Source: Spirochaetota bacterium
GTDB taxonomy: Bacteria; Spirochaetota; UBA12135; COTS27; JAFLEE01
NCBI GenBank assembly: GCA_017302015.1
Contig: JAFLEE010000021.1
Coordinates: 1 to 64,000 of the forward strand
DNA: 64,000 bases
Direction of reading: 5' to 3'
The translations under genes were made by a program, and so were the position numbers. Position 1 is the stretch's first letter. Each line of letters begins with the position of its first letter. Under the pieces are notes generated by a model. It searched no databases. It worked only from the letters and a program-made list of their open reading frames with translations, and had not been told where the DNA came from. Shown here one piece after another: positions 1 through 64,000 of this stretch.

Positions 1-935
1 ACGTCACCTTGGAGCCCTGCGCCCACCATGGCCGCACGCCGCCCTGCACCGGCGCGATCCGCGCGGCGGGGATACGCCGCGTCCACGTGGCCCTCCTCGA
101 TCTGAACCCCGCGGTCGCCGGGAAATCCCGCCAAATCCTCTCCGAGGCGGGGGTCGAGACCGTCTACGATTGCCCCGGGGACCTCCGCCGGGAGGCCTTC
201 CTCCTCAACCGCGATTTCTACCACCGCCAGCGCCATGGACGCCCGCGGGTCACCCTCAAATGGGCCATGACCCTCGACGGGAAAATCGCCGCGCGCACGG
301 GCGATTCCCGTTGGGTTTCCTCAGAGGCTTCCCGGGAACGGGTTCAAGCCCTGCGCCGCCACCACGACGCGGTCCTCGTCGGCGGGCGCACCGCGCTCTT
401 CGACGACCCAGAGCTCACGGTCCGCGTCGAACCCATCCCCCCGACGCAGGCCCTGCGCATCGTCCTCGACCGGCGCGGGCTCACCCCCCCCGGGCATCGT
501 CTCCTCACCGACGCCCATGCGACCCTGTTCGTGGTCGACGGGAAGACGCCCCCCGACTTCACCGCGCGCGTGGCGGCATGCGGAAAGGACGCTTGGGCGA
601 TGGCCGATGCCGACGACCTGGCCACCCTGCTCGCGCGCCTCGCCCGGGAGCGCGAGTTAAACAGTATCCTGGTGGAGGGCGGGAGCACCGTCCACAGCGC
701 CTTTTTGGATGCCGACCTGGCGGACGGGGTGGACATCTTCATCGCCCCGAAGATCCTGGGAGACGGTGCGGGGATCCCGCCCATCCAGCCGGGAATAGCG
801 CGGGAAAAAATGTCCCAAGCGATGTCCATCGGCGAGGGGACCTGGGAGCCGCTCGGCCCCGACATACATTTCTCGGGCGTGGTCCATCCGACGAGCGAAG
901 AAGACCTCTTCCGACGGGTCGACCCTCGAGATTAA
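1..935 (+). CDS. ribD: RibD, bifunctional riboflavin deaminase/reductase (5' end outside window)
   Basis: Second and third steps of riboflavin synthesis: deamination of the diaminopyrimidine made from GTP, then reduction of its ribosyl side chain. The reading frame is open to the window edge and begins inside the deaminase zinc motif; EPCAHHGRTPPC is the PCxxxxxxxxC metal site. The frame can be entered at a TTG at base 9, but that codon lies inside the motif, so the gene is truncated by the window and is not short. The reductase domain follows from about residue 80 of the visible part (VTLKWAMTLDGKIA, then a typical DDPxLTVR). The C-terminus carries the usual LVEGGSTV segment. It ends in TAA at 933-935. 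Identification is by motifs and is firm; operon partners upstream cannot be seen. Confidence 0.95.
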   Translation, partial: VTLEPCAHHGRTPPCTGAIRAAGIRRVHVALLDLNPAVAGKSRQILSEAGVETVYDCPGDLRREAFLLNRDFYHRQRHGRPRVTLKWAMTLDGKIAARTGDSRWVSSEASRERVQALRRHHDAVLVGGRTALFDDPELTVRVEPIPPTQALRIVLDRRGLTPPGHRLLTDAHATLFVVDGKTPPDFTARVAACGKDAWAMADADDLATLLARLARERELNSILVEGGSTVHSAFLDADLADGVDIFIAPKILGDGAGIPPIQPGIAREKMSQAMSIGEGTWEPLGPDIHFSGVVHPTSEEDLFRRVDPRD

Positions 936-1484
936 ACCCCGGCAGCGAGGCGCCACCCTACGGCGTTACGATGCCGGATCACCCATCCAGAAGCGCCGGT
1001 AAGGGTTAGGCGTTTCGTCCGCCACCACGAAGGAATCGGACCCCATGAGCCACGACCTTAAAAAGGCGGGCTTCATCTTCGTCGGTTCAACCCCCTGCGA
1101 CGCTTTCATGTAAGGGTCGGCGCGGTAAAGAACCCCAAGACGGATTGAGTCCGCGACAAGGAACTCAATTTGAAACATCCATGATCATAAGGAGGTCTGC
1201 GGGCTTAGACTCAAGAAATGTCCGTATTAACAGAATTGGATGGATCCCCACCATCTCTTCATCCGCTTCAAAAGACGCAGTCTTTTACTTGGTCCTCGCC
1301 GGTGGAAGCCCTGGGGGGAGGTGGGAGTCCCTGGAGGATTGCCTCAGCGCCAATGTAGAAAACGCAATCGATCAAACGCGCCGGCGCTGCGGCAATCCGG
1401 AAGGGATTCCCACCTCTCCCCGGAAGGCCCCCCCGGCGAGACCAGGGTTTCTTATTTCCTAAGACCGGTCCGCGACGTGCCGGC
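936..1484. other. 550-bp gap, possible decayed prepilin-like gene on the minus strand
   Basis: No intact gene is convincing here. On the minus strand a 70-codon open frame (1178-966) contains MGSDSFVVADE and FWMGDP. Fragments in other minus frames, upstream of it at about 1400-1180, resemble the early part of a prepilin-like protein. The pieces only join if frameshifts are assumed. This looks like a decayed gene, perhaps of the H-x9-DG/prepilin class common in PVC-type bacteria, but the similarity is faint. No promoter or terminator was recognised. Confidence 0.2.
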
Positions 1485-2501
1485 TCACGTCAGCAACCGA
1501 CTCACGCTTTTCCCGAGGTTCATATGGTGGATCACCTTGGCGAAAAGGGGCGCCATGGAGAGTTCGTCGTACCAGGGGTGCTCGGCGATGAAGTCCTTGC
1601 CCCAGAAGACGGCGTCGGTGCCGATGAATTTCTTGAAGAGGCCCTGCTCGAAGGCCTGGTCGAAGAGGCCGGCGGAGTTATTGGAGAAGAAGGGCAGGCT
1701 CACCGAGATATAGATGTCGCGGGCGCCCTTGTCCTTGAGGAGCTTGCAGGCGTTGATGAGCGTGCCGCCGGTGGCGCACATGTCGTCGTTGATGAAGATG
1801 TCCTTCCCCTCGACGTTGCCCACGAGGGTCATGCGGGCGATGGTCGAGGCGCGGCTATAGTCGCGGCTCTTCTCGATGATGGCGAGTTCCTTGCCCAGGG
1901 CCTTGGCGAAGAAGAGGCCGCGCTTGGCGGAGCCGACGTCGGGGGCGACCACCATGAGGTTGGTGGCGTCGACGTGCTTGGCCATCCAGCGGATGAGGGC
2001 GCGCCCGGCGTGGAGGTTCTCCATCTGGGTGCGGTTGAAGAAGCCCTCGATGGCCTCGCTGTGGATGTCGAGGGTGATGACCTTGTTGAACCGGGTGCTC
2101 TCCAGGAGCATGCCGACGATCTTCGCGGTGATGGGCTCGCGGCCCTTCTTCTTGTCCTGGCGGGAATAGGGGAATTGGGGGATGACGGCGGTGATGCGGG
2201 CGGCGTCGGAATAATAGGCCGCCTGGCCGGCGCAGGCCAGCGACATGAGGTTATCGTTGACCGAGGATTTGCCGTGGGGATCGTCCATCAACTGGATGAT
2301 GAAGACGTCCTTTCCCCGCACGCTCTCCTCGATGACGACCTTGCGCTCGCCGTTGGCGAAGGTGGTCTCGGTGCAGGGGGTGAGGGTGAAATTATAGGGG
2401 GAACCATCGGTCCGGATCATGCGATTGATCTCGTGGCAGATGCGGTTGGCGAAACCGATCCCGGAATTGAGCGCCAAAAGAACCATCCGCCCGCTTCGCA
2501 C
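1485..2501 (-). CDS. prs: Ribose-phosphate pyrophosphokinase (PRPP synthetase)
   Basis: Makes PRPP from ribose 5-phosphate and ATP for purine, pyrimidine, NAD, His and Trp synthesis; cytoplasmic. Seen in the sequence: NGERKVVIEESVRGKDVFII near the N-terminus, PQFPYSRQDKK (ATP/catalytic region), ITLDIHSEAIEGFF, VVAPDVGSAKR, and a PRPP loop NDDMCATGGTL, which differs from the usual DDMIDTAGT by Cys-Ala and Gly. At 338 residues it is slightly longer than the usual 310-320. The first Met (2501) and MVLLAL five codons later (2486) are both possible starts. It is divergent from the PBP1A gene, with the two 5' ends about 120 bp apart. The relaxed PRPP loop and insertions such as GFFNRTQMENLHAG suggest a divergent subfamily of Prs, but the function is not in doubt. 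Confidence 0.93.
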   Translation of the reverse strand: MRSGRMVLLALNSGIGFANRICHEINRMIRTDGSPYNFTLTPCTETTFANGERKVVIEESVRGKDVFIIQLMDDPHGKSSVNDNLMSLACAGQAAYYSDAARITAVIPQFPYSRQDKKKGREPITAKIVGMLLESTRFNKVITLDIHSEAIEGFFNRTQMENLHAGRALIRWMAKHVDATNLMVVAPDVGSAKRGLFFAKALGKELAIIEKSRDYSRASTIARMTLVGNVEGKDIFINDDMCATGGTLINACKLLKDKGARDIYISVSLPFFSNNSAGLFDQAFEQGLFKKFIGTDAVFWGKDFIAEHPWYDELSMAPLFAKVIHHMNLGKSVSRLLT

Positions 2502-2617
2502 GTTCGGCCCCCCGCGATTCCGTCACCGGGAAGGTGTCTCCCCGGCGCCGGTTGCCCCCGATTTTAGCATCCGGGGGCAGGAGATCCCGAGGCGCCCCGG
2601 ATGGTAAATTTGGGGGC

Positions 2618-5020
2618 TTGATCCCCAAACCGACCCTGGACGTGCCGCGCGCGCTGGCGAAAACCCGCCTCGTCATCGTCCTCAGCCTCCTCGCATTCGC
2701 CGCGGCCGCGGGCCTCGTCGGCGGCTTCGTCGCCAAAGCGCTCCTCAATCCCGGGGCGGTGGTGCGCCAACTGGAGAATTACGCGCCCCCGGTGCCCACG
2801 CGCATCCTCGACGTGCGCGGGCGGCTCATCGCCTCGTTCTACGCCGAAAAGCGCGAGATCATCCCCTTCCATGAGATCCCCCCCGCCCTCATCCAGGCGA
2901 CGCTGGCCACCGAGGACGAGCATTTCGAGGACCATTACGGGTTCAATCCCTGGCGCATCCTGAAAGCCGCCCTGGTCGACGTGGTCACCCTCAGCAAGGA
3001 GCAGGGCGGGTCGACGATCACCCTCCAACTCTCCAAGGTGCTCTTCCTCGACCACGGCAAGCGCTTTTCCCGGAAGATCGCCGAATTGTGGTACGCCATC
3101 CAGATCGAGCGCCTCTACACCAAAAAAGAGATCCTCTGGTTCTACTTCAACCAGATCAATTACGGCCACGGCTGCTACGGGGTGGAGGCCGCCGCCCAGT
3201 TCTATTTCCGCAAGCACGCCCGCGACCTGGGCACGGCCGAATGCGCGCTTTTGGCGGGCATCCCCAAATCCCCCGTGTATTTCTCCCCCCTGCGCTTCCC
3301 GCGCAACGCCATCGCCCGCCATCGGCTCGTGCTCTCGAACCTGGTGAGGAAGGGCGTGCTCACCCGGTCCGAGGCCATCGCCCTCCACGAGGATTTTTGG
3401 CTCGAGTTCAGTTCCAAGACCCGCGTCGTCAACGCGACGGTCTCCGAACTGGAGAACTCGGAGGCGCCCTACTTCATCGAGTACGTGCGCGACCGCCTCG
3501 AGAAACTCTTCAGCCGCGAGACCCTCTACAAGGGCGGCCTGAGCGTCTACACCACCCTCAACCTCGACCACCAGCGCGCCGCCGAGAAGTTCCTCAAGGA
3601 AAAACTCGAGGAGCAGGACCGGACCCGCAAATGGCACATGCAGCCCATCCGCGAAGCCCTCGACAACGAGGCCTTCGACCAGGTCGAGGTGCACGCCCTG
3701 GCCCTCGGCCTCGCGCTGCCCACCGCCCGCACCCGGCGGCAGAACCGGGTGCGGGACCAGCTCCAGAACGAGGCCCGCGAACCGCTCTCCGCCATGGCCC
3801 TGCTGTTCGGCGCCGACCGGCTGCACCAGGTGCTGCGCGCGGGCGTGGCGGCCGCCGACGCCGACGACAACGAGGACGAGAAGGTCGAGGGCGCCTTCGT
3901 CAGCATCGATCCCTCCACCGGCCACATCACGGCCATGGTCGGGGGCACGCGGTTCCAATACTATAACCAGTTCAACCGCGTGCTCATGGCCCGCCGCCAG
4001 ATCGGTTCGGCCGTGAAGCCCTTCATCTACGCCCCCGCCATTGACAAGAAGCTCATCACCGCGGCGACGCCGCTCTCCGACGCCCCCATCGCCTTCGGCG
4101 GCGTGCGCGCGGGGGAGGACGAGCTCTACGTGCCCAAGAACTACGACGGCGACTACAAGGGGACGATCCCCGTGCGCGAGGCCCTGCGCCGCTCCGTCAA
4201 CACCTGCGCGCTCCTCGTGCTCGACAAGGTCGGCTCCGAGACCGTGCGGGAGTACGCCAAGCGGGTCTTCCGCATCCGCACCGATAAGGACCTCTGGGAG
4301 AAATTCCCCAACGACGTCACCATGGCGCTGGGCACAGGGGCCTTCACCCCCATGGAGATGGCCCAGGCCTTCGGGGTCTTCGCCAACGAGGGGCGCGAGA
4401 TCATCCCCCTCTCCATCCGCAGCGTGGTGGGCCGCGGCGGCGAGGTGATCACCAATTTCGAGAAGGTGGTGGCGCGGGAGAAGCGCGCCGCCCTCTTCTC
4501 CCCGGCCACCGCGTTCCTCATGACCGACATCCTCTCCGGCGTCTTCGACGCGGGCGGCACGGCCAACCGGCGCGAACTCGACGGCTACCGCCTGCGCGAG
4601 GTCTCCTCCGGCAAGACGGGCACCACGGGCAATTGGACCGACGCCTGGTTCGTGGGGTTCCACCGCTACCTCGTGGCCGCGGTGTGGATCGGCTACGACA
4701 GCAATAAGAGCCTGGGCAAGGGCCGCACCGGGGGCGATCTCGCCGCCCCCGTGTGGATCAATTTCATGAAGGAGTGCTTCAACGGGGCCCGACCCGTCGA
4801 ATGGAAGCCCCCCGTCGACCTGGTGAAGGTCCGCGTCAGCCGTCGTAGCGGGAAGCTCGAATCCCCCAATACCGTCGACGGCCACGAGGAATGGTTCCTG
4901 CGGGGCACGGAGCCTTCCGAGTACGACGATTCCTACGGGCGGGAAGTGCGCGAGAAGCAGCATTTCATCGATCTCATCCGCAAGAAGAAGCCCGGGACGG
5001 CCCTGCCGATCCCCCAGTGA
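2618..5020 (+). CDS. Penicillin-binding protein 1A (bifunctional transglycosylase/transpeptidase)
   Basis: Class A PBP that polymerises and cross-links peptidoglycan at the periplasmic face. One N-terminal membrane helix (about residues 10-35) is followed by a GT51 domain with ATEDEHFEDHYGF (catalytic Glu about residue 99) and GGSTITLQLSK. The transpeptidase domain has SxxK in GSAVKPFIY (Ser about 464), SxN in RRSVNTCA and the SGKTGTT box (Lys about 666). About 800 residues is normal for PBP1A. The frame is open back to an ATG at 2534, but that adds about 28 Arg/Gly/Pro-rich residues before the membrane helix. A TTG at 2618 gives a conventional N-terminus, and a GTG at 2642 is also possible. 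It is divergent from prs and followed 17 bp later by the comFB-like gene. Confidence 0.93.
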   Translation: MIPKPTLDVPRALAKTRLVIVLSLLAFAAAAGLVGGFVAKALLNPGAVVRQLENYAPPVPTRILDVRGRLIASFYAEKREIIPFHEIPPALIQATLATEDEHFEDHYGFNPWRILKAALVDVVTLSKEQGGSTITLQLSKVLFLDHGKRFSRKIAELWYAIQIERLYTKKEILWFYFNQINYGHGCYGVEAAAQFYFRKHARDLGTAECALLAGIPKSPVYFSPLRFPRNAIARHRLVLSNLVRKGVLTRSEAIALHEDFWLEFSSKTRVVNATVSELENSEAPYFIEYVRDRLEKLFSRETLYKGGLSVYTTLNLDHQRAAEKFLKEKLEEQDRTRKWHMQPIREALDNEAFDQVEVHALALGLALPTARTRRQNRVRDQLQNEAREPLSAMALLFGADRLHQVLRAGVAAADADDNEDEKVEGAFVSIDPSTGHITAMVGGTRFQYYNQFNRVLMARRQIGSAVKPFIYAPAIDKKLITAATPLSDAPIAFGGVRAGEDELYVPKNYDGDYKGTIPVREALRRSVNTCALLVLDKVGSETVREYAKRVFRIRTDKDLWEKFPNDVTMALGTGAFTPMEMAQAFGVFANEGREIIPLSIRSVVGRGGEVITNFEKVVAREKRAALFSPATAFLMTDILSGVFDAGGTANRRELDGYRLREVSSGKTGTTGNWTDAWFVGFHRYLVAAVWIGYDSNKSLGKGRTGGDLAAPVWINFMKECFNGARPVEWKPPVDLVKVRVSRRSGKLESPNTVDGHEEWFLRGTEPSEYDDSYGREVREKQHFIDLIRKKKPGTALPIPQ

Positions 5021-5037
5021 CACGGGAGCGAACCGCC

Positions 5038-5691
5038 ATGATCCGCAATCTCCGCGAAAACGAGGTCAACACCCTGGTGCGCCTCTATGTCACCCCCGAG
5101 GTCCTCGCGCCCCGGGGCCTGGCCTGGAGCGAGGGCCTGCTCGCCGATATCGCCTGCTTCATGCTCAACCGCATCGGGCCGCGCTACGTCACCAGCGAGC
5201 GCGGGCTCAATTATTTCCAGGCGGAGACCCGCTTCGTGCTCCCCGCCGACCTCCTGGCGCTCCTCTTCGAGGCCCTCGAGAGCCTCCAGCGCGGGAGCCA
5301 GGCCGCCGCGACCGGGGAACACACCGGCGGTTGGTACTGCTTCCCGATCTTCTTCGGCCGGGTGCTCGACGGCGACGGGCTCATCCCCCTCGACGGCGCC
5401 AAGGTCGAATGCCTCGTCGACGGCAAGCACCTCTCCTCGACGATGCGGCCCTTCGACAACCCCTACACGACCCACCACGCCACCCAGGGCGTGTTCTCCT
5501 TCTGGCCCGACCCCGTCGTGGCCGCGTTGGGCGACGGCGAGCGGGCCTTCCACGTGAAACTACACGCCAGCCATCCCGCGCGCAAGACCGAATGGTCCCA
5601 TGTGCACAAACTCGTGTTGAGCCCCCTGGAGGTCGACCCCTGGCAGGGCGGCTCCCAGGAGCGGGTCATCCTCCCCGACGCGCTCCTCTAG
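5038..5691 (+). CDS. ComFB-domain protein
   Basis: The N-terminal ~90 residues match the ComFB (late competence development) family: RNLRENEVNTLV, then DIACFMLNRIGPRYVTSERG, the family's signature. ComFB homologues in cyanobacteria have been reported as cyclic-dinucleotide receptors; whether that holds here is inference. The C-terminal ~120 residues include GAKVECLVDG and a PilZ-like spacing, but I do not recognise a second domain with confidence. The start is ATG 5038, 17 bp after the PBP1A stop, so the two are probably co-transcribed. The stop codon overlaps the stop of convergent thyX: the palindrome CTAG at 5688-5691 gives TAG on both strands. Confidence 0.75.
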   Translation: MIRNLRENEVNTLVRLYVTPEVLAPRGLAWSEGLLADIACFMLNRIGPRYVTSERGLNYFQAETRFVLPADLLALLFEALESLQRGSQAAATGEHTGGWYCFPIFFGRVLDGDGLIPLDGAKVECLVDGKHLSSTMRPFDNPYTTHHATQGVFSFWPDPVVAALGDGERAFHVKLHASHPARKTEWSHVHKLVLSPLEVDPWQGGSQERVILPDALL

Positions 5692-6539
5692 ACCTTGTCG
5701 CGGGGCATCACCGCGCAGGTGGTGCCGTCCCAGCAGGTGGGGTATTGGATGCCCTTGAAGATCCCGGGGAGTTCCTTCTCCATGATCCGGGCGACCTGGA
5801 CGTAGACTTCCCGGATCTGGGGTTCGGCGGCCTCGCCGGCGCGCAGGACGATGGTGTTCCAGATCGCGCGCACGTTGCCCGTCATGCCGAGGATGGCCTC
5901 GGTGCCGATGGGCAGGAGATCGCGGGCCGCGCCCCGGGCGGCCTTGCGGATGAAGGTCTGCTGTTGGCGCGTGGCCATGGTGGCGAGGTGGTCCTTGAAT
6001 TTCTCGCGGATATCGCGGCTGATGAGGGCGTAGGCCTTGGTGTAATTGACGACCGCGAGGCGGAAACAGGCCTCGTAATGCTCCCGGGCCTCGTCGGAGA
6101 GTTGGGCGAGGGGAGGGACGCAGAAGCCGGGATCCCAGGTGCCGTCTTCCTTCTCCCGTTCGAAATCGCAGTAGCGGGTGGAGAGTTGGGAATAGGCCCA
6201 GCCGGCCCGGTGGCGGACCTGCTCGTGGGTGAAGCCGCGCCCCGCGCCCACCACCATGAAATTGAACGAGATATGCTCGGTGACCGACCCGTGGGCGATA
6301 CCCGGGCGATTGAAGCCCAGGAGGTTATTGAGGTAGGTCTCGTTGTCGGGGCTTCCGGCCTTCTGGCCGTAGCTCATATAGCAATTGCGGCCGAAGAGCT
6401 CGATGAGGCGCTGGCCCTCGGGGCTATCGGTTTCGGTGGGCCAGAGCAAGTCGTTGTCGGCGAGGAAGGCGTTAAAGCCCTCTTCTTCGATGCGGGTCTT
6501 GCCCACGAGATAGACCTTGGGTTCACGGAGGATGCGCAT
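5688..6539 (-). CDS. thyX: Flavin-dependent thymidylate synthase ThyX
   Basis: Makes dTMP from dUMP using FAD, NADPH and methylene-tetrahydrofolate. The signature is RHRAGWAYSQLSTRY (RHR at residues 109-111). In classical ThyX the motif is RHRx7S; here eight residues separate RHR from the Ser that precedes TRY, so the loop has one extra residue, as in a divergent subfamily with the form RHRxGxxxSQxSxRY. Other supporting segments are TEHISFNFMVVGAGRGFTHEQVRH and the C-terminal ARDLLPIGTEAILGMTGNVR with the flavin/dUMP-binding Arg. It has 283 residues against 220-260 usual, with extra sequence at the N-terminus. No thyA is seen in the window. On the minus strand a TATGAT sits just upstream of the ATG, implying a very short leader. 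Confidence 0.92.
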   Translation of the reverse strand: MRILREPKVYLVGKTRIEEEGFNAFLADNDLLWPTETDSPEGQRLIELFGRNCYMSYGQKAGSPDNETYLNNLLGFNRPGIAHGSVTEHISFNFMVVGAGRGFTHEQVRHRAGWAYSQLSTRYCDFEREKEDGTWDPGFCVPPLAQLSDEAREHYEACFRLAVVNYTKAYALISRDIREKFKDHLATMATRQQQTFIRKAARGAARDLLPIGTEAILGMTGNVRAIWNTIVLRAGEAAEPQIREVYVQVARIMEKELPGIFKGIQYPTCWDGTTCAVMPRDKV

Positions 6540-6660
6540 GGGAAATCATAGCATCCAACGGTCGGGGTGCTTTTGGCAGTTCGTCGGGGGACTCGAGGGA
6601 AAAACCGCCGAAAAAAAAACGGGGGGCCGGGGAGGGGAATCGACCGATGCTTTGGAGGAT

Positions 6661-7377
6661 ATGGGAAGGAAAATCCCCGCTTTTCTCGCCTTTCTTGCGC
6701 TTTTTTCAGGGGCCCAATCGTACTCGTGGAAAGTCCGCTCGGGCGACTCCTATTATATGGTCGCCCGTCGTCTCGCCGTGAATTATATGGAGTTGGCCAA
6801 ACTCAACGAGAACCGGCCCTTGCAAAGCGGATCCCTCATCCGCTTCCCGGGGGTCAACGAGATGGAGGCCCTGGAGGGGGATTCTTGGGGAACCCTCGCC
6901 GCCGTCCTGCGGGTTTCCGAGCGGGAACTCCGGGCGGCGAACCCCGCGATGGGCGGAGCATTGCGCAAGGGCGACCGCATCCGCCTTCCCGGGGGCGCGC
7001 TCCCCGGCGGGGTGCCCCAGCCCCGCTTCGTCTGGCCCGCCACCGGGACAGTCCGCGCCGGGTTCGGGCCGGTGGACAACATCATGAATTATGGCCTCAC
7101 CTATACCGTCACCCGAAAGGGCGTGGTGGCCGCGGAGGCCGGGGTGGTCGCCTTCAGCGGCGTGCTCCGGGGCCTGGGGCGCACGGTTATGATCGCACAT
7201 GGCGGATCCTTCGTCACCCTCTATGCCGGCCTGGAAGAGACGAAACTCAGCGCGGGCCAGGGGATCGAAAAGGGGAGGCCGGTGGGTAGTTCGGGCAGCT
7301 CGTTTTTTTTCTCCATCTTCACCAGCGGTTCCCCCCAGGACCCCGCACGGCTCCTGGCGGGAGGGAGCGAGCGTTGA
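6661..7377 (+). CDS. Secreted LysM protein with degenerate LytM (M23) domain
   Basis: Probable periplasmic envelope factor. The signal peptide is MGRKIPAFLAFLALFSGAQS. A LysM repeat follows (about residues 23-65, WKVRSGDSYYMVARR), then a weaker second LysM (about 70-110), then an M23-like domain from about 125 (FVWPATGTVRAGFG). The catalytic residues of M23 are missing: the HxGxD site is replaced by NYGLTYTV, and the YxHL His by Ala in TLYAGL. It should therefore be inactive and act like the amidase activators EnvC or NlpD (inference). The start ATG 6661 is preceded by TTTGGAGGAT, a good Shine-Dalgarno; the frame extends further upstream but without signal-peptide character. The stop overlaps the TTG start of the recombinase gene. 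Confidence 0.8.
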   Translation: MGRKIPAFLAFLALFSGAQSYSWKVRSGDSYYMVARRLAVNYMELAKLNENRPLQSGSLIRFPGVNEMEALEGDSWGTLAAVLRVSERELRAANPAMGGALRKGDRIRLPGGALPGGVPQPRFVWPATGTVRAGFGPVDNIMNYGLTYTVTRKGVVAAEAGVVAFSGVLRGLGRTVMIAHGGSFVTLYAGLEETKLSAGQGIEKGRPVGSSGSSFFFSIFTSGSPQDPARLLAGGSER

Positions 7378-8297
7378 CCCTGGAGGCGGCTTTCGAGGAT
7401 TGGCTTCGCCATCTCACCGCGGAGAAGGGCTTATCGACGAAGACGGTGGAGGCCTATACCGCCGACGTGAAGGCCTTCCTCGATTTCGCGGGCCGTGGCG
7501 GGGCGGGATGCGCCGGACTCGATCGGGTGCTCCACGACCGGTACTTTGAGGTATTACCCCCCTGCGCGGGCAGCACGACCGCGCGGCGTCGGTCTTCCCT
7601 CAAATCGTTCCTCGCCTATGGCGAGCAAGAGGGATGGGTGGATCCGCCATTCACCGCGACGCTGGAAACTTGGCATTTTCGCAGCGCGGTCCCCGATTAC
7701 CTCACCGAAGCGGAGGTCCGCCGCATCCTCGAAGGCGCCGCTCGGGAAGACGGGCCCCACGCAGCGCGCGATCGCCTCGCGTTGCGGCTCATGGTGTTCC
7801 TCGGACTGCGCGTCGGGGAAGTCTGCGCCCTGAAGGTGTCGGATGTGGACGGCAGCGAGGCCCTGCTTCGGGTGGAGGGGAAGGGGAGCCGGGTGCGCCT
7901 CATGCCCTTGCCCCCCTGGCTTCGGGATGAGCTCGTCGACTGGGTGCGCCTCGGACGCGGCGTCAGCCGGGGGCCGGCCCTGTTCCCCGCGGCCTCGGGC
8001 GGTTTCCCCACGCGCCAAGAACTCTGGCGCTTCGTGAAGCGTCTCGCCGCCTCGGTGGGCATCCGCCGCCGGGTCCATCCCCATCTCTTTCGCCATAGTT
8101 TCGCCACCCAACTCCTGGGCTCCGGGGCGGGGCTGCGTGCCGTTCAGGATCTCCTGGGCCATGCGGATGTTCGCACCACGGAGCGCTATACCCACGTGGC
8201 CCCCGAGCGCCTGCGCGGGGTTGTGGAAGCCTGCCATCCCCTCCAGGGCGCGGGGGCGCTCCAGACGAGCAAAAAAGCGAGGAATGGGCCATACTAA
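7374..8297 (+). CDS. Tyrosine recombinase, XerC/XerD type
   Basis: Site-specific recombinase, most likely the chromosome-dimer resolution enzyme. The N-terminal SAM-like core-binding domain covers about residues 1-95. The catalytic domain carries all six expected residues: Arg146 in GLRVGEV, Lys170 in VEGKGSR, His237 and Arg240 in HLFRHSFAT, His263 in LLGHADVRTTERYTHV and Tyr272. At 307 residues it matches XerC/D. The TTG start overlaps the preceding stop (TTGA), indicating translational coupling. It sits in a four-gene run (6661-10646) with no mobile-element hallmarks, which favours a housekeeping Xer role over a phage or integron integrase. XerC cannot be told from XerD by eye. Confidence 0.9.
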   Translation: MTLEAAFEDWLRHLTAEKGLSTKTVEAYTADVKAFLDFAGRGGAGCAGLDRVLHDRYFEVLPPCAGSTTARRRSSLKSFLAYGEQEGWVDPPFTATLETWHFRSAVPDYLTEAEVRRILEGAAREDGPHAARDRLALRLMVFLGLRVGEVCALKVSDVDGSEALLRVEGKGSRVRLMPLPPWLRDELVDWVRLGRGVSRGPALFPAASGGFPTRQELWRFVKRLAASVGIRRRVHPHLFRHSFATQLLGSGAGLRAVQDLLGHADVRTTERYTHVAPERLRGVVEACHPLQGAGALQTSKKARNGPY

Positions 8298-8300
8298 GGC

Positions 8301-9290
8301 ATGGAAAAACCCTTGGTTTCCCGCCTCTTCAACCGGCCCAACCTGGCCTTCGGCCTCTCGGGCCTCTTCGTCTTCTTCCTGGGGGCCCTCATCCTCGTGA
8401 CCGGGGTCTTCTGGACCCCCATGGGGCCGCGCCTAGGCTTCTACATGAAACTCGGCGATTTCGCCATGCTCTTGGGGGCCCTGGCGGTCTTCCTTCCCGG
8501 GTTCGTCGTTTGGGCCCGTCGCACGCCAGCCTTTCGGAAACTCCAGAACTTCCGGGCCCCGGCGTTCCTCGCCCATTTGGCCATCCTCTACGCGGCCACC
8601 GTCGCGGGCGCCTGGGCATGGTCGTTCACCGCCGTGCACCCCCTGGTGAAATGCTTCGCCCTGGCGACCGGGGGGATGCTCGTGTTCCCCTCCATCCGGC
8701 AGGTGGGGGGCTTCGTCATGCGCGTCGTCTTCTTCTGGCTGCTGCGCACCGGGGTGCCGCTTCCCGCCTCCGACGACCCGGTGGAGGGCTTCGCCCTGGC
8801 CTCCTACACGCCGCCTTCGCGCTTCATCCAGCGCGCGCTGCAATGCCTCAACCAGGCGCGCCGCTTCGACCTCCAGATCGGGGTACTACTCATCGCCTTC
8901 GATCCCGCCCAGGTCAACCGGTCCCCGGAGCACCCCGCCGTGGAGCGCCCAATCCTCCACCAACTCCTCTTCCTCCTCACCGAACTCAACCGCCAGTACG
9001 AGCCCTGGACCTACCTCCACGGCCACGCGGTCTTCATGAACGCGCTGCTGCTCTCGGGCCCCCACCATGTCGGGCCCGTCTGCGACCGCTTCGCCCGCAT
9101 CCTGCGCGACCGCGCCCGCGGCATCTCGGGGGAGCCGGTGAGCTTCCGCATCCTGGCCGCCCGCCGCAAAGCCGGGGCCCCCGTCGCGGGGCCCATGGAC
9201 CGGGCGGAATTGGAGCACTGGGTGCACGGCCTGGTGGAGGAGCTCGCGCGCCAGAAGGAGCCCATCCACATCCAGGGCGGCGAGGGCTAG
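8301..9290 (+). CDS. Four-helix membrane protein with degenerate GGDEF-like C-terminal domain
   Basis: Four predicted membrane helices lie in the first ~150 residues (AFGLSGLFVFFLGALILV, then DFAMLLGALAVFLPG, AFLAHLAILYAATVAG and the segment around MLVFPSIRQVGG). A soluble domain follows from about 190. It begins LQIGVLLIAFDP, has HGHAVFMNALLLSGP where a GGDEF motif would lie, then repeated Arg and a final strand EPVSFRILAARR. This order of strands and helices resembles a nucleotide-cyclase (GGDEF) fold that has lost its active-site residues. That reading is inference. It starts 3 bp after xerD and ends 6 bp before the TPR gene. The family is not recognised. Confidence 0.6.
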   Translation: MEKPLVSRLFNRPNLAFGLSGLFVFFLGALILVTGVFWTPMGPRLGFYMKLGDFAMLLGALAVFLPGFVVWARRTPAFRKLQNFRAPAFLAHLAILYAATVAGAWAWSFTAVHPLVKCFALATGGMLVFPSIRQVGGFVMRVVFFWLLRTGVPLPASDDPVEGFALASYTPPSRFIQRALQCLNQARRFDLQIGVLLIAFDPAQVNRSPEHPAVERPILHQLLFLLTELNRQYEPWTYLHGHAVFMNALLLSGPHHVGPVCDRFARILRDRARGISGEPVSFRILAARRKAGAPVAGPMDRAELEHWVHGLVEELARQKEPIHIQGGEG

Positions 9291-9296
9291 GCCGCG

Positions 9297-10646
9297 GTGG
9301 TCATCAACCTCCTCCTCATCGCGGGGCCCCTGGTGGCCATCCTCCTCGCCCTGGCGGGCTGGCAATGGATGGTGCAATCCCTCCTGCCCTCCCGGGTGCG
9401 GGAGGCCGAGAAGTGGCTGGAGTCCGACGACCGGCGCTCCATGCGCCTGCTCTCCTCGGTGCTCGCCCTCGACAAGCGCAACCTCGAGGCCCTCTGGCTC
9501 ACGGCCCAGATGCAGGCGAAGCGCAAGCAGTACGTCCTCGCGCGCATGCTCCTCTTCGACATCCTCCAGCACGGGGAGTTCAACGCCCACGTGACGGAGC
9601 GCATGGTGCGCCAGCGCCTCGCCTCGATCTACGAGCTGCTCGGGGAGCACGAGAAGGCGATGTACCAGTACTACCTATTGCGCGAGCGGGGCGACCTCGA
9701 TCCCGAGGGGCTGCGCCACCTCGTGCGCCTGCAGCTCGACCGGGGGAACCTGGACGAGGCCGCGCGCGTGCTGGCCCAGGCGGCCGAGGGCGGGATCCGC
9801 GACGGCGAACTGCTCTACCTCGAGGCCCGGGTGCTCTTTGAACGGCGGGAGTTCCGCAAGGCCGAGACGCGCCTGTCGCAGGCGGGCGACCTCCATTACC
9901 ACAGCCACGAGCGCGACCTGCTCCTGGGGAAGATCTATTTCATCAACGGCCGTTTCGCCCAGGCCCTGGCGCAATTCCAGCGGCTCCCCGATTCCGATTT
10001 CGAGAGCCGCGAACTCGAGAGCATGCTCGGCCAGTGCTTCTTCAACCTCGAGGATTACGACGGCGCCGTGGCGACCCTGGAGGGCCTCCTGCAGAAATTC
10101 GAGGCGGGCACCGCCGCCCATAGCGAAGTGGCCTTCGTGCTGGGGAGCGCCTGGGAGAACAAGGGGGATGTGAAGCGCGCCGTCGGCTATTGGGACCAGG
10201 TGGGCCCCCATAGCCGCTATTCCCCGGCCGCCCGGGAGAAGAAGCGCTTCTATACCCAGGTCATCCAGGAAGCCGGCTTGCAGCGCTTCCTCGCCAGCCC
10301 CTTCGTCCAGTTCCGCATGGTCACCGAGCGGCTCTTGGAATGCCTCGGGTTCACCCTCAAGCAGCGGCTCTACGAGGACGAGCGCAACCTCGAGTTCTTC
10401 TGCGTCAACCAGGACCTCTACGATTCCTTCGACACCCACCTCGTCATCGTCACCCGCCATACGGCCGCCGTCACGCCCGATTTTCTCAACGAGAAACTAA
10501 AGCGCCTCCAGGCCCACCGGGGAAAATCCCTCTGTCTGGTGGCCCCGAACATCCCCGATGCCACCCGGGCGTTCTCCCAATCCCACCATATCCGCCTCTA
10601 TGATTTCGGCGTCTTCGCCCAGTTCGGCCTCATCCGGATGGAGTAG
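9297..10646 (+). CDS. Membrane-anchored TPR protein with possible nuclease-fold C-terminal domain
   Basis: GTG start 6 bp after the upstream gene. One N-terminal membrane helix (VINLLLIAGPLVAILLALAG) is followed by about eight TPR-like helical hairpins (residues 35-340), for example HEKAMYQYYLLRERGDLDPEG, cut short here, and EDYDGAVATLEGLLQKFE. The last ~110 residues, from LLECLGFTLKQRLYEDERN to YDFGVFAQFGLIRM, have the alternating strand/helix pattern of Mrr-like or PD-(D/E)xK restriction-endonuclease folds, but no clear D...ExK triad is seen. It probably works with the preceding membrane protein. Function unknown. Confidence 0.65.
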   Translation: MVINLLLIAGPLVAILLALAGWQWMVQSLLPSRVREAEKWLESDDRRSMRLLSSVLALDKRNLEALWLTAQMQAKRKQYVLARMLLFDILQHGEFNAHVTERMVRQRLASIYELLGEHEKAMYQYYLLRERGDLDPEGLRHLVRLQLDRGNLDEAARVLAQAAEGGIRDGELLYLEARVLFERREFRKAETRLSQAGDLHYHSHERDLLLGKIYFINGRFAQALAQFQRLPDSDFESRELESMLGQCFFNLEDYDGAVATLEGLLQKFEAGTAAHSEVAFVLGSAWENKGDVKRAVGYWDQVGPHSRYSPAAREKKRFYTQVIQEAGLQRFLASPFVQFRMVTERLLECLGFTLKQRLYEDERNLEFFCVNQDLYDSFDTHLVIVTRHTAAVTPDFLNEKLKRLQAHRGKSLCLVAPNIPDATRAFSQSHHIRLYDFGVFAQFGLIRME

Positions 10647-10688
10647 TTCTCCGCCCGCCGCGGGGCGCCGCGCAGCCGCTCGTCGCGG

Positions 10689-12098
10689 TTAGGGTCGGGC
10701 CAAGGGGAAGCGGCGGAATTCCTTCTCTTCATCCACCGATTGCTTCAATTTGCGGTCGGCCTCGATGAGGTGGTTTTCCGCGTCTTCCCGGAGTTCGGGG
10801 GGCATGCGCCCGCCCATGCGGTTTAAGTATTCCCGGGCGAGTTCGTAGAGGCGGGAACTGGTCTCTTCGGGGATGCGGATGCGCAGGGAGACGCAGGAGA
10901 AGAAGGTGCTGAAGTGGATGCGCCGGCTCGTCTCGTCGGGCGCTTCGCGGAAGGCCTTCAGGTAGCCGAGCATGAGTTGGCGGCTCTGCTCATAGTCGAG
11001 GAGCCTCGAGAGTTCCTGGTCGAGTTCCTCGTCGGGCAGGCGGTCGGTGAACACGGCCTTGAGGGCGTCCGGATCCTCCTCCATGAGGTAGGGGGAGGCG
11101 GCCGCCGGTTTCGCGCCGGCGGCGGCCGGGGCGGCTTCCTTGGGATCCTTCTCCACCCCGGCCCGGTCGGCCTCGACGGCCGTGGCGGCCGCGGGGCCCT
11201 GGGCCTTTTCCCCCTCGCGCGCGGCTTGGGCCTTTTGGAAGGCCTCGGCGTGGTCGGCCTGTTGGCGCTTCTCCGCGAGTTTCATGATGTTGTCGATCAT
11301 CATGAAACGGTTGTACTCGGCGAGGTGCTTGGTGCCCTTGTCGTCCTTCCCCGCGGCCTTGCCCTCGGCCGTCGCCCGGGAGGTATTGCGTTCCCGGTCG
11401 AGGATCTGGAGGAACCCGGCGTCGAGTTGCATGACGTCGAGGAAGAAGCGCTGGCGGTCGGGGAGGGGAACGATGAGCACCCGGCCCTGGTGCTCCAGGG
11501 CCTCGAGGGTCTCCATGAGTTGGGAGAGGGAGTGGTCGCCGAAGGTGGCGCGCAGGCGCTTGAGGACCTCGGAGGTGGCCAGGTCCTTCTGGTTGAGGCT
11601 CGCCTTGAATTTCTTGGTGTGGTCGGAGACGAGGTCGATGAGTTGGTCGCGAAGGCGCGTATCGGCCCCGAGGATCTGGGCGGCCCGCGCGTCGTCCATG
11701 CGGGCGAGTTCGACGAAGCGCTGCTCGAGGCTCTGCTGGATCTGGCGGATGACGGATTGCTTGAGCAGCAGCCGGCGCCGCTCGGTCTCGTCGCGGGTCT
11801 GGGCGATGAGTTCCGCGGCGTGGGAGACCTCGTCCTCGACCTGCTTGCGAAGGACCTCCTCGACCGTATAGCGGTCGTTGTGCACGTACCACTGGCGGTC
11901 GCCGAAGATGAAGTGGAGGAGGATGCCCTGCTTGGTGAGGTCCTGGAGGATGTCGTCGACGTGCCCCTGGCCGTCGAAGACGAGGTGGCCGAAATTCCGC
12001 TTGCAGAACTCGTCGTCGACGAATTTTCCCGTGTAATTCTCGGTCCGGATGGACTCGAGGAGCGTGGTGAGATCCTTCTGGGAAATGTCCTTGGCCAT
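10689..12098 (-). CDS. Cytoplasmic coiled-coil protein of unknown function
   Basis: 469 residues, no signal peptide or membrane helix. The N-terminal ~85 residues (from DISQKDLTTLLESIRTENY to GILLHFIFGDRQWYVHNDR) look like a winged-helix or small globular domain. A long charged helix follows (about 90-165, VEDEVSHAAELIAQTRDE). A second globular part covers 165-240, ending in VMQLDAGFLQI. An Ala/Lys/Glu-rich disordered linker (about 285-345) leads to a helical C-terminal domain (350-469). The gene stands alone and converges on the TPR gene. I do not recognise the family. Confidence 0.7.
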   Translation of the reverse strand: MAKDISQKDLTTLLESIRTENYTGKFVDDEFCKRNFGHLVFDGQGHVDDILQDLTKQGILLHFIFGDRQWYVHNDRYTVEEVLRKQVEDEVSHAAELIAQTRDETERRRLLLKQSVIRQIQQSLEQRFVELARMDDARAAQILGADTRLRDQLIDLVSDHTKKFKASLNQKDLATSEVLKRLRATFGDHSLSQLMETLEALEHQGRVLIVPLPDRQRFFLDVMQLDAGFLQILDRERNTSRATAEGKAAGKDDKGTKHLAEYNRFMMIDNIMKLAEKRQQADHAEAFQKAQAAREGEKAQGPAAATAVEADRAGVEKDPKEAAPAAAGAKPAAASPYLMEEDPDALKAVFTDRLPDEELDQELSRLLDYEQSRQLMLGYLKAFREAPDETSRRIHFSTFFSCVSLRIRIPEETSSRLYELAREYLNRMGGRMPPELREDAENHLIEADRKLKQSVDEEKEFRRFPLARP

Positions 12099-12164
12099 GG
12101 GCCGCCTCGGTTAAAGCATCGGCCTCGGCCGCCTTAAAATTGCGCGCTTCGGCACGGGGGCGAT

Positions 12165-12237
12165 TCGGAGCAGCGGGACTTGAACCCGCGACCTCTAGGT
12201 CCCAAACCTAGCGCGCTACCAACTGCGCCATGCTCCG
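12165..12237 (-). tRNA. tRNA-Pro (anticodon UGG)
   Basis: On the minus strand, acceptor CGGAGCA pairs with TGCTCCG at the 3' end, with discriminator A. The D-arm has GCGCAGTTGGTAGCGC. The anticodon stem CTAGG/CCTAG holds loop TTTGGGA, so the anticodon is TGG. The T-arm GCGGG/CCCGC is fully paired around TTCAAGT. No CCA is encoded. It is followed 45 bp downstream of a second tRNA-Pro with nearly the same acceptor stem, so the two probably form one transcript. Confidence 0.96.
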
Positions 12238-12281
12238 TGAGAGGGGGCGGAAGAAGAAGCCCACGGGGGCAGGACGCTCAT

Positions 12282-12354
12282 TCGGAGTAGGGGGACTTGA
12301 ACCCACGACCTCCTGGACCCGAACCAGGCGCGCTACCAACTGCGCTATACTCCG
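12282..12354 (-). tRNA. tRNA-Pro (anticodon CGG)
   Basis: Acceptor CGGAGTA pairs with TACTCCG, discriminator A. The anticodon stem CCTGG/CCAGG encloses loop TTCGGGT, giving anticodon CGG (codon CCG). The T-stem is GTGGG against CCCCC, which leaves one U-C mismatch at positions 50-64. CCA is not encoded. A TAAAAT on the minus strand (12373-12368) just upstream could be the -10 of a promoter for the tRNA pair. Confidence 0.94.
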
Positions 12355-12560
12355 CGATCGACGGGGCATTTTACCACGGTTTGCGGCCATTGGATAGCCT
12401 GCGCAACCGGAAAGGACGCGAATTCGGCCCCATGATGGCGGTCCATGACGCGGACACTGCGGAAAGGGGCCGCTTTCCCCTGCCCGGCCCCGTAGGAGGG
12501 ACTCGGGTCGCGACGATGACAGTCCTGCTGGCTAAAAATGCAAGGCGATGGCGGAAATGA
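12355..12560. other. Intergenic region between the divergent tRNA pair and dnaE
   Basis: About 200 bp without a supportable gene. It contains a possible minus-strand -10 element (12368-12373) for the tRNAs and a small perfect inverted repeat GGAAAG/CTTTCC at 12461-12478. An open frame crossing it on the minus strand is only the translation of the two tRNAs. Confidence 0.4.
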
Positions 12561-12590
12561 TTGACAGGGGGGCTTCGGTACCGATATCAT
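12561..12590 (+). promoter_or_regulatory. Sigma-70 promoter of dnaE
   Basis: TTGACA at 12561-12566, an 18-bp spacer, TATCAT at 12585-12590. Transcription would start near 12597, only about 8 bp before the ATG at 12605, so the message is nearly leaderless. This also argues against the upstream ATG at 12548. Confidence 0.7.
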
Positions 12591-12604
12591 GGTCGCCGAA
12601 TCCC

Positions 12605-15600
12605 ATGTCCGACTTCGTCCACCTCCACCTCCATTCCGACTATTCCCTGCTGCGGGGGATGGCCACGATCGACGCCCTGACGGCGAAGGTCGCCGCCTCC
12701 GGGATGGGGGCGGCCGCCCTCACCGACCAGGGGAACCTCTTCGGCCTCCTCGAGTACTCCTTGGCCTGCCGGGACCTCAAATGGGAAGTCAATCCGATCC
12801 TCGGTTGCGAGGCCTATCTGGCCCCCCGGGGCCACCTGGAGCGCAGCGACGAGAGCCCCCTCGGCCACCATCCCTTCCCCCTGGTGCTTCTGGCCGAAAA
12901 CGACGTCGGCTACCATAACCTCATCCGCCTGGTTTCGGCCTCCTACCAGCACGGGTTCCACCTGAAGCCCCGCATCGATTTCGGGCTTTTGGAGAAGAGC
13001 CGCGATGGCCTCATCGTTCTCTCGGGGAACCTTCAGTCCGAATTGCCGCTGCTGCTCTTGAAGGGCGACCGGGAAGGGGCCCGAAAATTGGCGCGGCGCT
13101 ACCGCGACCTGCTGGGGCCCGAGCATTATTTCCTCCAGATCGCCGACCATGGCCTTCCCGAGGAGCGCGAGGCGAATCTCGCCCTCCTCGAACTCGGCCG
13201 TGAACTCGAGATCGGGGTGGTCGCCACCAACCAGGTCCATTACCTCGAGCCCGATGACCGCTACGCCCACGAGATCCTCCTGTGCATCGAGAGCAAATGC
13301 ACCATCGACCAGGAGAAGGGCGTCGGGCGAGACAAGCGGCCCGCCCTCCCCGGCACGGGCTGGCATTTCGCGTCGGCCGAGGAGATGGCCGCCAAATTCC
13401 CGGGCGCCCCCGAGGCGCTGCGCAATACCGTGAAGATCGCCGAGCGCTGCCGAGTGCGCCTGGGGAAAGACGTTCCCCATATGCCCGTGATGGAGGTCCC
13501 CGAGGGCCTCACCCAACTCGAGCACCTGAAGCGGGAATGCGTGGCGCGCCTCGAGAAGAAGGGCATCGCCCTCGACGAGGTCTATTCCAAGCAGCTGGAT
13601 TTCGAACTTTCCGTCATCGGGAACATGGGTTTCCCAAGTTATTTCCTCATCGTGGCCGATTTCGTCAACGAGGCCCGCCGCCGGGGCATCCTAGTGGGGC
13701 CGGGCCGGGGGTCGGCCGCAGGGTCGCTCGTCTCCTTCGCCATGGGCATCACGAACCTCGACCCCATCCGCCACGGCCTCCTCTTCGAGCGCTTCCTCAA
13801 CCCCGAGCGCGTCAACCTGCCCGACATCGACATGGATTTCCAAGATAGCCGCCGGGAGGAGGTGATCCAGTACATCCGCGACCGGTTCGGCGCCGACCGG
13901 GTCTGCCAGATCGTCACCTACGGGAAACTGAAGCCGAAGGCCATCATCAAGGACGTCGCCCGGGTGTTCAAGGTCGACTTCAAGGACGCCAACAAGCTCT
14001 CCTCCTTCATCCCCAATAACCCCAAGATCACCCTCGACAAGGCCTGGGCCGAGAGCCAGGAGTTCAAGGAAGCCATCCTCTCCAATCCCCTCTACCAGGA
14101 GATCTTCCAGCACGCCAAGCGCCTCGAGGGCCTCACGCGCCAGGTCGGCGTGCACGCCGCCGGGGTCATCATCGCCGACAAGCCGGTGGAGGAGTACGTG
14201 CCCCTCTACGTGGCCGACGGGGTGACGGTGACCCAGTACGAGGGTTCGGTGCTGGAGGACAGCTGCGGCCTCATCAAGATGGACATCCTCGGCCTGGTGA
14301 CCCTGGCCATCATCGACGATTCCATGAAGTTCATCCTCGAGCACCACGGGGTCGCCATCGACCTCGACGGGCTGCCCTTCGACGACCCCAAGACCTTCGC
14401 CATCTTCTCCCGGGGCAAGACCCACGGCGTCTTCCAGTTCGAGTCCGAGGGGATGAAGAAGAACCTCGTCGATCTCAAGCCCAATACCCTCGACGACCTC
14501 ATCGCCATGAACGCGATGTACCGCCCCGGGCCCATGGCGTGGATCCCCGTCTACATCGCCAAGAAGCACGGGCGGATCCCCGAGTTCAAGAACCCCGAAG
14601 ATGAGGAGAACTTCCGCCACCTCGAGGACCTCGTGGCCCGCACCCCCTGCCTCCAGAAGATCCTCGCGCCCACCAACCTCATCCCGATCTACCAGGAGCA
14701 GATCATGGAGATCGGGCGGGAGTACGCGGGGCTCTCCCTGGGGGGCGCCGACATGATGCGCCGCGCCATGGGGAAGAAGAAGAAGGAGGTCCTCGAGGAA
14801 TACCGCCAGATCTTCGTCAAGAAGGCGGCGGACCACGGGCAGAGCGCCGAAGACGGCGAGTTCCTCTTCGAGAAGATCATCTTCCCCTTCGCCGGGTACG
14901 GGTTCAATAAATCCCATGCCGCCTGCTACGCCGTCGTCGCCTACCAGACCGCCTGGCTGAAGGCCAATTACCCCGCCTGCTTCATGGCCGCGCTGCTCAA
15001 TTCCGAGATCGAGGACACGGACAAGATCAAGGAGTACGTGGAGGAGGCCCGCAGCCTCGGGCTCACCGTCGTCCCCCCCGACATCAACGATTCGGGGCTG
15101 AAATTCTCGGTCTCCGGGGGGAAGATCCTCTACGGCCTGGCGGCGGTGAAGGGCGTGGGCACGAGCGCGGGCGGGGCGATGCTCGCCGAGCGGGAGCGGG
15201 GCGGCGCCTTCGAGAGCGTGGCCGATTTCCGCTCCCGCCTCAACGAGGGAAAGGTCAACAAGCAATCGGTGGAGCAATTGGTACGGGCCGGGGCCTTCGA
15301 CCGCTACGGCCTCGATGCCGAGCAGATCTTCCACATCCTCCCCGAACTCGAGAAGCGCATCGGCGAGAGCCACGCGCTCACGGCGGGGGGGCAGACCTCG
15401 CTCTTCTCCATGGCCGACCAGGGGAAGGACGATTTCGCGGACCTCCTGAAGCGCGGCAAGATCTACCTCTCCGACGCCGAGAAACTGAAGGATCTCGAGG
15501 CCGAGGGGCTCGGCTTCAACCTGAGGCGAGACCCCGTGGCCATCCACGGCCGGCTTTTGGCCTCCATTTCCACCCTCTCCCCCGGGATGCACCTCGATCC

Positions 15601-16147
15601 AGACGATTTTCGGGGGCGGGATGGGCGCTTCGCCGGCGTGGTGACGGCCTATAAGGCCATCGTCACCAAGAAGAACGACAATATGGCCTTCGCCACGGTC
15701 GAGAACCCCAACGGGAAGATGGAGTGCACATTCTTCCCGAAGGAACTCAAGGTTTGCCAGGCGAAGACGGGAAAAGACGGCAAGCCCCTCCTCGCCGTGG
15801 GGGTCATGGCGATCTTCAAGGGCAAGGCGAAACTACGCATGGGGAAGGCCCAGGTCGTCGTGGAAGATGTCGAGGAATTCCTCCCCGAAAAAGTTCCCGC
15901 CTCCGCCTTCCGCGAACTGCACCTGCGCATGCAGAAGGCCCAGATCGGCAAGGACGAACTCGACCGGCTCCACGAGGTGCTCCATACCTTCTGGGGCGGC
16001 ACCTGCTCGGTCTTCCTCCATTTTCCCCAGGAAGACGGGGCCGAGATCACGCTGCGGGCGGGGGGACGCCTGACGGTTCACGCCGGCAAGGCGTTGGAGA
16101 ACGACCTCGCGCCGCTTCCGTTCCTCGAGAAGACTTGGTTTAAATAA
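12605..16147 (+). CDS. dnaE: DNA polymerase III alpha subunit (DnaE)
   Basis: Replicative polymerase catalytic subunit. Starting at ATG 12605 the protein opens SDFVHLHLHSDYSLLRGM, the PHP-domain motif normally at the very N-terminus. The frame runs back to an ATG at 12548, but those extra residues overlap the promoter. It has about 1180 residues, normal for DnaE1. The PHP domain covers about 1-270. The polymerase palm carries GPGRGSAAGSLVSFAMGI and NLPDIDMDFQDSRRE (catalytic Asp pair), then IKMDILGL with the third Asp. The finger region has MYRPGPMAWIP and AGYGFNKSHAACYAVVAYQT. A helix-hairpin-helix (GLAAVKGVGTSAG) and an OB-fold (RFAGVVTAYKAIVTKKNDNM) follow, and the last ~110 residues form the tau-binding end. 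Confidence 0.97.
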   Translation: MSDFVHLHLHSDYSLLRGMATIDALTAKVAASGMGAAALTDQGNLFGLLEYSLACRDLKWEVNPILGCEAYLAPRGHLERSDESPLGHHPFPLVLLAENDVGYHNLIRLVSASYQHGFHLKPRIDFGLLEKSRDGLIVLSGNLQSELPLLLLKGDREGARKLARRYRDLLGPEHYFLQIADHGLPEEREANLALLELGRELEIGVVATNQVHYLEPDDRYAHEILLCIESKCTIDQEKGVGRDKRPALPGTGWHFASAEEMAAKFPGAPEALRNTVKIAERCRVRLGKDVPHMPVMEVPEGLTQLEHLKRECVARLEKKGIALDEVYSKQLDFELSVIGNMGFPSYFLIVADFVNEARRRGILVGPGRGSAAGSLVSFAMGITNLDPIRHGLLFERFLNPERVNLPDIDMDFQDSRREEVIQYIRDRFGADRVCQIVTYGKLKPKAIIKDVARVFKVDFKDANKLSSFIPNNPKITLDKAWAESQEFKEAILSNPLYQEIFQHAKRLEGLTRQVGVHAAGVIIADKPVEEYVPLYVADGVTVTQYEGSVLEDSCGLIKMDILGLVTLAIIDDSMKFILEHHGVAIDLDGLPFDDPKTFAIFSRGKTHGVFQFESEGMKKNLVDLKPNTLDDLIAMNAMYRPGPMAWIPVYIAKKHGRIPEFKNPEDEENFRHLEDLVARTPCLQKILAPTNLIPIYQEQIMEIGREYAGLSLGGADMMRRAMGKKKKEVLEEYRQIFVKKAADHGQSAEDGEFLFEKIIFPFAGYGFNKSHAACYAVVAYQTAWLKANYPACFMAALLNSEIEDTDKIKEYVEEARSLGLTVVPPDINDSGLKFSVSGGKILYGLAAVKGVGTSAGGAMLAERERGGAFESVADFRSRLNEGKVNKQSVEQLVRAGAFDRYGLDAEQIFHILPELEKRIGESHALTAGGQTSLFSMADQGKDDFADLLKRGKIYLSDAEKLKDLEAEGLGFNLRRDPVAIHGRLLASISTLSPGMHLDPDDFRGRDGRFAGVVTAYKAIVTKKNDNMAFATVENPNGKMECTFFPKELKVCQAKTGKDGKPLLAVGVMAIFKGKAKLRMGKAQVVVEDVEEFLPEKVPASAFRELHLRMQKAQIGKDELDRLHEVLHTFWGGTCSVFLHFPQEDGAEITLRAGGRLTVHAGKALENDLAPLPFLEKTWFK

Positions 16148-16208
16148 AGCGAGACGAGCATTGGGCGAACGATGACCGTAGATCGTCGTTTACCGCCCAG
16201 ATTAGAAA

Positions 16209-16254
16209 CGCCCGGCGTTCTGCCCCGATAAACCAGAGGCAGGACGCGCGGGCG
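16209..16254. terminator. Long hairpin between dnaE and a convergent gene
   Basis: CGCCCG plus GCGTTCTGCC (16209-16224) pairs with GGCAGGACGC, a one-base bulge, and CGGGCG (16238-16254): a 16-bp stem with one G-U pair. It lies between the ends of dnaE and the minus-strand gene at 16272 and could stop both transcripts. There is no clear T tract on either side. Confidence 0.55.
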
Positions 16255-16271
16255 CCGGTGGACGCTTCGGC

Positions 16272-16592
16272 CTACTTATTCGTCTTGGCGCAGCAACCCT
16301 CGGGCATCTTCATGCCGCCCTGGGCGCCCATCGGGCACATCTTGCCGTGCATACCGCCCATGCCGTGGTTCATCATCATGGGGTGGCCGCCCATCATCGG
16401 GCCGCAGCAAAGTCGGCTCACGGCCCCGACGCAAACCACGCCGGCGGAAACCCACAGCAGGATCGCCACGACTTTGGCGAACTTTTTAAGCCCGGCGCTC
16501 GCGGCTTTTTCTCCCCCGAGCAAGACGAAGAAACTTGCGGTCAGCAGGACCGTGATGGGCACGACAGCGAACAAAACGGCGAATCGGGACAT
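16272..16592 (-). CDS. Small two-helix membrane protein with Met/His/Cys-rich tail
   Basis: 106 residues. Two membrane helices (AVLFAVVPITVLLTASFFVL and KVVAILLWVSAGVVCVGAV) are separated by a short basic loop. The tail of about 45 residues is packed with Met, His, Cys and Gly (CCGPMMGGHPMMMNHGMGG and MHGKMCPMGAQGG) and ends EGCCAKTNK. Such tails bind soft metals, especially Cu(I), so a copper-handling or metal-sensing role is the best guess; this is inference from composition. The start is well supported by CCAGGAGGAAGCC directly before the ATG. It stands alone, convergent with dnaE and divergent from the IclR gene. Confidence 0.75.
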   Translation of the reverse strand: MSRFAVLFAVVPITVLLTASFFVLLGGEKAASAGLKKFAKVVAILLWVSAGVVCVGAVSRLCCGPMMGGHPMMMNHGMGGMHGKMCPMGAQGGMKMPEGCCAKTNK

Positions 16593-16763
16593 GGCTTCCT
16601 CCTGGGAAGTGGTGGGTTATTTGGGGTTTTCCCCAACGAGTCTTTAGACGATGAACAGAGCCCCAAAGCTCACCTTTTTTAGACGGTTAGTCAAATGGGG
16701 TGGGAATCGAAAAAATTGGAACAAAAAGGGGGTAATCCACAGAGAAAAAACTAAGATTTTGAA

Positions 16764-16792
16764 TTGACAACGGCTCAATGGTTCATTATAAT
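16764..16792 (+). promoter_or_regulatory. Consensus sigma-70 promoter of the IclR/carbohydrate locus
   Basis: TTGACA (16764-16769), 17-bp spacer, TATAAT (16787-16792): exact consensus in a strongly AT-rich stretch. The ATG of the IclR-type regulator lies 25 bp downstream of the -10, so the regulator sits first in the transcript and may bind here to repress itself. Confidence 0.85.
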
Positions 16793-16817
16793 AAAATAAG
16801 ATTCAATAATAAACGAC

Positions 16818-17558
16818 ATGATTCAGGTCATTCAACGCGCTGCGACTCTTTTGGACTCCTTTGAGAGTGACCCCATGGCCGCCCGTACGATGTCTGAACT
16901 TGCGAAATTGATCGAAGTGGAACCACCGACCTGTGCGAATATCGTAAAAACGATGGTCGATTTGGGGTATCTCGAGCCCCTACCCTTGAAAAAAGGCTAT
17001 CGTTTAGGGCCAACTTTATGGCGGCTGACTTCGAATGGACCGTACATGAAGCATATCGTCGATAAGGCGGCTCCCTACGTTCATGAGGCCGCTGAAAAAC
17101 TCCGGGAATCCTGCGTTTTATCGATTCTTGAGGGGCCGAGGCGGGTCAAACTCATTAATGTCGATTCCAATCGCCTTCTGCGCCCCGATTCCGGGGGGAT
17201 GGTCGAGGGAAACGCTATCCGGTATGCCACTTCCCGGGTTCACCTAGCCCATATGGATGAATCCGAGCGCCGAGCCTGGGTTTCCCGTGCCGGTTGGCCG
17301 GGGGCTCTGTGGGACGGGATCGCCAGCGAATCCTCCCTCGAGGCGGCGTGCGCCCAGATCCGCGAGCAAGGCTTCGCAGAGGCCACCAATGCGGATGAAG
17401 ATCTCGTGGGCCTCGCTTGGGCCGTTTTCCAACACGGCAAGGTGGCGGCGGCTTTCGGCATCTTTCTCCCGGAATCCCGCTTCCGCGAACCGCAGCGCAG
17501 CGAACTCGTCCTCGCCGGAAGCGCGCTGGCCCGAAAGATCACCCAAGCCCTCGGATAA
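16818..17558 (+). CDS. IclR-family transcriptional regulator
   Basis: Winged-helix HTH at the N-terminus (about residues 4-65: VIQRAATLLDSFES, TMSELAKLIEVEPPTCANIV, GYLEPLPLKKGYRLGP) followed by an IclR effector-binding domain (about 80-246) with AAPYVHEAAEKLRESCVLSI. At 246 residues it is typical. It probably senses a sugar-acid intermediate and controls the downstream genes, since the RraA-like gene begins 20 bp after its stop. The first ~250 bp are lower in GC than the rest of the gene. It is placed immediately behind a consensus promoter, so it may need to repress strongly. Confidence 0.85.
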   Translation: MIQVIQRAATLLDSFESDPMAARTMSELAKLIEVEPPTCANIVKTMVDLGYLEPLPLKKGYRLGPTLWRLTSNGPYMKHIVDKAAPYVHEAAEKLRESCVLSILEGPRRVKLINVDSNRLLRPDSGGMVEGNAIRYATSRVHLAHMDESERRAWVSRAGWPGALWDGIASESSLEAACAQIREQGFAEATNADEDLVGLAWAVFQHGKVAAAFGIFLPESRFREPQRSELVLAGSALARKITQALG

Positions 17559-17578
17559 GCAAAAAAAAGGAGCCCCCC

Positions 17579-18289
17579 ATGAACGACGCCGAACTCGCCA
17601 AAGCCTACGATTACGGGATGCCGCTAGCGGAGCTGCGCCAGCGCTACCTCAAACTCTATTCGGGCCTCGTCTATGACGTGCTCGACGAGATGAAATTGCC
17701 CTACCAGGCGCTGGCCAACGACGTGAAGCCCATCGAACTGGACTGGATGGTCGCCGGGGCCGCCTATACCGTGAAGATGGAGTCGCGCCCGGATGTCGAC
17801 ACCAAACTGCGCGAGTACCGCCTCAAGATGCTCGACCACATGAAGCCGGGCATGGTGGAGATCCGCGACTGTTCCCACGACGAGCAGGCGGCCCATTTCG
17901 GGGAACTCAACGCCAATATCATCCGGGCCAAGGGCTGCGTGGGCGCCGTCGTCGACGGCGGCAGCCGCGACAGCCGCTTCATCCGCGAGATGGGCTTCCC
18001 CGTGTTCTGCCGCTACCGCAACCCGGTGGAGGCCCTGGGGCGGGCGGTGGTCACCCGGGTCCTCTGCGATATCCACATGCGCGGGGCGCTCTCCACCGGC
18101 GTCCTGGTGCGGCCCTGGGACTTCATCTTCGGCGACCTCGACGGCGTCATCATCATCCCCCGCGAGATCGCCAAGAAGGTGCTCGAGCAATGCGAGCACG
18201 AGTTCGCCAAGGAGAGCGAGAGCCGCGAACTCTACCGCGACCCGAGCCTCTCGCCCCTCGACATCTACAAGAAACTCGGAAAACTCTAA
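17579..18289 (+). CDS. RraA-family protein, possible pyruvate aldolase/decarboxylase
   Basis: The family includes 4-hydroxy-4-methyl-2-oxoglutarate aldolase, oxaloacetate decarboxylases and the RNase E inhibitor RraA. Seen: GCVGAVVDGGSRDSRFIREM, with the conserved Arg-Asp metal/pyruvate-site pair, and GDLDGVIIIP. The acidic residue that follows the RD pair two residues later in known aldolases is Phe here, so the activity is uncertain. 236 residues, with an N-terminal extension of about 40 relative to RraA. The start ATG 17579 has GGAGCCCCCC upstream. It lies between the IclR gene and a glucarate-dehydratase-like gene, which makes a role in cleaving a keto-deoxy-aldarate the best contextual guess. 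Confidence 0.75.
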   Translation: MNDAELAKAYDYGMPLAELRQRYLKLYSGLVYDVLDEMKLPYQALANDVKPIELDWMVAGAAYTVKMESRPDVDTKLREYRLKMLDHMKPGMVEIRDCSHDEQAAHFGELNANIIRAKGCVGAVVDGGSRDSRFIREMGFPVFCRYRNPVEALGRAVVTRVLCDIHMRGALSTGVLVRPWDFIFGDLDGVIIIPREIAKKVLEQCEHEFAKESESRELYRDPSLSPLDIYKKLGKL

Positions 18290-18308
18290 GAAGCCCCCGG
18301 AGCGCCCC

Positions 18309-19499
18309 ATGAAAATCACCGACATCAAGACCCGCGTCGTCGCCATCCCCCTCAACTCCAAGCTCCGCCACAATACCGGGGTGCACCCCGGCTATTTCCT
18401 GCGCACGATCCTCGAGGTCCAGACCGACGAGGGCGTCGTCGGCCTCGGCGAGGTCGGCGGCGGCGACCAGCGGGGCGCCATCGAGAAGATCAAAAGCCGC
18501 GTCATCGGGCAGGACCCCTTCCACCTGGAGGAGATCAAACTCCGCGCACTGCGCGCCATCTACTACCTCTCCAACTCCCGCATCTACGGCGCCATCGAGA
18601 TGGCCTGCCTCGATATCCAGGGGAAGATCCTGAACCGGCCCATGTCCGACCTCCTGGGCGGGCGGGTGCGCGACCGCGTGCCGTTCATCGCCTACCTCTT
18701 CTGGCGCTACGATCGGCCGAAGGGGGGGGATGATACCACCCCGATGGATATCGCCCAGCACACGAAGGAACTCTCGGACCAGTACGGGTTCCGCGCCATG
18801 AAACTCAAGGCCGGCGTCATGGAGCCCAAGGTCGAACTGCAGGCCATGCGCGAGACGCGCAAACTCATGGGCGACGACTACGGCCTGCGCATCGACCCCA
18901 ACGGCGTCTGGAGCCGCGAGACCGCCGTGCGCATGGCGAAGGCCCTGGAGGAACTCGACCTCGAGTACCTGGAAGACCCCTGCTGGGGCCTCACCGGCAT
19001 GCAGGCCGTGCGCGAGAAGACCTCGATCTGCCTCGCCACGAACATGTACCCCAACAAATTCGACGACCTCGGGCCCGCGATCAAGATGAACAGCATCGAC
19101 ATCATCCTCACCGACCTCCACTATTGGGAGGGCCCCATGGGCGTGAAGAAACTGGAGGCGGTGTGCAATACCTTCGGCCTCGGCGTGGCGATGCACTCGG
19201 GGGCCGAGTTCGGCGTGGAACTCGCGGCCATGGTGCACACGGCCAGCACCATCCCCTCCATGCACTACGCCGGCGACGCCCATTACCACTACCTGGAGGA
19301 CGACATCATCCAGGGGGGCAAACTCAAGTACGTCGACGGCGGCATCGATGTGCCCAAGGGGCCCGGCCTGGGCGTGAAACTCGACGAAGACAAGATGGCC
19401 TTCTATGGCAAGTACTACGAGAAGATGGGCGATTATTACGCCCGCTTCCACCGCGACGACCGCCAGCCCGATTGGCGGCCCATGGTCGGGGGGATCTAA
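18309..19499 (+). CDS. Enolase-superfamily aldarate dehydratase (glucarate-dehydratase-like)
   Basis: Removes water from a sugar diacid to give a keto-deoxy acid. The catalytic layout fits glucarate dehydratase: KxK at Lys165/Lys167 (AMKLKAG), metal ligands Asp196 and Asn198 (RIDPNGVWS), Glu222 (YLEDPC), Asn245 (ATNMY), Asp269 (LTDLHYWEG) and base His296 (MHSGAEFGVELAAM). The capping domain lies at residues 1-120. 396 residues, slightly shorter than E. coli GudD. Glucarate, galactarate or another aldarate cannot be told apart by eye. It follows the RraA-like gene by 19 bp and lies two genes before an SDR that could supply the aldarate from a uronate. Confidence 0.83.
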   Translation: MKITDIKTRVVAIPLNSKLRHNTGVHPGYFLRTILEVQTDEGVVGLGEVGGGDQRGAIEKIKSRVIGQDPFHLEEIKLRALRAIYYLSNSRIYGAIEMACLDIQGKILNRPMSDLLGGRVRDRVPFIAYLFWRYDRPKGGDDTTPMDIAQHTKELSDQYGFRAMKLKAGVMEPKVELQAMRETRKLMGDDYGLRIDPNGVWSRETAVRMAKALEELDLEYLEDPCWGLTGMQAVREKTSICLATNMYPNKFDDLGPAIKMNSIDIILTDLHYWEGPMGVKKLEAVCNTFGLGVAMHSGAEFGVELAAMVHTASTIPSMHYAGDAHYHYLEDDIIQGGKLKYVDGGIDVPKGPGLGVKLDEDKMAFYGKYYEKMGDYYARFHRDDRQPDWRPMVGGI

Positions 19500-19540
19500 A
19501 GCGCCCGGGCCATGCTGAACGAACCACCACGGAGCCTGCC

Positions 19541-20572
19541 ATGAGCCACGCCATCCAATTTCCGAGGAAAGACCTCCACCGAGGCATGACCTACGGTTTC
19601 TACGCCCGAAATGGCTATTTTAGTTCGGCGAAGGCGAAGGAAGACGTGGCGAAGATGGCGGACCTCGGCATCGAGTGGGTCTGCGTCGTGGCGACGGTGC
19701 TCCAGGAGACCTTCGCCAGTACCCGGATGTACCGGGATTTCAAGATGACCCCGGGCGATGACGAGATCCGCGACATCGTCGATGCGTTCCACCGCAGGGG
19801 GATGAAGGTCCAACTCCGCCCCATGCTCGAGTGCTGGGACGGCGCCCAGCGCATGCAGATCCGCTTCCCCAACGAGGTCGAGATCATGCCGGGGAAGCCC
19901 ATGAACCATTGGACCCTGTGGTTCGACAGCCTGGTGGAGCGCACGCTCCATTACGGGGCCCTGGCCACCCGCTCGGGGTGCGAGGTCTTCGGCCTCGACA
20001 GCGAACTCGATTTCACCGTCGGCCAGAACGCCCATTGGAAGCGGGTGGTGCAGGCCGCGCGCAGCGTTTTTTCGGGCCACCTGACCACCGGCCATACGAA
20101 CGCCGTGGATTTCCTCGCGGAACTCGCCAAGCCCGACCATTGGTTCTACGACCTCGATTCCCTGGGCACCAGTTTCTATACCCCGGTGGCGGACAAGGCC
20201 GGCGCGACCGCCGATGAGATGCGCGCGAAATTGAAGGGGCCCCTGGAGCATTTCCGCAAGATCGCCGAACGCTACGGGAAGCCCTTCTATTTCGCCGAAT
20301 GCGGCTGCTGCTCCTCCGCGGGGGCGACGCAGAAACCGTGGTTCTGGGGCACCCCGGGCGGCTACGACGGGGAGGAGCAGGCGCGCTTCCTGGAGGCGGT
20401 GCTCGATACCTTCTGGGCGGAGCCGTGGTGGATGGGGATGTACTGGTGGAAATGGGACGAGCAGAACCACCGTCCCCAATTCAAGGACGACCCCCGGGGC
20501 GACAAGGGCTTCACCCTCGACGGGAAGCCCGCGGCCCAGGTCATGAAGCGCTGGTATGCGAAGGACCGCTAG
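19541..20572 (+). CDS. GH113-like glycoside hydrolase (cytoplasmic)
   Basis: A (beta/alpha)8 enzyme resembling GH113 beta-mannanases and related hydrolases. Supporting segments: GMTYGFYARNGYFSS at strand 1, WVCVVATVLQETFAS, VQLRPMLECWDG, GLDSELDFT with candidate acid/base Glu155, YFAECGCCS with candidate nucleophile Glu253, and GMYWWKWDEQN near the end. No signal peptide, so the substrate would be an imported oligosaccharide. 343 residues. ATG 19541 follows the enolase gene by 41 bp. The substrate is unknown; the uronate-type neighbours suggest a uronic-acid-containing glycan. Confidence 0.72.
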   Translation: MSHAIQFPRKDLHRGMTYGFYARNGYFSSAKAKEDVAKMADLGIEWVCVVATVLQETFASTRMYRDFKMTPGDDEIRDIVDAFHRRGMKVQLRPMLECWDGAQRMQIRFPNEVEIMPGKPMNHWTLWFDSLVERTLHYGALATRSGCEVFGLDSELDFTVGQNAHWKRVVQAARSVFSGHLTTGHTNAVDFLAELAKPDHWFYDLDSLGTSFYTPVADKAGATADEMRAKLKGPLEHFRKIAERYGKPFYFAECGCCSSAGATQKPWFWGTPGGYDGEEQARFLEAVLDTFWAEPWWMGMYWWKWDEQNHRPQFKDDPRGDKGFTLDGKPAAQVMKRWYAKDR

Positions 20573-20585
20573 GTCCGCGGAGAGA

Positions 20586-21338
20586 ATGATGGAAAAAAAG
20601 TTCGCCGGAAAGACCATCCTCGTCACGGGAGCCACGGGCGGCATCGGCCGCGCGACCTGCCTCGCCTTTGCCGCCCGCGGGGCCCGCGTGCTCGCCCATT
20701 ACCGCAGCGACGAGAAGGCGGCGAAATCCCTCGTCAAGGCCATGGGACGGTTCGGGAAGGGCCACGCGGCCCTCTTCGCCGACCTCGCGCGGCCCGATTC
20801 CATCGCGGAACTCTTCAAGGGCATCGGGAAACTGGATGTGCTCGTCAATAACGCCGGATACTGCCCCAAGAACGCCTTTCTCGACGTGCCCCTGGAAGAA
20901 CTCGAGCAGGTGATGAACGTGAACTTCCGCGCGCCGTTTCTGTGCTCGCAGGCGGCGGCGCGGCTCATGAAACGGGGCGCCGCCATCGTTTTCGTCGCCT
21001 CCATCGACGGCTTCCATCCCGGCCAGGGGCGCACCCATTACGGCGCCTCCAAGGCGGCGGAACTCAACCTCATGAGGAACGTCGCCCTCGAATTGGCCCC
21101 GCGCGGCATTCGGGTGAACGCGGTCGCCCCGGGGGCCGTCGATACGCCGATGATCAGCCGGGTCAAGGCCGACCGCAAACGCGAGGCCGCGGTGCTCGCG
21201 GGAATTCCCCAGGGGCGCTTCGGGAACCCGTCGGAAATCGCCGAGGCGGTCTGTTTCCTCGCCGAGGCGGGTTGCGCCTACGCCACGGGAGCCACCCTCA
21301 CGGTGGACGGCGGACTGACCCTGGTGCGGGGCTATTAG
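20586..21338 (+). CDS. Short-chain dehydrogenase/reductase
   Basis: Classical SDR with NAD(P)-binding TGATGGIG (residues 14-21), VLVNNAG (86-91) and catalytic Ser139, Tyr152 and Lys156 (HYGASKAAE), plus the SDR end PGAVDTP and TGATLTVDGG. 251 residues from the ATG at 20586. An adjacent in-frame ATG at 20589 is equally possible. It looks FabG-like, but its place next to a glucarate-dehydratase-like enzyme fits a sugar or uronate dehydrogenase. Start 13 bp after the GH113-like stop, so it is the same operon. Confidence 0.85.
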   Translation: MMEKKFAGKTILVTGATGGIGRATCLAFAARGARVLAHYRSDEKAAKSLVKAMGRFGKGHAALFADLARPDSIAELFKGIGKLDVLVNNAGYCPKNAFLDVPLEELEQVMNVNFRAPFLCSQAAARLMKRGAAIVFVASIDGFHPGQGRTHYGASKAAELNLMRNVALELAPRGIRVNAVAPGAVDTPMISRVKADRKREAAVLAGIPQGRFGNPSEIAEAVCFLAEAGCAYATGATLTVDGGLTLVRGY

Positions 21339-21418
21339 CCAGCCATCCCATCGGGCGACACGGGTCTAAAGAAAGCGATTTTTTCCATCGATTCCGACAA
21401 ACGGAGAGTGAGTTCCCC

Positions 21419-22792
21419 ATGAATCGAAACCTGCCTGCGCTCAGGGTGAGCCCAAAAGACGGCCGTTATCTCGAGACCGAGGACGGAACTCCGTTCATCC
21501 CCATCGGGCTCAATCTCTGCTTCCCCCGGTTCGTGGAGGACGAGGGGGAGATCCTGGGGAAAATGAAGAAATGGATGGGATCCCTCGCCGCCCATGGGGG
21601 GAACTTCTTCAGGCTCTGGCTCAGCCACCCGGCCTTCGATGTGGAATGCGTCCAGAGCGGGGTCTACGAGGAAGGGAAGGCGCGGCGCATCGACGCGGTG
21701 TTCGCCATGGCGGCCGAGGCCGGCCTCTACGTGAACGTTTGCCTCGAGCATTTCCGGAGCCTAGACACCCCTCCCCCCGCATTTCCCGGGGCCGCGTCGT
21801 TCGGGAAGCCGCTCCACCACCGGAAAAATGGCGGCGCCGCGGAAACCATGACCGAGTTCTGGCGCGGGGCGGAAAGCCGCTCGCGGTTCAAGAAAAAGAT
21901 CGCCTGGATGGCGGCCCGATGGGGCGCCCTCAAGCACGTGGCCGTCTGGGAATTATGGAACGAGGTCAACGCGGTGGAGGGCGAGGGCTACGAAGCCTGG
22001 ACCGTGGAGATGCTCGCGGAACTGAAGCGGTGCTTCCCGCAGCGCATCACCATGCAGAGCCTCGGGGGATGGGAGACCCTCCGCGAGAAGGATACCTACG
22101 CGCGGTTCCTCCCCATGGCGCACAACGATCTCTCGGTGGTGCACCGCTACCTCAACGAGGGGGGCGACCGCGAGGTCGCCGGAGGCCCCATCGATGTGCT
22201 CGCGGCGGGCGCCGTGCGCGACGCCCGGTCCTTGGGCACGACCCGGCCCATCCTCCACGGGGAGGGCGGGGCGGTGGAACCCCACCACGCCGCGCGATTC
22301 CGCCATTACGAGGCGGACCGGGATGGGGCGATCCTCCATGACGTCCTTTTCGCCCCCTTCTTCGCGGGGGCGGCGGGTTCGGGCCAAATCTGGCACTGGG
22401 ATTTTTATGTGGATAGCCTCAGTCTCTGGCCTCATTTCGCCCGTTTCGCCGAGGCGATCAAAGGCGTGGATCCCCTCGAGGAGCGGTTCGAACCCCGCTT
22501 CGTCGAGACGGCAACGCTTCGCATCCACGGCCTGTTGGGCAAGAAGACGGCGCTCCTCTGGCTAAGGGACCCTGCCAATGATTGGCGCACCGAATTCGAA
22601 AAGAAAATTGCCCCCGCGGTATTGGCGGGGGTCGAAATCGACCTCGCCGCCCTGGGTTTGAGCGGCGGGGCGAAAGCGGCAGAATGCTACGACCCGTGGA
22701 AACATGTGTGGACGGCTTCCGATAAAGTTCCGGAAAAGAACCTGCGATTGCCCTCCTTCCAGCGTTCGCTTGTGGTGCGCATTGCGCGCTAA
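21419..22792 (+). CDS. GH5-like (clan GH-A) glycoside hydrolase
   Basis: A TIM-barrel hydrolase without a signal peptide. The pattern is typical of clan A: FIPIGLNLCF at strand 1, GGNFFRLWLSHPAF at strand 2, VAVWELWNEVNA with acid/base Glu182, and ILHGEGGAVEP with nucleophile Glu282. The C-terminal ~130 residues form a small beta-rich domain ending SFQRSLVVRIAR. 457 residues. An 80-bp gap separates it from the SDR. The family number (GH5 or a close relative) needs a profile search. Cytoplasmic location suggests processing of imported oligosaccharides. Confidence 0.72.
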   Translation: MNRNLPALRVSPKDGRYLETEDGTPFIPIGLNLCFPRFVEDEGEILGKMKKWMGSLAAHGGNFFRLWLSHPAFDVECVQSGVYEEGKARRIDAVFAMAAEAGLYVNVCLEHFRSLDTPPPAFPGAASFGKPLHHRKNGGAAETMTEFWRGAESRSRFKKKIAWMAARWGALKHVAVWELWNEVNAVEGEGYEAWTVEMLAELKRCFPQRITMQSLGGWETLREKDTYARFLPMAHNDLSVVHRYLNEGGDREVAGGPIDVLAAGAVRDARSLGTTRPILHGEGGAVEPHHAARFRHYEADRDGAILHDVLFAPFFAGAAGSGQIWHWDFYVDSLSLWPHFARFAEAIKGVDPLEERFEPRFVETATLRIHGLLGKKTALLWLRDPANDWRTEFEKKIAPAVLAGVEIDLAALGLSGGAKAAECYDPWKHVWTASDKVPEKNLRLPSFQRSLVVRIAR

Positions 22793-22822
22793 GTTCTAAT
22801 AACACTTCGGGGAATAAATGCA

Positions 22823-25800
22823 ATGAAACGGTTGAAGCAGACGATTCTGGCGGGAAGCCTCATGGCGGCTTACGTGTTTGCCGACTCCTCCGCGCCCTAT
22901 CTGCCGCGGGTGACCAACCTCTATTATGGCGAAACTCTGGGGACCTTCCGGGCCGATGAGGGCACCCTGGAACTGCGGCTCGACATGAAGCGTCCGCCCC
23001 AGGACCTCGGCGTGGGTTGGTCGTTCGTGTTTTCCATGGTGCCCGCCCAGAAACTGGGCGAGGCTTCGCGAAACCTCTTCGGCCTATTCATCCCGCCGCG
23101 GCCCGAGAAGGGGCTTCGCGTCATTTTTCGGGATGGGATGAAGACGCGCTACCTCTCGGATGAGGGATTCACCTGGAGTCCGGGCCAGCCGTTCCTCCTC
23201 TCGGTCTCCTGGGGCAGGGCGCTTCGCTTGGCCCGCAATGGGGCGCCCGTGGCCGAACTCCGGGAGGCCTTCGCTTTTCCCGAGAACCTCATCCCGCCCT
23301 ATTTCCTCGTCGATGCGGGGGACCATTGGCGGGTGCAGGCCCTTCGCCTGTCCACCCGTGAATTATCCCCGTCCGAGCTCTGGAAAGATGTTAGGGAGGA
23401 TTTCCGCCCCGAGCGGGATACGGCCCTCCTCGTCACCCGCGGGATGACCGCGACGGCGAGGTCTTCCACCCCATGGCTCCTCGAGAAGGGATTTTGCCTG
23501 GTGAAGCCCCTCTGGAACGAACGATATTCCATCCTCGACACCGACGATGAACCGTTTTATCCGCTCCTCGCGGTCAATTACGGGGAAAAGGCCCGGGGAG
23601 CCCAATTGAAATTGGGCGTGAGGAAGGTCGACGGCGGAGTCGTTCTCAGTCGGGAGTACCCGATTACGATTCCCCCGGGGGGCAAGCCCGCCTTCATCAA
23701 GGTTCCCATGCCGGAACTGAAGGGCCGCGGCTTTTACACCTTGCTGTCAGACCTGTCGATTCCATCCGAAAAGCCCCTCCAGTATAAGAGCACCCTCGCG
23801 GTGTTCCCGGCCCGAAAGGCGGGGGAGGCGGAAGGTGCGCTCGTGAAGTACCTCTGCCAGCATTACGAGGAACAATTCGCCTTGGAGGCCTATCGAAAAC
23901 CCGATTTCAGGGCCCTGCGCGTCGGGGGGCGCAACCCCTTCATGTGGCCGCGGGTAGAACCCGCCCAAGGGGACTGGGATTGGAGCCTGGCCGATGAGGT
24001 CGTCGCGGGAGCCCAGAAAAATGGCATCGAGATCCTCGGCATCCTGGGCAATACGCCCCTTTGGGCGGGCACGGATCCCGGCTTTCTCCCCAAGAACGGC
24101 TACCATGCCCATGCGCCCCGAAGCGCCGTAGAGTTCGGCCATTATGTCGGGGAAGTGGCGGCCCGCTACAAGGGCCGCGTGGCCTATTGGGAGATCTGGA
24201 ACGAAGTGGACTGGCACCCGCCCGCGCCCCCCTTCTCCTTCACCGGCAGCACGGCGGATTATCGGGAACTCCTCAAGGCGGCCTACGGCGCGGCGAAAAA
24301 AGCTGATCCTGCTTGCCAAGTGCTTATCAGCGGCTTTGGCCTCTTCGGCGACAAGAAAATGCCCGCAGATCTCTTCGGGATGGGCGCCGCCGATTCCTTC
24401 GACATCTTCAATTTCCACGCCTACGCCGGCGTGGCCGCCCTGGAGGGCCTTCAAAAACAGGTCGATCGGTTCAAGCCGGGCGCCCCGGTCTGGAACTCGG
24501 AGCATATGTGGCACGAGATGAACGGCGGGGAGAAGCGCCATTACTTGACCGTCGCCGCGCCCCTCTGGTTCCTCGAGAAGAAGGTCGCCCGCTATTTCTA
24601 TATGGGCATGGCCGAGTACTATATGGACCGCACGACCCTCTCCCCGGCCACGGAGTATTGGGTGCTGGGATTCTTCCAGAGCCGGCTTCGGAGCTGCGAG
24701 CGTTTCGAGGGGCTCCTCGCCTTCCCGGGCGATTCGGATTATTCGGTGAAGCACGTCCTGCGGGGGGCGGATCAAAGTTACCTCACCATCCTCGGGACCG
24801 AATTGGGGGAGCATGAGGTGACCCTGGGGAACGAGATCCTCTCGGCAGACGACCTCTACGGCACGCCGATGGCCCCCCTCTCTAACCGGGTGCTCCTGAT
24901 CTCCAACCTCGTCTACTTGCGCACCCGCGAACCCTTGGTCGTGCGAAAATCCGTCGCCATGGGATCGGTGCGCCTCTTCGCCAACGGCGGATTCGAGGAG
25001 GTCGCGGGGGATATCGCCGCGGGCGGCCTCGGGGCCGGAAGGGCCCTGGGCTGGACCCTGCGCGAGACGGTGAAGGATCCCGCCGGCAAGATCGGGCTCG
25101 ATCTGGCGGCCCGCAGCGGGAAGTACGCCTTGCGCGTGGCGACCAGCGGCCAGGGATCGGTCTATGCCTTCCAGGATATCCGGCTCCCCTCCACGGGAAC
25201 CTATACCCTCTCGGCCCATTTCCGTAGCGGAGAGGGCACGTCCACGGCCATTCCCTTCGTCCGATTTTTCGACCGCTCGGCGAACCTGCTCCCGGAAAAA
25301 TCCATGGAAGTGGCCCCGGGGAAGCGCTACCGCGAACTCCGCCTCCGCGTGACGGTCTCCAATATGCCCTCCCTGCCGTGCGCCCTCATCGTCGGCGCCC
25401 TGGGGGGCGAGGGGAGCCTGCTCATCGACGACCTCTATTTCGGGAAGGGAGAGGGCGTGCCGCGCACCGTCGACGAGAGCGCGGTGGATTTCGTAGACCT
25501 CACGCGCTTCGTCAACCAATCCTGGCGCGATGAGGAGGACGGCGACGGGAAGGGCGGCTTCGCCGACATGGGACACCAGAATTTTTCCCGTCTCGCCACC
25601 GGCCGTCGAATGGTCGGTGGGGGCGCGTTTCAACTCCTGCCGGATGAGGGGGGCGCCCGCGCCTCGTGCCTCGTTCTGGGGGGGAGCGTGCGACCTTCCT
25701 TTCCGATGACTGTTACTTCCATTCCCCTGCCGGCGAAGGCCCAAAGCCTCTCCTTCCTCCATACGGCCCTCTGGGTGAAGGCGGCGAAAGGGGAGGCCCT

Positions 25801-26074
25801 CGGGAAGGCGGTCATCTACTATAAGAACGGGAAGCGCGCGGAGCACGTCTTTGCGGCCAAGCAAAATATCGACGATTGGTTCATCCCCGCCGTAGACCCG
25901 GGAGTCCAGATCGCCGAAGCGGTGACCCTTCCCGATAATTCCCAGAGGGCCCTCTTCGCCTCCACCTGGAAGAATCCCGAGCCGGAAACCCCGCTGGATC
26001 GGATGGATCTTGTCTCGACCGGAAAGGCCGTTCTCGTTCTCATGGCCGTCACCTCGGAGCGCCCCGAGCCGTAA
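22823..26074 (+). CDS. Large secreted GH39-like glycosidase with beta-sandwich domains
   Basis: 1083 residues with a signal peptide (MKRLKQTILAGSLMAAYVFA, cleavage about residue 20). The N-terminal ~200 residues form a LamG/concanavalin-like beta-sandwich (GTLELRLDMKRP). A second beta domain follows to about 330. The TIM barrel (about 355-650) carries RVEPAQGDWDWS, VAYWEIWNEVDW with acid/base Glu461, and VWNSEHMWHE with nucleophile Glu560, as in GH39 and related clan-A families. The rest (650-1083) contains a CBM-like jelly roll (LPSTGTYTLSAHFRSGEG) and a final beta domain. It is the only clearly exported hydrolase of the cluster and probably attacks the polymer outside, feeding the cytoplasmic enzymes upstream. 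Confidence 0.72.
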   Translation: MKRLKQTILAGSLMAAYVFADSSAPYLPRVTNLYYGETLGTFRADEGTLELRLDMKRPPQDLGVGWSFVFSMVPAQKLGEASRNLFGLFIPPRPEKGLRVIFRDGMKTRYLSDEGFTWSPGQPFLLSVSWGRALRLARNGAPVAELREAFAFPENLIPPYFLVDAGDHWRVQALRLSTRELSPSELWKDVREDFRPERDTALLVTRGMTATARSSTPWLLEKGFCLVKPLWNERYSILDTDDEPFYPLLAVNYGEKARGAQLKLGVRKVDGGVVLSREYPITIPPGGKPAFIKVPMPELKGRGFYTLLSDLSIPSEKPLQYKSTLAVFPARKAGEAEGALVKYLCQHYEEQFALEAYRKPDFRALRVGGRNPFMWPRVEPAQGDWDWSLADEVVAGAQKNGIEILGILGNTPLWAGTDPGFLPKNGYHAHAPRSAVEFGHYVGEVAARYKGRVAYWEIWNEVDWHPPAPPFSFTGSTADYRELLKAAYGAAKKADPACQVLISGFGLFGDKKMPADLFGMGAADSFDIFNFHAYAGVAALEGLQKQVDRFKPGAPVWNSEHMWHEMNGGEKRHYLTVAAPLWFLEKKVARYFYMGMAEYYMDRTTLSPATEYWVLGFFQSRLRSCERFEGLLAFPGDSDYSVKHVLRGADQSYLTILGTELGEHEVTLGNEILSADDLYGTPMAPLSNRVLLISNLVYLRTREPLVVRKSVAMGSVRLFANGGFEEVAGDIAAGGLGAGRALGWTLRETVKDPAGKIGLDLAARSGKYALRVATSGQGSVYAFQDIRLPSTGTYTLSAHFRSGEGTSTAIPFVRFFDRSANLLPEKSMEVAPGKRYRELRLRVTVSNMPSLPCALIVGALGGEGSLLIDDLYFGKGEGVPRTVDESAVDFVDLTRFVNQSWRDEEDGDGKGGFADMGHQNFSRLATGRRMVGGGAFQLLPDEGGARASCLVLGGSVRPSFPMTVTSIPLPAKAQSLSFLHTALWVKAAKGEALGKAVIYYKNGKRAEHVFAAKQNIDDWFIPAVDPGVQIAEAVTLPDNSQRALFASTWKNPEPETPLDRMDLVSTGKAVLVLMAVTSERPEP

Positions 26075-26223
26075 TTCTCGCGACTCGGCATTCCAGTCCG
26101 GGCCGCGCCGGTTCATTCGCGCTTCGAGGGAAACGCGTTCTCATTTTCTAAGGATGAGACCGAATCGAACGAATGGCGTGCGAATAGGGCATTAGGACTC
26201 ACAGGCCCCGATAACGACTCCCC

Positions 26224-26745
26224 ATGGCACGATCCGTGGTGGAGAAACCGGCAGGAGTAAATCAGGCGAAGGAGCCGGGAAGCAGCGCCCTCGGACGGCT
26301 AAAAGCGCGCCTGGTGCGAAGCTACGTGAGGCTGCGAAACAGCGAGTCAAGCCCAAGAAGCCTGGCCCTGGGAATCGGCATCGGCGTCTTTTGGGGCTGC
26401 ATCCCCCTTCCGGGTCAAACGCTCCTGGCCCTCGCGAGCGCCTGGGTCTTTCGGGGAAATAAATGGGCTGCAGCGGGGGCTACTTGGGTGGCTAATCCCG
26501 TGAGTTTCGCGCCTCTTTTCGCCTTCAATTACCTCATCGGAACCCGCCTCTTGGCGTGGCGAGGTTTTTCGCCACCAAAAGAGCTCCCGAAGATCGGGGA
26601 TTTTTCCTTTGAAGGGCTCGCCACTTTAGGCCGGGGGGTCGCCATACCGCTTTTCCTGGGCTCCGTGGTGGTCGGCCTGGCCGGGGCCCTCATCGCTTTT
26701 TTATTGGCCTATTCTCTCAAGAAGCGGCTTTCGAGACGACCCTAA
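26224..26745 (+). CDS. DUF2062 membrane protein
   Basis: 173 residues. The DUF2062 signature is clear: LALGIGIGVFWGCIPLPGQTL, then WAAAGATWVANPVSFAPLFAF and YLIGTRLL, followed by two further hydrophobic segments (GVAIPLFLGSVVVGLAGALI). Inner-membrane protein with three to four helices and unknown biochemical role; the family is often found near glycan or lipid biosynthesis genes. It stands about 150 bp after the big hydrolase and 58 bp before the GH20-like gene, so its operon membership is uncertain. Confidence 0.82.
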   Translation: MARSVVEKPAGVNQAKEPGSSALGRLKARLVRSYVRLRNSESSPRSLALGIGIGVFWGCIPLPGQTLLALASAWVFRGNKWAAAGATWVANPVSFAPLFAFNYLIGTRLLAWRGFSPPKELPKIGDFSFEGLATLGRGVAIPLFLGSVVVGLAGALIAFLLAYSLKKRLSRRP

Positions 26746-26803
26746 GGGCATGGTATCCTCGAGTTTGTTTATTCCCCACCCATAACTCGTTCCCGGAGGA
26801 CCC

Positions 26804-28717
26804 ATGCCCCGCCCGATTTTCATCCTCGAACCCGCCACCGACGCAAGCCTCAAGACCGCCTTCAAGGTCCTCGCCCCGTACCTGCCGTTCGACATCCTTG
26901 AAAAAGGGAAGGGCACGATCCTGCGCTTCCGCAAGAGCGGGCCGGGGCCGCGGATCATGGTGGATAAGGACGGGGTGACGGTCGTCTACGGCGAAGCCTG
27001 CCAGGCGACCCGGGCCCTGGGGCTCATGGCCGCCATGGTGAAGGCGGGGGGCAAGATCGCGCCTACTTCCGAGAAGCCCGACTTCAAGCTCCTAAGCGTC
27101 ATGCTCGACGTCTCGCGCAACCTCGTGCTGAAGCCCGAAATGCTGCGCACCCTGCTGGCCCACTACGCCCTCATGGGCATCAATAGCGTCATGCTCTATG
27201 CCGAGACCACCTACGAGGTGAAGGGCGAACCCTATTTCGGCTACCTCACGGGCCGCTACGGCCAGAAGGAACTCTCCGAACTCGACGCCTACGCCCGCGG
27301 CCTGGGCATCGAGATGATCCCCTGCATCCAGACCCTCGCCCACCTCGCCCGGGCCCTCCAGTGGCCGGCCTACGGGAAGGTCCGCGACACGACCACGGTG
27401 ACGATGGTGGATGAGGAGGCGACCTACGCCCTGGTGGAGAAGCTCCTCGTGAACGCCAGCGCGCCCTTCGCGACCAAGCGCATCCATATCGGCATGGACG
27501 AGGCGTGGGATCTCGGCCTCGGGAATTTCCTGCGGAAGAACGGCTACCAGGACCCCCACGGCATGATCTCCCGGCACCTGAAGCGGGTCGCCGACCTCTG
27601 CCAGAAGCACGGCCTCAAGCCCATGATGTGGAGCGACATGTTCTTCCGCGCCGGGAGCAAGACCGGGGCCTATTACGACCTCGACGTGGTGATCCCCCCG
27701 GAGGTGAAGAAATCCATCCCCAAGAACGTCCAACTCGTCTATTGGGACTATTACCATTTCGACCGGGAGTTCTACGAGAAGTTCATCGACCGACACGCCG
27801 AACTCGGCGGGGCGCCGCTCATGGCCAGCGGGGCCCAGACCTGGATCCGCCTCTGGACGAATTACGAGTACGCCTTCACGACGCTAAGGCCCTGCGTCGA
27901 GGCCTGCAAGAAGAAGAAGGTCAAAGAGATGATCATGACGGTGTGGGGCGACGACGGCAACGAGTACGACGTCGTTTCCCACCTGCCGGTCATGCAAGCC
28001 TGGGCCGACTACGCCTTTAACCCGACGTGGGACGAAAAACGCCTCTCGCGCAATCTCCTGGGCACCTGCGAGATGGACTGGGGCCTCTGGAAGCAGGCCG
28101 GCCAACTCGACCACCCCAAGGGCTTCGACGGCCCCCTCTCCAGCAATAATATCAGCAAGATCCTCCTGTGGGAGGATCCCCTCATCGGCCTCGCCCAGCC
28201 CCATGCCAAGGGCCTGCCCCTGCGCGCCCACTGGGCCGCCCTGGAGAAGAAGCTCGCCCCGTGGTCGAAAGGAAAGGGGCGCTGGGACCGCCGTTTGGCC
28301 TATCCCCACCAACTCACCCGCGTCCTCGGGGTGAAGGCCGACCTCCCCGCGCGCATCCAGGACGCCTACCTCAAGAAGAACAAGGCGGCCCTCAAAAAAA
28401 TCATCCAATCCGACCTGCCCTTTCTGCTCAAGGAAGTCGAGAAACTGCGGGAACTCCACCGCACCTCCTGGTTCGAGAACGGCCGCCCCATGGGGTGGGA
28501 AGTGCTCGATGTGCGCTACTCGGGCCTGCTCGGTCGCCTCTCGTCCGCGAAGGGGCGCCTCTCCGATTTCCTCTCCGGCAAGGCCGAGCGCCTGGAGGAA
28601 CTCGACGAGAAACGCCTGCTCGTCTGGTGGACGGAGAAGCAGCGCAAGCTCCCCACGGCGGGCTACACGAATGTGTACGCGAGCCAGCCCATGCCGCTGA
28701 ACTGGGGCCCATTGTAA
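26804..28717 (+). CDS. GH20-like beta-N-acetylhexosaminidase
   Basis: Removes terminal N-acetylhexosamine. An N-terminal alpha/beta domain (1-95, YGEACQATRALGLM) is typical of GH20b. The TIM barrel begins at FKLLSVMLDVSRN. The catalytic Asp-Glu pair is Asp232-Glu233 in RIHIGMDEAWDLG, the hallmark of substrate-assisted GH20 catalysis. The C-terminal ~150 residues are a helical tail (LLKEVEKLRELHRTSW). No signal peptide, so it acts in the cytoplasm. 637 residues. It links to the nagA/nagB locus at 53536-55267, which would use the released GlcNAc after phosphorylation. An upstream CGGAGGACCC gives a good ribosome site. Confidence 0.8.
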   Translation: MPRPIFILEPATDASLKTAFKVLAPYLPFDILEKGKGTILRFRKSGPGPRIMVDKDGVTVVYGEACQATRALGLMAAMVKAGGKIAPTSEKPDFKLLSVMLDVSRNLVLKPEMLRTLLAHYALMGINSVMLYAETTYEVKGEPYFGYLTGRYGQKELSELDAYARGLGIEMIPCIQTLAHLARALQWPAYGKVRDTTTVTMVDEEATYALVEKLLVNASAPFATKRIHIGMDEAWDLGLGNFLRKNGYQDPHGMISRHLKRVADLCQKHGLKPMMWSDMFFRAGSKTGAYYDLDVVIPPEVKKSIPKNVQLVYWDYYHFDREFYEKFIDRHAELGGAPLMASGAQTWIRLWTNYEYAFTTLRPCVEACKKKKVKEMIMTVWGDDGNEYDVVSHLPVMQAWADYAFNPTWDEKRLSRNLLGTCEMDWGLWKQAGQLDHPKGFDGPLSSNNISKILLWEDPLIGLAQPHAKGLPLRAHWAALEKKLAPWSKGKGRWDRRLAYPHQLTRVLGVKADLPARIQDAYLKKNKAALKKIIQSDLPFLLKEVEKLRELHRTSWFENGRPMGWEVLDVRYSGLLGRLSSAKGRLSDFLSGKAERLEELDEKRLLVWWTEKQRKLPTAGYTNVYASQPMPLNWGPL

Positions 28718-28740
28718 TTTAGGCCGACTCCGGGTATCCT
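28712..28740 (+). promoter_or_regulatory. Promoter of the SPFH pair
   Basis: TTGTAA (28712-28717), a 17-bp spacer, TATCCT (28735-28740). The -35 overlaps the stop codon of the GH20-like gene. A perfect 7-bp hairpin CGGGGCC-CGGC-GGCCCCG at 28748-28765 lies in the leader before the first SPFH gene. Confidence 0.55.
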
Positions 28741-28787
28741 CTCATCACGGGGCCCGGCGGCCCCGAAACATTCCTTGGAGGCGACGA

Positions 28788-29768
28788 ATGGGCATCCTCA
28801 TGGGCTTCATCATCGGGGGCCTGGCGTGGTTCATCCTGCGCTACGGCATCTTCGGCTTCTACACCGTCGACCAGAACCAGCGGGCCGTCAAGACTTCCTT
28901 CGGCCGCGCCGCGCGCGTGGGCGACAAAACGACCCTCGACACGCCCATCGCGGAGCACCTGAAGCCCGAGGAGCGCGACCGCTATGCCTACCCGCAGCTG
29001 CGCGTCATCCCCCCCGGGGGGCCCTATTTCAAGTGGCCCTGGGAGAAGGTCTACAAGATCTCCGTCGCCACCGAGACCGTCTCCATGGCCTACGACCCCG
29101 AATACGGCAAGGCCAATAAGGGCGGCGAACTCCTCGAGGCCGTCACCAAGGACCAACTCAATACCGGCCTGCGGGGCCAGATCCGCTACCGCGTGAGCGA
29201 GCAGAACCTCTACGCCTACCTCTTCGGGGTGAAGAAGCCCATCGCCCACGTGATGGGCTATTTCGTCTCGGCCCTGCGCCAGCGCATCGCCAATTTCGAG
29301 GCCCCACGCGCCGGGGGCGGCGCCGACCCCGAGGCCAACGCCGTGCAGGGAGTCTCCATCAACGACTTGCGCAAGAACATGCGCGACCTCAACGAGCATA
29401 TGGACCACGAATGCCTCTCGTCGGCGGCCCGCTACGGCATCCAACTCGACGCCACCCTCATCACCGAGATCGATCCGCCGGGCGAGGTCGAGAGCGCCCT
29501 GGCGGCGATCAACACCGCCCATAACCACGTGTCCTCCGAGGTCAGTTTGGCCCAGGCGAGCGCCGACCAGAAGATCGTCCAGAGCCGCCGCGCCGTCGAG
29601 ATCGAGACCCAGCGCGCCCAGGCCGAGGTCGAACCCCTGGTGGCGCTGGCCGAGCAGATCCGCACCCTCCAGAAGAGCGGCAGCGGGGCCCTCGCGGCCT
29701 ACGTGCGCAACCTGAGGCTCGCCCTCTTCCAGAAAGCCAAGCAACTCTACGTGGAGGTGAAACCATGA
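28788..29768 (+). CDS. SPFH/band 7 membrane protein, first of a pair
   Basis: Prohibitin/HflK/stomatin-type scaffold of the inner membrane. An N-terminal membrane helix (ILMGFIIGGLAWFILRYGIF) runs directly into the SPFH domain (YTVDQNQRAVKTSFGR, VIPPGGPYFKWPWEKVYKISV, LRGQIRYRVSEQNLYAYLFG). A coiled-coil region (about 235-326, SLAQASADQKIVQSRRAVEI) follows. 326 residues. The stop overlaps the ATG of the second SPFH gene (ATGA), so the two are translationally coupled and probably form a hetero-oligomeric ring as HflK/HflC do. No protease gene is adjacent. Confidence 0.85.
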   Translation: MGILMGFIIGGLAWFILRYGIFGFYTVDQNQRAVKTSFGRAARVGDKTTLDTPIAEHLKPEERDRYAYPQLRVIPPGGPYFKWPWEKVYKISVATETVSMAYDPEYGKANKGGELLEAVTKDQLNTGLRGQIRYRVSEQNLYAYLFGVKKPIAHVMGYFVSALRQRIANFEAPRAGGGADPEANAVQGVSINDLRKNMRDLNEHMDHECLSSAARYGIQLDATLITEIDPPGEVESALAAINTAHNHVSSEVSLAQASADQKIVQSRRAVEIETQRAQAEVEPLVALAEQIRTLQKSGSGALAAYVRNLRLALFQKAKQLYVEVKP

Positions 29769-30679
29769 GCGCCTTTCTCGCCTCATCTATCGCGACCTTC
29801 GTCGGCCTGTTCATCTGCGTGCCCATCGCCTTCGGCATCGTGCGCCTCTTCGGCTTCTACACCACCGTGGAAGAGCGCCAATGCCGCGTCTACGTGCTCT
29901 TCGGGAAGGTCCTGGGCATCCTCGATCAGCCCGGCTTCTACGTCCTGCCGTTCAAGATCGGCCCCGCGGCGTTCATCGTGAACTTCCTCGGCAAGTGCTA
30001 CAAGCTCGACATGCGCCTCGACCAGGAGTACCTCCGCAGCCAGCCCGTGAACTCGGAGGAGGGCGCCCCCATGGGCATCGGCATGTGGTACGAGATGTAC
30101 ATCAGCGACCCCGTGGCCTTCCTGTTCAAGAACACCGACCCCCGCGGTTCGCTGCGGGCCAACGTGAGCAACACCACGGTGCGCTGCCTCTCCAACATGA
30201 AACTCGCCGATATGCTCGAGACCCGGCACACCATGTCCAAGACCGTGCGCGACGAGGTCTCCCCCAAGTCCCATGAATGGGGCTACAAGCTCGGGTCGGT
30301 CTACATCCGCAAGGTCCATTTCCGCGACGCCGGCATGATCCGCCAGATCGAGGAAAAGGTGGTCAACCGCCTGCGCCAAGTCACCTCCGCCATCCGCCAA
30401 GACGGGGCCAACCAGGTGGGCCTCATCACGAGCACCGCCGAACGCCAGGCCGCCGTAGAGTTCGCCAAGGCCGCCGCCCTGCGCCCGCGCATCGTCGGCG
30501 AGGCGCTGCGCGAAATCAGCAAAGACCCCGAACTCGCCCGGGCGATCTTCGACATCCTCGAGATCCAACGGTCCGTGGACGGCAACGCCGAGATCATCAT
30601 GCTCCCCCCGGGCAACCTGATGGCCCAATTGGCGGCCGCCGGAAACCCGAAAGGGCCCGCTCCGCTTACGGCCACCTGA
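29765..30679 (+). CDS. SPFH/band 7 membrane protein, second of a pair
   Basis: N-terminal helix (FVGLFICVPIAFGIVRLFGF) followed by an SPFH domain: YTTVEERQCRVYVLFGKVLG, DQPGFYVLPFKIGP, and VSNTTVRCLSNMKLADMLET. The terminal part has the band 7 helix EEKVVNRLRQVTSAIRQDGANQ, cut here at the motif, and a Gln/Ala-rich tail. 304 residues. It is shorter in the coiled coil than its partner, which suggests different positions in the complex rather than a simple duplication. An inverted repeat follows at 30796-30813. Confidence 0.85.
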   Translation: MSAFLASSIATFVGLFICVPIAFGIVRLFGFYTTVEERQCRVYVLFGKVLGILDQPGFYVLPFKIGPAAFIVNFLGKCYKLDMRLDQEYLRSQPVNSEEGAPMGIGMWYEMYISDPVAFLFKNTDPRGSLRANVSNTTVRCLSNMKLADMLETRHTMSKTVRDEVSPKSHEWGYKLGSVYIRKVHFRDAGMIRQIEEKVVNRLRQVTSAIRQDGANQVGLITSTAERQAAVEFAKAAALRPRIVGEALREISKDPELARAIFDILEIQRSVDGNAEIIMLPPGNLMAQLAAAGNPKGPAPLTAT

Positions 30680-30795
30680 CCCGCAGGGGAGCTTCGCCCC
30701 CCGAAGTCTGCCTGGACCGTTTGCCTGGCAGGGGCGCAGCCTTTTCTGACGGGTAGGGTCCGCCCTAGAGGTAGACACAGGAAAACGGGCATTTC

Positions 30796-30813
30796 AGGCG
30801 GCCGGCGCCGCCT
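30796..30813. terminator. Possible terminator hairpin after the SPFH pair
   Basis: AGGCGGC (30796-30802) and GCCGCCT (30807-30813) form a perfect 7-bp stem with loop CGGC, 117 bp after the second SPFH stop and before the GH42 promoter. A short A run (30822-30826) follows, and no T tract. Confidence 0.4.
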
Positions 30814-30839
30814 CCACCTCCAAAAAGTCGTTATTCCCC

Positions 30840-30868
30840 TTGAGGTCCCCTATGGGACATGAAATACT
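30840..30868 (+). promoter_or_regulatory. Promoter of the GH42 gene
   Basis: TTGAGG (30840-30845), 17-bp spacer, AATACT (30863-30868). Within the spacer is the palindrome GTCCC-CTAT-GGGAC (30845-30858), a possible operator. Transcription from here excludes upstream in-frame starts and supports ATG 30888. Confidence 0.5.
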
Positions 30869-30887
30869 TAGGGCTTCCGGAGGACCC

Positions 30888-32954
30888 ATGAAACGCCATT
30901 CCCCCATCCACCCCTCGGTCAAACGCCTGCTCCACGGGGGGGACTATAACCCCGACCAGTGGCTCCATATGCCCGAGATCATCCGGGAAGATTTCCGGCT
31001 CATGCCCCTGGCCCATTGCAATACGATGAGCGTGGCGATCTTCGCGTGGACGGCCCTCGAGCCTGAAGAGGGCCGCTTCACCTTCGATTGGCTCGACGAC
31101 ATCATGGGGCGCCTCGAGAAGGGGGGGCACCACGCCATCCTCGCCACCCCCAGCGGGGCCCGTCCGGCTTGGCTCGCCCAGAAGTACCCCGAGGTGCTGC
31201 GCGTCACCCGCGACCGCCACCGCAACCTCTTCGGCGTGCGCCACAACCATTGCTTCACCTCGCCCGTCTACCGGGAGAAGGTGGCGCTCATGAACGGCAA
31301 ACTCGCCGAGCGTTACGGCAAGCATCCCGCGACCGTCCTGTGGCATCTCTCCAACGAATACGGGGGCGATTGCCATTGCCCGCTCTGCCAGGACGCCTTC
31401 CGCGCCTGGCTCAAAAAACGCTTCGGCGGGGATCTCGATGCCCTCAACCGCGCCTGGTACACCGCCTTCTGGAGCCACACCTACACCGATTGGAGCCAGG
31501 TCGAATCGCCCTCGCCGCGCGGGGAATGGATCACCCACGGGCATAACCTCGATTGGCGGCGCTTCGTCACCCACCAGACCGCCGATTTCATCCGGGCCGA
31601 GAGCGCCCCATTGAGGCGCCTGGCCCCCGGCATCCCCATCACGACGAACCTGATGAGTTTCTACGACGGCCTCAACTATTGGGAGATTTCCAAAGACCTC
31701 GACCTCGTCACCTGGGATAATTACCCCACGTGGCACAAGCCCGGCGAACAGGCGCTCATCGCGTCGAAGACGGCGATGGCCCACGACTTAAACCGCGGCC
31801 TCAAGCAGGGCAAACCCTTCCTCCTCATGGAGAGTTCGCCGGGGCCGACGAATTGGCAGCCCGTCGGGCGCCTGCGCAAGCCCGGCATGCACAAGCTCGC
31901 CTCGCTCCAGGCCGTGGCCCACGGGAGCGATTCGGTGCTCTATTTCCAGTACCGCAAGAGCCGGGGCTCGTCGGAGAAGCTCCACGGCGCCGTGGTCGAC
32001 CATCTGGGCACGGAGCACGGGCGGATGTTCAAGGAGGTCGGGGAAACCGGGGCGCTCCTCGAGAAGGTCGCCGGCGTCATCGGGTGCACCACCGGGGCGA
32101 AGGCGGCGGTCGTCTACGATTGGGAGAACCGTTGGGCCATCGACGACGCCAAGGGCCCCCGAAACGACGGGCTCAAGCGCTACCTGGAGGAGTGCGAAGA
32201 CCACCACCGCGCGCTGTGGCGCCTCGGCATCGCCTGCGACGTCATCGACCAGACCCAGCCCCTGGACGGCTATGCCCTCGTCATCGCCCCGATGTCCTAC
32301 ATGGTCCGCCCGGGCTTCGCCGAGCGCCTGGAGGCCTTCGTGGCCGCCGGGGGCACCCTCGTGACCGGCTTCTTCTCCGGCATCGTCGATGAGCACGATT
32401 TGGTGCACCTGGGCGGCTGGCCCGGACCGCTTCGGAAACTCACCGGCGTTTGGGCCGAGGAGATCGACGCCCTCTACCCCGAAGAGGAGAACGCCGTGGT
32501 GATGGGGAAGAACCCCCTGGGCCTCAAGGGCCCGTACCGGGCCCACACGTTCTGCGACCTCATCCACGCCGAAACCGCACAGGTGCTGGCCGTCTACGGG
32601 AACGATTTCTATGCGGGGCGCCCGGCGGTCACGGTCAACCGTTTCGGCGCCGGCGACGCCTGGTACCTGGCCGCCCGCACCGATTTCCGCTTCCTCGCCG
32701 AGTTCTACGAGGCCCTGTCGGCTAAACTCGCCCTTCCCCGGGCCGTGGCGGGGCCGCTGCCGGAGGGGGTGAGCGCGGCATTGCGCGGCGGCGGCGACGA
32801 GCGGTGGCTCTTCCTCATGAACTATAACGAACGTCCGGAAAAGGTGGACATCGGGCCGGAAAAATGGCGGGATGTGGAAAAGGACGCCCTCTTCTCGGGG
32901 AAGGTCTTCCTCGCGCCCTTGGGAATCCGGGTTTTCCGCCGGGGCTTCGCTTAA
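30888..32954 (+). CDS. GH42 beta-galactosidase
   Basis: Hydrolyses beta-galactosides, presumably in the cytoplasm as there is no signal peptide. GH42 features: LLHGGDYNPDQWL at the N-terminus, FAWTALEPEEGRFTFDWLD, PAWLAQKYPEVLRV, VLWHLSNEYGG with acid/base Glu157, and LLMESSPGPTNWQ with nucleophile Glu315. The zinc cluster of the family is represented by Cys122, Cys162, Cys164 and Cys167 (DCHCPLC). The trimerisation domain (about 400-610) and the small C-terminal beta domain are present. 688 residues, normal. ATG 30888 is preceded by CCGGAGGACCC. The gene appears to be a single unit with its own promoter and a terminator hairpin over its stop. Confidence 0.9.
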   Translation: MKRHSPIHPSVKRLLHGGDYNPDQWLHMPEIIREDFRLMPLAHCNTMSVAIFAWTALEPEEGRFTFDWLDDIMGRLEKGGHHAILATPSGARPAWLAQKYPEVLRVTRDRHRNLFGVRHNHCFTSPVYREKVALMNGKLAERYGKHPATVLWHLSNEYGGDCHCPLCQDAFRAWLKKRFGGDLDALNRAWYTAFWSHTYTDWSQVESPSPRGEWITHGHNLDWRRFVTHQTADFIRAESAPLRRLAPGIPITTNLMSFYDGLNYWEISKDLDLVTWDNYPTWHKPGEQALIASKTAMAHDLNRGLKQGKPFLLMESSPGPTNWQPVGRLRKPGMHKLASLQAVAHGSDSVLYFQYRKSRGSSEKLHGAVVDHLGTEHGRMFKEVGETGALLEKVAGVIGCTTGAKAAVVYDWENRWAIDDAKGPRNDGLKRYLEECEDHHRALWRLGIACDVIDQTQPLDGYALVIAPMSYMVRPGFAERLEAFVAAGGTLVTGFFSGIVDEHDLVHLGGWPGPLRKLTGVWAEEIDALYPEEENAVVMGKNPLGLKGPYRAHTFCDLIHAETAQVLAVYGNDFYAGRPAVTVNRFGAGDAWYLAARTDFRFLAEFYEALSAKLALPRAVAGPLPEGVSAALRGGGDERWLFLMNYNERPEKVDIGPEKWRDVEKDALFSGKVFLAPLGIRVFRRGFA

Positions 32955-32978
32955 GCGGCCAGTCGCCTAAGCGAAGCC
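32943..32978. terminator. Bidirectional terminator between GH42 and the surface-protein operon
   Basis: GGCTTCGCTTA (32943-32953) pairs perfectly with TAAGCGAAGCC (32968-32978), with an additional short pairing inside the loop. It overlaps the stop codon of the GH42 gene and lies 10 bp beyond the stop of the convergent barrel gene, so it can serve both. Confidence 0.7.
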
Positions 32979-32988
32979 GTCCCTTGGG

Positions 32989-35610
32989 TCAGAAGGTGAT
33001 GGCGAGACCGAAGGTGAACTGGTTGCCGTACTTGGCGCCGGCGCCGAAGATCCGCAATTGGGTGGCGGCGTCGAGGCGGTAACTCATGAGGCCCAACTCG
33101 ATGTTGGCCCCCAGGGAGGCGCTGAGCACCGGGATCCCCGATTCGAGGATCATGCCGCTGCGCACCTCGAAGGCGCCGAGGAAGCGGTAGGCGGCGCCGA
33201 AGGCCGCGTGGTGGTCTTCGATCTCGGAGTAGCCGTAATGGCCGTAGAGCACCAACCCGTGGTTCTTGGTATGAAGGAACTCGTAATTGAGGTCGGCGCT
33301 GACGGCCATCGGCAGGGCTTCCGCCGTGGGCCCCCCCCAGGTCATGCCGGTCCCGAGGTTGCGCACCGAGGCGCCGAGGGCCAGGGTGTCGCGTTTGCGC
33401 GTGGAACCGCGGTAGATCATCTCGGTGACGTAGTCCCGCCAGCCCAATTCGGTCAGCACCTGGGCGTGCTCCCGCTCGACGGCGGCGACCGAGGCGCTCC
33501 CGGCCTTGCGGGCCTGCTCGGCGTGGGCTTTCGCCTCTTTCTCGAGGGCGGCGAGGCGGGCCTTGTCCTTCCCGGCTTCGCGGACGCGCAGTTCGAAGCC
33601 CTGGCGCCAGATCGCCTCGCGGACGCGGTCCATCCATTCCGCGGTCTTGAGGGTGCCCTTGCGCTTGGCCACGGCCTCTTTTTTCAGTTGGCCGATGAGC
33701 GCCGTCTTCGATCGCCAGACGGAGAGCAGCAGGTTCTCGAACACGACCTGCTCCTTGCGCTTGTAGTCGCCCAGGGCGTCGCGGCGTACTTTTTCGTTGG
33801 CGCTGTTGAGGAAATCGAGCCGCCGCTTGAGTTGGATGCGGTCGAGGCCGGCGAGGGCGGCGTTCTGCCCGCGGTCGAGTTCCGCGCGCTTGGCGTTGAG
33901 GAGGTTCTGGAGGTCGCGTAGCGAGGCGTCGCGCTCCAGGCCCCAAGCCCGCTGGAACTGGAAGATGGCGAGCTTCTGCTCGAGGAGGCCGTTGAGGCCC
34001 GCCCAATCGATCTCCGCGAGCTCGTTCTTGAGGAGTTTCGCCCCGATGGCGCGGCGCTGGGCGAGGCCGGCCTGGAATTCCCGCTCGCGCTGCTGGCGGG
34101 CGGCGCCGGCGTTGGCCAGGGGGATCTTGATCACTTGCCCCGGGAGAAGGGGCTGCTTGGCGTCGCGCTTATTGGCGACGAGCAGGTCGCTGACCGCCTT
34201 GCGCGAACCGAGTTTCGCCTCGGCGATCTTCGCCCAGGTATCATCGGGGCGGACTTGGTACTCGGCGAAACCGGCGAGTTCCTCGGCGCGGCGCGCGAGG
34301 ATCTTATCCCGTTCCTCCAGATCCTTGTAGTAGCGGCGTGGGGGAACGGTCAGCAGCTGCCCGACGGCGGCGGTCTGGTTCGTGGGCGAACCGTTGGCCC
34401 GCCGCAGGCTCTCGCCCAGTTCGGGGTCCTTGTAGAGGCGCTTGGAGAGCTCGGCCCAGGATTCCCGCTGCAGCACCTTGTATTGGATCGTCTCGACCGC
34501 ATGGCGCGCCTTGAGGCTCTCGGGGGAGGGGACCCAGATCTCGGTCTGGATCCACAGATCGTAGCGGGCCTGGAGATTGCGGGCCTCGGAGGCGAGGGCT
34601 GGGGAGGCTTTCTCGAGGCGGGCGTTCACCAGCACGAGGGCTTCCTCCACCTGGCGGAGGTCCTGTTCCAGGGCGTCGCGCATGCTGCGTTCATTGTCGC
34701 GGGTTTCGTCCACCGTCTCCTTGTGGAGGGCGTCGAGTTCCTGGCGCGCCTGGCGGACCAGGTTCGTGACATCGAGGGGGGTGAGGTCTTTGGAGGGATC
34801 GTTGTAGATGCGGAAGATCTCGCCGCGGGTTTGGTTGACTATGGCGAGGTCTTCCTTGCGGTGGTCGTAATAATCTTCCCAATACCGCAGGATGAGTTCG
34901 CGCTTGCGCATGGCTTCTTTGGAGGGCGATTTCCCCTTGGGAACCCCCGCTAAAAGGCTGGCTTCTGTTTCCTTTTTTCGTTGCCCGTACTCCCGATCGA
35001 GATCGGCGAGGCTTAGGAGGGGCCGCGGTTGGCCGAGGTAGCCCACGGGGAAGCGGGCGGAGAGGTTCGCATCCACCAGGAAACTATCCCCGGAGAGCTT
35101 ATCGAACTGGCTCTTATAGTAATTGAGGTTCACGCCCATGCGCCACTGCTTGAGGAAGGCTTCGGCGCGGGAAGGGCTGCCGTCCTTGCGCCGCCAGGGG
35201 AGGCTATCGGGATCGAAGACCAGGGGGATCCCCACGAGGAAATCGCTGGCGTCGAGGAGGGCGACGGCGCCCCCGCGCTCGTCGATTTTGGAGAACCCGC
35301 CCGCGTTGAAATAGGTGAGGTAGGCCCCCAAGCGCAGTCCGGGGAGCACGCTGCGCCCCAGGCCCACCTGCAAATACTGCAGGGAGAGGTTCATGGGCAG
35401 GGTGGCGTTGTAGAAGGAGGCCTCGGTCTTATTGCGCAGGGAGAAGGCGCCGCTATAGGTGCGGCCCCAATTGGCGCTCCCCGCCAGGAGATCGTAGGAG
35501 CGCCCCCCGCCGATGACGCTGGGCGACATCTCGTAGAGCAGCAGGCTGGAGGAGGCCCCGAGGGGGATCCACAGGAGCGCCAGGAGACAGAGGGATCTCG
35601 TTAGTCGCAT
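32989..35610 (-). CDS. Outer-membrane barrel (PorV/UPF0164-like) with LysM/coiled-coil insertion
   Basis: 873 residues with signal peptide (RLTRSLCLLALLWIPLGA). The first ~200 residues and the last ~170 have the alternating pattern of a beta barrel and resemble the two ends of PorV/UPF0164-type proteins (TLALGASVRNLGTGMTWGG, YRFLGAFEVRSGMILESG). The last residue is Phe (FGLAITF), the usual BAM signal. Between them lies an insertion of about 480 residues: charged coiled coil (about 210-340), LysM 1 (YKVLQRESWAELSKRL), LysM 2 (YQVRPDDTWAKIAEAKLG) and a second coiled coil to about 690. The insertion should reach peptidoglycan if periplasmic. Start ATG 35610 lies inside the end of the upstream gene (ATGCGACTAA), so translation is coupled. 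Last gene of the operon. Confidence 0.7.
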   Translation of the reverse strand: MRLTRSLCLLALLWIPLGASSSLLLYEMSPSVIGGGRSYDLLAGSANWGRTYSGAFSLRNKTEASFYNATLPMNLSLQYLQVGLGRSVLPGLRLGAYLTYFNAGGFSKIDERGGAVALLDASDFLVGIPLVFDPDSLPWRRKDGSPSRAEAFLKQWRMGVNLNYYKSQFDKLSGDSFLVDANLSARFPVGYLGQPRPLLSLADLDREYGQRKKETEASLLAGVPKGKSPSKEAMRKRELILRYWEDYYDHRKEDLAIVNQTRGEIFRIYNDPSKDLTPLDVTNLVRQARQELDALHKETVDETRDNERSMRDALEQDLRQVEEALVLVNARLEKASPALASEARNLQARYDLWIQTEIWVPSPESLKARHAVETIQYKVLQRESWAELSKRLYKDPELGESLRRANGSPTNQTAAVGQLLTVPPRRYYKDLEERDKILARRAEELAGFAEYQVRPDDTWAKIAEAKLGSRKAVSDLLVANKRDAKQPLLPGQVIKIPLANAGAARQQREREFQAGLAQRRAIGAKLLKNELAEIDWAGLNGLLEQKLAIFQFQRAWGLERDASLRDLQNLLNAKRAELDRGQNAALAGLDRIQLKRRLDFLNSANEKVRRDALGDYKRKEQVVFENLLLSVWRSKTALIGQLKKEAVAKRKGTLKTAEWMDRVREAIWRQGFELRVREAGKDKARLAALEKEAKAHAEQARKAGSASVAAVEREHAQVLTELGWRDYVTEMIYRGSTRKRDTLALGASVRNLGTGMTWGGPTAEALPMAVSADLNYEFLHTKNHGLVLYGHYGYSEIEDHHAAFGAAYRFLGAFEVRSGMILESGIPVLSASLGANIELGLMSYRLDAATQLRIFGAGAKYGNQFTFGLAITF

Positions 35611-38600
35611 CGTTTCACCCACACGCGGAAGGATTTTTCATAGGCGGGGCCCTCGAGGCGGATGAGGTACATCCCCGTCGGCACGGTGCGGCCCGCGCCC
35701 CGTTCCCCGTGCCATTCCACGATGTCGTCCACCACCGGGAGGTCGCGAACCCGGTAGCCGAGGAGGTCGTAGACCGTCACCCGGATCTTCGGCACATCGG
35801 CGGCGTCGCGGATGAAGATGCGCACCGGAGCGCCGGAGCAGGTGTCGATGACCGTATTCGCCGCCGCCGCCGGCTCGTTGCCGAACTCGATGGAACGCTT
35901 GATGGCGAAGGAGCGGGTCTGGGTTCCCCCTTCCACCGTCATCGTCGGCTCATAATTCACGCCGAGCACCGTCACGGGCACGACATCGCTGCCTTGGAGC
36001 GCGGGGGACAAACTCACCGTGAAGGTATTTCCCGCCAAGGCCGAGGCATCCGCGGCGAGGAGGAGGTAGAGGGTGGTCCCCCCGGCGTTGAGTGGGAGCG
36101 GACTGGCGAGGGTCAGGAGGGCCTGGCCGCCCGTGAAGGTCACCGTACCGCTGACCGAGGCGTCCTTCTCGTCGTAGCCCTCGACCTCGCCGGACTCGGC
36201 CACAAGCCGCCCCTTGAGCACCCGGTCTTGCCCGCCCGTATTGGTCTCGGTGAAGACCAGACGCTGGAGCTGGAGGCCCGCGTCGCCATCCTCCGCGGCC
36301 AAGCGGAGTTTGAGGGCGACCTGCTCGCTCCCTTGGCGCAGCGTGTCGCCCATGAGGTTGGTGGCGGAGACGCTCGCCTTCAGGCGATCGAGGCGCAAAA
36401 CGGCGCGGTTGGTCATCGCGAAATAACTCTCCGGTCCCAGGGCGCCCCCGTTGGGGCCGGAGGCCGCGACATTGGTGACCTGGAAGGTGACCGAGGCGTC
36501 GACGGCGAACTCGACGGGGGTGAAGGTGACGAAGAAACGCGTGAAACTGGGCAGGGGGAGGAGGGCGGGGTTCGGGAGCGCCAAGGTGGCCGTGGTCGCG
36601 TCATCGGCGAGGAATTGGTTGCTGGCCAGGAGGATCCCGTTGGAGAATTGGGTATAGGTGGAGGCGTTGGTCTGGTAGCGCACCCGCAGTTCGCCGCGGA
36701 AACGCTTCGAGGCGCCGAGGGCGGCCACGGTCAAGCTGGTGAGCGTCTCGCTCCCGCTTTGGACATCCCGGTAGGCGTCGATCATGAGCACGGGGGTCTC
36801 GACGCCGAGCACCGTGCGCGCGGGGGCCGCGGAGGCGAGGCTCGGGAGATTGACGTCCCAGGGCTGGACAAAACTACTCATGACGACGGCGTTGGTGGCG
36901 GGGGTCGGGCCCGTGACCATCCCCGACGGGTAATGGGCTTGGGACCAGCCATCGGCCCAGGGATCGGTGAAGTGGAAGGCCCCTGGGCGGATCTCGAGCC
37001 CGATTGTGCGCCCGATATTGGTCGTGGAGGCGCCGATGGTGTAGGTCACCCAGAGGTCGCGGGGCGCGGAACCGGCGAGGGTCAGGGTCGAGATATTGAA
37101 GGGGACGACGCCCCCGTTCTGGCCGAAGGAGACGTTGGCGAGCAGGTCGTCCTCGTTCCAATAGCCGGTCGTGGTCTCGAAGGCGCGCTTATTGCTGTAG
37201 ATCTTCACCGAGGTGATGGTGTTGCTGTAGGCGTTGCAGAATCCGTTGGTGAAGACATCCAGGGAGGAAAGGATGGCGGTGGCGTCGGGATCCTCGGCGG
37301 CGAGGCGCAGGCGCAGGTAGGCGTTGGCCCGGCCGTTATTCGGCGCGAAATAGTCCCCGTAGATCGCGTCGAGGTCGTTGGAGATGAAGAGCACGTCGAC
37401 CCGGGAGGAATCCACCCGCACCTCGGAGGGGGGAAGGTTCGTCAGGTGGTGGGTATTGGTGAAGAGGGCCGCGCCGCCGCCGCCGTCGCTGCCGAGCCCG
37501 AGCAGATTGGTCACCTGGAACGCGAAACGGTCGGCCATGGCCAGGGGGAGGGCGTTGGTGAGTTCGAAGGCGAGGTAGAAGGTCGTCGGGTTCACCTCGT
37601 CGAGGGTGATATTGCTCAGCGCGGCGGGGATCGAGAACGGCGCGCCCGCGGCGACGAGGTTGCTGCCCACGATGGGGTAATTGAGGCCGAAGGTATTGGA
37701 GCCGAAAGGGGCCTGGTAGAGGTAGGCCCATCCGGAAACCTGGGAAGAGGTCCCCCCGCTGCGAACGGCGACCCCGATGTTCGTGAGGACGAGGGGGTTA
37801 TTGTCCGTGTCGCGGAAGAGGGAGAAGGACCCCATGGGGACGCGCTGGTTGGAGGTGAACGATTGGGGGCGCCCGGCGTAGCTGACCCCCGTGAGGTTGA
37901 AATCCCAGAGTTTGGTGTCGAAGGAAACGATGGCGTTGCTCTGGAGCACCGCGGGGTAAGGCCCGGCGCTCACCAGCCGTGGCCGCTGGTCGTATTCGAT
38001 GAAGGCCGAATCGACGATCCCGTCGGCGAAACTCAAGGCGTTCGTCAGGCCGGGCACCATGAGGGAGACCCGGCGGTTGGTGACGGCGGCGAGATCGACG
38101 TCGTAGGCGCCCCAGAAGGAGGTGGCGCCGGGGGCCACGGCCAAGGCGGGGGAGAGCGTGACGAGGAAGCGCCCATTGGCGTCTTGGGTGGCCAGGCCGA
38201 GGAGTGTGTCGTTGGTGGACTCGAAGATCCCGTTGCCGTCGTCTTTGTAGAACCGGAAGAAGCCCAGGTCGCTGGGGAGGGCGTTTCCCGCGTTGGAGAC
38301 GATGAGGCCCGAGAGGTAATTGGTCGCATCGACATCGAGGTTGGAAAGCACCAGGGCGAAGGCCAGGTTATTGAAGCTTCCCTGCTTCACGCTTTGGGAG
38401 AGATTGGAGAGGATGTGGAGGCTCGTGCGGAAACTATCGACGCGCGCGAGGGTCGCCGCCGCATTGGTGAGCACCGGGAGGTTCGTGAACGACGCCGCCG
38501 CGGCCCCGTAGATGCCGCCGAGGTTCGTCGGGGCGAGCCCGATGGTGTTCGACCAGGTGGCCGGGCCGCTATTGGTGAGGCGAAGGGCGAGGAAGAACCG

Positions 38601-41600
38601 GGTGAACGCGTCCGGGAGGGAGGAGGCGGTGTGGAGGAAGTTTTCCCCGGAGGGGAAGATGAGGTTCACCGAGGTCTGGCCCGGGGCGAAGAAGGCGTTG
38701 GTGACCCGCCGGTGCTGGTTGGTGAGGAAGGTGGAGACGTTGCTGTCGGCCCTCCAAAGCGAAACCTCGCCACCCAAGGCCGGGGTGAGGCCCGCGAGCC
38801 GCACCGCCACGTTGGTGAGGTACTCATTAGCGGGGGATTCTTCATCGGCGCGCAGATCGAAAGAGTGCATGAGGTAGAGGTTGCTGGCGCCGATGGAAGC
38901 GGGGGCCGCGCCCGCGCTGGCGATGACGTTGAAATCCCAGGGGGTGTAATTGAACGAGACGATCACCGCGTTGCTGGGGGTCGAGGGGCCGCTGGTGGCG
39001 CCGGTGACGAAGGAGCTGTTGGAGAAACCGTCGGCGGTGGGATCCCCGAAGCCGAAGGAGCCGTTGGTGATGGTGAACCCGATATTGCTCCCGACCGGGG
39101 CGAGGATGGTGACGTTGTAGGAGAGATAGAACACGGCCTCGTTGGTCCCCTGGAGGATCTGGGGGGAATAGAGGGCGATGCGCAAGCTCCCGTTGGTGAT
39201 CTTGCCCAGGCCCAGGAAATCGCCGGCGGGATTCTCGAGGGAGACCTGGTTGATGCAATCCGAGGCGACGTTGAGGGTCGTGAGGCTATTGGTGGCCACG
39301 TCGAGCCAGGTGAAGGCGTGCAGCGCGTCGGGGTCCTTCCCCCGCAGGCTGATCTTTAGGTACTTGTTCTTCACCGAGGTCTGGGGCACGGTGGGCATGA
39401 GGAGCCAATTGGAGATGTACTGGACGACCACCTCGCTGTTATCGATGCGGGCCTCCGCCGAGGCCTGGTTGGTCAGGAGGCCGGCATTGGCCACGACCCC
39501 GCCGTCGGGCCCGGAAGCCACAAGGTTCGTGATCTGGAAGGAGGCGCCGTTGGTCATGGCCAGGTCGATCTGGTTGGTGAGGCGGAAGACGAGGAAGAAG
39601 GTGTCGGGGTTTTGGAGGAAATGCACCGCCGTGTTCGATAGGGCGAAATTGGTGAGGGAAAACCCGGTGCCCGCGACCGTATTGGAGGCGAGCAGCGTGT
39701 CGGAAGTCTGGAAGGCCCCGTCCCCGTTGGCGTCCCGGAAGAGGTAGCCCACCCCGCGGGTTTGGGAGCATCCATTGGTCGCGCTCAGTTTGACTTCGAT
39801 GCCCCGTAACACCTGGGCGGCCACGGGCGCGTTGGAATAATCCCCGCCATTGGAGTTCTCGCTATCCATCGTGAGGCCGAAGGAGCCCACGGGAACCCAT
39901 TGGTTGGTGGTGAACGCCTGGGGCATGGAGAGGTAGGATACCGAACTCAAGTTGAAATCGAAGTTCTGGGCCCCGGAGGGGATGATGGTGGCGAATTGAT
40001 TGGACGCGGGCAGCAGGTTCGAGCCGAGCACCGTCGGCCTCGGGTCGCTTTGGCCGGCGGAATAATCGGCGGTGTCGAAGGGGTCGGCCCAGAGGGTCCC
40101 GCCGCCGAGCACCTTGAGGTTCACCGTGCGGCCGACCGTGGCCGTGTACTTCGTGTCATAGGTGACCCAAAAGATCTTCGTCGTCGCGCCGGTGAGCGGC
40201 TCGGGCACCGCGGTCTGGAGGAGGACGGAGCGGTTGGAGCCCATGGGGCCGGCGAAGAGCAGCGTGTCGGCGCTCCCGGAGAAGGCCCCGTCGCCGTTAT
40301 CGAGGAAGACCTTGATGAAGCCCAGGTCGAGGGAACCCGCGTCGCCGGCGTTGGTGACCACCATGCCGGAGAAATAATTGGTCGTGTCGGGGTCGTCGTT
40401 CGACAAGGCCAGGCGCAGGGCGAGATTGTCGAAACTCCCCTGCTTGATGCGGAGCACCGTATTGGTGTTGGTCACCGTGGTGGCGTCGGCGAAAAGGTGG
40501 AGGCTCTCCACCCGGGAGAGGCGGCTCCCGGGCGTGCCCAGGGCGGCGAGGCTGTCGATGAGCCCGTTATTGGTGCCGCGCGCTTGGACGTTCGTGACGC
40601 GCAGGGCCAGGGTATTGGACCAGAGGGCCGCGGCGGCATTGGTGAGGCGCAGGGTGAACCAATAGCGCGTCGGGGCCACGGTTTCCCGGGATTGGCTCTG
40701 CTCGGCGCAGGGGAAGAGGATCGGGGACGCGGTCCCGCTGAAGAATGCGTTGGTGACGCGCACGAGGCCGTTGGTCGCGAAGGCCGCCGCGTTGCTGTTC
40801 GCCCCGTCGCGCCAGAGCACGACCTCGCCCATGGCGTTGGGGGCGTTGCCGAGCACCTGCACGACCAGGTTGGTGAGCATCTCGTTGCTGCTTTCCCCGT
40901 CGGCGATGAGGTCGACGTAGGTCATGGGGACGAGGTTGGATACGCCCAAGGCCACGGGCGCGACGTTGAGGGCGGCGACGATCTGGTAGTCCCAGGGGTA
41001 ATCCTGGCCGGGGGGGCCGACCGTGATGCGATTGTCGGGGTAATTGGCGTTGGTGACGGCGAGGTAACTGGAGCCCGAGATGGCGGCGCCGTCGACCCGG
41101 GTCTCCCAGACCTGGTTCGTGGCGAGCACGGGGCTCCCGTAGTATTTGAACGAAACGATGTCGAGGCCGCCCCGGGCGATGGGCGAACTCGAATAGTCGA
41201 TGTAGAGGTAATTCGACGCGCCGAGGCCGGGGAGACTATTGGTCATCCGAATAAAGGCGGACTCGTTGGTGCCCAGAAGGATCGAGTCGAAATTGGAGAG
41301 CCCGGCGACGTTGGTGAAGGTGGGCGGGATGCGGATGGCCACCCGGGTGATATCCTGCAGGTTGAGGTTGGTCTTGTTCTGGAGGTAGAAGGTGAAGGTG
41401 TAGGGGGAGGCGCCCTGGTTGATCAAGTTCGGGATGATGGAAGCCTGGGCCTCGGAGGGGCTGAGCGTGCGCGAGACCGGGGCGTTCACCGCGGCGCGTT
41501 GGGGCCCGGTGGTGGCGTAGCCGTTCTTCTTCCCCGCGGGCATCGATTCGAATTGGACGCAATCGGCGGAGGCCGCGAACGACTCGTTGGTGAACTCGTT

Positions 41601-42065
41601 GGAGATGGCGAGGTTGACGGAGAGCCAGATATGCTGGCGTGCGGCGACGGCGTTGTTCGAGATGGCCGACCCGAGCGCCACCCAGAGTTCGTTCGTGTTC
41701 GTCACCAGGGCCATGGCCCCGGTATCGGGGAAGGCCCAGGCGCCGTCCCAGGCGGCGGGCACGAGGTCGGTGAGTGTCGCCCCGTCGTAATAGCTGCGCA
41801 CCTGGATATTCGTGTGGATGGGTCCCGCGTTCCAATCGAAACCGGCGGGCTTGACGAGGCGGATCCAATTGACGCCGGCGAAGGTATTGGAGACGATATT
41901 GCTCAGCACGAACGAGAGGTTCTGGGGGGCCGCCGAGGGCACGATCTGGTTGTTGGAGAGGTAGAGGCCGAAGGGCAGGGCCGGGAGGGCGAGGCACCAG
42001 AGCGCCGCGAAAACCCTGGGGAGCAAAGCCCGCCGGCGGCCCGGGGAGTACTTCATGGGTTTCAT
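35601..42065 (-). CDS. Giant secreted modular protein with C-terminal sorting-like domain
   Basis: 2154 residues with a signal peptide (LLPRVFAALWCLALPALP). Residues about 60-190 are a module shared with the two upstream proteins (TFAGVNWIRL ... VQFESMPAGKKNGYATTG). Five tandem modules follow; each opens with a PW/LW/NF-D-[FYV]-[NQ] block, at about residues 357, 702, 1042, 1387 and 1735, i.e. every ~345 residues. Each module has two halves of about 170, contains strings such as LTNLVVQVLG, RVTNAFF, KQGSFDNLALRL and TNYFSGMVVTNAG, and is very rich in Thr-Asn. The C-terminus (about 2055-2154) is a FlgD/type IX-like beta-sandwich (VTVYDLLGYRVRDLPV, VPTGMYLIRLEG) ending KRCD. ATG overlaps the upstream stop (ATGA). 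Probably surface-displayed; ligand unknown. Confidence 0.75.
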   Translation of the reverse strand: MKPMKYSPGRRRALLPRVFAALWCLALPALPFGLYLSNNQIVPSAAPQNLSFVLSNIVSNTFAGVNWIRLVKPAGFDWNAGPIHTNIQVRSYYDGATLTDLVPAAWDGAWAFPDTGAMALVTNTNELWVALGSAISNNAVAARQHIWLSVNLAISNEFTNESFAASADCVQFESMPAGKKNGYATTGPQRAAVNAPVSRTLSPSEAQASIIPNLINQGASPYTFTFYLQNKTNLNLQDITRVAIRIPPTFTNVAGLSNFDSILLGTNESAFIRMTNSLPGLGASNYLYIDYSSSPIARGGLDIVSFKYYGSPVLATNQVWETRVDGAAISGSSYLAVTNANYPDNRITVGPPGQDYPWDYQIVAALNVAPVALGVSNLVPMTYVDLIADGESSNEMLTNLVVQVLGNAPNAMGEVVLWRDGANSNAAAFATNGLVRVTNAFFSGTASPILFPCAEQSQSRETVAPTRYWFTLRLTNAAAALWSNTLALRVTNVQARGTNNGLIDSLAALGTPGSRLSRVESLHLFADATTVTNTNTVLRIKQGSFDNLALRLALSNDDPDTTNYFSGMVVTNAGDAGSLDLGFIKVFLDNGDGAFSGSADTLLFAGPMGSNRSVLLQTAVPEPLTGATTKIFWVTYDTKYTATVGRTVNLKVLGGGTLWADPFDTADYSAGQSDPRPTVLGSNLLPASNQFATIIPSGAQNFDFNLSSVSYLSMPQAFTTNQWVPVGSFGLTMDSENSNGGDYSNAPVAAQVLRGIEVKLSATNGCSQTRGVGYLFRDANGDGAFQTSDTLLASNTVAGTGFSLTNFALSNTAVHFLQNPDTFFLVFRLTNQIDLAMTNGASFQITNLVASGPDGGVVANAGLLTNQASAEARIDNSEVVVQYISNWLLMPTVPQTSVKNKYLKISLRGKDPDALHAFTWLDVATNSLTTLNVASDCINQVSLENPAGDFLGLGKITNGSLRIALYSPQILQGTNEAVFYLSYNVTILAPVGSNIGFTITNGSFGFGDPTADGFSNSSFVTGATSGPSTPSNAVIVSFNYTPWDFNVIASAGAAPASIGASNLYLMHSFDLRADEESPANEYLTNVAVRLAGLTPALGGEVSLWRADSNVSTFLTNQHRRVTNAFFAPGQTSVNLIFPSGENFLHTASSLPDAFTRFFLALRLTNSGPATWSNTIGLAPTNLGGIYGAAAASFTNLPVLTNAAATLARVDSFRTSLHILSNLSQSVKQGSFNNLAFALVLSNLDVDATNYLSGLIVSNAGNALPSDLGFFRFYKDDGNGIFESTNDTLLGLATQDANGRFLVTLSPALAVAPGATSFWGAYDVDLAAVTNRRVSLMVPGLTNALSFADGIVDSAFIEYDQRPRLVSAGPYPAVLQSNAIVSFDTKLWDFNLTGVSYAGRPQSFTSNQRVPMGSFSLFRDTDNNPLVLTNIGVAVRSGGTSSQVSGWAYLYQAPFGSNTFGLNYPIVGSNLVAAGAPFSIPAALSNITLDEVNPTTFYLAFELTNALPLAMADRFAFQVTNLLGLGSDGGGGAALFTNTHHLTNLPPSEVRVDSSRVDVLFISNDLDAIYGDYFAPNNGRANAYLRLRLAAEDPDATAILSSLDVFTNGFCNAYSNTITSVKIYSNKRAFETTTGYWNEDDLLANVSFGQNGGVVPFNISTLTLAGSAPRDLWVTYTIGASTTNIGRTIGLEIRPGAFHFTDPWADGWSQAHYPSGMVTGPTPATNAVVMSSFVQPWDVNLPSLASAAPARTVLGVETPVLMIDAYRDVQSGSETLTSLTVAALGASKRFRGELRVRYQTNASTYTQFSNGILLASNQFLADDATTATLALPNPALLPLPSFTRFFVTFTPVEFAVDASVTFQVTNVAASGPNGGALGPESYFAMTNRAVLRLDRLKASVSATNLMGDTLRQGSEQVALKLRLAAEDGDAGLQLQRLVFTETNTGGQDRVLKGRLVAESGEVEGYDEKDASVSGTVTFTGGQALLTLASPLPLNAGGTTLYLLLAADASALAGNTFTVSLSPALQGSDVVPVTVLGVNYEPTMTVEGGTQTRSFAIKRSIEFGNEPAAAANTVIDTCSGAPVRIFIRDAADVPKIRVTVYDLLGYRVRDLPVVDDIVEWHGERGAGRTVPTGMYLIRLEGPAYEKSFRVWVKRCD

Positions 42066-43909
42066 CGGCGCACCACCTTGCTGTTTTCCGGCCCGACGCC
42101 CGCCTGCCAGCCGCAGGTGGCGTATTTGCCCTTGGAGGACGAGGGCATCGCGTCGAATTGATCGGCATTCACATGGAGGGCGAGCAACCCCGGTTCGGGG
42201 ATCCGCAGGCTGATGTCGATGGCGCCCTCCGCGCCATCGGCGGCCACCACTTGATGGCCGAGGACGAGGAAGAGTTCATCCCCCTCCCGCCGATACGCGG
42301 CCTGGTTCTCGTCGGGATGGCGCGCCCCGTCCATCGGGACGAGTTCGAGGAGGCGCTCGCGCCCCCCCGGGAAGATGCGCACCCGGTCGACCACGCCCGG
42401 TCCCGCGCCGGAAAGCCAGCCCGGGTGCCCGCGCAGGCGCACGTGGTTCACCCCGGCGGTGGTGTCCGGGGAGAGGGCGTTGGTGATGAGCACCCAAAAT
42501 CCGCCGGGGGTCGGGAGGGTCCGGAAGCCGGTGCCATCCGTGGCGCTTCGGGCCAGGAGGCGGTCGAAGTTCCCGTGGGCGTAGCGGTTATCCTCGTACC
42601 AATTGGGCCGGGAACTCATGCGTTGGGCGTGATAGACGGCCATCTGGAGGGCGCGGGAGAAGAGGACGGGCTCGCTCTTCAAGAAGAGCCACTCGTTGGG
42701 GAAGGGAAGGCCGGCGTTGCCGTAGGGGTTGGGGTTGACCCACATGGAGACGAGGGATCCATCGTGGGTGAGGCGGAAACCGAGGGCGTTGGTATTGGGG
42801 GTCGTGGCCCCGTAGACGCGGATATAATCGATGTAGCTGTTCGTGCCCTGGCTCGTGATGCGGATCGTCACGTTCGTGTTCCACAGCCCCTCGTCGATGA
42901 AGGTCGCCACCGCCGTGGTGTCGTAGAAATTATTCTGGCTATTGGCGCCCAGATTGCAGGGTTGGTAATTGCCGCCCTGGTGGGGGAGCAGCCAGGGGCC
43001 GTTGGTGCCGTTGGTGGAGACCTGGATGCGGTGGATGGGTTGCCCGCCGCCCGTATTGGAGGCCACGATCGCCATGCGCATATGGGCAATGCGGCTCAGG
43101 GGCGGGAGCGTGACCCACGCGTTGGAGGGCATGACCAGGCAATTGGTACCGAAGCCGCTGTAACTGACCCCCGGCACCACCCCGGCATTCGAACCCCAGT
43201 CCCAGCCCGGCGGGGGGGTGAAATTGGAGAAGGTCTCGAGGAGTAGGAGCGGCGCGCTCCCCGCGGTGCGGTACTTGCGCAGGAAGAGGTTGGTGACGTT
43301 CGTCGAGACGCCCCCCGGCCGACGGGCCGTGAAGAGTTCGTTGGTGAGGCTGCGATCCGCCCCGTAATAATAGCCGATCTTCTGCAGGGCGATGTCGGCA
43401 TAGCCCTCGTAATCCCCGAAGTCGAACCACGAAGCCCCGTTTTGGAAATTATAGGTGGCGCTATTGTCGAAGACCTCGGTGACGAGTTGGTCGGGATCGG
43501 CGTAGAAAGCCATGCCCAGGAGCACCTGGTTGAACTTCTCGATGCCCGAACCCGAATCGTAGTCCAATAAACCGACCTCCCGCACGATCTCCCAGCCGAA
43601 GGGCTTTTCGGGGGTCGGGGTGCAGGTATTGGTGTGGAGGATGCCCCGGGTGGACCAGAATCCGTTGAACGCCGCGTTATCGCAGGTCCAGCCCCGGAAG
43701 GCGAGTTTCCCGCTTACGATGGAATCCGCCGCCTGCACCGAGAGGGAACTGGAGGAGACGGTGCCATCGCGCCCGTAGCAGAAATTGGTGCGCCAGGCCG
43801 TGCCCGGGGCGCCGATGGGCGCGTTGAAGTCTTCCGAGACGTAGTATCCGAACCCCGCGGAAAAGGCGGCCAAGAGCGCGGCAAGGATGCGGAGTGCGGC
43901 TCGCTTCAC
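42062..43909 (-). CDS. Secreted protein, paralogue of the adjacent gene
   Basis: 615 residues, signal peptide (LRILAALLAAFSAGFG). The N-terminal part begins DFNAPIG and NFCYGRDGTVSSSS and has KLAFRGWTCDN and YNFQNGASWFDF, as in its upstream neighbour. The middle is a galactose-binding or LamG-type beta-sandwich (ALGFRLTHDGSLVSMWVNPN, PNEWLFLKSEPVLF). The last ~120 residues (484-601) are the module shared with the giant protein: TTAGVNHVRL, LLELVPMDGARHPDE, NADQFDAMPSSSKGKYATCG. Starts immediately after the upstream stop (43910) and overlaps the next ATG by 4 bp. Function unknown; secreted binding protein is the safest description. Confidence 0.72.
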   Translation of the reverse strand: MKRAALRILAALLAAFSAGFGYYVSEDFNAPIGAPGTAWRTNFCYGRDGTVSSSSLSVQAADSIVSGKLAFRGWTCDNAAFNGFWSTRGILHTNTCTPTPEKPFGWEIVREVGLLDYDSGSGIEKFNQVLLGMAFYADPDQLVTEVFDNSATYNFQNGASWFDFGDYEGYADIALQKIGYYYGADRSLTNELFTARRPGGVSTNVTNLFLRKYRTAGSAPLLLLETFSNFTPPPGWDWGSNAGVVPGVSYSGFGTNCLVMPSNAWVTLPPLSRIAHMRMAIVASNTGGGQPIHRIQVSTNGTNGPWLLPHQGGNYQPCNLGANSQNNFYDTTAVATFIDEGLWNTNVTIRITSQGTNSYIDYIRVYGATTPNTNALGFRLTHDGSLVSMWVNPNPYGNAGLPFPNEWLFLKSEPVLFSRALQMAVYHAQRMSSRPNWYEDNRYAHGNFDRLLARSATDGTGFRTLPTPGGFWVLITNALSPDTTAGVNHVRLRGHPGWLSGAGPGVVDRVRIFPGGRERLLELVPMDGARHPDENQAAYRREGDELFLVLGHQVVAADGAEGAIDISLRIPEPGLLALHVNADQFDAMPSSSKGKYATCGWQAGVGPENSKVVRR

Positions 43910-45781
43910 CTAACGCCTCCCTTGATCGGCCACGGCGGAGGGGGCCTCTTCGGGCGCCGCCTCCTGCCAACCGCAGGTGGCGTGGCGTCCCCGCTGCCCC
44001 GCGGGCATGGAGCCGAAGGCATCGGCGTTCACGAGAACCCGGACCGGTCGCGCCGGGCTTGATGCGAGGTCCAGTTCGAGGCGCACGACGGAGCCGTCCT
44101 CCGGCGTGATCTGGCGGCCCAGGACGAATGAGAGTTCATCCCGCCCCGCGCGCCAAGAAATTTCATCGGTTCCGGGGAATCGGGCGTCATCCCAGGCGAC
44201 GGGGGACAGATCCCGGGAGGATCCGGAAAGGAGGATCCGTGCGCCTCGAAGCGGACGCGTCGCGACGCCCAGATTATTTCCGGAGAGGCGTACGTGGTTG
44301 ACGCCGGCCGTTTCTCCGCGGGCCAGGGCCAGGCGCAGCACGAGGCGGCGGCCCTCGTCTTCCCAGTGAAGGCCTGTGCCCAAGGTGGCGCTGCGAACGA
44401 GGAGGTTGTCGAACTCGCCGTGGGCGTAGCGGTTGGCGTTGTACCAATTCGGGCGTGCGGCGCAGCGCTGTCCGTGGCCGACCATGATCTGGAGTCGTTG
44501 GTTGAAGAGCACCGGTTCGCTCTTCAGGAAAAGCCACTCATTGGGGTAGGGGAGCGCGCCCGCCCCGTAGGGGTTCGGGTTGACCCACATGGAGATCTGG
44601 GACCCGTCGTGGGTGAGGCGGAATCCGAGGGCGTTGGTGTTGGGGACGCTCGCGCCGTAGATGCGCAGGTTGTCGTAGTTCCCGTTGGTGCCCAGGTTGA
44701 CGATGAGGAGGGAGACGTTGGTGCCCCAGAGCGCCTCGTCGAGGAAATCGGCCACCGCCTCGGGTTCGCTCCAGCCGTTCTGGTTATTGGCGCCGATATT
44801 GCAAGGCCAATAATTGCCGGTGGACGGGTTGGGGACGATCCAAGGCCCGTTGGTGCCGTTGGTGGAGGCGTACACCCGGGTGCTCACCTGGGCCGAGCCG
44901 GTATTGGAGGAGCGGGTGAGGATGCGCAGGTGGGCGGGGTAGGGCACCGGCGGCGTGATGATGTAGCCGTTGACCGGGAGCGTGAGGCAATTGGTGTCGG
45001 CGCCGCTCATGGTGTAGCTCGTGCCGCAGAGGATGGCGGCGTTGGAGCCCCATGCCCAGCCCGGAGGGAGGGCGCTCGTGTTGGTGAAGTTCTCGGAGAG
45101 GAGGAGCGGGGCCATCGCCGTGCGGTAGCGCCGCAAGAAGAGGTTGGTGACGTTCGTCATCCCGCCGCCGGGGCGCACGGCCGTGCGCAATTCGTTGGTG
45201 ACTTCCCGTTCGGCGCCGTAATAATAGCCGATCTTCTGCCGGGCGATATCGGAGACGCCCTCGTAGTCCACGAAATCGAAGTACGAGGCGCCGTTCTGGA
45301 AATTATAGGACGTCGAATTGTCGAAGACCTTGTTCACCAGGCCCGACGGGTCGCTATAGAGGGCGATGCCGAGGAAGACCTGCTTGAACTTCTCCACCGA
45401 ATAGGCGGAATCGAAGTCGAGCCAACCCTTCTCGCGGATCACCTCGAAGCCGAAGGGTTCCACCGCCGTGGCCGCGTACTGGTTGGTGCCCAGGATCCAG
45501 CGGCACGACCAGAAGCCGTTGTAATCGTCGTTATCGCAGGTCCAGCCCCGGAAGGAGAGTTTGCCCGCGCTGATGCCCGTGCTTTGGCGGGAGGTGGAGG
45601 AGGAACTGACGGTGCCATCGCGCCCATAGCAGAAATTGGTCTGCCAAGGGCTGCCTGCGCCGCCGATGGGGCTCTCGAAAGCCTCGAAAAAGGCGTGGGC
45701 ATGCCCGGGGACCTGGAGCAGGAAGGGGAGGACCAAGAACGGGCGGTGGCGAAGGAAGGAACGAAATACGCTACGAAACAT
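43910..45781 (-). CDS. Secreted protein, first gene of the surface operon
   Basis: Tandem paralogue of the next gene, colinear over the whole length. Shared segments include NFCYGRDGTVSSSS, KLSFRGWTCDN, FDNSTSYNFQNGASYFDF, ALGFRLTHDGSQISMWVNPN and the C-terminal NADAFGSMPAGQRGRHATCG. From ATG 45781 it starts MFRSVFRSFLRHRPFLVLPF, a normal signal peptide; an upstream in-frame Met (45844) would add 21 residues with no signal character. 623 residues. The C-terminal ~40 residues after the shared module are hydrophilic and differ from the paralogue. It heads the four-gene operon, which has no gap larger than a few bases. Confidence 0.72.
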   Translation of the reverse strand: MFRSVFRSFLRHRPFLVLPFLLQVPGHAHAFFEAFESPIGGAGSPWQTNFCYGRDGTVSSSSTSRQSTGISAGKLSFRGWTCDNDDYNGFWSCRWILGTNQYAATAVEPFGFEVIREKGWLDFDSAYSVEKFKQVFLGIALYSDPSGLVNKVFDNSTSYNFQNGASYFDFVDYEGVSDIARQKIGYYYGAEREVTNELRTAVRPGGGMTNVTNLFLRRYRTAMAPLLLSENFTNTSALPPGWAWGSNAAILCGTSYTMSGADTNCLTLPVNGYIITPPVPYPAHLRILTRSSNTGSAQVSTRVYASTNGTNGPWIVPNPSTGNYWPCNIGANNQNGWSEPEAVADFLDEALWGTNVSLLIVNLGTNGNYDNLRIYGASVPNTNALGFRLTHDGSQISMWVNPNPYGAGALPYPNEWLFLKSEPVLFNQRLQIMVGHGQRCAARPNWYNANRYAHGEFDNLLVRSATLGTGLHWEDEGRRLVLRLALARGETAGVNHVRLSGNNLGVATRPLRGARILLSGSSRDLSPVAWDDARFPGTDEISWRAGRDELSFVLGRQITPEDGSVVRLELDLASSPARPVRVLVNADAFGSMPAGQRGRHATCGWQEAAPEEAPSAVADQGRR

Positions 45782-46137
45782 GGTGTTCCTGGGTGTGGGC
45801 GAACCTCTTCCAAATATCGGTAAAAAAGACCCCGATCCTCTCAATTCAATTATAGAACAAAGTCATCCTCAATAAAATGAGGAAATTATCGAATCTTTTG
45901 CTTGATCCTGGACCTAAGCAACTAATATTGCTGATTGGATGAAAACCTCACCAGTTCCGTGCCTATTCTATGCTTTCAGCCAAAGATTCGGCAATTCCCC
46001 GTTCAAATTGAAGGCGCTTCCCCGGCTTCGCGCCCCTTTTTATGAAAGTGTCACGCGCAGGGTATGTAAAGAGGAAATGAAGGCGCGCCGCCCACCCTCG
46101 CCCGGCAGGCGCCGAGCCAGGCTAAGTCTGAGCGTGA
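45782..46137. other. AT-rich intergenic region with promoter elements for the surface operon
   Basis: About 355 bp without a supportable gene, clearly lower in GC than its flanks. On the minus strand TATAAT is at 45854-45849, about 70 bp upstream of the first gene of the operon; no good -35 is seen. Behind it lies a hairpin/operator-like repeat CCTCA-ATAAAA-TGAGG at 45867-45882. The part near 46137 holds only GC-rich trailing sequence of the PQQ-propeller gene. Confidence 0.45.
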
Positions 46138-47484
46138 TTAACGCGCCAGTCGATAACAGAGAAGCCGTTGGCGGTAGCGGAGATAGAGATTTCCGCCGGC
46201 GACGATGGGCTTCGTCCACGATTGCTCCTGGACTCTGGGGATCGCGTTGGGGAAACTCGAGGCGAGCTTAAAGGAGGCCGGGTCGGGTTTCACGAGGAAG
46301 AGGTTCCCCTTATGGTCGAGGCAGAGGAGGTACTTATCCACCTGGATGGCCGTCCCCCCGCCCATGACGGGGGTCTTCCAACGGAGTTTTCCGGTGGCGA
46401 GGTCGAGGCAGCGGAAATCCCCCCGGTTGCCCAGGCTTGAGCCGCTATAGCCATAGAGGTTCGACCCGATCACCAGAGGATCGGTATGGGCCCCGCAGAG
46501 GTCCCGGGTCTTCCAACGAACGGCGGCCCCATTGCTGCCGACTTCGGCGGCGAAGGCGCCCGAGGTGGAGGTGGCGATGACCAGGTTCCCGGCCACGACG
46601 GGAGTGGTGATGTTCATGCCGTAGGAAGTCTTCCAATCGATGTTCCATAGGCGGGAACCCGAGGCCTCATCGAATCCGGCGAGGCCCTCTCCATGGAAAA
46701 TGACGAGTTCGTTTCGCCCGGCCAGGGGGAAGGGAGCGAGCACGGGCGAGGCGTATCCCGCGGGCCCGCCGGAGACGGCCCAAATCGGTTCTCCGTTGGT
46801 TTTGTGGAAAGCGGCGGCGTGGAGTTTTTCCCCGCCCTGGATATAGAGGTAATTCGAGGCGACCAACGGGGAGCTGCTATGGCCCCATTCGGGGGCCGCA
46901 CCCCCTTCGTGGTCGAAGTCGCGGCGCCAGAGGAGGTTTCCGTCGCTGAGCCTTAGGCAGAGCAGTTCGCCCCCACGGCCGAGGGTATAGACGCGATCGC
47001 CATCGATGAAGGGGGTGGCCCGGGCGCCCGGCCCGTAATTATCCTTGGCGGCCGCGGGATACATGGTTTTCCAACGGAGGGCCCCCGTCTGCGGATCGAG
47101 GCAGAAGATGAGATCGTGCTGGGCGTCCCGGCCCATGACGACGAGGTGGTTGCCCTGGATGACGGGGCAACTCCAAGCGGCGGTGTCGGGCCCCTGGCAG
47201 AGATAGCGGACCTCCCAGAGTCGGGTGAGGCCGCCGCGCCAATCGGTGCGCAGGGTGAGGGACGCGGTATTGTCCTGGTTTCGGCCCCTCCAGGAGGGCC
47301 AATCTTCCGGGGTGTTCGTGACCGCCGCCGGCCGCATCATGATGCTGGGGATCGGGTCGGTGCCGCCGCGAAGATCGTCCCACCCGTGGGTGATCTGGGT
47401 GAAGTAACGTTTGACCAAGAGGGCGGCCGCGATGGAAAGCGCCACCACCAAAAGAAGAACGATCCAGCGTTTTCGGATTTTCAT
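46138..47484 (-). CDS. Membrane-anchored PQQ-like beta-propeller protein
   Basis: 448 residues. An N-terminal anchor or signal helix (KRWIVLLLVVALSIAAALLV) is followed by an eight-bladed WD/PQQ-like propeller with repeated blade ends: FCLDPQTGALRWKTMYP, LCLRLSDGNLLWRRDF, GFDEASGSRLWNIDWKT, RCLDLATGKLRWKTPV. No quinoprotein catalytic Asp/Cys-Cys is seen, so it is more like the BamB-type or verrucomicrobial/planctomycetal PQQ-like propellers than a dehydrogenase. The motif WPSWRGRNQDNT before the first blade (about 62-73) is typical of those proteins. It follows the LamG gene by 18 bp on the same strand. Confidence 0.8.
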   Translation of the reverse strand: MKIRKRWIVLLLVVALSIAAALLVKRYFTQITHGWDDLRGGTDPIPSIMMRPAAVTNTPEDWPSWRGRNQDNTASLTLRTDWRGGLTRLWEVRYLCQGPDTAAWSCPVIQGNHLVVMGRDAQHDLIFCLDPQTGALRWKTMYPAAAKDNYGPGARATPFIDGDRVYTLGRGGELLCLRLSDGNLLWRRDFDHEGGAAPEWGHSSSPLVASNYLYIQGGEKLHAAAFHKTNGEPIWAVSGGPAGYASPVLAPFPLAGRNELVIFHGEGLAGFDEASGSRLWNIDWKTSYGMNITTPVVAGNLVIATSTSGAFAAEVGSNGAAVRWKTRDLCGAHTDPLVIGSNLYGYSGSSLGNRGDFRCLDLATGKLRWKTPVMGGGTAIQVDKYLLCLDHKGNLFLVKPDPASFKLASSFPNAIPRVQEQSWTKPIVAGGNLYLRYRQRLLCYRLAR

Positions 47485-47502
47485 CGCGGAATGAAGCGAC
47501 TG

Positions 47503-48219
47503 CTATTTCACCCCGGCCAGGGCCTTGATCTCCTCGGGTCCCAGGGGTTTCTTCCAATATTTGAGTTCATCCACGCTCCCGGCGAAGGATTGCCACGAGG
47601 AGCCCACCGTAAACGGTTGGTCGCCGGAGAGGTCGGCCTTGTCCAGCCATTCCTTCGACGGGGTCGCCTCGGCGTCGAGAAGCCCGTTGAGGAAGATCCG
47701 CAATTTCCCGGCCTCGCGGTCGCAGACCAAGGCGACGTGGGTCCATTGGCCCAGGGCGATGGCTTTCTGGGAGTTGCAGCTGCTATTAAGCGCTTGGCTA
47801 TTGCTGTCGGCCTTGTAGCCGCCGCTGACGTTGACCCTGCCATCGCCCAGGAGATCGCCCACCACGAAGAACCAGGGCCATTTGTCGAAGCCGAAGAAGC
47901 GGCGCTGCTTCTGCTTGCTCTCGATGTCGAAAGTCGTCGGCTGGATCCAGCAGGCGATGGTGAAGGAACCCTTGCCCGGCTGCTTGTCTTTGGGCACGCT
48001 CAGTTTCACGAAGTGTTTGTTGGTCCCCGAAAGCACGACGGCTTTGCCTACCTTGCCCGGGCCCCACGCGGCCGTGGTCACACCGTTTAAGCCCGAGCCG
48101 GAGGAGTCCCCGACGTTGGTGCCGCTTCCCTCATCGAAACTCCAGGTACCAGTGGGCGCGGGCGCGGGCGCGGCGACCACGAAGGAGGCGAGGGACATCA
48201 GGAAAAGAATTCGTTTCAT
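47503..48219 (-). CDS. Secreted LamG/concanavalin-like domain protein
   Basis: 238 residues from ATG 48219. Signal peptide KRILFLMSLASFVVAAPAPA, then one LamG (laminin G/pentraxin-like) jelly roll filling the protein: TGTWSFDEGSGTNVGDSSGS, FTIACWIQPTTF, WTHVALVCDREAGKLRIFLN and a final VDELKYWKKPLGPEEIKAL. This is the form common in surface glycan-binding proteins of PVC bacteria. It may bind a carbohydrate. It is probably co-transcribed with the propeller gene downstream. Confidence 0.82.
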   Translation of the reverse strand: MKRILFLMSLASFVVAAPAPAPTGTWSFDEGSGTNVGDSSGSGLNGVTTAAWGPGKVGKAVVLSGTNKHFVKLSVPKDKQPGKGSFTIACWIQPTTFDIESKQKQRRFFGFDKWPWFFVVGDLLGDGRVNVSGGYKADSNSQALNSSCNSQKAIALGQWTHVALVCDREAGKLRIFLNGLLDAEATPSKEWLDKADLSGDQPFTVGSSWQSFAGSVDELKYWKKPLGPEEIKALAGVK

Positions 48220-48441
48220 GGGAACTCCGGCGGGGGCGAGGGGTGGCGAATTGTAGCGTGGATGCACGGTGGCCACCATGCGGAGGCGGGAGTCTGGACT
48301 CCGCCTTCGCCCAGAGGGCCCATTCGATTGGCGCGCATTCGATCAGGGAGCGGCCCCGTCGCGCAGGCGCCCGCGCGGTCCGCGGCGGCATTCCCTTCTC
48401 GGCGGCTCATGAGAGGCGGTACCCGCCGGATGCGGCCCCAT

Positions 48442-48470
48442 TTGATTTACGTAGGCAAATTTTGTAGACT
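48442..48470 (+). promoter_or_regulatory. Promoter of the histidine kinase operon
   Basis: TTGATT (48442-48447), 17-bp spacer, TAGACT (48465-48470). The kinase start (TTG 48512) is about 42 bp downstream, with GGAAGGAGT at 48494-48502 as ribosome site. The rest of the 290-bp gap (48220-48441) is GC-rich and holds nothing recognisable. Confidence 0.6.
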
Positions 48471-48511
48471 CAAGGGGTGTCGGCCCTGGGAACCGGAAGG
48501 AGTCAAGGCGC

Positions 48512-50437
48512 TTGGCAAAAAAGAAAAGACCCCCCGCGAGAAAAGCCAGGGCCCAACCCGGGAAGGGCGCCGCGGGGAAGCGCCCCCAGGCGGGCCCCGC
48601 CAAGCGGGGCGCCGCCGCGCCTGATGGGTCCGGGGAATTATGGGATCGGGCCTACCACGAGGGCCCGGTGGCCATGGCGGTCCTCAACCGTGATTTCCGT
48701 TTTCTCCGGGCCAATGCGGCCTTCTGCCGCCTGATGGGTTATCCCGAGAACCGCCTCCAGAGCCTGACCTTCACCCACCTCACCCACCCCGACCACGTGG
48801 AGAAAGACGTGGCCGAGGTGGTCCGCCTCGCCAAGGGCGAAATCCCCTGCTACCGCACCGAAAAGCGCTACCTGCGCAGCGACGGGAACCCCCTCTGGGC
48901 CTCGGTGGTCATCTCCGCCGTGCGCGATCCGGGGGGCGCCTTCCTCAATTACCTCGCCATGGTGCTCGATATCACCGAGGCGAAACGGCGGGAGACCGAG
49001 GTCGCCGAGAGGGAATACCGGTTCCGTAGTGTTATTGAAGAGACCCGCGAGGGCATCCTCCTCACCGACGAAGAGGGGAAGCTCCTCGCCTGGAACCGGG
49101 AAATGCAGCGCATCTCGGGCATCGGCGCGCCGGCCGCCCTGGGGCGCCCGCTTTGGGAAGTGCAATACGAGGCCCTGGCTCCCGACCAGAAGAAGACCAT
49201 GAGCGTGGGCATGCTGCACATGATCTACGCCGATATCCTCGCGAAGGGGGCGTCCCCCATCCTCAACCGCTACATCGAAGACCAGATCCTCCGCCCCGAC
49301 GGCTCGTCGGTCGCCGTCGAGGCGATCCTCTTCCCCATCCGCACCGAGCGGGGCTTCCTCATCTCGGGGATCATGCAGGATGTCGGCGGGCGCCGCCTCA
49401 TCGAGAACGCCCTCTCCGAATCGGAGCACCGCTACCGCACGCTCGTGGAAAACTCCCTGGAGGGGATCGCCATCCTCCGGCAAGGGGCCGTGGTCTTCGC
49501 CAATCCGGCCATGCTCCGCATCCTCGGCCTGCCGGACCGCAGCGAGATCACCGGGCGCGCCTTCGCGGACTGGGTCACCCCCGAATTCCTGCCCGCCCTC
49601 CGGGAGCGCCTGGAGATCGCCGAGCGGCGGGTGCTGCCCCCCGACCATTGCGAGTTCCGCGCCCGCCGGCAAGACGGGGCCCTACGCGAGTGCGAGGTGG
49701 CCTGCTCGGGGCTCACCCTCGAGGGCGAGTACTTCGTGCAACTGAGCGTGCGCGACGTGACCGAGAGCCGCCTGTCCGAGTCGCGCCTTCGCGCCTCGCT
49801 TGCGGAGAAAGAGGTGCTGCTTCGGGAACTCTACCACCGCACGAAGAACAATATGCAGGTCATCAGCGCCATGATGAACCTGCACGCCCGCGCCAGCACC
49901 GATGCCGCCTTCATCGCCCTCTGCCGCGACATGGAGGCCCGCATCCAGAGCATGGCCCTGGTCCACCAGAAACTCTACCAGGGCCGCAGCCTGTCGAGCA
50001 TCCGCATCCGGGAATACGCCCAGGAATTATGCGCCCTCCTGCGAACCAGTTACCGGGCCCCCGAGGAGCGGATCGCGGTGTCGTGCGAGGTCGAAGACCT
50101 CCTCTTCCCCATCGACCTGGCCATTCCCTGCGGCCTCGTGCTCAGCGAACTCCTCTCCAATTCCTTCAAGCACGCCTTTCCCGGGGATCGCCGGGGCACG
50201 ATCCGCGTGGGCCTGGCCCGCTCGGTCCAAGGGCTCATCGAGATCCGCTTCCGCGATGACGGCGCCGGCTTCCCCGACGGGTTCGACCCGATGCGGGATG
50301 GGCACATGGGCCTCCAAGGCCTCTCGGGGATCGTGGGGCACCAATTGGGCGGCCGCGTCCGGTTCGAGCCCGGCCCCGGGGTCTCCTGCGTGCTCCAATT
50401 CCCCGAAAAAGGGGCGGCGGGTTCCGCGCCGCCATGA
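48512..50437 (+). CDS. Three-PAS sensor histidine kinase (HisKA_2 family), soluble
   Basis: TTG start with a good ribosome site. A basic, disordered N-terminus (1-40, Lys/Arg/Pro/Ala-rich) precedes three PAS domains (about 43-155, 165-293, 305-418), each closed by a PAC-like segment (for example YLAMVLDITEAKRRE). The kinase core is of the HisKA_2 type, with phosphoacceptor His442 in LLRELYHRTKNNMQVI. The HATPase_c domain has SELLSNSFKHAFP and FRDDGAGFP. No membrane helix, so it senses a cytoplasmic signal. 641 residues. The stop overlaps the ATG of the response regulator (ATGA), which is the obvious phosphotransfer partner. HisKA_2 kinases often pair with single-domain regulators. Confidence 0.9.
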   Translation: MAKKKRPPARKARAQPGKGAAGKRPQAGPAKRGAAAPDGSGELWDRAYHEGPVAMAVLNRDFRFLRANAAFCRLMGYPENRLQSLTFTHLTHPDHVEKDVAEVVRLAKGEIPCYRTEKRYLRSDGNPLWASVVISAVRDPGGAFLNYLAMVLDITEAKRRETEVAEREYRFRSVIEETREGILLTDEEGKLLAWNREMQRISGIGAPAALGRPLWEVQYEALAPDQKKTMSVGMLHMIYADILAKGASPILNRYIEDQILRPDGSSVAVEAILFPIRTERGFLISGIMQDVGGRRLIENALSESEHRYRTLVENSLEGIAILRQGAVVFANPAMLRILGLPDRSEITGRAFADWVTPEFLPALRERLEIAERRVLPPDHCEFRARRQDGALRECEVACSGLTLEGEYFVQLSVRDVTESRLSESRLRASLAEKEVLLRELYHRTKNNMQVISAMMNLHARASTDAAFIALCRDMEARIQSMALVHQKLYQGRSLSSIRIREYAQELCALLRTSYRAPEERIAVSCEVEDLLFPIDLAIPCGLVLSELLSNSFKHAFPGDRRGTIRVGLARSVQGLIEIRFRDDGAGFPDGFDPMRDGHMGLQGLSGIVGHQLGGRVRFEPGPGVSCVLQFPEKGAAGSAPP

Positions 50438-50805
50438 AGCGCGCCCTTTCGGTCTTGATCGTCGAAGACGAGGCCCTCACCGTCTTGATGCTGCGGCAAT
50501 TCCTCTCCGAGGAGGGGCACCGCTCGGTGGCCGTGGCCAGCGGCCAGGCGGCGCTGGAAGCGACCCTCCGAGAGGTTCCCGACTTGATCCTCATGGACGT
50601 GGGCTTGCCGGGCCCCCTCGATGGTGTGGAAACCAGCCGGAGGATCCTCTCCCAGCGGCGCATCCCCCTGATCCTCATCTCCGGGTTCGCCCGGGATGAA
50701 CTCCTTGAGCGCATCCGTCCCCTGCCCATCCTCGATTGCCTGACGAAACCGCTTTCCCTCGAAGCGCTGGAGAAGCACCTGATGGACCTGAGTGGGAAAA
50801 CCTGA
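50434..50805 (+). CDS. Single-domain response regulator
   Basis: 123 residues, a receiver domain only: acidic pocket VEDE (residues 10-13), phospho-acceptor Asp55 in LILMDVGLPG, Thr/Ser switch in LILISGF, and Lys105 in LTKPLSLE. It has no output domain, so it must act by protein contact or as a phosphate relay. It overlaps the kinase by 4 bp. Nothing around shows the final target. Confidence 0.92.
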   Translation: MKRALSVLIVEDEALTVLMLRQFLSEEGHRSVAVASGQAALEATLREVPDLILMDVGLPGPLDGVETSRRILSQRRIPLILISGFARDELLERIRPLPILDCLTKPLSLEALEKHLMDLSGKT

Positions 50806-50865
50806 GGAGGGATCGGGGCTTTGATCCAAGGAAAATAGGATGGGGGCGGATACCCGCCCTTTCTC

Positions 50866-50887
50866 GATACCGATAAAATGCGGTATC
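50866..50887. promoter_or_regulatory. Operator-like inverted repeat before the CBM48-like gene
   Basis: GATACCG (50866-50872) and CGGTATC (50881-50887) form a perfect 7-bp inverted repeat with an 8-bp centre that contains TAAAAT (50874-50879), a possible -10. A further half-like GGTATC follows at 50893-50898, just before the ATG. Confidence 0.4.
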
Positions 50888-50900
50888 TGAGAGGTATCCC

Positions 50901-51320
50901 ATGGCGAAAGCAAGATCAGGGGCGGTGAAGGCGCAGACGGTGGAAAGCGCGCAAAAATCGCACAAATCACCGATGCGGGCCCACCGGGCTGAGCGAAATG
51001 CCGAATCGCTTCCGTCCACGGCGCGTGCCGGGGCCCCTCACGAAAGGGCGACCAAGGGGAAAACGGTGGTATTCTCCCTCATCCACCCCGGCGCCTCCCG
51101 GGTCTTCGTGGCGGGGGATTGGAGCGGCTGGGATCCCCTCTCCTCGCCCATGGAACTCGGGGAGAGCGCCGGCGCTTTCCGCCTCGAACTCCACTTGCCC
51201 CCCGGCCGCCACGAATACAAGTTCATCGTCGACGGAGCCTGGCGCGAAGACACGGAGAATCCCAACCGGGTTCCCGACGGTTGCGGCGGGTTCAATAGCG
51301 TGCTTCGTATCGAAGTATAG
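50901..51320 (+). CDS. Small CBM48-like (AMPK glycogen-binding-like) protein
   Basis: 139 residues. The N-terminal ~50 residues are Lys/Ala/Arg/Ser-rich and disordered. The C-terminal ~85 form an early-set CBM48-like beta-sandwich: FSLIHPGASRVFVAGDWSGW, PPGRHEYKFIVDGAWRED and NPNRVPDGCGGFNSVLRIEV. Conserved carbohydrate-platform Trp residues (DWSGWDP) are present. It has no enzymatic domain, so it likely binds glycogen or another alpha-glucan or acts as a regulatory subunit. ATG 50901 lies just behind the inverted repeat. Confidence 0.78.
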   Translation: MAKARSGAVKAQTVESAQKSHKSPMRAHRAERNAESLPSTARAGAPHERATKGKTVVFSLIHPGASRVFVAGDWSGWDPLSSPMELGESAGAFRLELHLPPGRHEYKFIVDGAWREDTENPNRVPDGCGGFNSVLRIEV

Positions 51321-51333
51321 GGGGCGCCGAAGC

Positions 51334-51354
51334 GGGGGTTCCTACGAAACCCCC
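51334..51354. terminator. Hairpin between convergent CBM48-like and GntR genes
   Basis: GGGGGTT (51334-51340), 7-base loop, AACCCCC (51348-51354). It overlaps the stop codon of the minus-strand regulator and follows the CBM48-like stop by 14 bp, so it can terminate both. Confidence 0.5.
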
Positions 51355-52376
51355 TCCACGAACGGCACCGGAAGCGCCTCATGGGCGCTCTTGATCTTTC
51401 CATCGATGAGGTCGGCGAGCATCGCGGCGGCGAGTTCGCCCAAAATCACCGGCACCTGGCGGAAGGTGGAGAACGCGATCCCCAGGCGACCGGCGGGGTC
51501 TTCATCGTCGAATCCCGTATACCAAAAATCGCTTCCGGGGGTGAGGCCGCGGCGACGCACAAGGGACGCCACCGACGGGCTGGCATGGCCGCTGGCGGAA
51601 ATCACCGCAAGGGGATGGGGGGCGCCTACGGCCTCGAGGGCCTGGCCGGCGTGGTCCCATGAGTCGAGGGTGAGCACCCGGTAATAGAGCCCCAGGCTCG
51701 CGCAAGCGGCGAGGAAGCCCTCGCGGCGGTAGACGACGGGGAGCGAGGGTTTTTTCACCTCCAGGAACACCGGGAGGAAGGGCCTGGCGAGGATTTTCCC
51801 GTAGCGCAGGAGGGCCTCTTGGCAGGCGCGCCGGTGGTCGTAACTCACATAGTCGATCCCGCCGGGCATGCGGTTGATAGCGAAGATGCGCAGCCCGCTG
51901 TCTTGGTGCAGGGCCCGCGCCGCTTTCAGTTCGACCTCTTCGGGGTAGAGGAAGACGGCCGCTTCCCAGCCCGTCGGGTCGGCCATGAACACCGGCCAGG
52001 GCAAAAGGCGCGGCTTGAGGCGCCCCGGATTTTTCCAGAACCCTTCGCTGGCGGAGAGGAAGACCGAATCGCCCTGGGGCGCCTCGAGATTACTCCCCGC
52101 GGAAGGCGGGGCCACGAGGGCCACCGAGGCCGGGGGGTTCTGCTCGCCCACGAAGGTGCCCTTCTTTCGAATGGCGCCCAGATAGCCCTCGGCGATGAGG
52201 CGGGAGACCGCCTTCTCGAGGGTCGCCTTGGTCGTGCCGTATTCCTTCGCCAGGGCCTCGCGGGTGGGCAGGAGGGCGCCCGCGCCCCATTCCCCCGAGC
52301 GGATGCGCGCGACGAGGTCGGCGCGGATGCGAAGGAATTTCTTCCCTTCGCCGTGGGGAAGTCCCCCATCCTTCAC
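51342..52376 (-). CDS. GntR-type regulator with LacI-like effector domain
   Basis: 344 residues. The N-terminal winged helix (about 12-78) is of the GntR type: LRIRADLVARIRSGEWGAGA, LLPTREALAKEYGTTKATLE, KGTFVG. The C-terminal domain (about 85-344) resembles periplasmic-binding/LacI sugar-binding folds: AAVFLYPEEVELKAARALHQ, GIDYVSYDHRRACQEALLRY, GSDFWYTGFDDEDPAGRLGIAF. This architecture is found in regulators of sugar use. Its ATG overlaps the stop of the oxidoreductase gene (ATGA). The inverted repeat at 53421-53464 upstream of the pair, and beside nagB, is the likely binding site. Confidence 0.82.
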   Translation of the reverse strand: MKDGGLPHGEGKKFLRIRADLVARIRSGEWGAGALLPTREALAKEYGTTKATLEKAVSRLIAEGYLGAIRKKGTFVGEQNPPASVALVAPPSAGSNLEAPQGDSVFLSASEGFWKNPGRLKPRLLPWPVFMADPTGWEAAVFLYPEEVELKAARALHQDSGLRIFAINRMPGGIDYVSYDHRRACQEALLRYGKILARPFLPVFLEVKKPSLPVVYRREGFLAACASLGLYYRVLTLDSWDHAGQALEAVGAPHPLAVISASGHASPSVASLVRRRGLTPGSDFWYTGFDDEDPAGRLGIAFSTFRQVPVILGELAAAMLADLIDGKIKSAHEALPVPFVEGVS

Positions 52377-53269
52377 CGATCCACCTTAACTTCCCCCTTG
52401 GCGGCGAGGGAGGCGTCGATGGCCCCGAGGATGGCCTGGACTTCCAGGGTCTCGGAAAGCGGGACGGGAAGGGCGCCCTTCAGGAAGAAATCGGCGATCT
52501 GCCCGAGCAGGTTGAAATAGAGGGTCTCATTCTCGTGGGTGAAGGAGCGGGCGCCTTTGCCGTCGATGATCCGCCCGCCGTAGAGCCAAAGTTGGTTGGT
52601 GAGTTCCACGACTCCCCGACGGCCGTGGTCGTAGACGATCGTGGCCGTGATCCCCGAATCCGCCTGGTGGGCCGAGACGGCCCGGGCGCCCACGCCCATG
52701 ATGGCGACGAGCATCTCCACGGTGTGCACGCCGTACCAGGTGACGCTGCTGCCGGCGGGGGCTTGACCGAGGGGCCCGTAGACGTTGGCGTATTTGCGTT
52801 CGGCGGCGGGGATCTGGGCGAGGAGACCCTGGAGGCTCTTGAGGAAGCGCAAGGAAGAACTGCTCCACACGCGCACCCCGTGCTTTTTCACCAGGGCTTC
52901 GATGGCCCGGGCCTCGGTCATGTTCGAGGCCATGGGCTTGTCGAGGAAGATCGGCTTGCCCAGGGCGGCGACCTTCTCGAAATATCCCAGGTGGAAGGCG
53001 GGGTCGTTGATCTCGAGGAGGAGTCCATCCACCCCTTCCAGGGCTTGGGAAAGATCCCGGGTCACCTTCACCCCCCAAGCCTCCATCTGCTTCTGGCGGG
53101 TATCCTGGCCCTCTTCATTCTGGAACGGGGTTGGGAAGCGCAGGCAGGAGACCACTTCGAGCCCCTCGACTTTTTGGCCCGCCGGGGCCTCGCCTTGGAT
53201 GAGTTTGGTGAACTCGATGGTATGGCTGGTGTCGAGGCCGATCATGGCGACTTTGAAGGACTTGGACAT
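52373..53269 (-). CDS. Gfo/Idh/MocA-family oxidoreductase
   Basis: 298 residues. NAD(P)-binding Rossmann fold at the N-terminus (KVAMIGLDTSHTIEFTKLIQ, in which the usual GxGxxG is altered to GLDTSH). FLDKPMASNMTEA carries the family's EKP-type Lys as DKP. The C-terminal part includes TWYGVHTVEMLVAIMGVGAR, with the second-domain His. The family oxidises or reduces sugar and inositol derivatives; substrate unknown here. The unusual nucleotide loop and the short length against ~340 residues suggest a divergent member. It is first in a two-gene operon with the regulator and divergent from nagB. Confidence 0.75.
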   Translation of the reverse strand: MSKSFKVAMIGLDTSHTIEFTKLIQGEAPAGQKVEGLEVVSCLRFPTPFQNEEGQDTRQKQMEAWGVKVTRDLSQALEGVDGLLLEINDPAFHLGYFEKVAALGKPIFLDKPMASNMTEARAIEALVKKHGVRVWSSSSLRFLKSLQGLLAQIPAAERKYANVYGPLGQAPAGSSVTWYGVHTVEMLVAIMGVGARAVSAHQADSGITATIVYDHGRRGVVELTNQLWLYGGRIIDGKGARSFTHENETLYFNLLGQIADFFLKGALPVPLSETLEVQAILGAIDASLAAKGEVKVDR

Positions 53270-53414
53270 TGGGAACTCCTATAATGAGGGGGATAAAAGA
53301 TCAGTGGGGATGGGGAATACTGCGCGGTGGATGGCAGGAAAATCGGGGGCGACAGGGGGTAAAATCCTAGGATTGGGTGTGGAAAAGCCCAAAATCAGGC
53401 ATTTTCCAAGGGCC

Positions 53415-53443
53415 TTGACATTTAATCTAGTCGTGATCATAAT
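53415..53443 (+). promoter_or_regulatory. nagBA promoter
   Basis: TTGACA (53415-53420), exact 17-bp spacer, CATAAT (53438-53443). It overlaps the inverted repeat, so a bound repressor would block RNA polymerase. Confidence 0.72.
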
Positions 53444-53464
53444 TTAATTAAAGACTAGTTTTAA
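53421..53464. promoter_or_regulatory. Operator-like inverted repeat in the divergent nag region
   Basis: TTTAATCTAGTC (53421-53432) and GACTAGTTTTAA (53453-53464) are inverted copies of 12 bp with two mismatches; the inner six, CTAGTC/GACTAG, are perfect. It spans the spacer and -10 of the nagB promoter and lies between the two divergent operons. The adjacent GntR-type regulator is the obvious candidate to bind it (inference). Confidence 0.6.
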
Positions 53465-53535
53465 TATAGTCCGAAGAAAGTGGCCTTGTCAAGATCGCCC
53501 CACGTTTTCCAAACCCACCCGCCCAGGAGCCCCTT

Positions 53536-54279
53536 GTGAATATCCGAGTTTTTCCAGACAAAAACGCCATGGGAAAGGCCGCCGCCGATAAGGCCGCCGA
53601 GGCCCTGAAAGCCGCCATCGCCCAGAAGGGCCACGCGGTCTTCATCGTCGCCACCGGCGCCAGCCAATTCGAATTCCTCGAGGCGCTCATCGCCACCCCG
53701 GGCATCGAGTGGGCGAAGACGACCATGTTCCACCTCGATGAATACCTGGGCATCTCCGACACCCACCCCGCCAGTTTCCGCAAGTACCTCCGGGAGCGCT
53801 TTGCCTCCAAGGTGAAGCCGGGGACCATCCACTGGATCGGGGGGGATGCCACCTATTCCGAGACCGAGCGCAAGCGCCTGGGCGACCTCATCGCGAAGGA
53901 GACGGTGGACGTCTGCTTCTGCGGCATCGGCGAGAACGGGCACTTGGCCTTCAACGATCCCCCGGCCGACTTCAAGACCGAAGAGCCCTACCTGATCGTC
54001 GACCTCGACGAGGCCTGCCGCAAGCAGCAGCTCGGCGAGGGCTGGTTCAAGACCCTGGACGAGGTGCCCAAGAAGGCCATCAGCATGGGCATCCGCCAGA
54101 TCATGAAATCGAAGCGCATCATCTGCACCGTGCCCGACGAGCGCAAGGCGCGGGCCGTGGTCGATTGCATGGAGGGCCCGGTGTCGAACCTCCACCCCGC
54201 CTCCATCCTCCAGGAGCATCCCGACTGCCAGGTCTACTTGGACCGTCCCGCCGCGGGCCTGCTCTCCAAGAAGTACTAG
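53536..54279 (+). CDS. nagB: Glucosamine-6-phosphate deaminase
   Basis: Converts glucosamine 6-phosphate to fructose 6-phosphate and ammonia. Family features: VATGASQFEFLEAL (phosphate loop), TTMFHLDEYLGISDTHPASF with the catalytic Asp, and CGIGENGHLAFNDPPADF with the ring-opening His. KSKRIICTVPDERKA follows. 247 residues, close to the usual 240-260. GTG start at 53536 with AGGAG at 53524-53528. First gene of a run with nagA (4 bp gap), GH130 and a DppA-type peptidase. Probably repressed by the GntR-type regulator divergent from it. Confidence 0.95.
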   Translation: MNIRVFPDKNAMGKAAADKAAEALKAAIAQKGHAVFIVATGASQFEFLEALIATPGIEWAKTTMFHLDEYLGISDTHPASFRKYLRERFASKVKPGTIHWIGGDATYSETERKRLGDLIAKETVDVCFCGIGENGHLAFNDPPADFKTEEPYLIVDLDEACRKQQLGEGWFKTLDEVPKKAISMGIRQIMKSKRIICTVPDERKARAVVDCMEGPVSNLHPASILQEHPDCQVYLDRPAAGLLSKKY

Positions 54280-54283
54280 GCCG

Positions 54284-55267
54284 ATGCGCCACCCCGGATT
54301 CGTCGACCTCCAGGTAAACGGCTACCTGGGCATCGATTTCAGCGGCCCCGACCTCACCGAAGAGTCCTTCCTCGCCGTCTGCGCGGCCCTGGAGAAGAAG
54401 GGCACCGCCGGCTTCCTGCCCACGGTGATCACTTCCAGCGCCGAAATCTACGAGCGCAACCTGCCGCTCATGGCGAAAGCCCTGCGCCACCCCGAGGCGC
54501 GCCGCATGGTGCTCGGCTTCCATCTGGAAGGCCCCTTCATCTCCCCCGATGACGGCTACCGGGGCGCCCACCCCAAGCCTTGCGTGCGAGAACCCGACCC
54601 CGCCTTCCTCGACCGCCTGCAGAGCCTCGCCATGGGAGAGGTGAAACTCCTCACCGTGGCGGCGGAGCGCCCCGCCTGCGCCGCGCTCATCGCCCACGCG
54701 GTGGCGAAGGGCATCCGGGTCTCCCTCGGCCACCAGAACGCATCGGCCACCGACCTCGAGGGCGCCTTGGCCGCCGGGGCCACGGCGCTCACCCATCTCG
54801 GAAACGGTATCCCCTCCACCATGGCCCGCCACCCCAATCCGATCTGGGACGGCTTGGCCGAGGATAAGATCCTCGCCATGGTCATCACCGATGGCCACCA
54901 TGTTCCCGACCGGGTGCTCAAGAGTTTTTTCCGGGCGAAGGGCGAGAAGATCCTGGTGGTCAGCGACGCGTCCCCCATCGCCGGGCTGCCCGCCGGGCGC
55001 TACGAGGCCCTGGGGAACCCGGCGGTCATCGAACCGAACGGGCGCCTCTATAATCCCGAAACCGGCTACCTGGTGGGGTCCTCCTATTCGATGATCGAGT
55101 GCATGAACCACCTGGCCACCTGCGCCTGGCATTCGGAGGGGGATCTCGTCACCCTGGGCACCCATCGCCCCTTGGCCTACCTCGGCTTGGACCGCAACCG
55201 CCTCGCCGAATCTCCCATGTCTTTGGAGTTTGATGGATGGGCCTTCCGGCCCAACCTCGAGAAATGA
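54284..55267 (+). CDS. nagA: N-acetylglucosamine-6-phosphate deacetylase, short form
   Basis: Removes acetate from GlcNAc-6-phosphate. Metal and catalytic residues of the TIM barrel are present: GFVDLQVNG at the N-terminus, Glu82 in FHLEGPFIS, His150 in SLGHQNA, His171 in THLGNG and Asp228 in VVSDASP. The protein is only 327 residues against about 380: the N-terminal beta-strands that usually precede PGFxDxxxNG, and the matching C-terminal strands, are missing. ATG 54284 is 4 bp after nagB, so no upstream extension is possible without overlap. Active site looks intact, so it is probably functional as a minimal version. Confidence 0.88.
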   Translation: MRHPGFVDLQVNGYLGIDFSGPDLTEESFLAVCAALEKKGTAGFLPTVITSSAEIYERNLPLMAKALRHPEARRMVLGFHLEGPFISPDDGYRGAHPKPCVREPDPAFLDRLQSLAMGEVKLLTVAAERPACAALIAHAVAKGIRVSLGHQNASATDLEGALAAGATALTHLGNGIPSTMARHPNPIWDGLAEDKILAMVITDGHHVPDRVLKSFFRAKGEKILVVSDASPIAGLPAGRYEALGNPAVIEPNGRLYNPETGYLVGSSYSMIECMNHLATCAWHSEGDLVTLGTHRPLAYLGLDRNRLAESPMSLEFDGWAFRPNLEK

Positions 55268-55332
55268 AGGGGTTTTCCTGAAACGAGCACGACCGATGGG
55301 CTGAAACGCCGGTCGCAACGGAGTCTTCACAC

Positions 55333-56367
55333 ATGGATCTCAAGCAACTAAAAAGCAGCCCGGTCATGGTACGGCACGCAAAAAACCCCCTCCTGACCCC
55401 CAAAGACATCCCGTTCCCTTCCGACAACGTCTATAACGTCGGGGTCATCAAGTACCAGGGCAAGTACGTGATGATTTTCCGCAACGATTTCGAGCGCGGC
55501 GAAAAAGAGATGGACGATTTCTATTCCGGACGGAGCCCCAAGCACCCCGCCGCCCGCATCTGCCTCGGCTTGGCCACCAGCGCCGACGGCGTGGCGTGGG
55601 CCATCGAACCCAAGCCCGTCTTCCAACTCGAGACCGACGAGATCGAGCGGGCCTACGACCCGCGCCTGACCGTGGTCGACGGCAAGGTGGTCATGTGCTT
55701 CGCCACCGACACCAAGCACGGCCTGCGCGCCGGCATCGCCGTCACCGAAGATTTCCACCATTTCGACGTGAAGCATTTCACCGTGCCCGATAACCGCAAT
55801 ATGGTCCTCTTCCCCGAGAGGATCGGGGGGCTCTATGTGCGCCTCGAGCGCCCCTTCCCCGTCTACTCCCGGGGGGGCAAAGACCGCTTCGACCTCTGGG
55901 CCAGCCGTTCCCCCGACCTCGAGTTCTGGGGCCGCAGCGACCTCGTGCTCGCGGTGGAGGATGTGCCGTTCTCCAACGACAAGATCGGCCCCGCCGCCCC
56001 GCCGGTGAAGACCGCCCGGGGTTGGCTCACCTCGTTCCACGCCGTCGACCGCGACGATACCCGGGGCAAGAACGGCTGGGAACCCAAGTGGACCAAGCGC
56101 TATACCGCCGGCATCATGCTCCTCGACCTGCAGAACCCGTCCAAGGTGGTGGGGATGTGCAAGGAACCGCTCCTCGTGCCCGAGGCGCCCTATGAGGTCG
56201 CTGGGGGGATGCGCAATAACGTGATCTTCCCCGGGGGCATGATCCTCGAGCCCACGGGCGAGGTCAAACTCTATTACGGGGCCGCCGACACCGTCACCTG
56301 CCTGGCCACCGCCCACGTCGACGACCTTCTATCGCTATGCACCTCGCCCCGGCACGGGGCGAAGTAA
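55333..56367 (+). CDS. GH130 glycoside phosphorylase/hydrolase
   Basis: 344 residues of five-bladed propeller, GH130 (formerly DUF377), whose members act on beta-mannosides by phosphorolysis or hydrolysis. Seen: HAKNPLLTPKDIP, NVGVIKYQGKYVMIFR, AYDPRLTVVDGKVVM, NMVLFPERIGGLYVRLERPF, NDKIGPAAPPVKTARGWL and EVKLYYGAADTVT. The SFHAVDRDDTRGKNG segment near 230 includes the catalytic Asp region. It has no signal peptide. It starts 65 bp after nagA and belongs to the amino-sugar locus. A manno-N-acetylglucosamine disaccharide would connect it with nagA/nagB (inference). Confidence 0.85.
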   Translation: MDLKQLKSSPVMVRHAKNPLLTPKDIPFPSDNVYNVGVIKYQGKYVMIFRNDFERGEKEMDDFYSGRSPKHPAARICLGLATSADGVAWAIEPKPVFQLETDEIERAYDPRLTVVDGKVVMCFATDTKHGLRAGIAVTEDFHHFDVKHFTVPDNRNMVLFPERIGGLYVRLERPFPVYSRGGKDRFDLWASRSPDLEFWGRSDLVLAVEDVPFSNDKIGPAAPPVKTARGWLTSFHAVDRDDTRGKNGWEPKWTKRYTAGIMLLDLQNPSKVVGMCKEPLLVPEAPYEVAGGMRNNVIFPGGMILEPTGEVKLYYGAADTVTCLATAHVDDLLSLCTSPRHGAK

Positions 56368-56415
56368 ACGCCGCGCGTTCGAGTTCGATCCCCGCCGTTC
56401 AATAGGAGTCCGCCC

Positions 56416-57219
56416 ATGAAGGTCTACATCGCTGTCGATATGGAAGGCGCCACGGGCATCTGCTGCCGAGACCAGATTTCGGGCAGCGGGCCGCTCTACG
56501 CCGAAGGTCGGCGCCTTCTGACCCTGGACGTGAACGCCGCGGTGCAGGGGGCCCTCGACGGCGGAGCCAGCGAGGTGCTGGTCGCCGACGTGCACTCCAA
56601 TTCGTTCAACCTGATCCACGACCTGATCCACCCCAAGGCCCAGGTCTTTTACGGCCGGGCCCCCCGGGCCCCCCGCTTCCCCTTCCTCGACGAATCGGTG
56701 GGGGCCTTCTTCCTCGTGGGCTACCACGCCATGGCGGGCACCCGCAGCGCGGTGATGGAGCACACCATGTCGAGCCACGACTGGTTCCGCCTCCTCCTCA
56801 ACGGGAAAGAGTCCGGGGAGGCGGCCATCGACGCGGCCATCGCCGGGGAGCGTGGCGTGCCCACCGTCCTCCTCACGGGGGATGACGCGGTCTGCGCCGA
56901 GGCCCGGGCCTTCTTCCCCGGCATCGAGACGGTCTCGGTAAAGAAGGGCACCGGCCGCCACGGCGCCCTCTGCCTCTCCCTCGCGGCCACGGAGAAACTC
57001 ATCCGCGAGGGCGCCCGGCGGGCGTTGGAGAAGGCCAAAACCGTGAAGCCCTACGTGCTGCAGACCCCGGTGCAGGTCGGCCTCGTCTACAAGCATACCG
57101 AAAACGCCGACGGCCTCTACGCCTCCGAGTCCGAGGGCTGGAAGCGCATCGACGGCTACTCGGTGGAGCGCAGCTTCCCCCGAATTTCCGACTGGTACGG
57201 GGGGCAATGGAAGGCCTGA
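56416..57219 (+). CDS. M55 D-aminopeptidase (DppA family)
   Basis: Zinc-dependent peptidase of the DppA family, acting on D-Ala-containing peptides such as those from peptidoglycan. The zinc ligand pattern fits: Asp8 and Glu10 (AVDMEGATG), His60 (ADVHSNS), His104 (GYHAMAG), His116 (VMEHTMS) and Glu132/Glu135 (GKESGEAAID). 267 residues, normal. Together with nagA/nagB and the GH20-like enzyme it suggests recycling of peptidoglycan or mucin-like glycans. It is the last gene of the run, 48 bp after GH130. Confidence 0.9.
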   Translation: MKVYIAVDMEGATGICCRDQISGSGPLYAEGRRLLTLDVNAAVQGALDGGASEVLVADVHSNSFNLIHDLIHPKAQVFYGRAPRAPRFPFLDESVGAFFLVGYHAMAGTRSAVMEHTMSSHDWFRLLLNGKESGEAAIDAAIAGERGVPTVLLTGDDAVCAEARAFFPGIETVSVKKGTGRHGALCLSLAATEKLIREGARRALEKAKTVKPYVLQTPVQVGLVYKHTENADGLYASESEGWKRIDGYSVERSFPRISDWYGGQWKA

Positions 57220-57513
57220 CCTTTTCCTAGCCCCTCACTTGGCTCGGATGCAAGGAAGAAAATTGAAATTCTTTATGTGGTATTTAAGTGAAATTAGCCG
57301 AAAAAAAAAACGGATTCGCACAGCGCGCGTATATCAACGGAATTTTCTCTAAAAACGGAATGCTTTTTATGTAGCAGTAATCGTAGCTGGGCAGCTCCGC
57401 CTGTTTCGTAATCCGACAGAATAGTCGGGGTATTAGTTGACATAGTTGAAAACTCAGTGGTTTTGGCTATTGGGGACCAACAAATGGAGTCTTGACTGAA
57501 AACGAATGGCTGG
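57220..57513. other. AT-rich intergenic region before the ArsR-rhodanese gene
   Basis: About 290 bp with an abrupt drop in GC at the end of the DppA gene. It contains a TTGACA at 57437-57442 with no matching -10, and no supportable gene, repeat or tRNA. It marks the left edge of the low-GC block. Confidence 0.5.
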
Positions 57514-57543
57514 TTTGACTAATTAAGTAATCAATAGTAATAT
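57514..57543 (+). promoter_or_regulatory. Promoter of the low-GC operon, overlapped by an operator
   Basis: TTGACT (57514-57519), 18-bp spacer, TAATAT (57538-57543). Transcription would start near 57550, about 10 bp before the ATG. The promoter overlaps the large inverted repeat at 57521-57556. Confidence 0.65.
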
Positions 57544-57556
57544 TGATTACTTAATT
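57521..57556. promoter_or_regulatory. Perfect 15-bp inverted repeat (ArsR-type operator)
   Basis: AATTAAGTAATCAAT (57521-57535) and ATTGATTACTTAATT (57542-57556) are exact inverted copies around AGTAAT. The right arm ends 3 bp before the ATG of the ArsR-rhodanese gene. It covers the -10, so it is almost certainly the site at which that regulator represses its own operon. Confidence 0.8.
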
Positions 57557-57559
57557 GAA

Positions 57560-58225
57560 ATGAATACATCAAAATTTAAGGGCGAGATTTACCAGCAATT
57601 CAGTCGTATTGGCCGGGCGTTAGCAAGTCCCGTACGGCTCGAACTTCTTGATCTCCTTTGCCAGGCACCGCGCACGGTTGAGGCGCTGGCAAAGGAAACG
57701 ACCCAAAGCCTAGCGAACACGAGCCAGCACCTCCGGGTCCTTCGTCAGGCGCGGTTGGTGGAGGCCGAAAAGCACGGCCTTTTCGTCGTCTATAGCCTCG
57801 CGGGCGATGAGGTGTGCACTTTTTTCAAGTCACTCCAGAAACTCGCTGAGGTGCGCTTGTCTGAAGTACGAAGTCTTGCGCAGAGCCTTTTAGCAGAACG
57901 TCATATGCTTATGCCCGTTGACCGGGGGGGGCTCTTTTCACGCATCGAGCACGGAGAGGTCACCCTTTTGGATGTTCGGCCGGTGGATGAATACCGTGCT
58001 GGCCACATTCCCGGCTCGCTTTCGGTTCCCCTAGCCGACCTCGCGGAAAAAATCGCAGGTCTCCCCCGTGACCGCGAAGTGGTGGCCTATTGCCGTGGTC
58101 CCTATTGCGTGCTGGCGATCGAGGCGGTGGAGATTCTCCGTCGCCACGGCTTCACCGCGCTGCGCATGGAGGAAAGCGTCCATGACTGGCAAGCTGCTGG
58201 GCATGTGTTGCAGACCGAAGAATGA
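57560..58225 (+). CDS. ArsR-family repressor fused to a rhodanese domain
   Basis: 221 residues. The N-terminal winged helix is of the ArsR/SmtB type (about 12-100: IGRALASPVRLELLDLLCQA, TTQSLANTSQHLRVLRQARL). It lacks the CxC arsenic/metal box of classical ArsR. The C-terminal rhodanese domain (about 120-215) has DVRPVDEYRAGHIPGSLSVP and active-site Cys178 in VAYCRGPYC, with a second Cys183. Fusions of this type are thought to respond to sulfane sulfur or persulfides; a role as a reactive-sulfur sensor is inferred from the downstream genes. It has little space for a leader and sits right behind the palindrome. Confidence 0.85.
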   Translation: MNTSKFKGEIYQQFSRIGRALASPVRLELLDLLCQAPRTVEALAKETTQSLANTSQHLRVLRQARLVEAEKHGLFVVYSLAGDEVCTFFKSLQKLAEVRLSEVRSLAQSLLAERHMLMPVDRGGLFSRIEHGEVTLLDVRPVDEYRAGHIPGSLSVPLADLAEKIAGLPRDREVVAYCRGPYCVLAIEAVEILRRHGFTALRMEESVHDWQAAGHVLQTEE

Positions 58226-58264
58226 TCCCCGTCCCACAATCGTAAGTATAAGGAGAACATCTTG

Positions 58265-58795
58265 ATGTCACCGGAACAATGGATTCACGGCGCCTTATTG
58301 GCGCTCCACAACATCGCATTGGTCGGCTGCGCCGCGGCCCCATTCTACAATCGCAACTTGGTGCTTAAACGCGCGCCGTTCGGCCCGAAACTCCACTACG
58401 AACTCGATAAAGTAGTGGAAGACACCCTCCAGGGCAACGCGCCATTTTGCATGGCATTCATGAGCACCCTGATACTCACGGGAGTGGGTTTCCCACTAAC
58501 ACATTACGCGTTTCATGGTGCATTGAGGCAACTCACCACCGTCTCCTATGTCGCCATGGGGCTAAAATTGACGAGTGTGGCGGGCATGGTTGCCATCATG
58601 ATGACGATCTTTTTTAAGATCAATCCGCGCCTGCGCGTGCTCTTTGGCGGCTTCACACCTGGGCAAGCGCCGTCCGCCGATGCTGAAAAGGAGTTTTTTC
58701 AATTGCGTGCGCGCCGTAAAGCCTTGTGCGAAACCTGCCTCAACTTCGCCATTCTCGTCTTGGTCGCCAGCGCCTTCATCGGTTTTCAAGCATAG
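58265..58795 (+). CDS. Four-helix membrane protein with CxxC motif
   Basis: 176 residues; about four membrane helices (IHGALLALHNIALVGCAAAP, APFCMAFMSTLILTGVGFPL, SVAGMVAIMMTIFF, and ETCLNFAILVLVASAFIGF). Cys155 and Cys158 (CETC) lie at the start of the last helix, with Cys22 and Cys62 in others. A hydrophilic stretch with GFTPGQAPSADAEKEFFQ separates helices 3 and 4. AGGAG at 58251-58255 supports ATG 58265; a TTG at 58262 is a less likely start. The family is not recognised. The company of rhodanese, DsrE and cysteine desulfurase genes suggests a role in sulfur transfer or transport. Confidence 0.65.
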   Translation: MSPEQWIHGALLALHNIALVGCAAAPFYNRNLVLKRAPFGPKLHYELDKVVEDTLQGNAPFCMAFMSTLILTGVGFPLTHYAFHGALRQLTTVSYVAMGLKLTSVAGMVAIMMTIFFKINPRLRVLFGGFTPGQAPSADAEKEFFQLRARRKALCETCLNFAILVLVASAFIGFQA

Positions 58796-58847
58796 AGCCA
58801 TTTCAATTCCGGATGCAGAACAATCAGTGTGCACGCATGGAGACAGT

Positions 58848-59168
58848 ATGAAACTTGCCATCACCATCTCAGTCACTGAACCCGAAGTGGTCTTCAATGC
58901 GCTGCGACTGGGGAATTATGCTCGCGCTCAGGGAGACGAAGTGAAATGTTTCCTCATCGGGCCTGGCGTCGAACTCGATCGATTGCCGGCGAGTAAGTTT
59001 GACGTTCGTGGCCAAGCGGAGTCATTCCTGAATGACGGTGGGAAGATACTCGCCTGTGGCACCTGCCTAAAAATACGTGCCTCCGAAGGGTCAGAACTCT
59101 GTCCGCTCTCAACGATGAAGGACCTATATGAGCTCATCCGAGAAAGCGATAAAGTCGTCAGTTTCTAA
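58848..59168 (+). CDS. DsrE/DsrF-like sulfur-relay protein
   Basis: 106 residues, a single DsrE-type alpha/beta domain: KLAITISVTEPEVVFNALRL, then GDEVKCFLIGPGVELDRLP. Cys70 and Cys73 (ACGTCLKIR) and Cys85 (ELCPLSTMKDLYELIRESDK) are the likely persulfide-carrying residues; the CxTC-CPxSTM arrangement matches a known DsrE-like subfamily. The start is ATG 58848, 52 bp after the membrane protein. It would accept sulfur from a persulfide donor such as the downstream cysteine desulfurase or the rhodanese domain (inference). Confidence 0.78.
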   Translation: MKLAITISVTEPEVVFNALRLGNYARAQGDEVKCFLIGPGVELDRLPASKFDVRGQAESFLNDGGKILACGTCLKIRASEGSELCPLSTMKDLYELIRESDKVVSF

Positions 59169-59215
59169 AGCGTCACCATGGCTAAATATCAAGCAGGAAA
59201 CCCTTTGGCGCTGTG

Positions 59216-59626
59216 ATGAGATTCGCATCCATCAACATTCTTGTTTGGACCGCCGTTTGGATGCTCGGCGCGTGCCAATGGCCTAAAACGGCGACAAGAT
59301 CCGCGGTGCCTATTGCGGAGTTATCTGGCACGTGGCGACTCAAAACCGATCGCAAGGACGAGCGAGACCTGATCATCATCCGGGACGGGAACACCTTCGT
59401 GGGTAGCGTTAGCGACGGGCCCGTCAGCGGCATAATCAAAGGCAACACGTTTACTATTCTCATGGAAAAAGATGCTGTTCATGGCGAGGGTAAGGTGGAT
59501 GGCGACCAAATCCTCGGAACCTACTTCGTTCCCGATGAAAACCACCATGGAACCTGGAAGGCAAGCCGCGTTTTGGGAAAAGCAATCATTCAGTCGCAAC
59601 CCCATCAACTATATCGTAGGAAGTAA
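59216..59626 (+). CDS. Small lipoprotein of unknown function
   Basis: 136 residues from ATG 59216 (a GTG at 59213 is also possible). Signal peptide with lipobox: MRFASINILVWTAVWMLGAC, lipidated Cys in LGAC. The mature part is a beta-rich lipocalin-like domain (ELSGTWRLKTDRKDERDLII, GKVDGDQILGTYFVPDENHH, cut here), similar in rhythm to small beta-barrel proteins that carry hydrophobic ligands. No known family recognised. It lies between the DsrE-like and cysteine desulfurase genes, so it may be part of the same sulfur-related operon. Confidence 0.62.
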   Translation: MRFASINILVWTAVWMLGACQWPKTATRSAVPIAELSGTWRLKTDRKDERDLIIIRDGNTFVGSVSDGPVSGIIKGNTFTILMEKDAVHGEGKVDGDQILGTYFVPDENHHGTWKASRVLGKAIIQSQPHQLYRRK

Positions 59627-59632
59627 ATCCCG

Positions 59633-60766
59633 ATGAAAAACCAAAGTATCTACCTCGACTATAACGCCAGTACACCGCTAGATCCAAAGGTTCGCATCGC
59701 CATCCAGGAGGCGTCGGAGAGCCTTTTTGGGAACCCGTCGAGTAGCCATTGGGCTGGAATTCCCGCCAAGACGACGGTGGAGAATGCACGCTCCCAAGTC
59801 GCCGGTATGCTTGGCTGCGCCCCAAGCGAGGTTGTTTTCACCAGCGGGGGAAGCGAGGCGAATAATCATGCGATTAAAGGTTCTTTTTATTCCGGGCGCA
59901 AGAAAGGCAACCACATCATCACGAGCCGAATTGAACACCCCGCGACGATTCAGCCTTGCCGATTCTTGGAGAATCTAGGTGCGGAAGTCACCTATTTGCC
60001 TGTGGATAGCTACGGGTGCGTGAACCCCGAAGATTTAAGGAAAGCCTTGCGGCCCACGACCATCCTCGTGAGCATCATGCACGCAAATAACGAGGTTGGC
60101 ACAATCCAGCCCATCCCGGAACTCAGTGCCATGGCGCACGCCGCTGGGGCCCTGTTTCATACCGACGCCGCCCAGACCGTGGGGAAGATCCCGGTGCGCG
60201 TGGGCGACTTGGGCGTCGACCTTCTTTCCGTGGCTGGCCACAAATTCTATGCTCCCAAGGGAGTCGGCGCACTCTATGTACGTAGCGGCCTGCAGATCGA
60301 GCCGCTCATTCATGGCGCGGGCCACGAGGTCGGAAGAAGAGCGGGGACCGAAAACGTCCTTCTCGACGTCGCCTTGGGCGCTGCCTCCGAACAAGCGGGC
60401 GGTTGGGTCAAGGCCATGGCGGCGGTCGCCGAACTACGAGACCGGTTTTGGATGACCTTACAAAAAGACTTCGGTTCTCAAGTACGCCTAAATGGACATC
60501 CTAGGAGGCGGCTCCCAAACACCTTAAATATCTCTTTCTTGGGGGAAAAAACGGGGGCAGAAATTCTTGCGGCGATCCCTCAAGTGGCCGCTTCGACGGG
60601 ATCCGCTTGCCATGCCGGAGAGGTCACCCTATCGCCCGTCCTGGCCGCCATGGGCCTTAGCGTTGCCGAGGGTCGTGGGGCCATTCGCTTCAGCCTTGGG
60701 CTGGCGACAAAATGGGAAGAGATCCACCAGGTAACGCAGCAGATCAAGGCTACTTTGGCCAATTGA
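59633..60766 (+). CDS. Cysteine desulfurase (NifS/IscS class)
   Basis: PLP enzyme that removes sulfur from cysteine and forms a persulfide. Features: YLDYNASTPLDP, FTSGGSEANNHAI, IMHANNEVGTIQPIPEL, FHTDAAQTVGK, PLP-Lys204 in SVAGHKFYAPKGVGALYV, and RRAGTENV. The persulfide-forming Cys is Cys326 in STGSACHAG. 377 residues, usual length. No IscU or other Fe-S scaffold is adjacent, so it more likely serves tRNA thiolation, a sulfur-relay partner such as the DsrE-like protein, or detoxification. ATG 59633 is 7 bp after the lipoprotein stop. Confidence 0.92.
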   Translation: MKNQSIYLDYNASTPLDPKVRIAIQEASESLFGNPSSSHWAGIPAKTTVENARSQVAGMLGCAPSEVVFTSGGSEANNHAIKGSFYSGRKKGNHIITSRIEHPATIQPCRFLENLGAEVTYLPVDSYGCVNPEDLRKALRPTTILVSIMHANNEVGTIQPIPELSAMAHAAGALFHTDAAQTVGKIPVRVGDLGVDLLSVAGHKFYAPKGVGALYVRSGLQIEPLIHGAGHEVGRRAGTENVLLDVALGAASEQAGGWVKAMAAVAELRDRFWMTLQKDFGSQVRLNGHPRRRLPNTLNISFLGEKTGAEILAAIPQVAASTGSACHAGEVTLSPVLAAMGLSVAEGRGAIRFSLGLATKWEEIHQVTQQIKATLAN

Positions 60767-60783
60767 GGCCCTGGAACCCCCCG

Positions 60784-61566
60784 ATGCCCCATCCGATTCC
60801 CCGCAACCACCGAGAGCCCTCGGTATTTACCGCAGCAAACTTGCTTCGCGACGCCCGCCGACAGCGTTTCTTGAAAGAAGAGACTGTGCCCGAAGTTTGT
60901 GTTCTCGATCCAGATGGCGACCTCGTACGCCACCTTCGAAACGGCCCCCATGCCGAGCGATCCTCAAACTGGGCGTGCTACCACACCGAGCTTTGGTTGT
61001 ACAAAAGTGCCGGCGGATTGATTGGGGTCGTCGGCCTGGCGGTCGGCGCGCCATTCTCAGTATTGGTCGCAGAAGAGCTCTTCGCCAGTGGATGCCGCCT
61101 GCTGGTGAGCATCACCTCCGCCGGACAGTTGAGACCCATGGGGACGCCCCCCTATTTCGTGCTTATAAAAAAGGCGCTGCGGGATGAGGGTACCAGTGGA
61201 CACTACCTGCCAACGTCCTTGTGGAGCACCCTCCCCACCGCACTCGCCGATTTTACCAAGCAAGCCCTGTTGGCCCTGCCATTCCCGGTTCACGAGGGTG
61301 CCTCGTGGACAACCGATGCGCCGTTCCGTGAGACGAATGAAGCCATCACCGCGGCGACTTTATTGGGAGCGGATTTGGTTGAAATGGAGGCGGCCGCGCT
61401 CTATGCATTTGGGGAAGCCAGCGGAAACCCGATCCTATGTTTCGCCCAAGTCACCAATGAAATGGCCATGCGGGAGGGCGATTTCGACAAAGGAGACAAG
61501 GATGGTGCGACCGACCTCCTTTCCCTCATTAGTGAGTTGAACCTCACTTGGCGGAAATGGAAATGA
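60784..61566 (+). CDS. Nucleoside phosphorylase (uridine/purine type)
   Basis: 260 residues with the nucleoside phosphorylase fold: VVGLAVGAPFSVLVAEELFA, LLVSITSAGQL (ribose-phosphate loop), VHEGASWTTDAPFRET and the base-binding LVEMEAAALYAFGEASG. Releases a base and ribose 1-phosphate from nucleosides. The N-terminal ~60 residues are longer than in typical uridine phosphorylase. ATG 60784, 17 bp after the desulfurase stop; an upstream in-frame start at 60712 overlaps that gene. Its link to the sulfur genes is not obvious; salvage of a thio- or methylthio-nucleoside is a possible link. Confidence 0.8.
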   Translation: MPHPIPRNHREPSVFTAANLLRDARRQRFLKEETVPEVCVLDPDGDLVRHLRNGPHAERSSNWACYHTELWLYKSAGGLIGVVGLAVGAPFSVLVAEELFASGCRLLVSITSAGQLRPMGTPPYFVLIKKALRDEGTSGHYLPTSLWSTLPTALADFTKQALLALPFPVHEGASWTTDAPFRETNEAITAATLLGADLVEMEAAALYAFGEASGNPILCFAQVTNEMAMREGDFDKGDKDGATDLLSLISELNLTWRKWK

Positions 61567-61604
61567 CCCCGAATTTGCCCACCTTCCGGGGGGCCCCCGC
61601 CCTT

Positions 61605-61633
61605 TTGACCTTCGCCCGGCCCCCCGTTACTTT
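61605..61633 (+). promoter_or_regulatory. Promoter of the MoxR/ChlI-type ATPase gene
   Basis: TTGACC (61605-61610), 17-bp spacer, TACTTT (61628-61633). TGAGGAG at 61645-61651 provides the ribosome site for the TTG start at 61658. Confidence 0.55.
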
Positions 61634-61657
61634 ATAGGTTCCCTTGAGGAGCCCCCC

Positions 61658-63124
61658 TTGCCACCCCTGGCCAAAAACTTAGGCGAACTGAAGAAATCGG
61701 GCTGGAAAAGCCGCAGCGTCAAGACCGAACTCCGGGAGAACCTGCTCGCCCGCATGAAGAGCGGGGAGCCCCTCTTCCCCGGCATCCTCGGTTACGACAA
61801 GACCGTCCTCCCCCAGATCCAAAACGCCCTCCTTTCCCGCCATGATTTCATCCTCCTCGGGCTGCGGGGCCAGGCGAAGAGCCGGCTGCTGCGCCTGGTG
61901 GCGAACCTGCTCGACGAGTGGCTCCCCGTCCTCGACGGAACGCCGCTGAACGAAGACCCCCTTTCCCCGATTTCGCCCAAGGGGAAGCGCATCCTCGCCG
62001 AGCAGGGCGATTCGGCGCCCATCCATTGGCTCAGCCGGGAAGAGCGCTTCCAGGAAAAACTCGCCACCCCCGACGTGAGCATCTCCGACCTCATCGGCGA
62101 CATCGATCCCATCAAGGCGGCCCGGGAAAAACTCGATATCTCCAACGAAGAGGTCATCCACTGGGGCATCATCCCGCGCATGAACCGGGGCATCTTCGCG
62201 GTCAACGAACTCCCCGACCTCCAGCCGCGCATCCAGGTAGGCCTCTTCAATATTCTTGAGGAATCCGACATCCAAGTCCGCGGGTTCCCCCTGCGCCTGC
62301 CCCTCGACATGCTCCTCGTCTTCAGCGCCAACCCGGAAGACTACACCAACCGGGGCACCATCATCACGCCGCTGAAGGACCGCATCGCCAGCCAGATCAT
62401 GACGCATTACCCGAACACGGTGGATGAGGCCATGGCGATCACCAAGAGCCAGATCCGCCGGGATTCCATCCCGTTCCCCTTCCCCGATTGGCTTTATCGC
62501 GCCATCGAAGAGATCTCGTTCCAGGCCCGCGCCAGCGAGTTCGTCGACCAGACCAGCGGCGTCAGCGCCCGGGTCTCCATCGCCGCGGTGGAGAACGTGA
62601 TCTCCAACGTCGAGCGGCGCGCCGTACTGGGCGGTGTCGCCTATCCCCGCCTCGTCGACCTCTACGCCGCCATCCCCGCCGTCACCGGAAAGGTTGAATT
62701 GGTGCACGAGGGGGACCAGCAAGGCAGCGTGAAGGTGGCGCGCCTCCTCATCGGCCAGGCCATCTCGAAGGTGTTCCTCGACCATTTCCCCAAGCCCCCG
62801 AAGAAGGGGAAGGAAGACCCCGAAAAACCGTCCAAGCCCCACGCCTACACCCAACTCATCGAGTGGTTCCAGGACGGCGAGAAGATCGTCGTCAACGACG
62901 ACATGCCCGCCGCCGAATACCGCAAGTCCTTAGACCGCGCCAAGCCGCTGCGCCAACTCGTCGCGGCCCACGCCAAGCCCGCCGATGACGCCGAGGCCTA
63001 CCTCTTCATGGAACTCGTGCTCGAGGGCCTCCACGCCGGCGGCTGGCTCAGCCGCAAGGAAGAGGGCGGGGTGGTGGAATACCTGGATATCTTCTCGAAT
63101 ATGTTCCGGGGGCTGAAGGGGTAG
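61658..63124 (+). CDS. MoxR/magnesium-chelatase-type AAA+ ATPase
   Basis: 488 residues. Walker A is GLRGQAKS (68-75), with Ala in place of the usual last Gly. Walker B region is GIFAVNELPDL (178-188) with Asn where Asp is usual, as in part of the ChlI/sigma-54-like subfamily, and the sensor segment LLVFSANPEDYTNRGTI. C-terminal helical domain (about 280-488) with GVSARVSIAAVENVISNVER. Usually such ATPases work with a von Willebrand A-domain partner; none lies directly downstream, as the next gene is convergent. TTG start with a good ribosome site and promoter. GC content is back to the high level of the rest of the window. Confidence 0.82.
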   Translation: MPPLAKNLGELKKSGWKSRSVKTELRENLLARMKSGEPLFPGILGYDKTVLPQIQNALLSRHDFILLGLRGQAKSRLLRLVANLLDEWLPVLDGTPLNEDPLSPISPKGKRILAEQGDSAPIHWLSREERFQEKLATPDVSISDLIGDIDPIKAAREKLDISNEEVIHWGIIPRMNRGIFAVNELPDLQPRIQVGLFNILEESDIQVRGFPLRLPLDMLLVFSANPEDYTNRGTIITPLKDRIASQIMTHYPNTVDEAMAITKSQIRRDSIPFPFPDWLYRAIEEISFQARASEFVDQTSGVSARVSIAAVENVISNVERRAVLGGVAYPRLVDLYAAIPAVTGKVELVHEGDQQGSVKVARLLIGQAISKVFLDHFPKPPKKGKEDPEKPSKPHAYTQLIEWFQDGEKIVVNDDMPAAEYRKSLDRAKPLRQLVAAHAKPADDAEAYLFMELVLEGLHAGGWLSRKEEGGVVEYLDIFSNMFRGLKG

Positions 63125-63144
63125 GGGGGCTCGATTCGGCGGTT

Positions 63145-63549
63145 TCAGGGCGACTGGAACGTGATGATATAGGTGGACGTGGCCACAGCGCTCTCCGGGG
63201 TATTGCTCCCGACGGCGAAGGTCCTCACATAGGCCGAGCGGGTGAACGTCAGGGAAAAATTCGATGGATAACTTGACGCGTATTCGTCGATATAGGTGGG
63301 CATTTCCATGTCGGAAGTCTTGTAGTATATCTTTGCCCCCGCCGTTGGGCATGAGATCCGGACGGTCACCTTGTTCGAATAGGTCCCTTCGCCCGGTGTA
63401 AATACCGGCTGGGCGGTGCGGTGCAAGTCGTAATAGTTCGAGTCGAAAGCCTGCCCATTGACGTCCATGGGGTTGTTCCGCGGGCGGTTGCAGTTCATTA
63501 AAAGCGCCAGGCCCAGGATGAGCAAGGAGAAGCGGGCGTGCGGTTCCAC
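63145..63549 (-). CDS. Small lipoprotein with Fn3-associated/chitobiase-like beta domain
   Basis: 134 residues from the GTG at 63549, which has GGAAAGGAGT directly upstream; starts farther upstream (63594, 63618) overlap the preceding gene or lack a ribosome site. Lipobox LALLMNC (Cys about residue 19). The mature part is a beta-sandwich of the chitobiase C-terminal/Fn3-associated type: PVFTPGEGTYSNKVTVRISC, AKIYYKTSDMEMPT, SAYVRTFAVG. These domains occur in surface and glycan-active proteins. It is 28 bp after the membrane-protein gene on the same strand. Confidence 0.72.
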   Translation of the reverse strand: MEPHARFSLLILGLALLMNCNRPRNNPMDVNGQAFDSNYYDLHRTAQPVFTPGEGTYSNKVTVRISCPTAGAKIYYKTSDMEMPTYIDEYASSYPSNFSLTFTRSAYVRTFAVGSNTPESAVATSTYIITFQSP

Positions 63550-63577
63550 GGGGGCACTCCTTTCCCGAAGGGACGGA

Positions 63578-64000
63578 TTAATACCGGCTCGCATAATGGA
63601 GGGTGAGGCGTTCCCCATCGAAACCGGGGAGGACAGCGTGCTTTTTTTTGGGGTCCTTCAGCAGGATCCCGGTGACCAGGAGCGCCGCGCCCGCGCAAGC
63701 CACGATCGCGAGCGCGTTCGCCGATCCTTGCATGACGGTGGTTTCGTTCCAATAATTCGCGATGGACTGTTTCTGCGTTTGATTCATGTAATCGAGATAG
63801 GCGCCATCCGCATAGCCATTGAAGATGGCCGCCGGAATCAGGAAAGAGACGGCGATGAGCGAACCGGTGATGATGAAAAAAGGCTTCGTCGGGAAGGGGG
63901 CCTTCTTCGCCGCGGGCTTCGGGGCCGGCATTTTCACGGGGAACGGGAAGATGGGGGCTGGAAGGGGCGTCGATTTTGAGCGGATTTCCAACTCGAAATC
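63578..64000 (-). CDS. Membrane protein, C-terminal part (5' end outside window)
   Basis: The reading frame is open to the window edge; a TTG 10 bases inside it is not evidence of a real start. The visible ~140 residues have a Pro/Ala/Lys-rich linker (STPLPAPIFPFPVKMPAPKP), a membrane helix (FFIITGSLIAVSFLIPAAIF), a loop with GAYLDYMNQTQKQSIANYWN and a second helix (ALAIVACAGAALLVTGILL), ending with TLHYASRY. It may be the anchor end of a larger protein. Function not recognised. Followed by the small lipoprotein gene. Confidence 0.6.
   Translation of the reverse strand, partial: DFELEIRSKSTPLPAPIFPFPVKMPAPKPAAKKAPFPTKPFFIITGSLIAVSFLIPAAIFNGYADGAYLDYMNQTQKQSIANYWNETTVMQGSANALAIVACAGAALLVTGILLKDPKKKHAVLPGFDGERLTLHYASRY

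Follow-up and report, generated by a model that had tools for sequence, protein, structure and literature searches.

The type IX secretion system (T9SS) is confined, according to published reports, to Bacteroidetes (PMC4793230) or to the Fibrobacteres-Bacteroidetes-Chlorobi group (PMC11205867). In Flavobacterium, pairs of a substrate with a type B C-terminal domain (CTD) and its cognate PorP/SprF shuttle have been described, in some cases with a PorE wall anchor (PMC12618676, PMC9143113). Type A substrates use the PorV/SprA pathway (PMC10994853), and in F. johnsoniae a single PorV serves all of them (PMC12618676).

The operon analysed here lies in a 64,000-nucleotide window, contig C80 of a 5.4 Mb, 165-contig assembly (93% complete) from UBA12135, a class of the Spirochaetes/Spirochaetota (PMC7118179, PMC13234546). 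Like the type B plus PorP/SprF (plus PorE) cassettes of Flavobacterium and Porphyromonas, it places a barrel gene directly downstream of a likely CTD substrate, large and of adhesin type, and includes a putative peptidoglycan anchor, as some of those operons do. Unlike them, it comes from a different phylum and its barrel matches the PorV rather than the PorP/SprF family; the anchor, there a separate PorE lipoprotein, is here inserted in the barrel. By analogy, the best reading is that this split PorV would combine in a single polypeptide the roles divided between PorP and PorE in Bacteroidota. With the type A pathway the system shares a PorV-family carrier, a SprA homologue and an Ig-like CTD. 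It departs from that pathway in having several PorV genes, many of them adjoining CTD genes, a split barrel with a LysM stalk, and no recognised GldL/GldM motor.

In the inverse autotransporters (type Ve), barrel, LysM and passenger are parts of one chain, with the LysM at its N-terminus. These proteins (intimin, YeeJ; PMC5595812) likewise hold a surface adhesin by an outer-membrane barrel and a periplasmic LysM. Here, by contrast, giant and barrel are two distinct chains, and the LysM sits in an internal loop. Their barrels are unrelated to the PorV-family barrel, and the comparison is an analogy only.

The operon and its proposed substrate

The four open reading frames are contiguous on the minus strand, in the order P1, P2, giant, barrel, as a sequence-only reading of this DNA had given them (Table 1). 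P1 and P2 abut with a 0 bp gap, P2 and the giant overlap by 4 bp (ATGA-type), and the giant and barrel overlap by 10-22 bp. Each product has, by eye, a signal-peptide-like N-terminal stretch. The surroundings (26804-32954 and 55333-56367) hold genes for GH20C, two Band_7 proteins, a GH42 beta-galactosidase and a GH130 phosphorylase; the GH42 gene is convergent with that of the barrel. On the P1 side, 0.3 kb upstream and likewise on the minus strand, genes for a PQQ/BamB-type propeller and a LamG-domain protein (46138-48279) possibly encode further envelope proteins.

Table 1. Features of the operon (window coordinates)
Feature	Position	Strand	Basis or remark
P1	43910..45781	-	644 aa ORF opening at 45844; likely ATG 45781; secreted; without CTD
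P2	42062..43909	-	615 aa ORF; secreted; P1 paralogue; without CTD
Giant, modular secreted protein, proposed substrate	35601..42065	-	2154-aa ORF
Module common to giant N-terminus and P1/P2 C-termini	41484..41912	-	A5 profile, E 1e-10
Tandem ~170-aa domains in giant	36864..40973	-	Segment self-comparison
Giant penultimate Ig-like domain	35895..36383	-	VIA-align Z 11.9, rmsd 2.9, 141 residues
Giant CTD, C-terminal Ig-like sorting-type domain	35607..35876	-	VIA-align and weak profiles
Split PorV-family barrel	32989..35622	-	877 aa; likely ATG 35610; hhalign and two collinear HMM pieces
Barrel N-terminal half	35011..35556	-	PorV profile about 31-195; hhalign global E 1.4e-11, local 9.8e-9
Insert, long helices and LysM	33409..35010	-	~535 residues, aa 205-738
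Probable second, degenerate LysM	34342..34494	-	Strand-helix-helix-strand, aa 379-426 in model
LysM domain	34120..34260	-	PF01476 E 5.7e-5, 23.4 bits vs 20.9 cut-off
Barrel C-terminal half	32992..33399	-	hhalign E 1.1e-17; local PorV HMM i-E 2e-14

P1 and P2 are 56% identical, in keeping with their earlier description as paralogous secreted proteins, and their C-terminal module does recur at the N-terminus of the giant. P1 itself has no Pfam or NCBIfam match and no CTD-profile match at E 0.05; it is proposed to be a lectin-like or adhesin module. In G003, the nearest useful relative (listed in the same class), a P2 orthologue immediately precedes a giant N-terminus on contig C480. Elsewhere, in four genomes, CTD proteins occur that include the P1-type domain. 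In two of these (G146, G162) a single protein combines the P1 module with giant-type domains and the CTD, and the barrel follows it; in the other two (G005, G047) a single giant ORF holds both the P1-type domain and the CTD.

The middle of the giant is a run of ~170-residue domains. A block of four domains, about 685 residues long, occurs twice (aa 365-1049 and 1050-1734), and the repeats score 246, 256 and 253 in self-comparison against shuffled maxima of 43-70. The penultimate domain resembles, by VIA-align, the N-terminal domain of Bacteroidales sialidases. For the model of the last 90 residues the best VIA-align match is the PorU CTD (6za2: Z 8.8, rmsd 2.7, 84 residues), with the RgpB CTD (5ag8) at Z 7.7 and other Ig-like folds at Z 7.6-7.8, a small margin below PorU. 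Because the CTD is itself an Ig-like fold, these matches are only moderately specific. Foldseek on the giant C-terminus returned generic Ig folds; it was VIA-align that separated the two domains.

Sequence profiles match this domain weakly and below their curated cut-offs: CHU_C in seven of eight homologues, FlgD_ig in four of eight, and TIGR04183. Against PF18962, TIGR04183 and PF13585 there are at most sub-threshold matches, and PF18962 matches nowhere in the window genome. A search of PDB sequences with the CTD gave weak FlgD and chance matches, and neither it nor the searches with P1 and P2 found a T9SS entry. The type IX-like C-terminal domain of the sequence-only reading stands as a candidate, by its Ig-like fold and its best structural matches, with sequence matches below threshold.

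These results bear on a different account of the giant, in which its FlgD-like C-terminal domain is a stalk Ig only, the protein reaches the surface by another route, and the operon is an ordinary one for binding surface polysaccharides. The FlgD-type matches are as strong as those to sorting domains, and glycoside hydrolase genes lie nearby. The domain is nevertheless C-terminal and linked to PorV genes, and its best structures are T9SS CTDs, so that this account is improbable. The CTD is, in fact, better identified by the company it keeps, its linkage to PorV, than by its fold or sequence.

An interrupted PorV-family barrel

The last gene encodes a PorV-family barrel, judged from profile comparisons of its two halves. 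The hhalign partner was a profile of 15 PorV-family proteins from the phylum, and the full barrel aligned to it as well, through the C-terminal half, at E 2.5e-12; a SprA profile used as control did not match the barrel. The 15-sequence profile itself matches F. johnsoniae PorV (6h3i_F) in the PDB at 1.2e-28 and, less closely, FadL/TodX. Pfam and NCBIfam scans of the barrel gave no PorP match; it is the PorV profile that matches. Directly, NF033709 scores a weak 13 bits, because the barrel is interrupted; across the family, four of nine rows match (best 5.9e-6), the window member at 0.058 and below the 90-bit cut-off. PDB sequences gave only LysM-type matches of note for the barrel, and no T9SS entry.

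An AlphaFold2 model of the whole 877-aa protein, built with four sequences, has pLDDT of about 20-30 in the barrel parts. As these are unusable, the identification rests on sequence profiles, which agree with the earlier call of a PorV-like outer-membrane barrel. A strand count of 6 + 8 was made by eye only, a simple alternation score giving no clean separation of strands from insert. What sets the protein apart from an uninterrupted PorV of ~330 aa is the insert of ~535 residues, and it is classed here among the PorV relatives, as an insert-bearing one, and not among standard PorV proteins.

This insert, missed in the original observation, has helices at aa 205-373 and 505-737 in the AlphaFold2 model, and carries one recognised LysM domain. 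The probable second LysM has no Pfam match; it aligns with a doubled motif in the homologous loci L019 and L102. With the PorV HMM, seven split barrels each fall into two pieces, with the break at about HMM 180-192, and all the alignable ones are interrupted at this single point. HMM 185-191 align with residues 193-199 of Flavobacterium PorV (6h3i_F), a periplasmic loop that has been tested for contact with SkpA (PMC10994853). Since the insertion point matches this loop, the insert would by homology lie on the periplasmic side, where the LysM could meet peptidoglycan.

Other large PorV relatives were seen. A second type of split PorV, on contig C367 of G003 (L070:3780-7289; 1170 aa), has a helical, coiled-coil-like insert of ~800 residues at the same PorV position, with no recognised LysM, and is preceded by two CTD proteins. 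G146:C167 (L101:14121-15998) has the same order, with the barrel only partly covered. Frames of ~1180 aa elsewhere (L124, L126, L127 and similar) were considered as split barrels and set aside; their extensions, long and TPR-looking and found in several genomes, are C-terminal and not inserts.

What the insert does can be read in another way, as a periplasmic arm of the translocon built into a PorV-type shuttle (SkpA/SprE contacts, motor coupling) and not as a static wall anchor. In the Extended Translocon of F. johnsoniae, the loop of PorV to which the insertion point corresponds makes contact with SkpA, and the sister barrel of G003 has its long helices without a recognised LysM. Against such an arm, the LysM-type members have either a recognisable LysM or a conserved LysM motif, evidence that favours attachment to peptidoglycan. 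An arm of this kind is rather unlikely, though it deserves more weight than the stalk account of the giant.

Relatives, translocon genes and linkage

Among 393 genomes of the phylum, LysM-type split barrels occur only in the window genome, G003, G146 and G162. The window genome has a second member, of which the C-terminal end is preserved at a contig end (G000:C133:103743-103904). In the relatives, all seven (two in G003, two in G146, three in G162) lie immediately downstream of a CTD protein, and ends of giant homologues precede split barrels twice in G003, twice in G162 and in G146. G003:C480 carries a P1-like gene, a P2-like gene and the start of a giant, and then the contig ends. The gene order does recur in related genomes, the full four-gene order of G003 being pieced together from separate contigs. 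A contig scan matched only UBA12135 and missed G146 and G162, and is accordingly uninformative on range.

The sequence-only reading called the operon self-contained. This does not hold, since the SprA/Sov homologue (2296 aa) is on a different contig, C16, and the genome contains several further CTD/PorV loci. A sov homologue is present in the assembly: TIGR04189 matches it at E 1.9e-32 in three segments that run collinearly, a score short of the 200-bit equivalog cut-off, and by eye it stands beside RseP-like and DXR-like genes. A profile built from it detects SprA in each of the four genomes that have LysM-type barrels; the G146 match is a fragment at a contig end. In the two genomes of the same taxonomic order, which are only 75-83% complete, neither SprA nor PorV was found. 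Of 60 genomes of the phylum, 25 have SprA/Sov homologues at E <= 0.001, none of which reaches the equivalog cut-off. Searching PDB sequences with SprA gave no T9SS entry. The PorL/M components (GldL/GldM) gave no significant match in the 93% complete genome with profiles that are Bacteroidota-biased.

Linkage was counted with a three-sequence CTD profile and the PorV family profile. Among the 103 PorV matches listed for five genomes, at least 35 are preceded by a CTD on their own strand at a distance of no more than 500 bp, at least two are followed by one, and none has one on the opposite strand. The upstream arrangement was expected 0.34 times, so that the linkage is about 100 times chance. 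In the window genome, CTD/PorV neighbours occur on C97, C17, C94 (where the barrel gene precedes the CTD gene) and C112, and by eye on C155 and C57. CTD-to-PorV pairs are general in the phylum, and the pairing in this operon is not unique. Four genomes (G005, G014, G026, G036) have 31-74 PorV-family matches each, far more than the one PorV that F. johnsoniae uses as type A shuttle. PorV presence alone proved weak as evidence for a T9SS (Fisher p 0.0008, uncorrected for relatedness).

One might instead see in the barrel a channel of the FadL kind, or a wall tether resembling OmpA, that plays no part in secretion and owes its position to operon packing alone. PorV does belong to the FadL-like superfamily, as the FadL/TodX matches show, and 20 of 35 SprA-negative relatives keep a PorV-family match. 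But the barrel is closer to PorV than to FadL, each of the seven homologues comes immediately after a CTD protein, and the CTD-then-PorV order exceeds chance throughout the phylum. There is little probability in a barrel placed here by packing.

A proposed display and anchoring cassette

The operon is probably a type-IX-like surface-display cassette whose barrel also anchors the giant to the cell wall. The earlier pairing of a PorV-type barrel with an adjoining likely CTD substrate and two secreted proteins sharing a module is borne out, and the analogous PorV cycle (PMC10994853) and type B sets of substrate, shuttle and PorE (PMC12618676, PMC9143113) make export followed by tethering most likely. 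The genes, their homologies, the insertion site, the conserved gene order and the SprA homologue in the genome are observations; transport, recognition of the CTD by the barrel, a periplasmic position of the insert, its hold on the wall, and the binding of P1 and P2 to the giant are inferred.

Here, all four proteins would cross the inner membrane by Sec. The CTD of the giant would be recognised by its cognate PorV-family barrel in the SprA/Sov pore, and the barrel would then bring the giant to the cell surface by pulling it sideways from the pore. The inserted helical stalk and its LysM domain or domains would hang into the periplasm and grip peptidoglycan, the barrel remaining as a permanent tether in a chain of giant fibre, barrel and cell wall. 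Since in relatives their module is part of CTD proteins, P1 and P2 would be adhesin- or lectin-like tips bound non-covalently to the giant.

Several facts count against this cassette. P1 and P2 lack a CTD, and the mechanism does not account for their route across the outer membrane; the CTD and SprA scores fall under curated cut-offs, and PF18962 is negative; GldL/GldM are unrecognised, and the barrel has no confident model. A broader proposal is more tentative, a conjecture somewhat short of an even chance: that this Spirochaetota lineage has type-IX-like export without a recognisable gliding-type motor, with private PorV shuttles, and with a split PorV that is both shuttle and permanent peptidoglycan anchor, giving a continuous linkage of wall, membrane and fibre.

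The sequence-only reading held such an operon to be undescribed as a unit. Half of this stands: substrate-then-shuttle pairs are known, as type B CTD with PorP/SprF in Flavobacterium, and the novelty is a version built on PorV, with the anchor within the barrel itself, and the phylum in which it occurs. Two things are surprising, a split PorV that bears a LysM and the wide occurrence of SprA/PorV/CTD sets in the phylum; a limited literature search found neither described. Linked sets of this kind in many genomes of the spirochaete phylum would widen the range of the T9SS. Genomes with many PorV genes are a natural test of how shuttles choose their cargo. In the split barrel the LysM could be deleted and the barrel itself left intact, which makes the PorP-PorE model of anchoring testable in a single protein.
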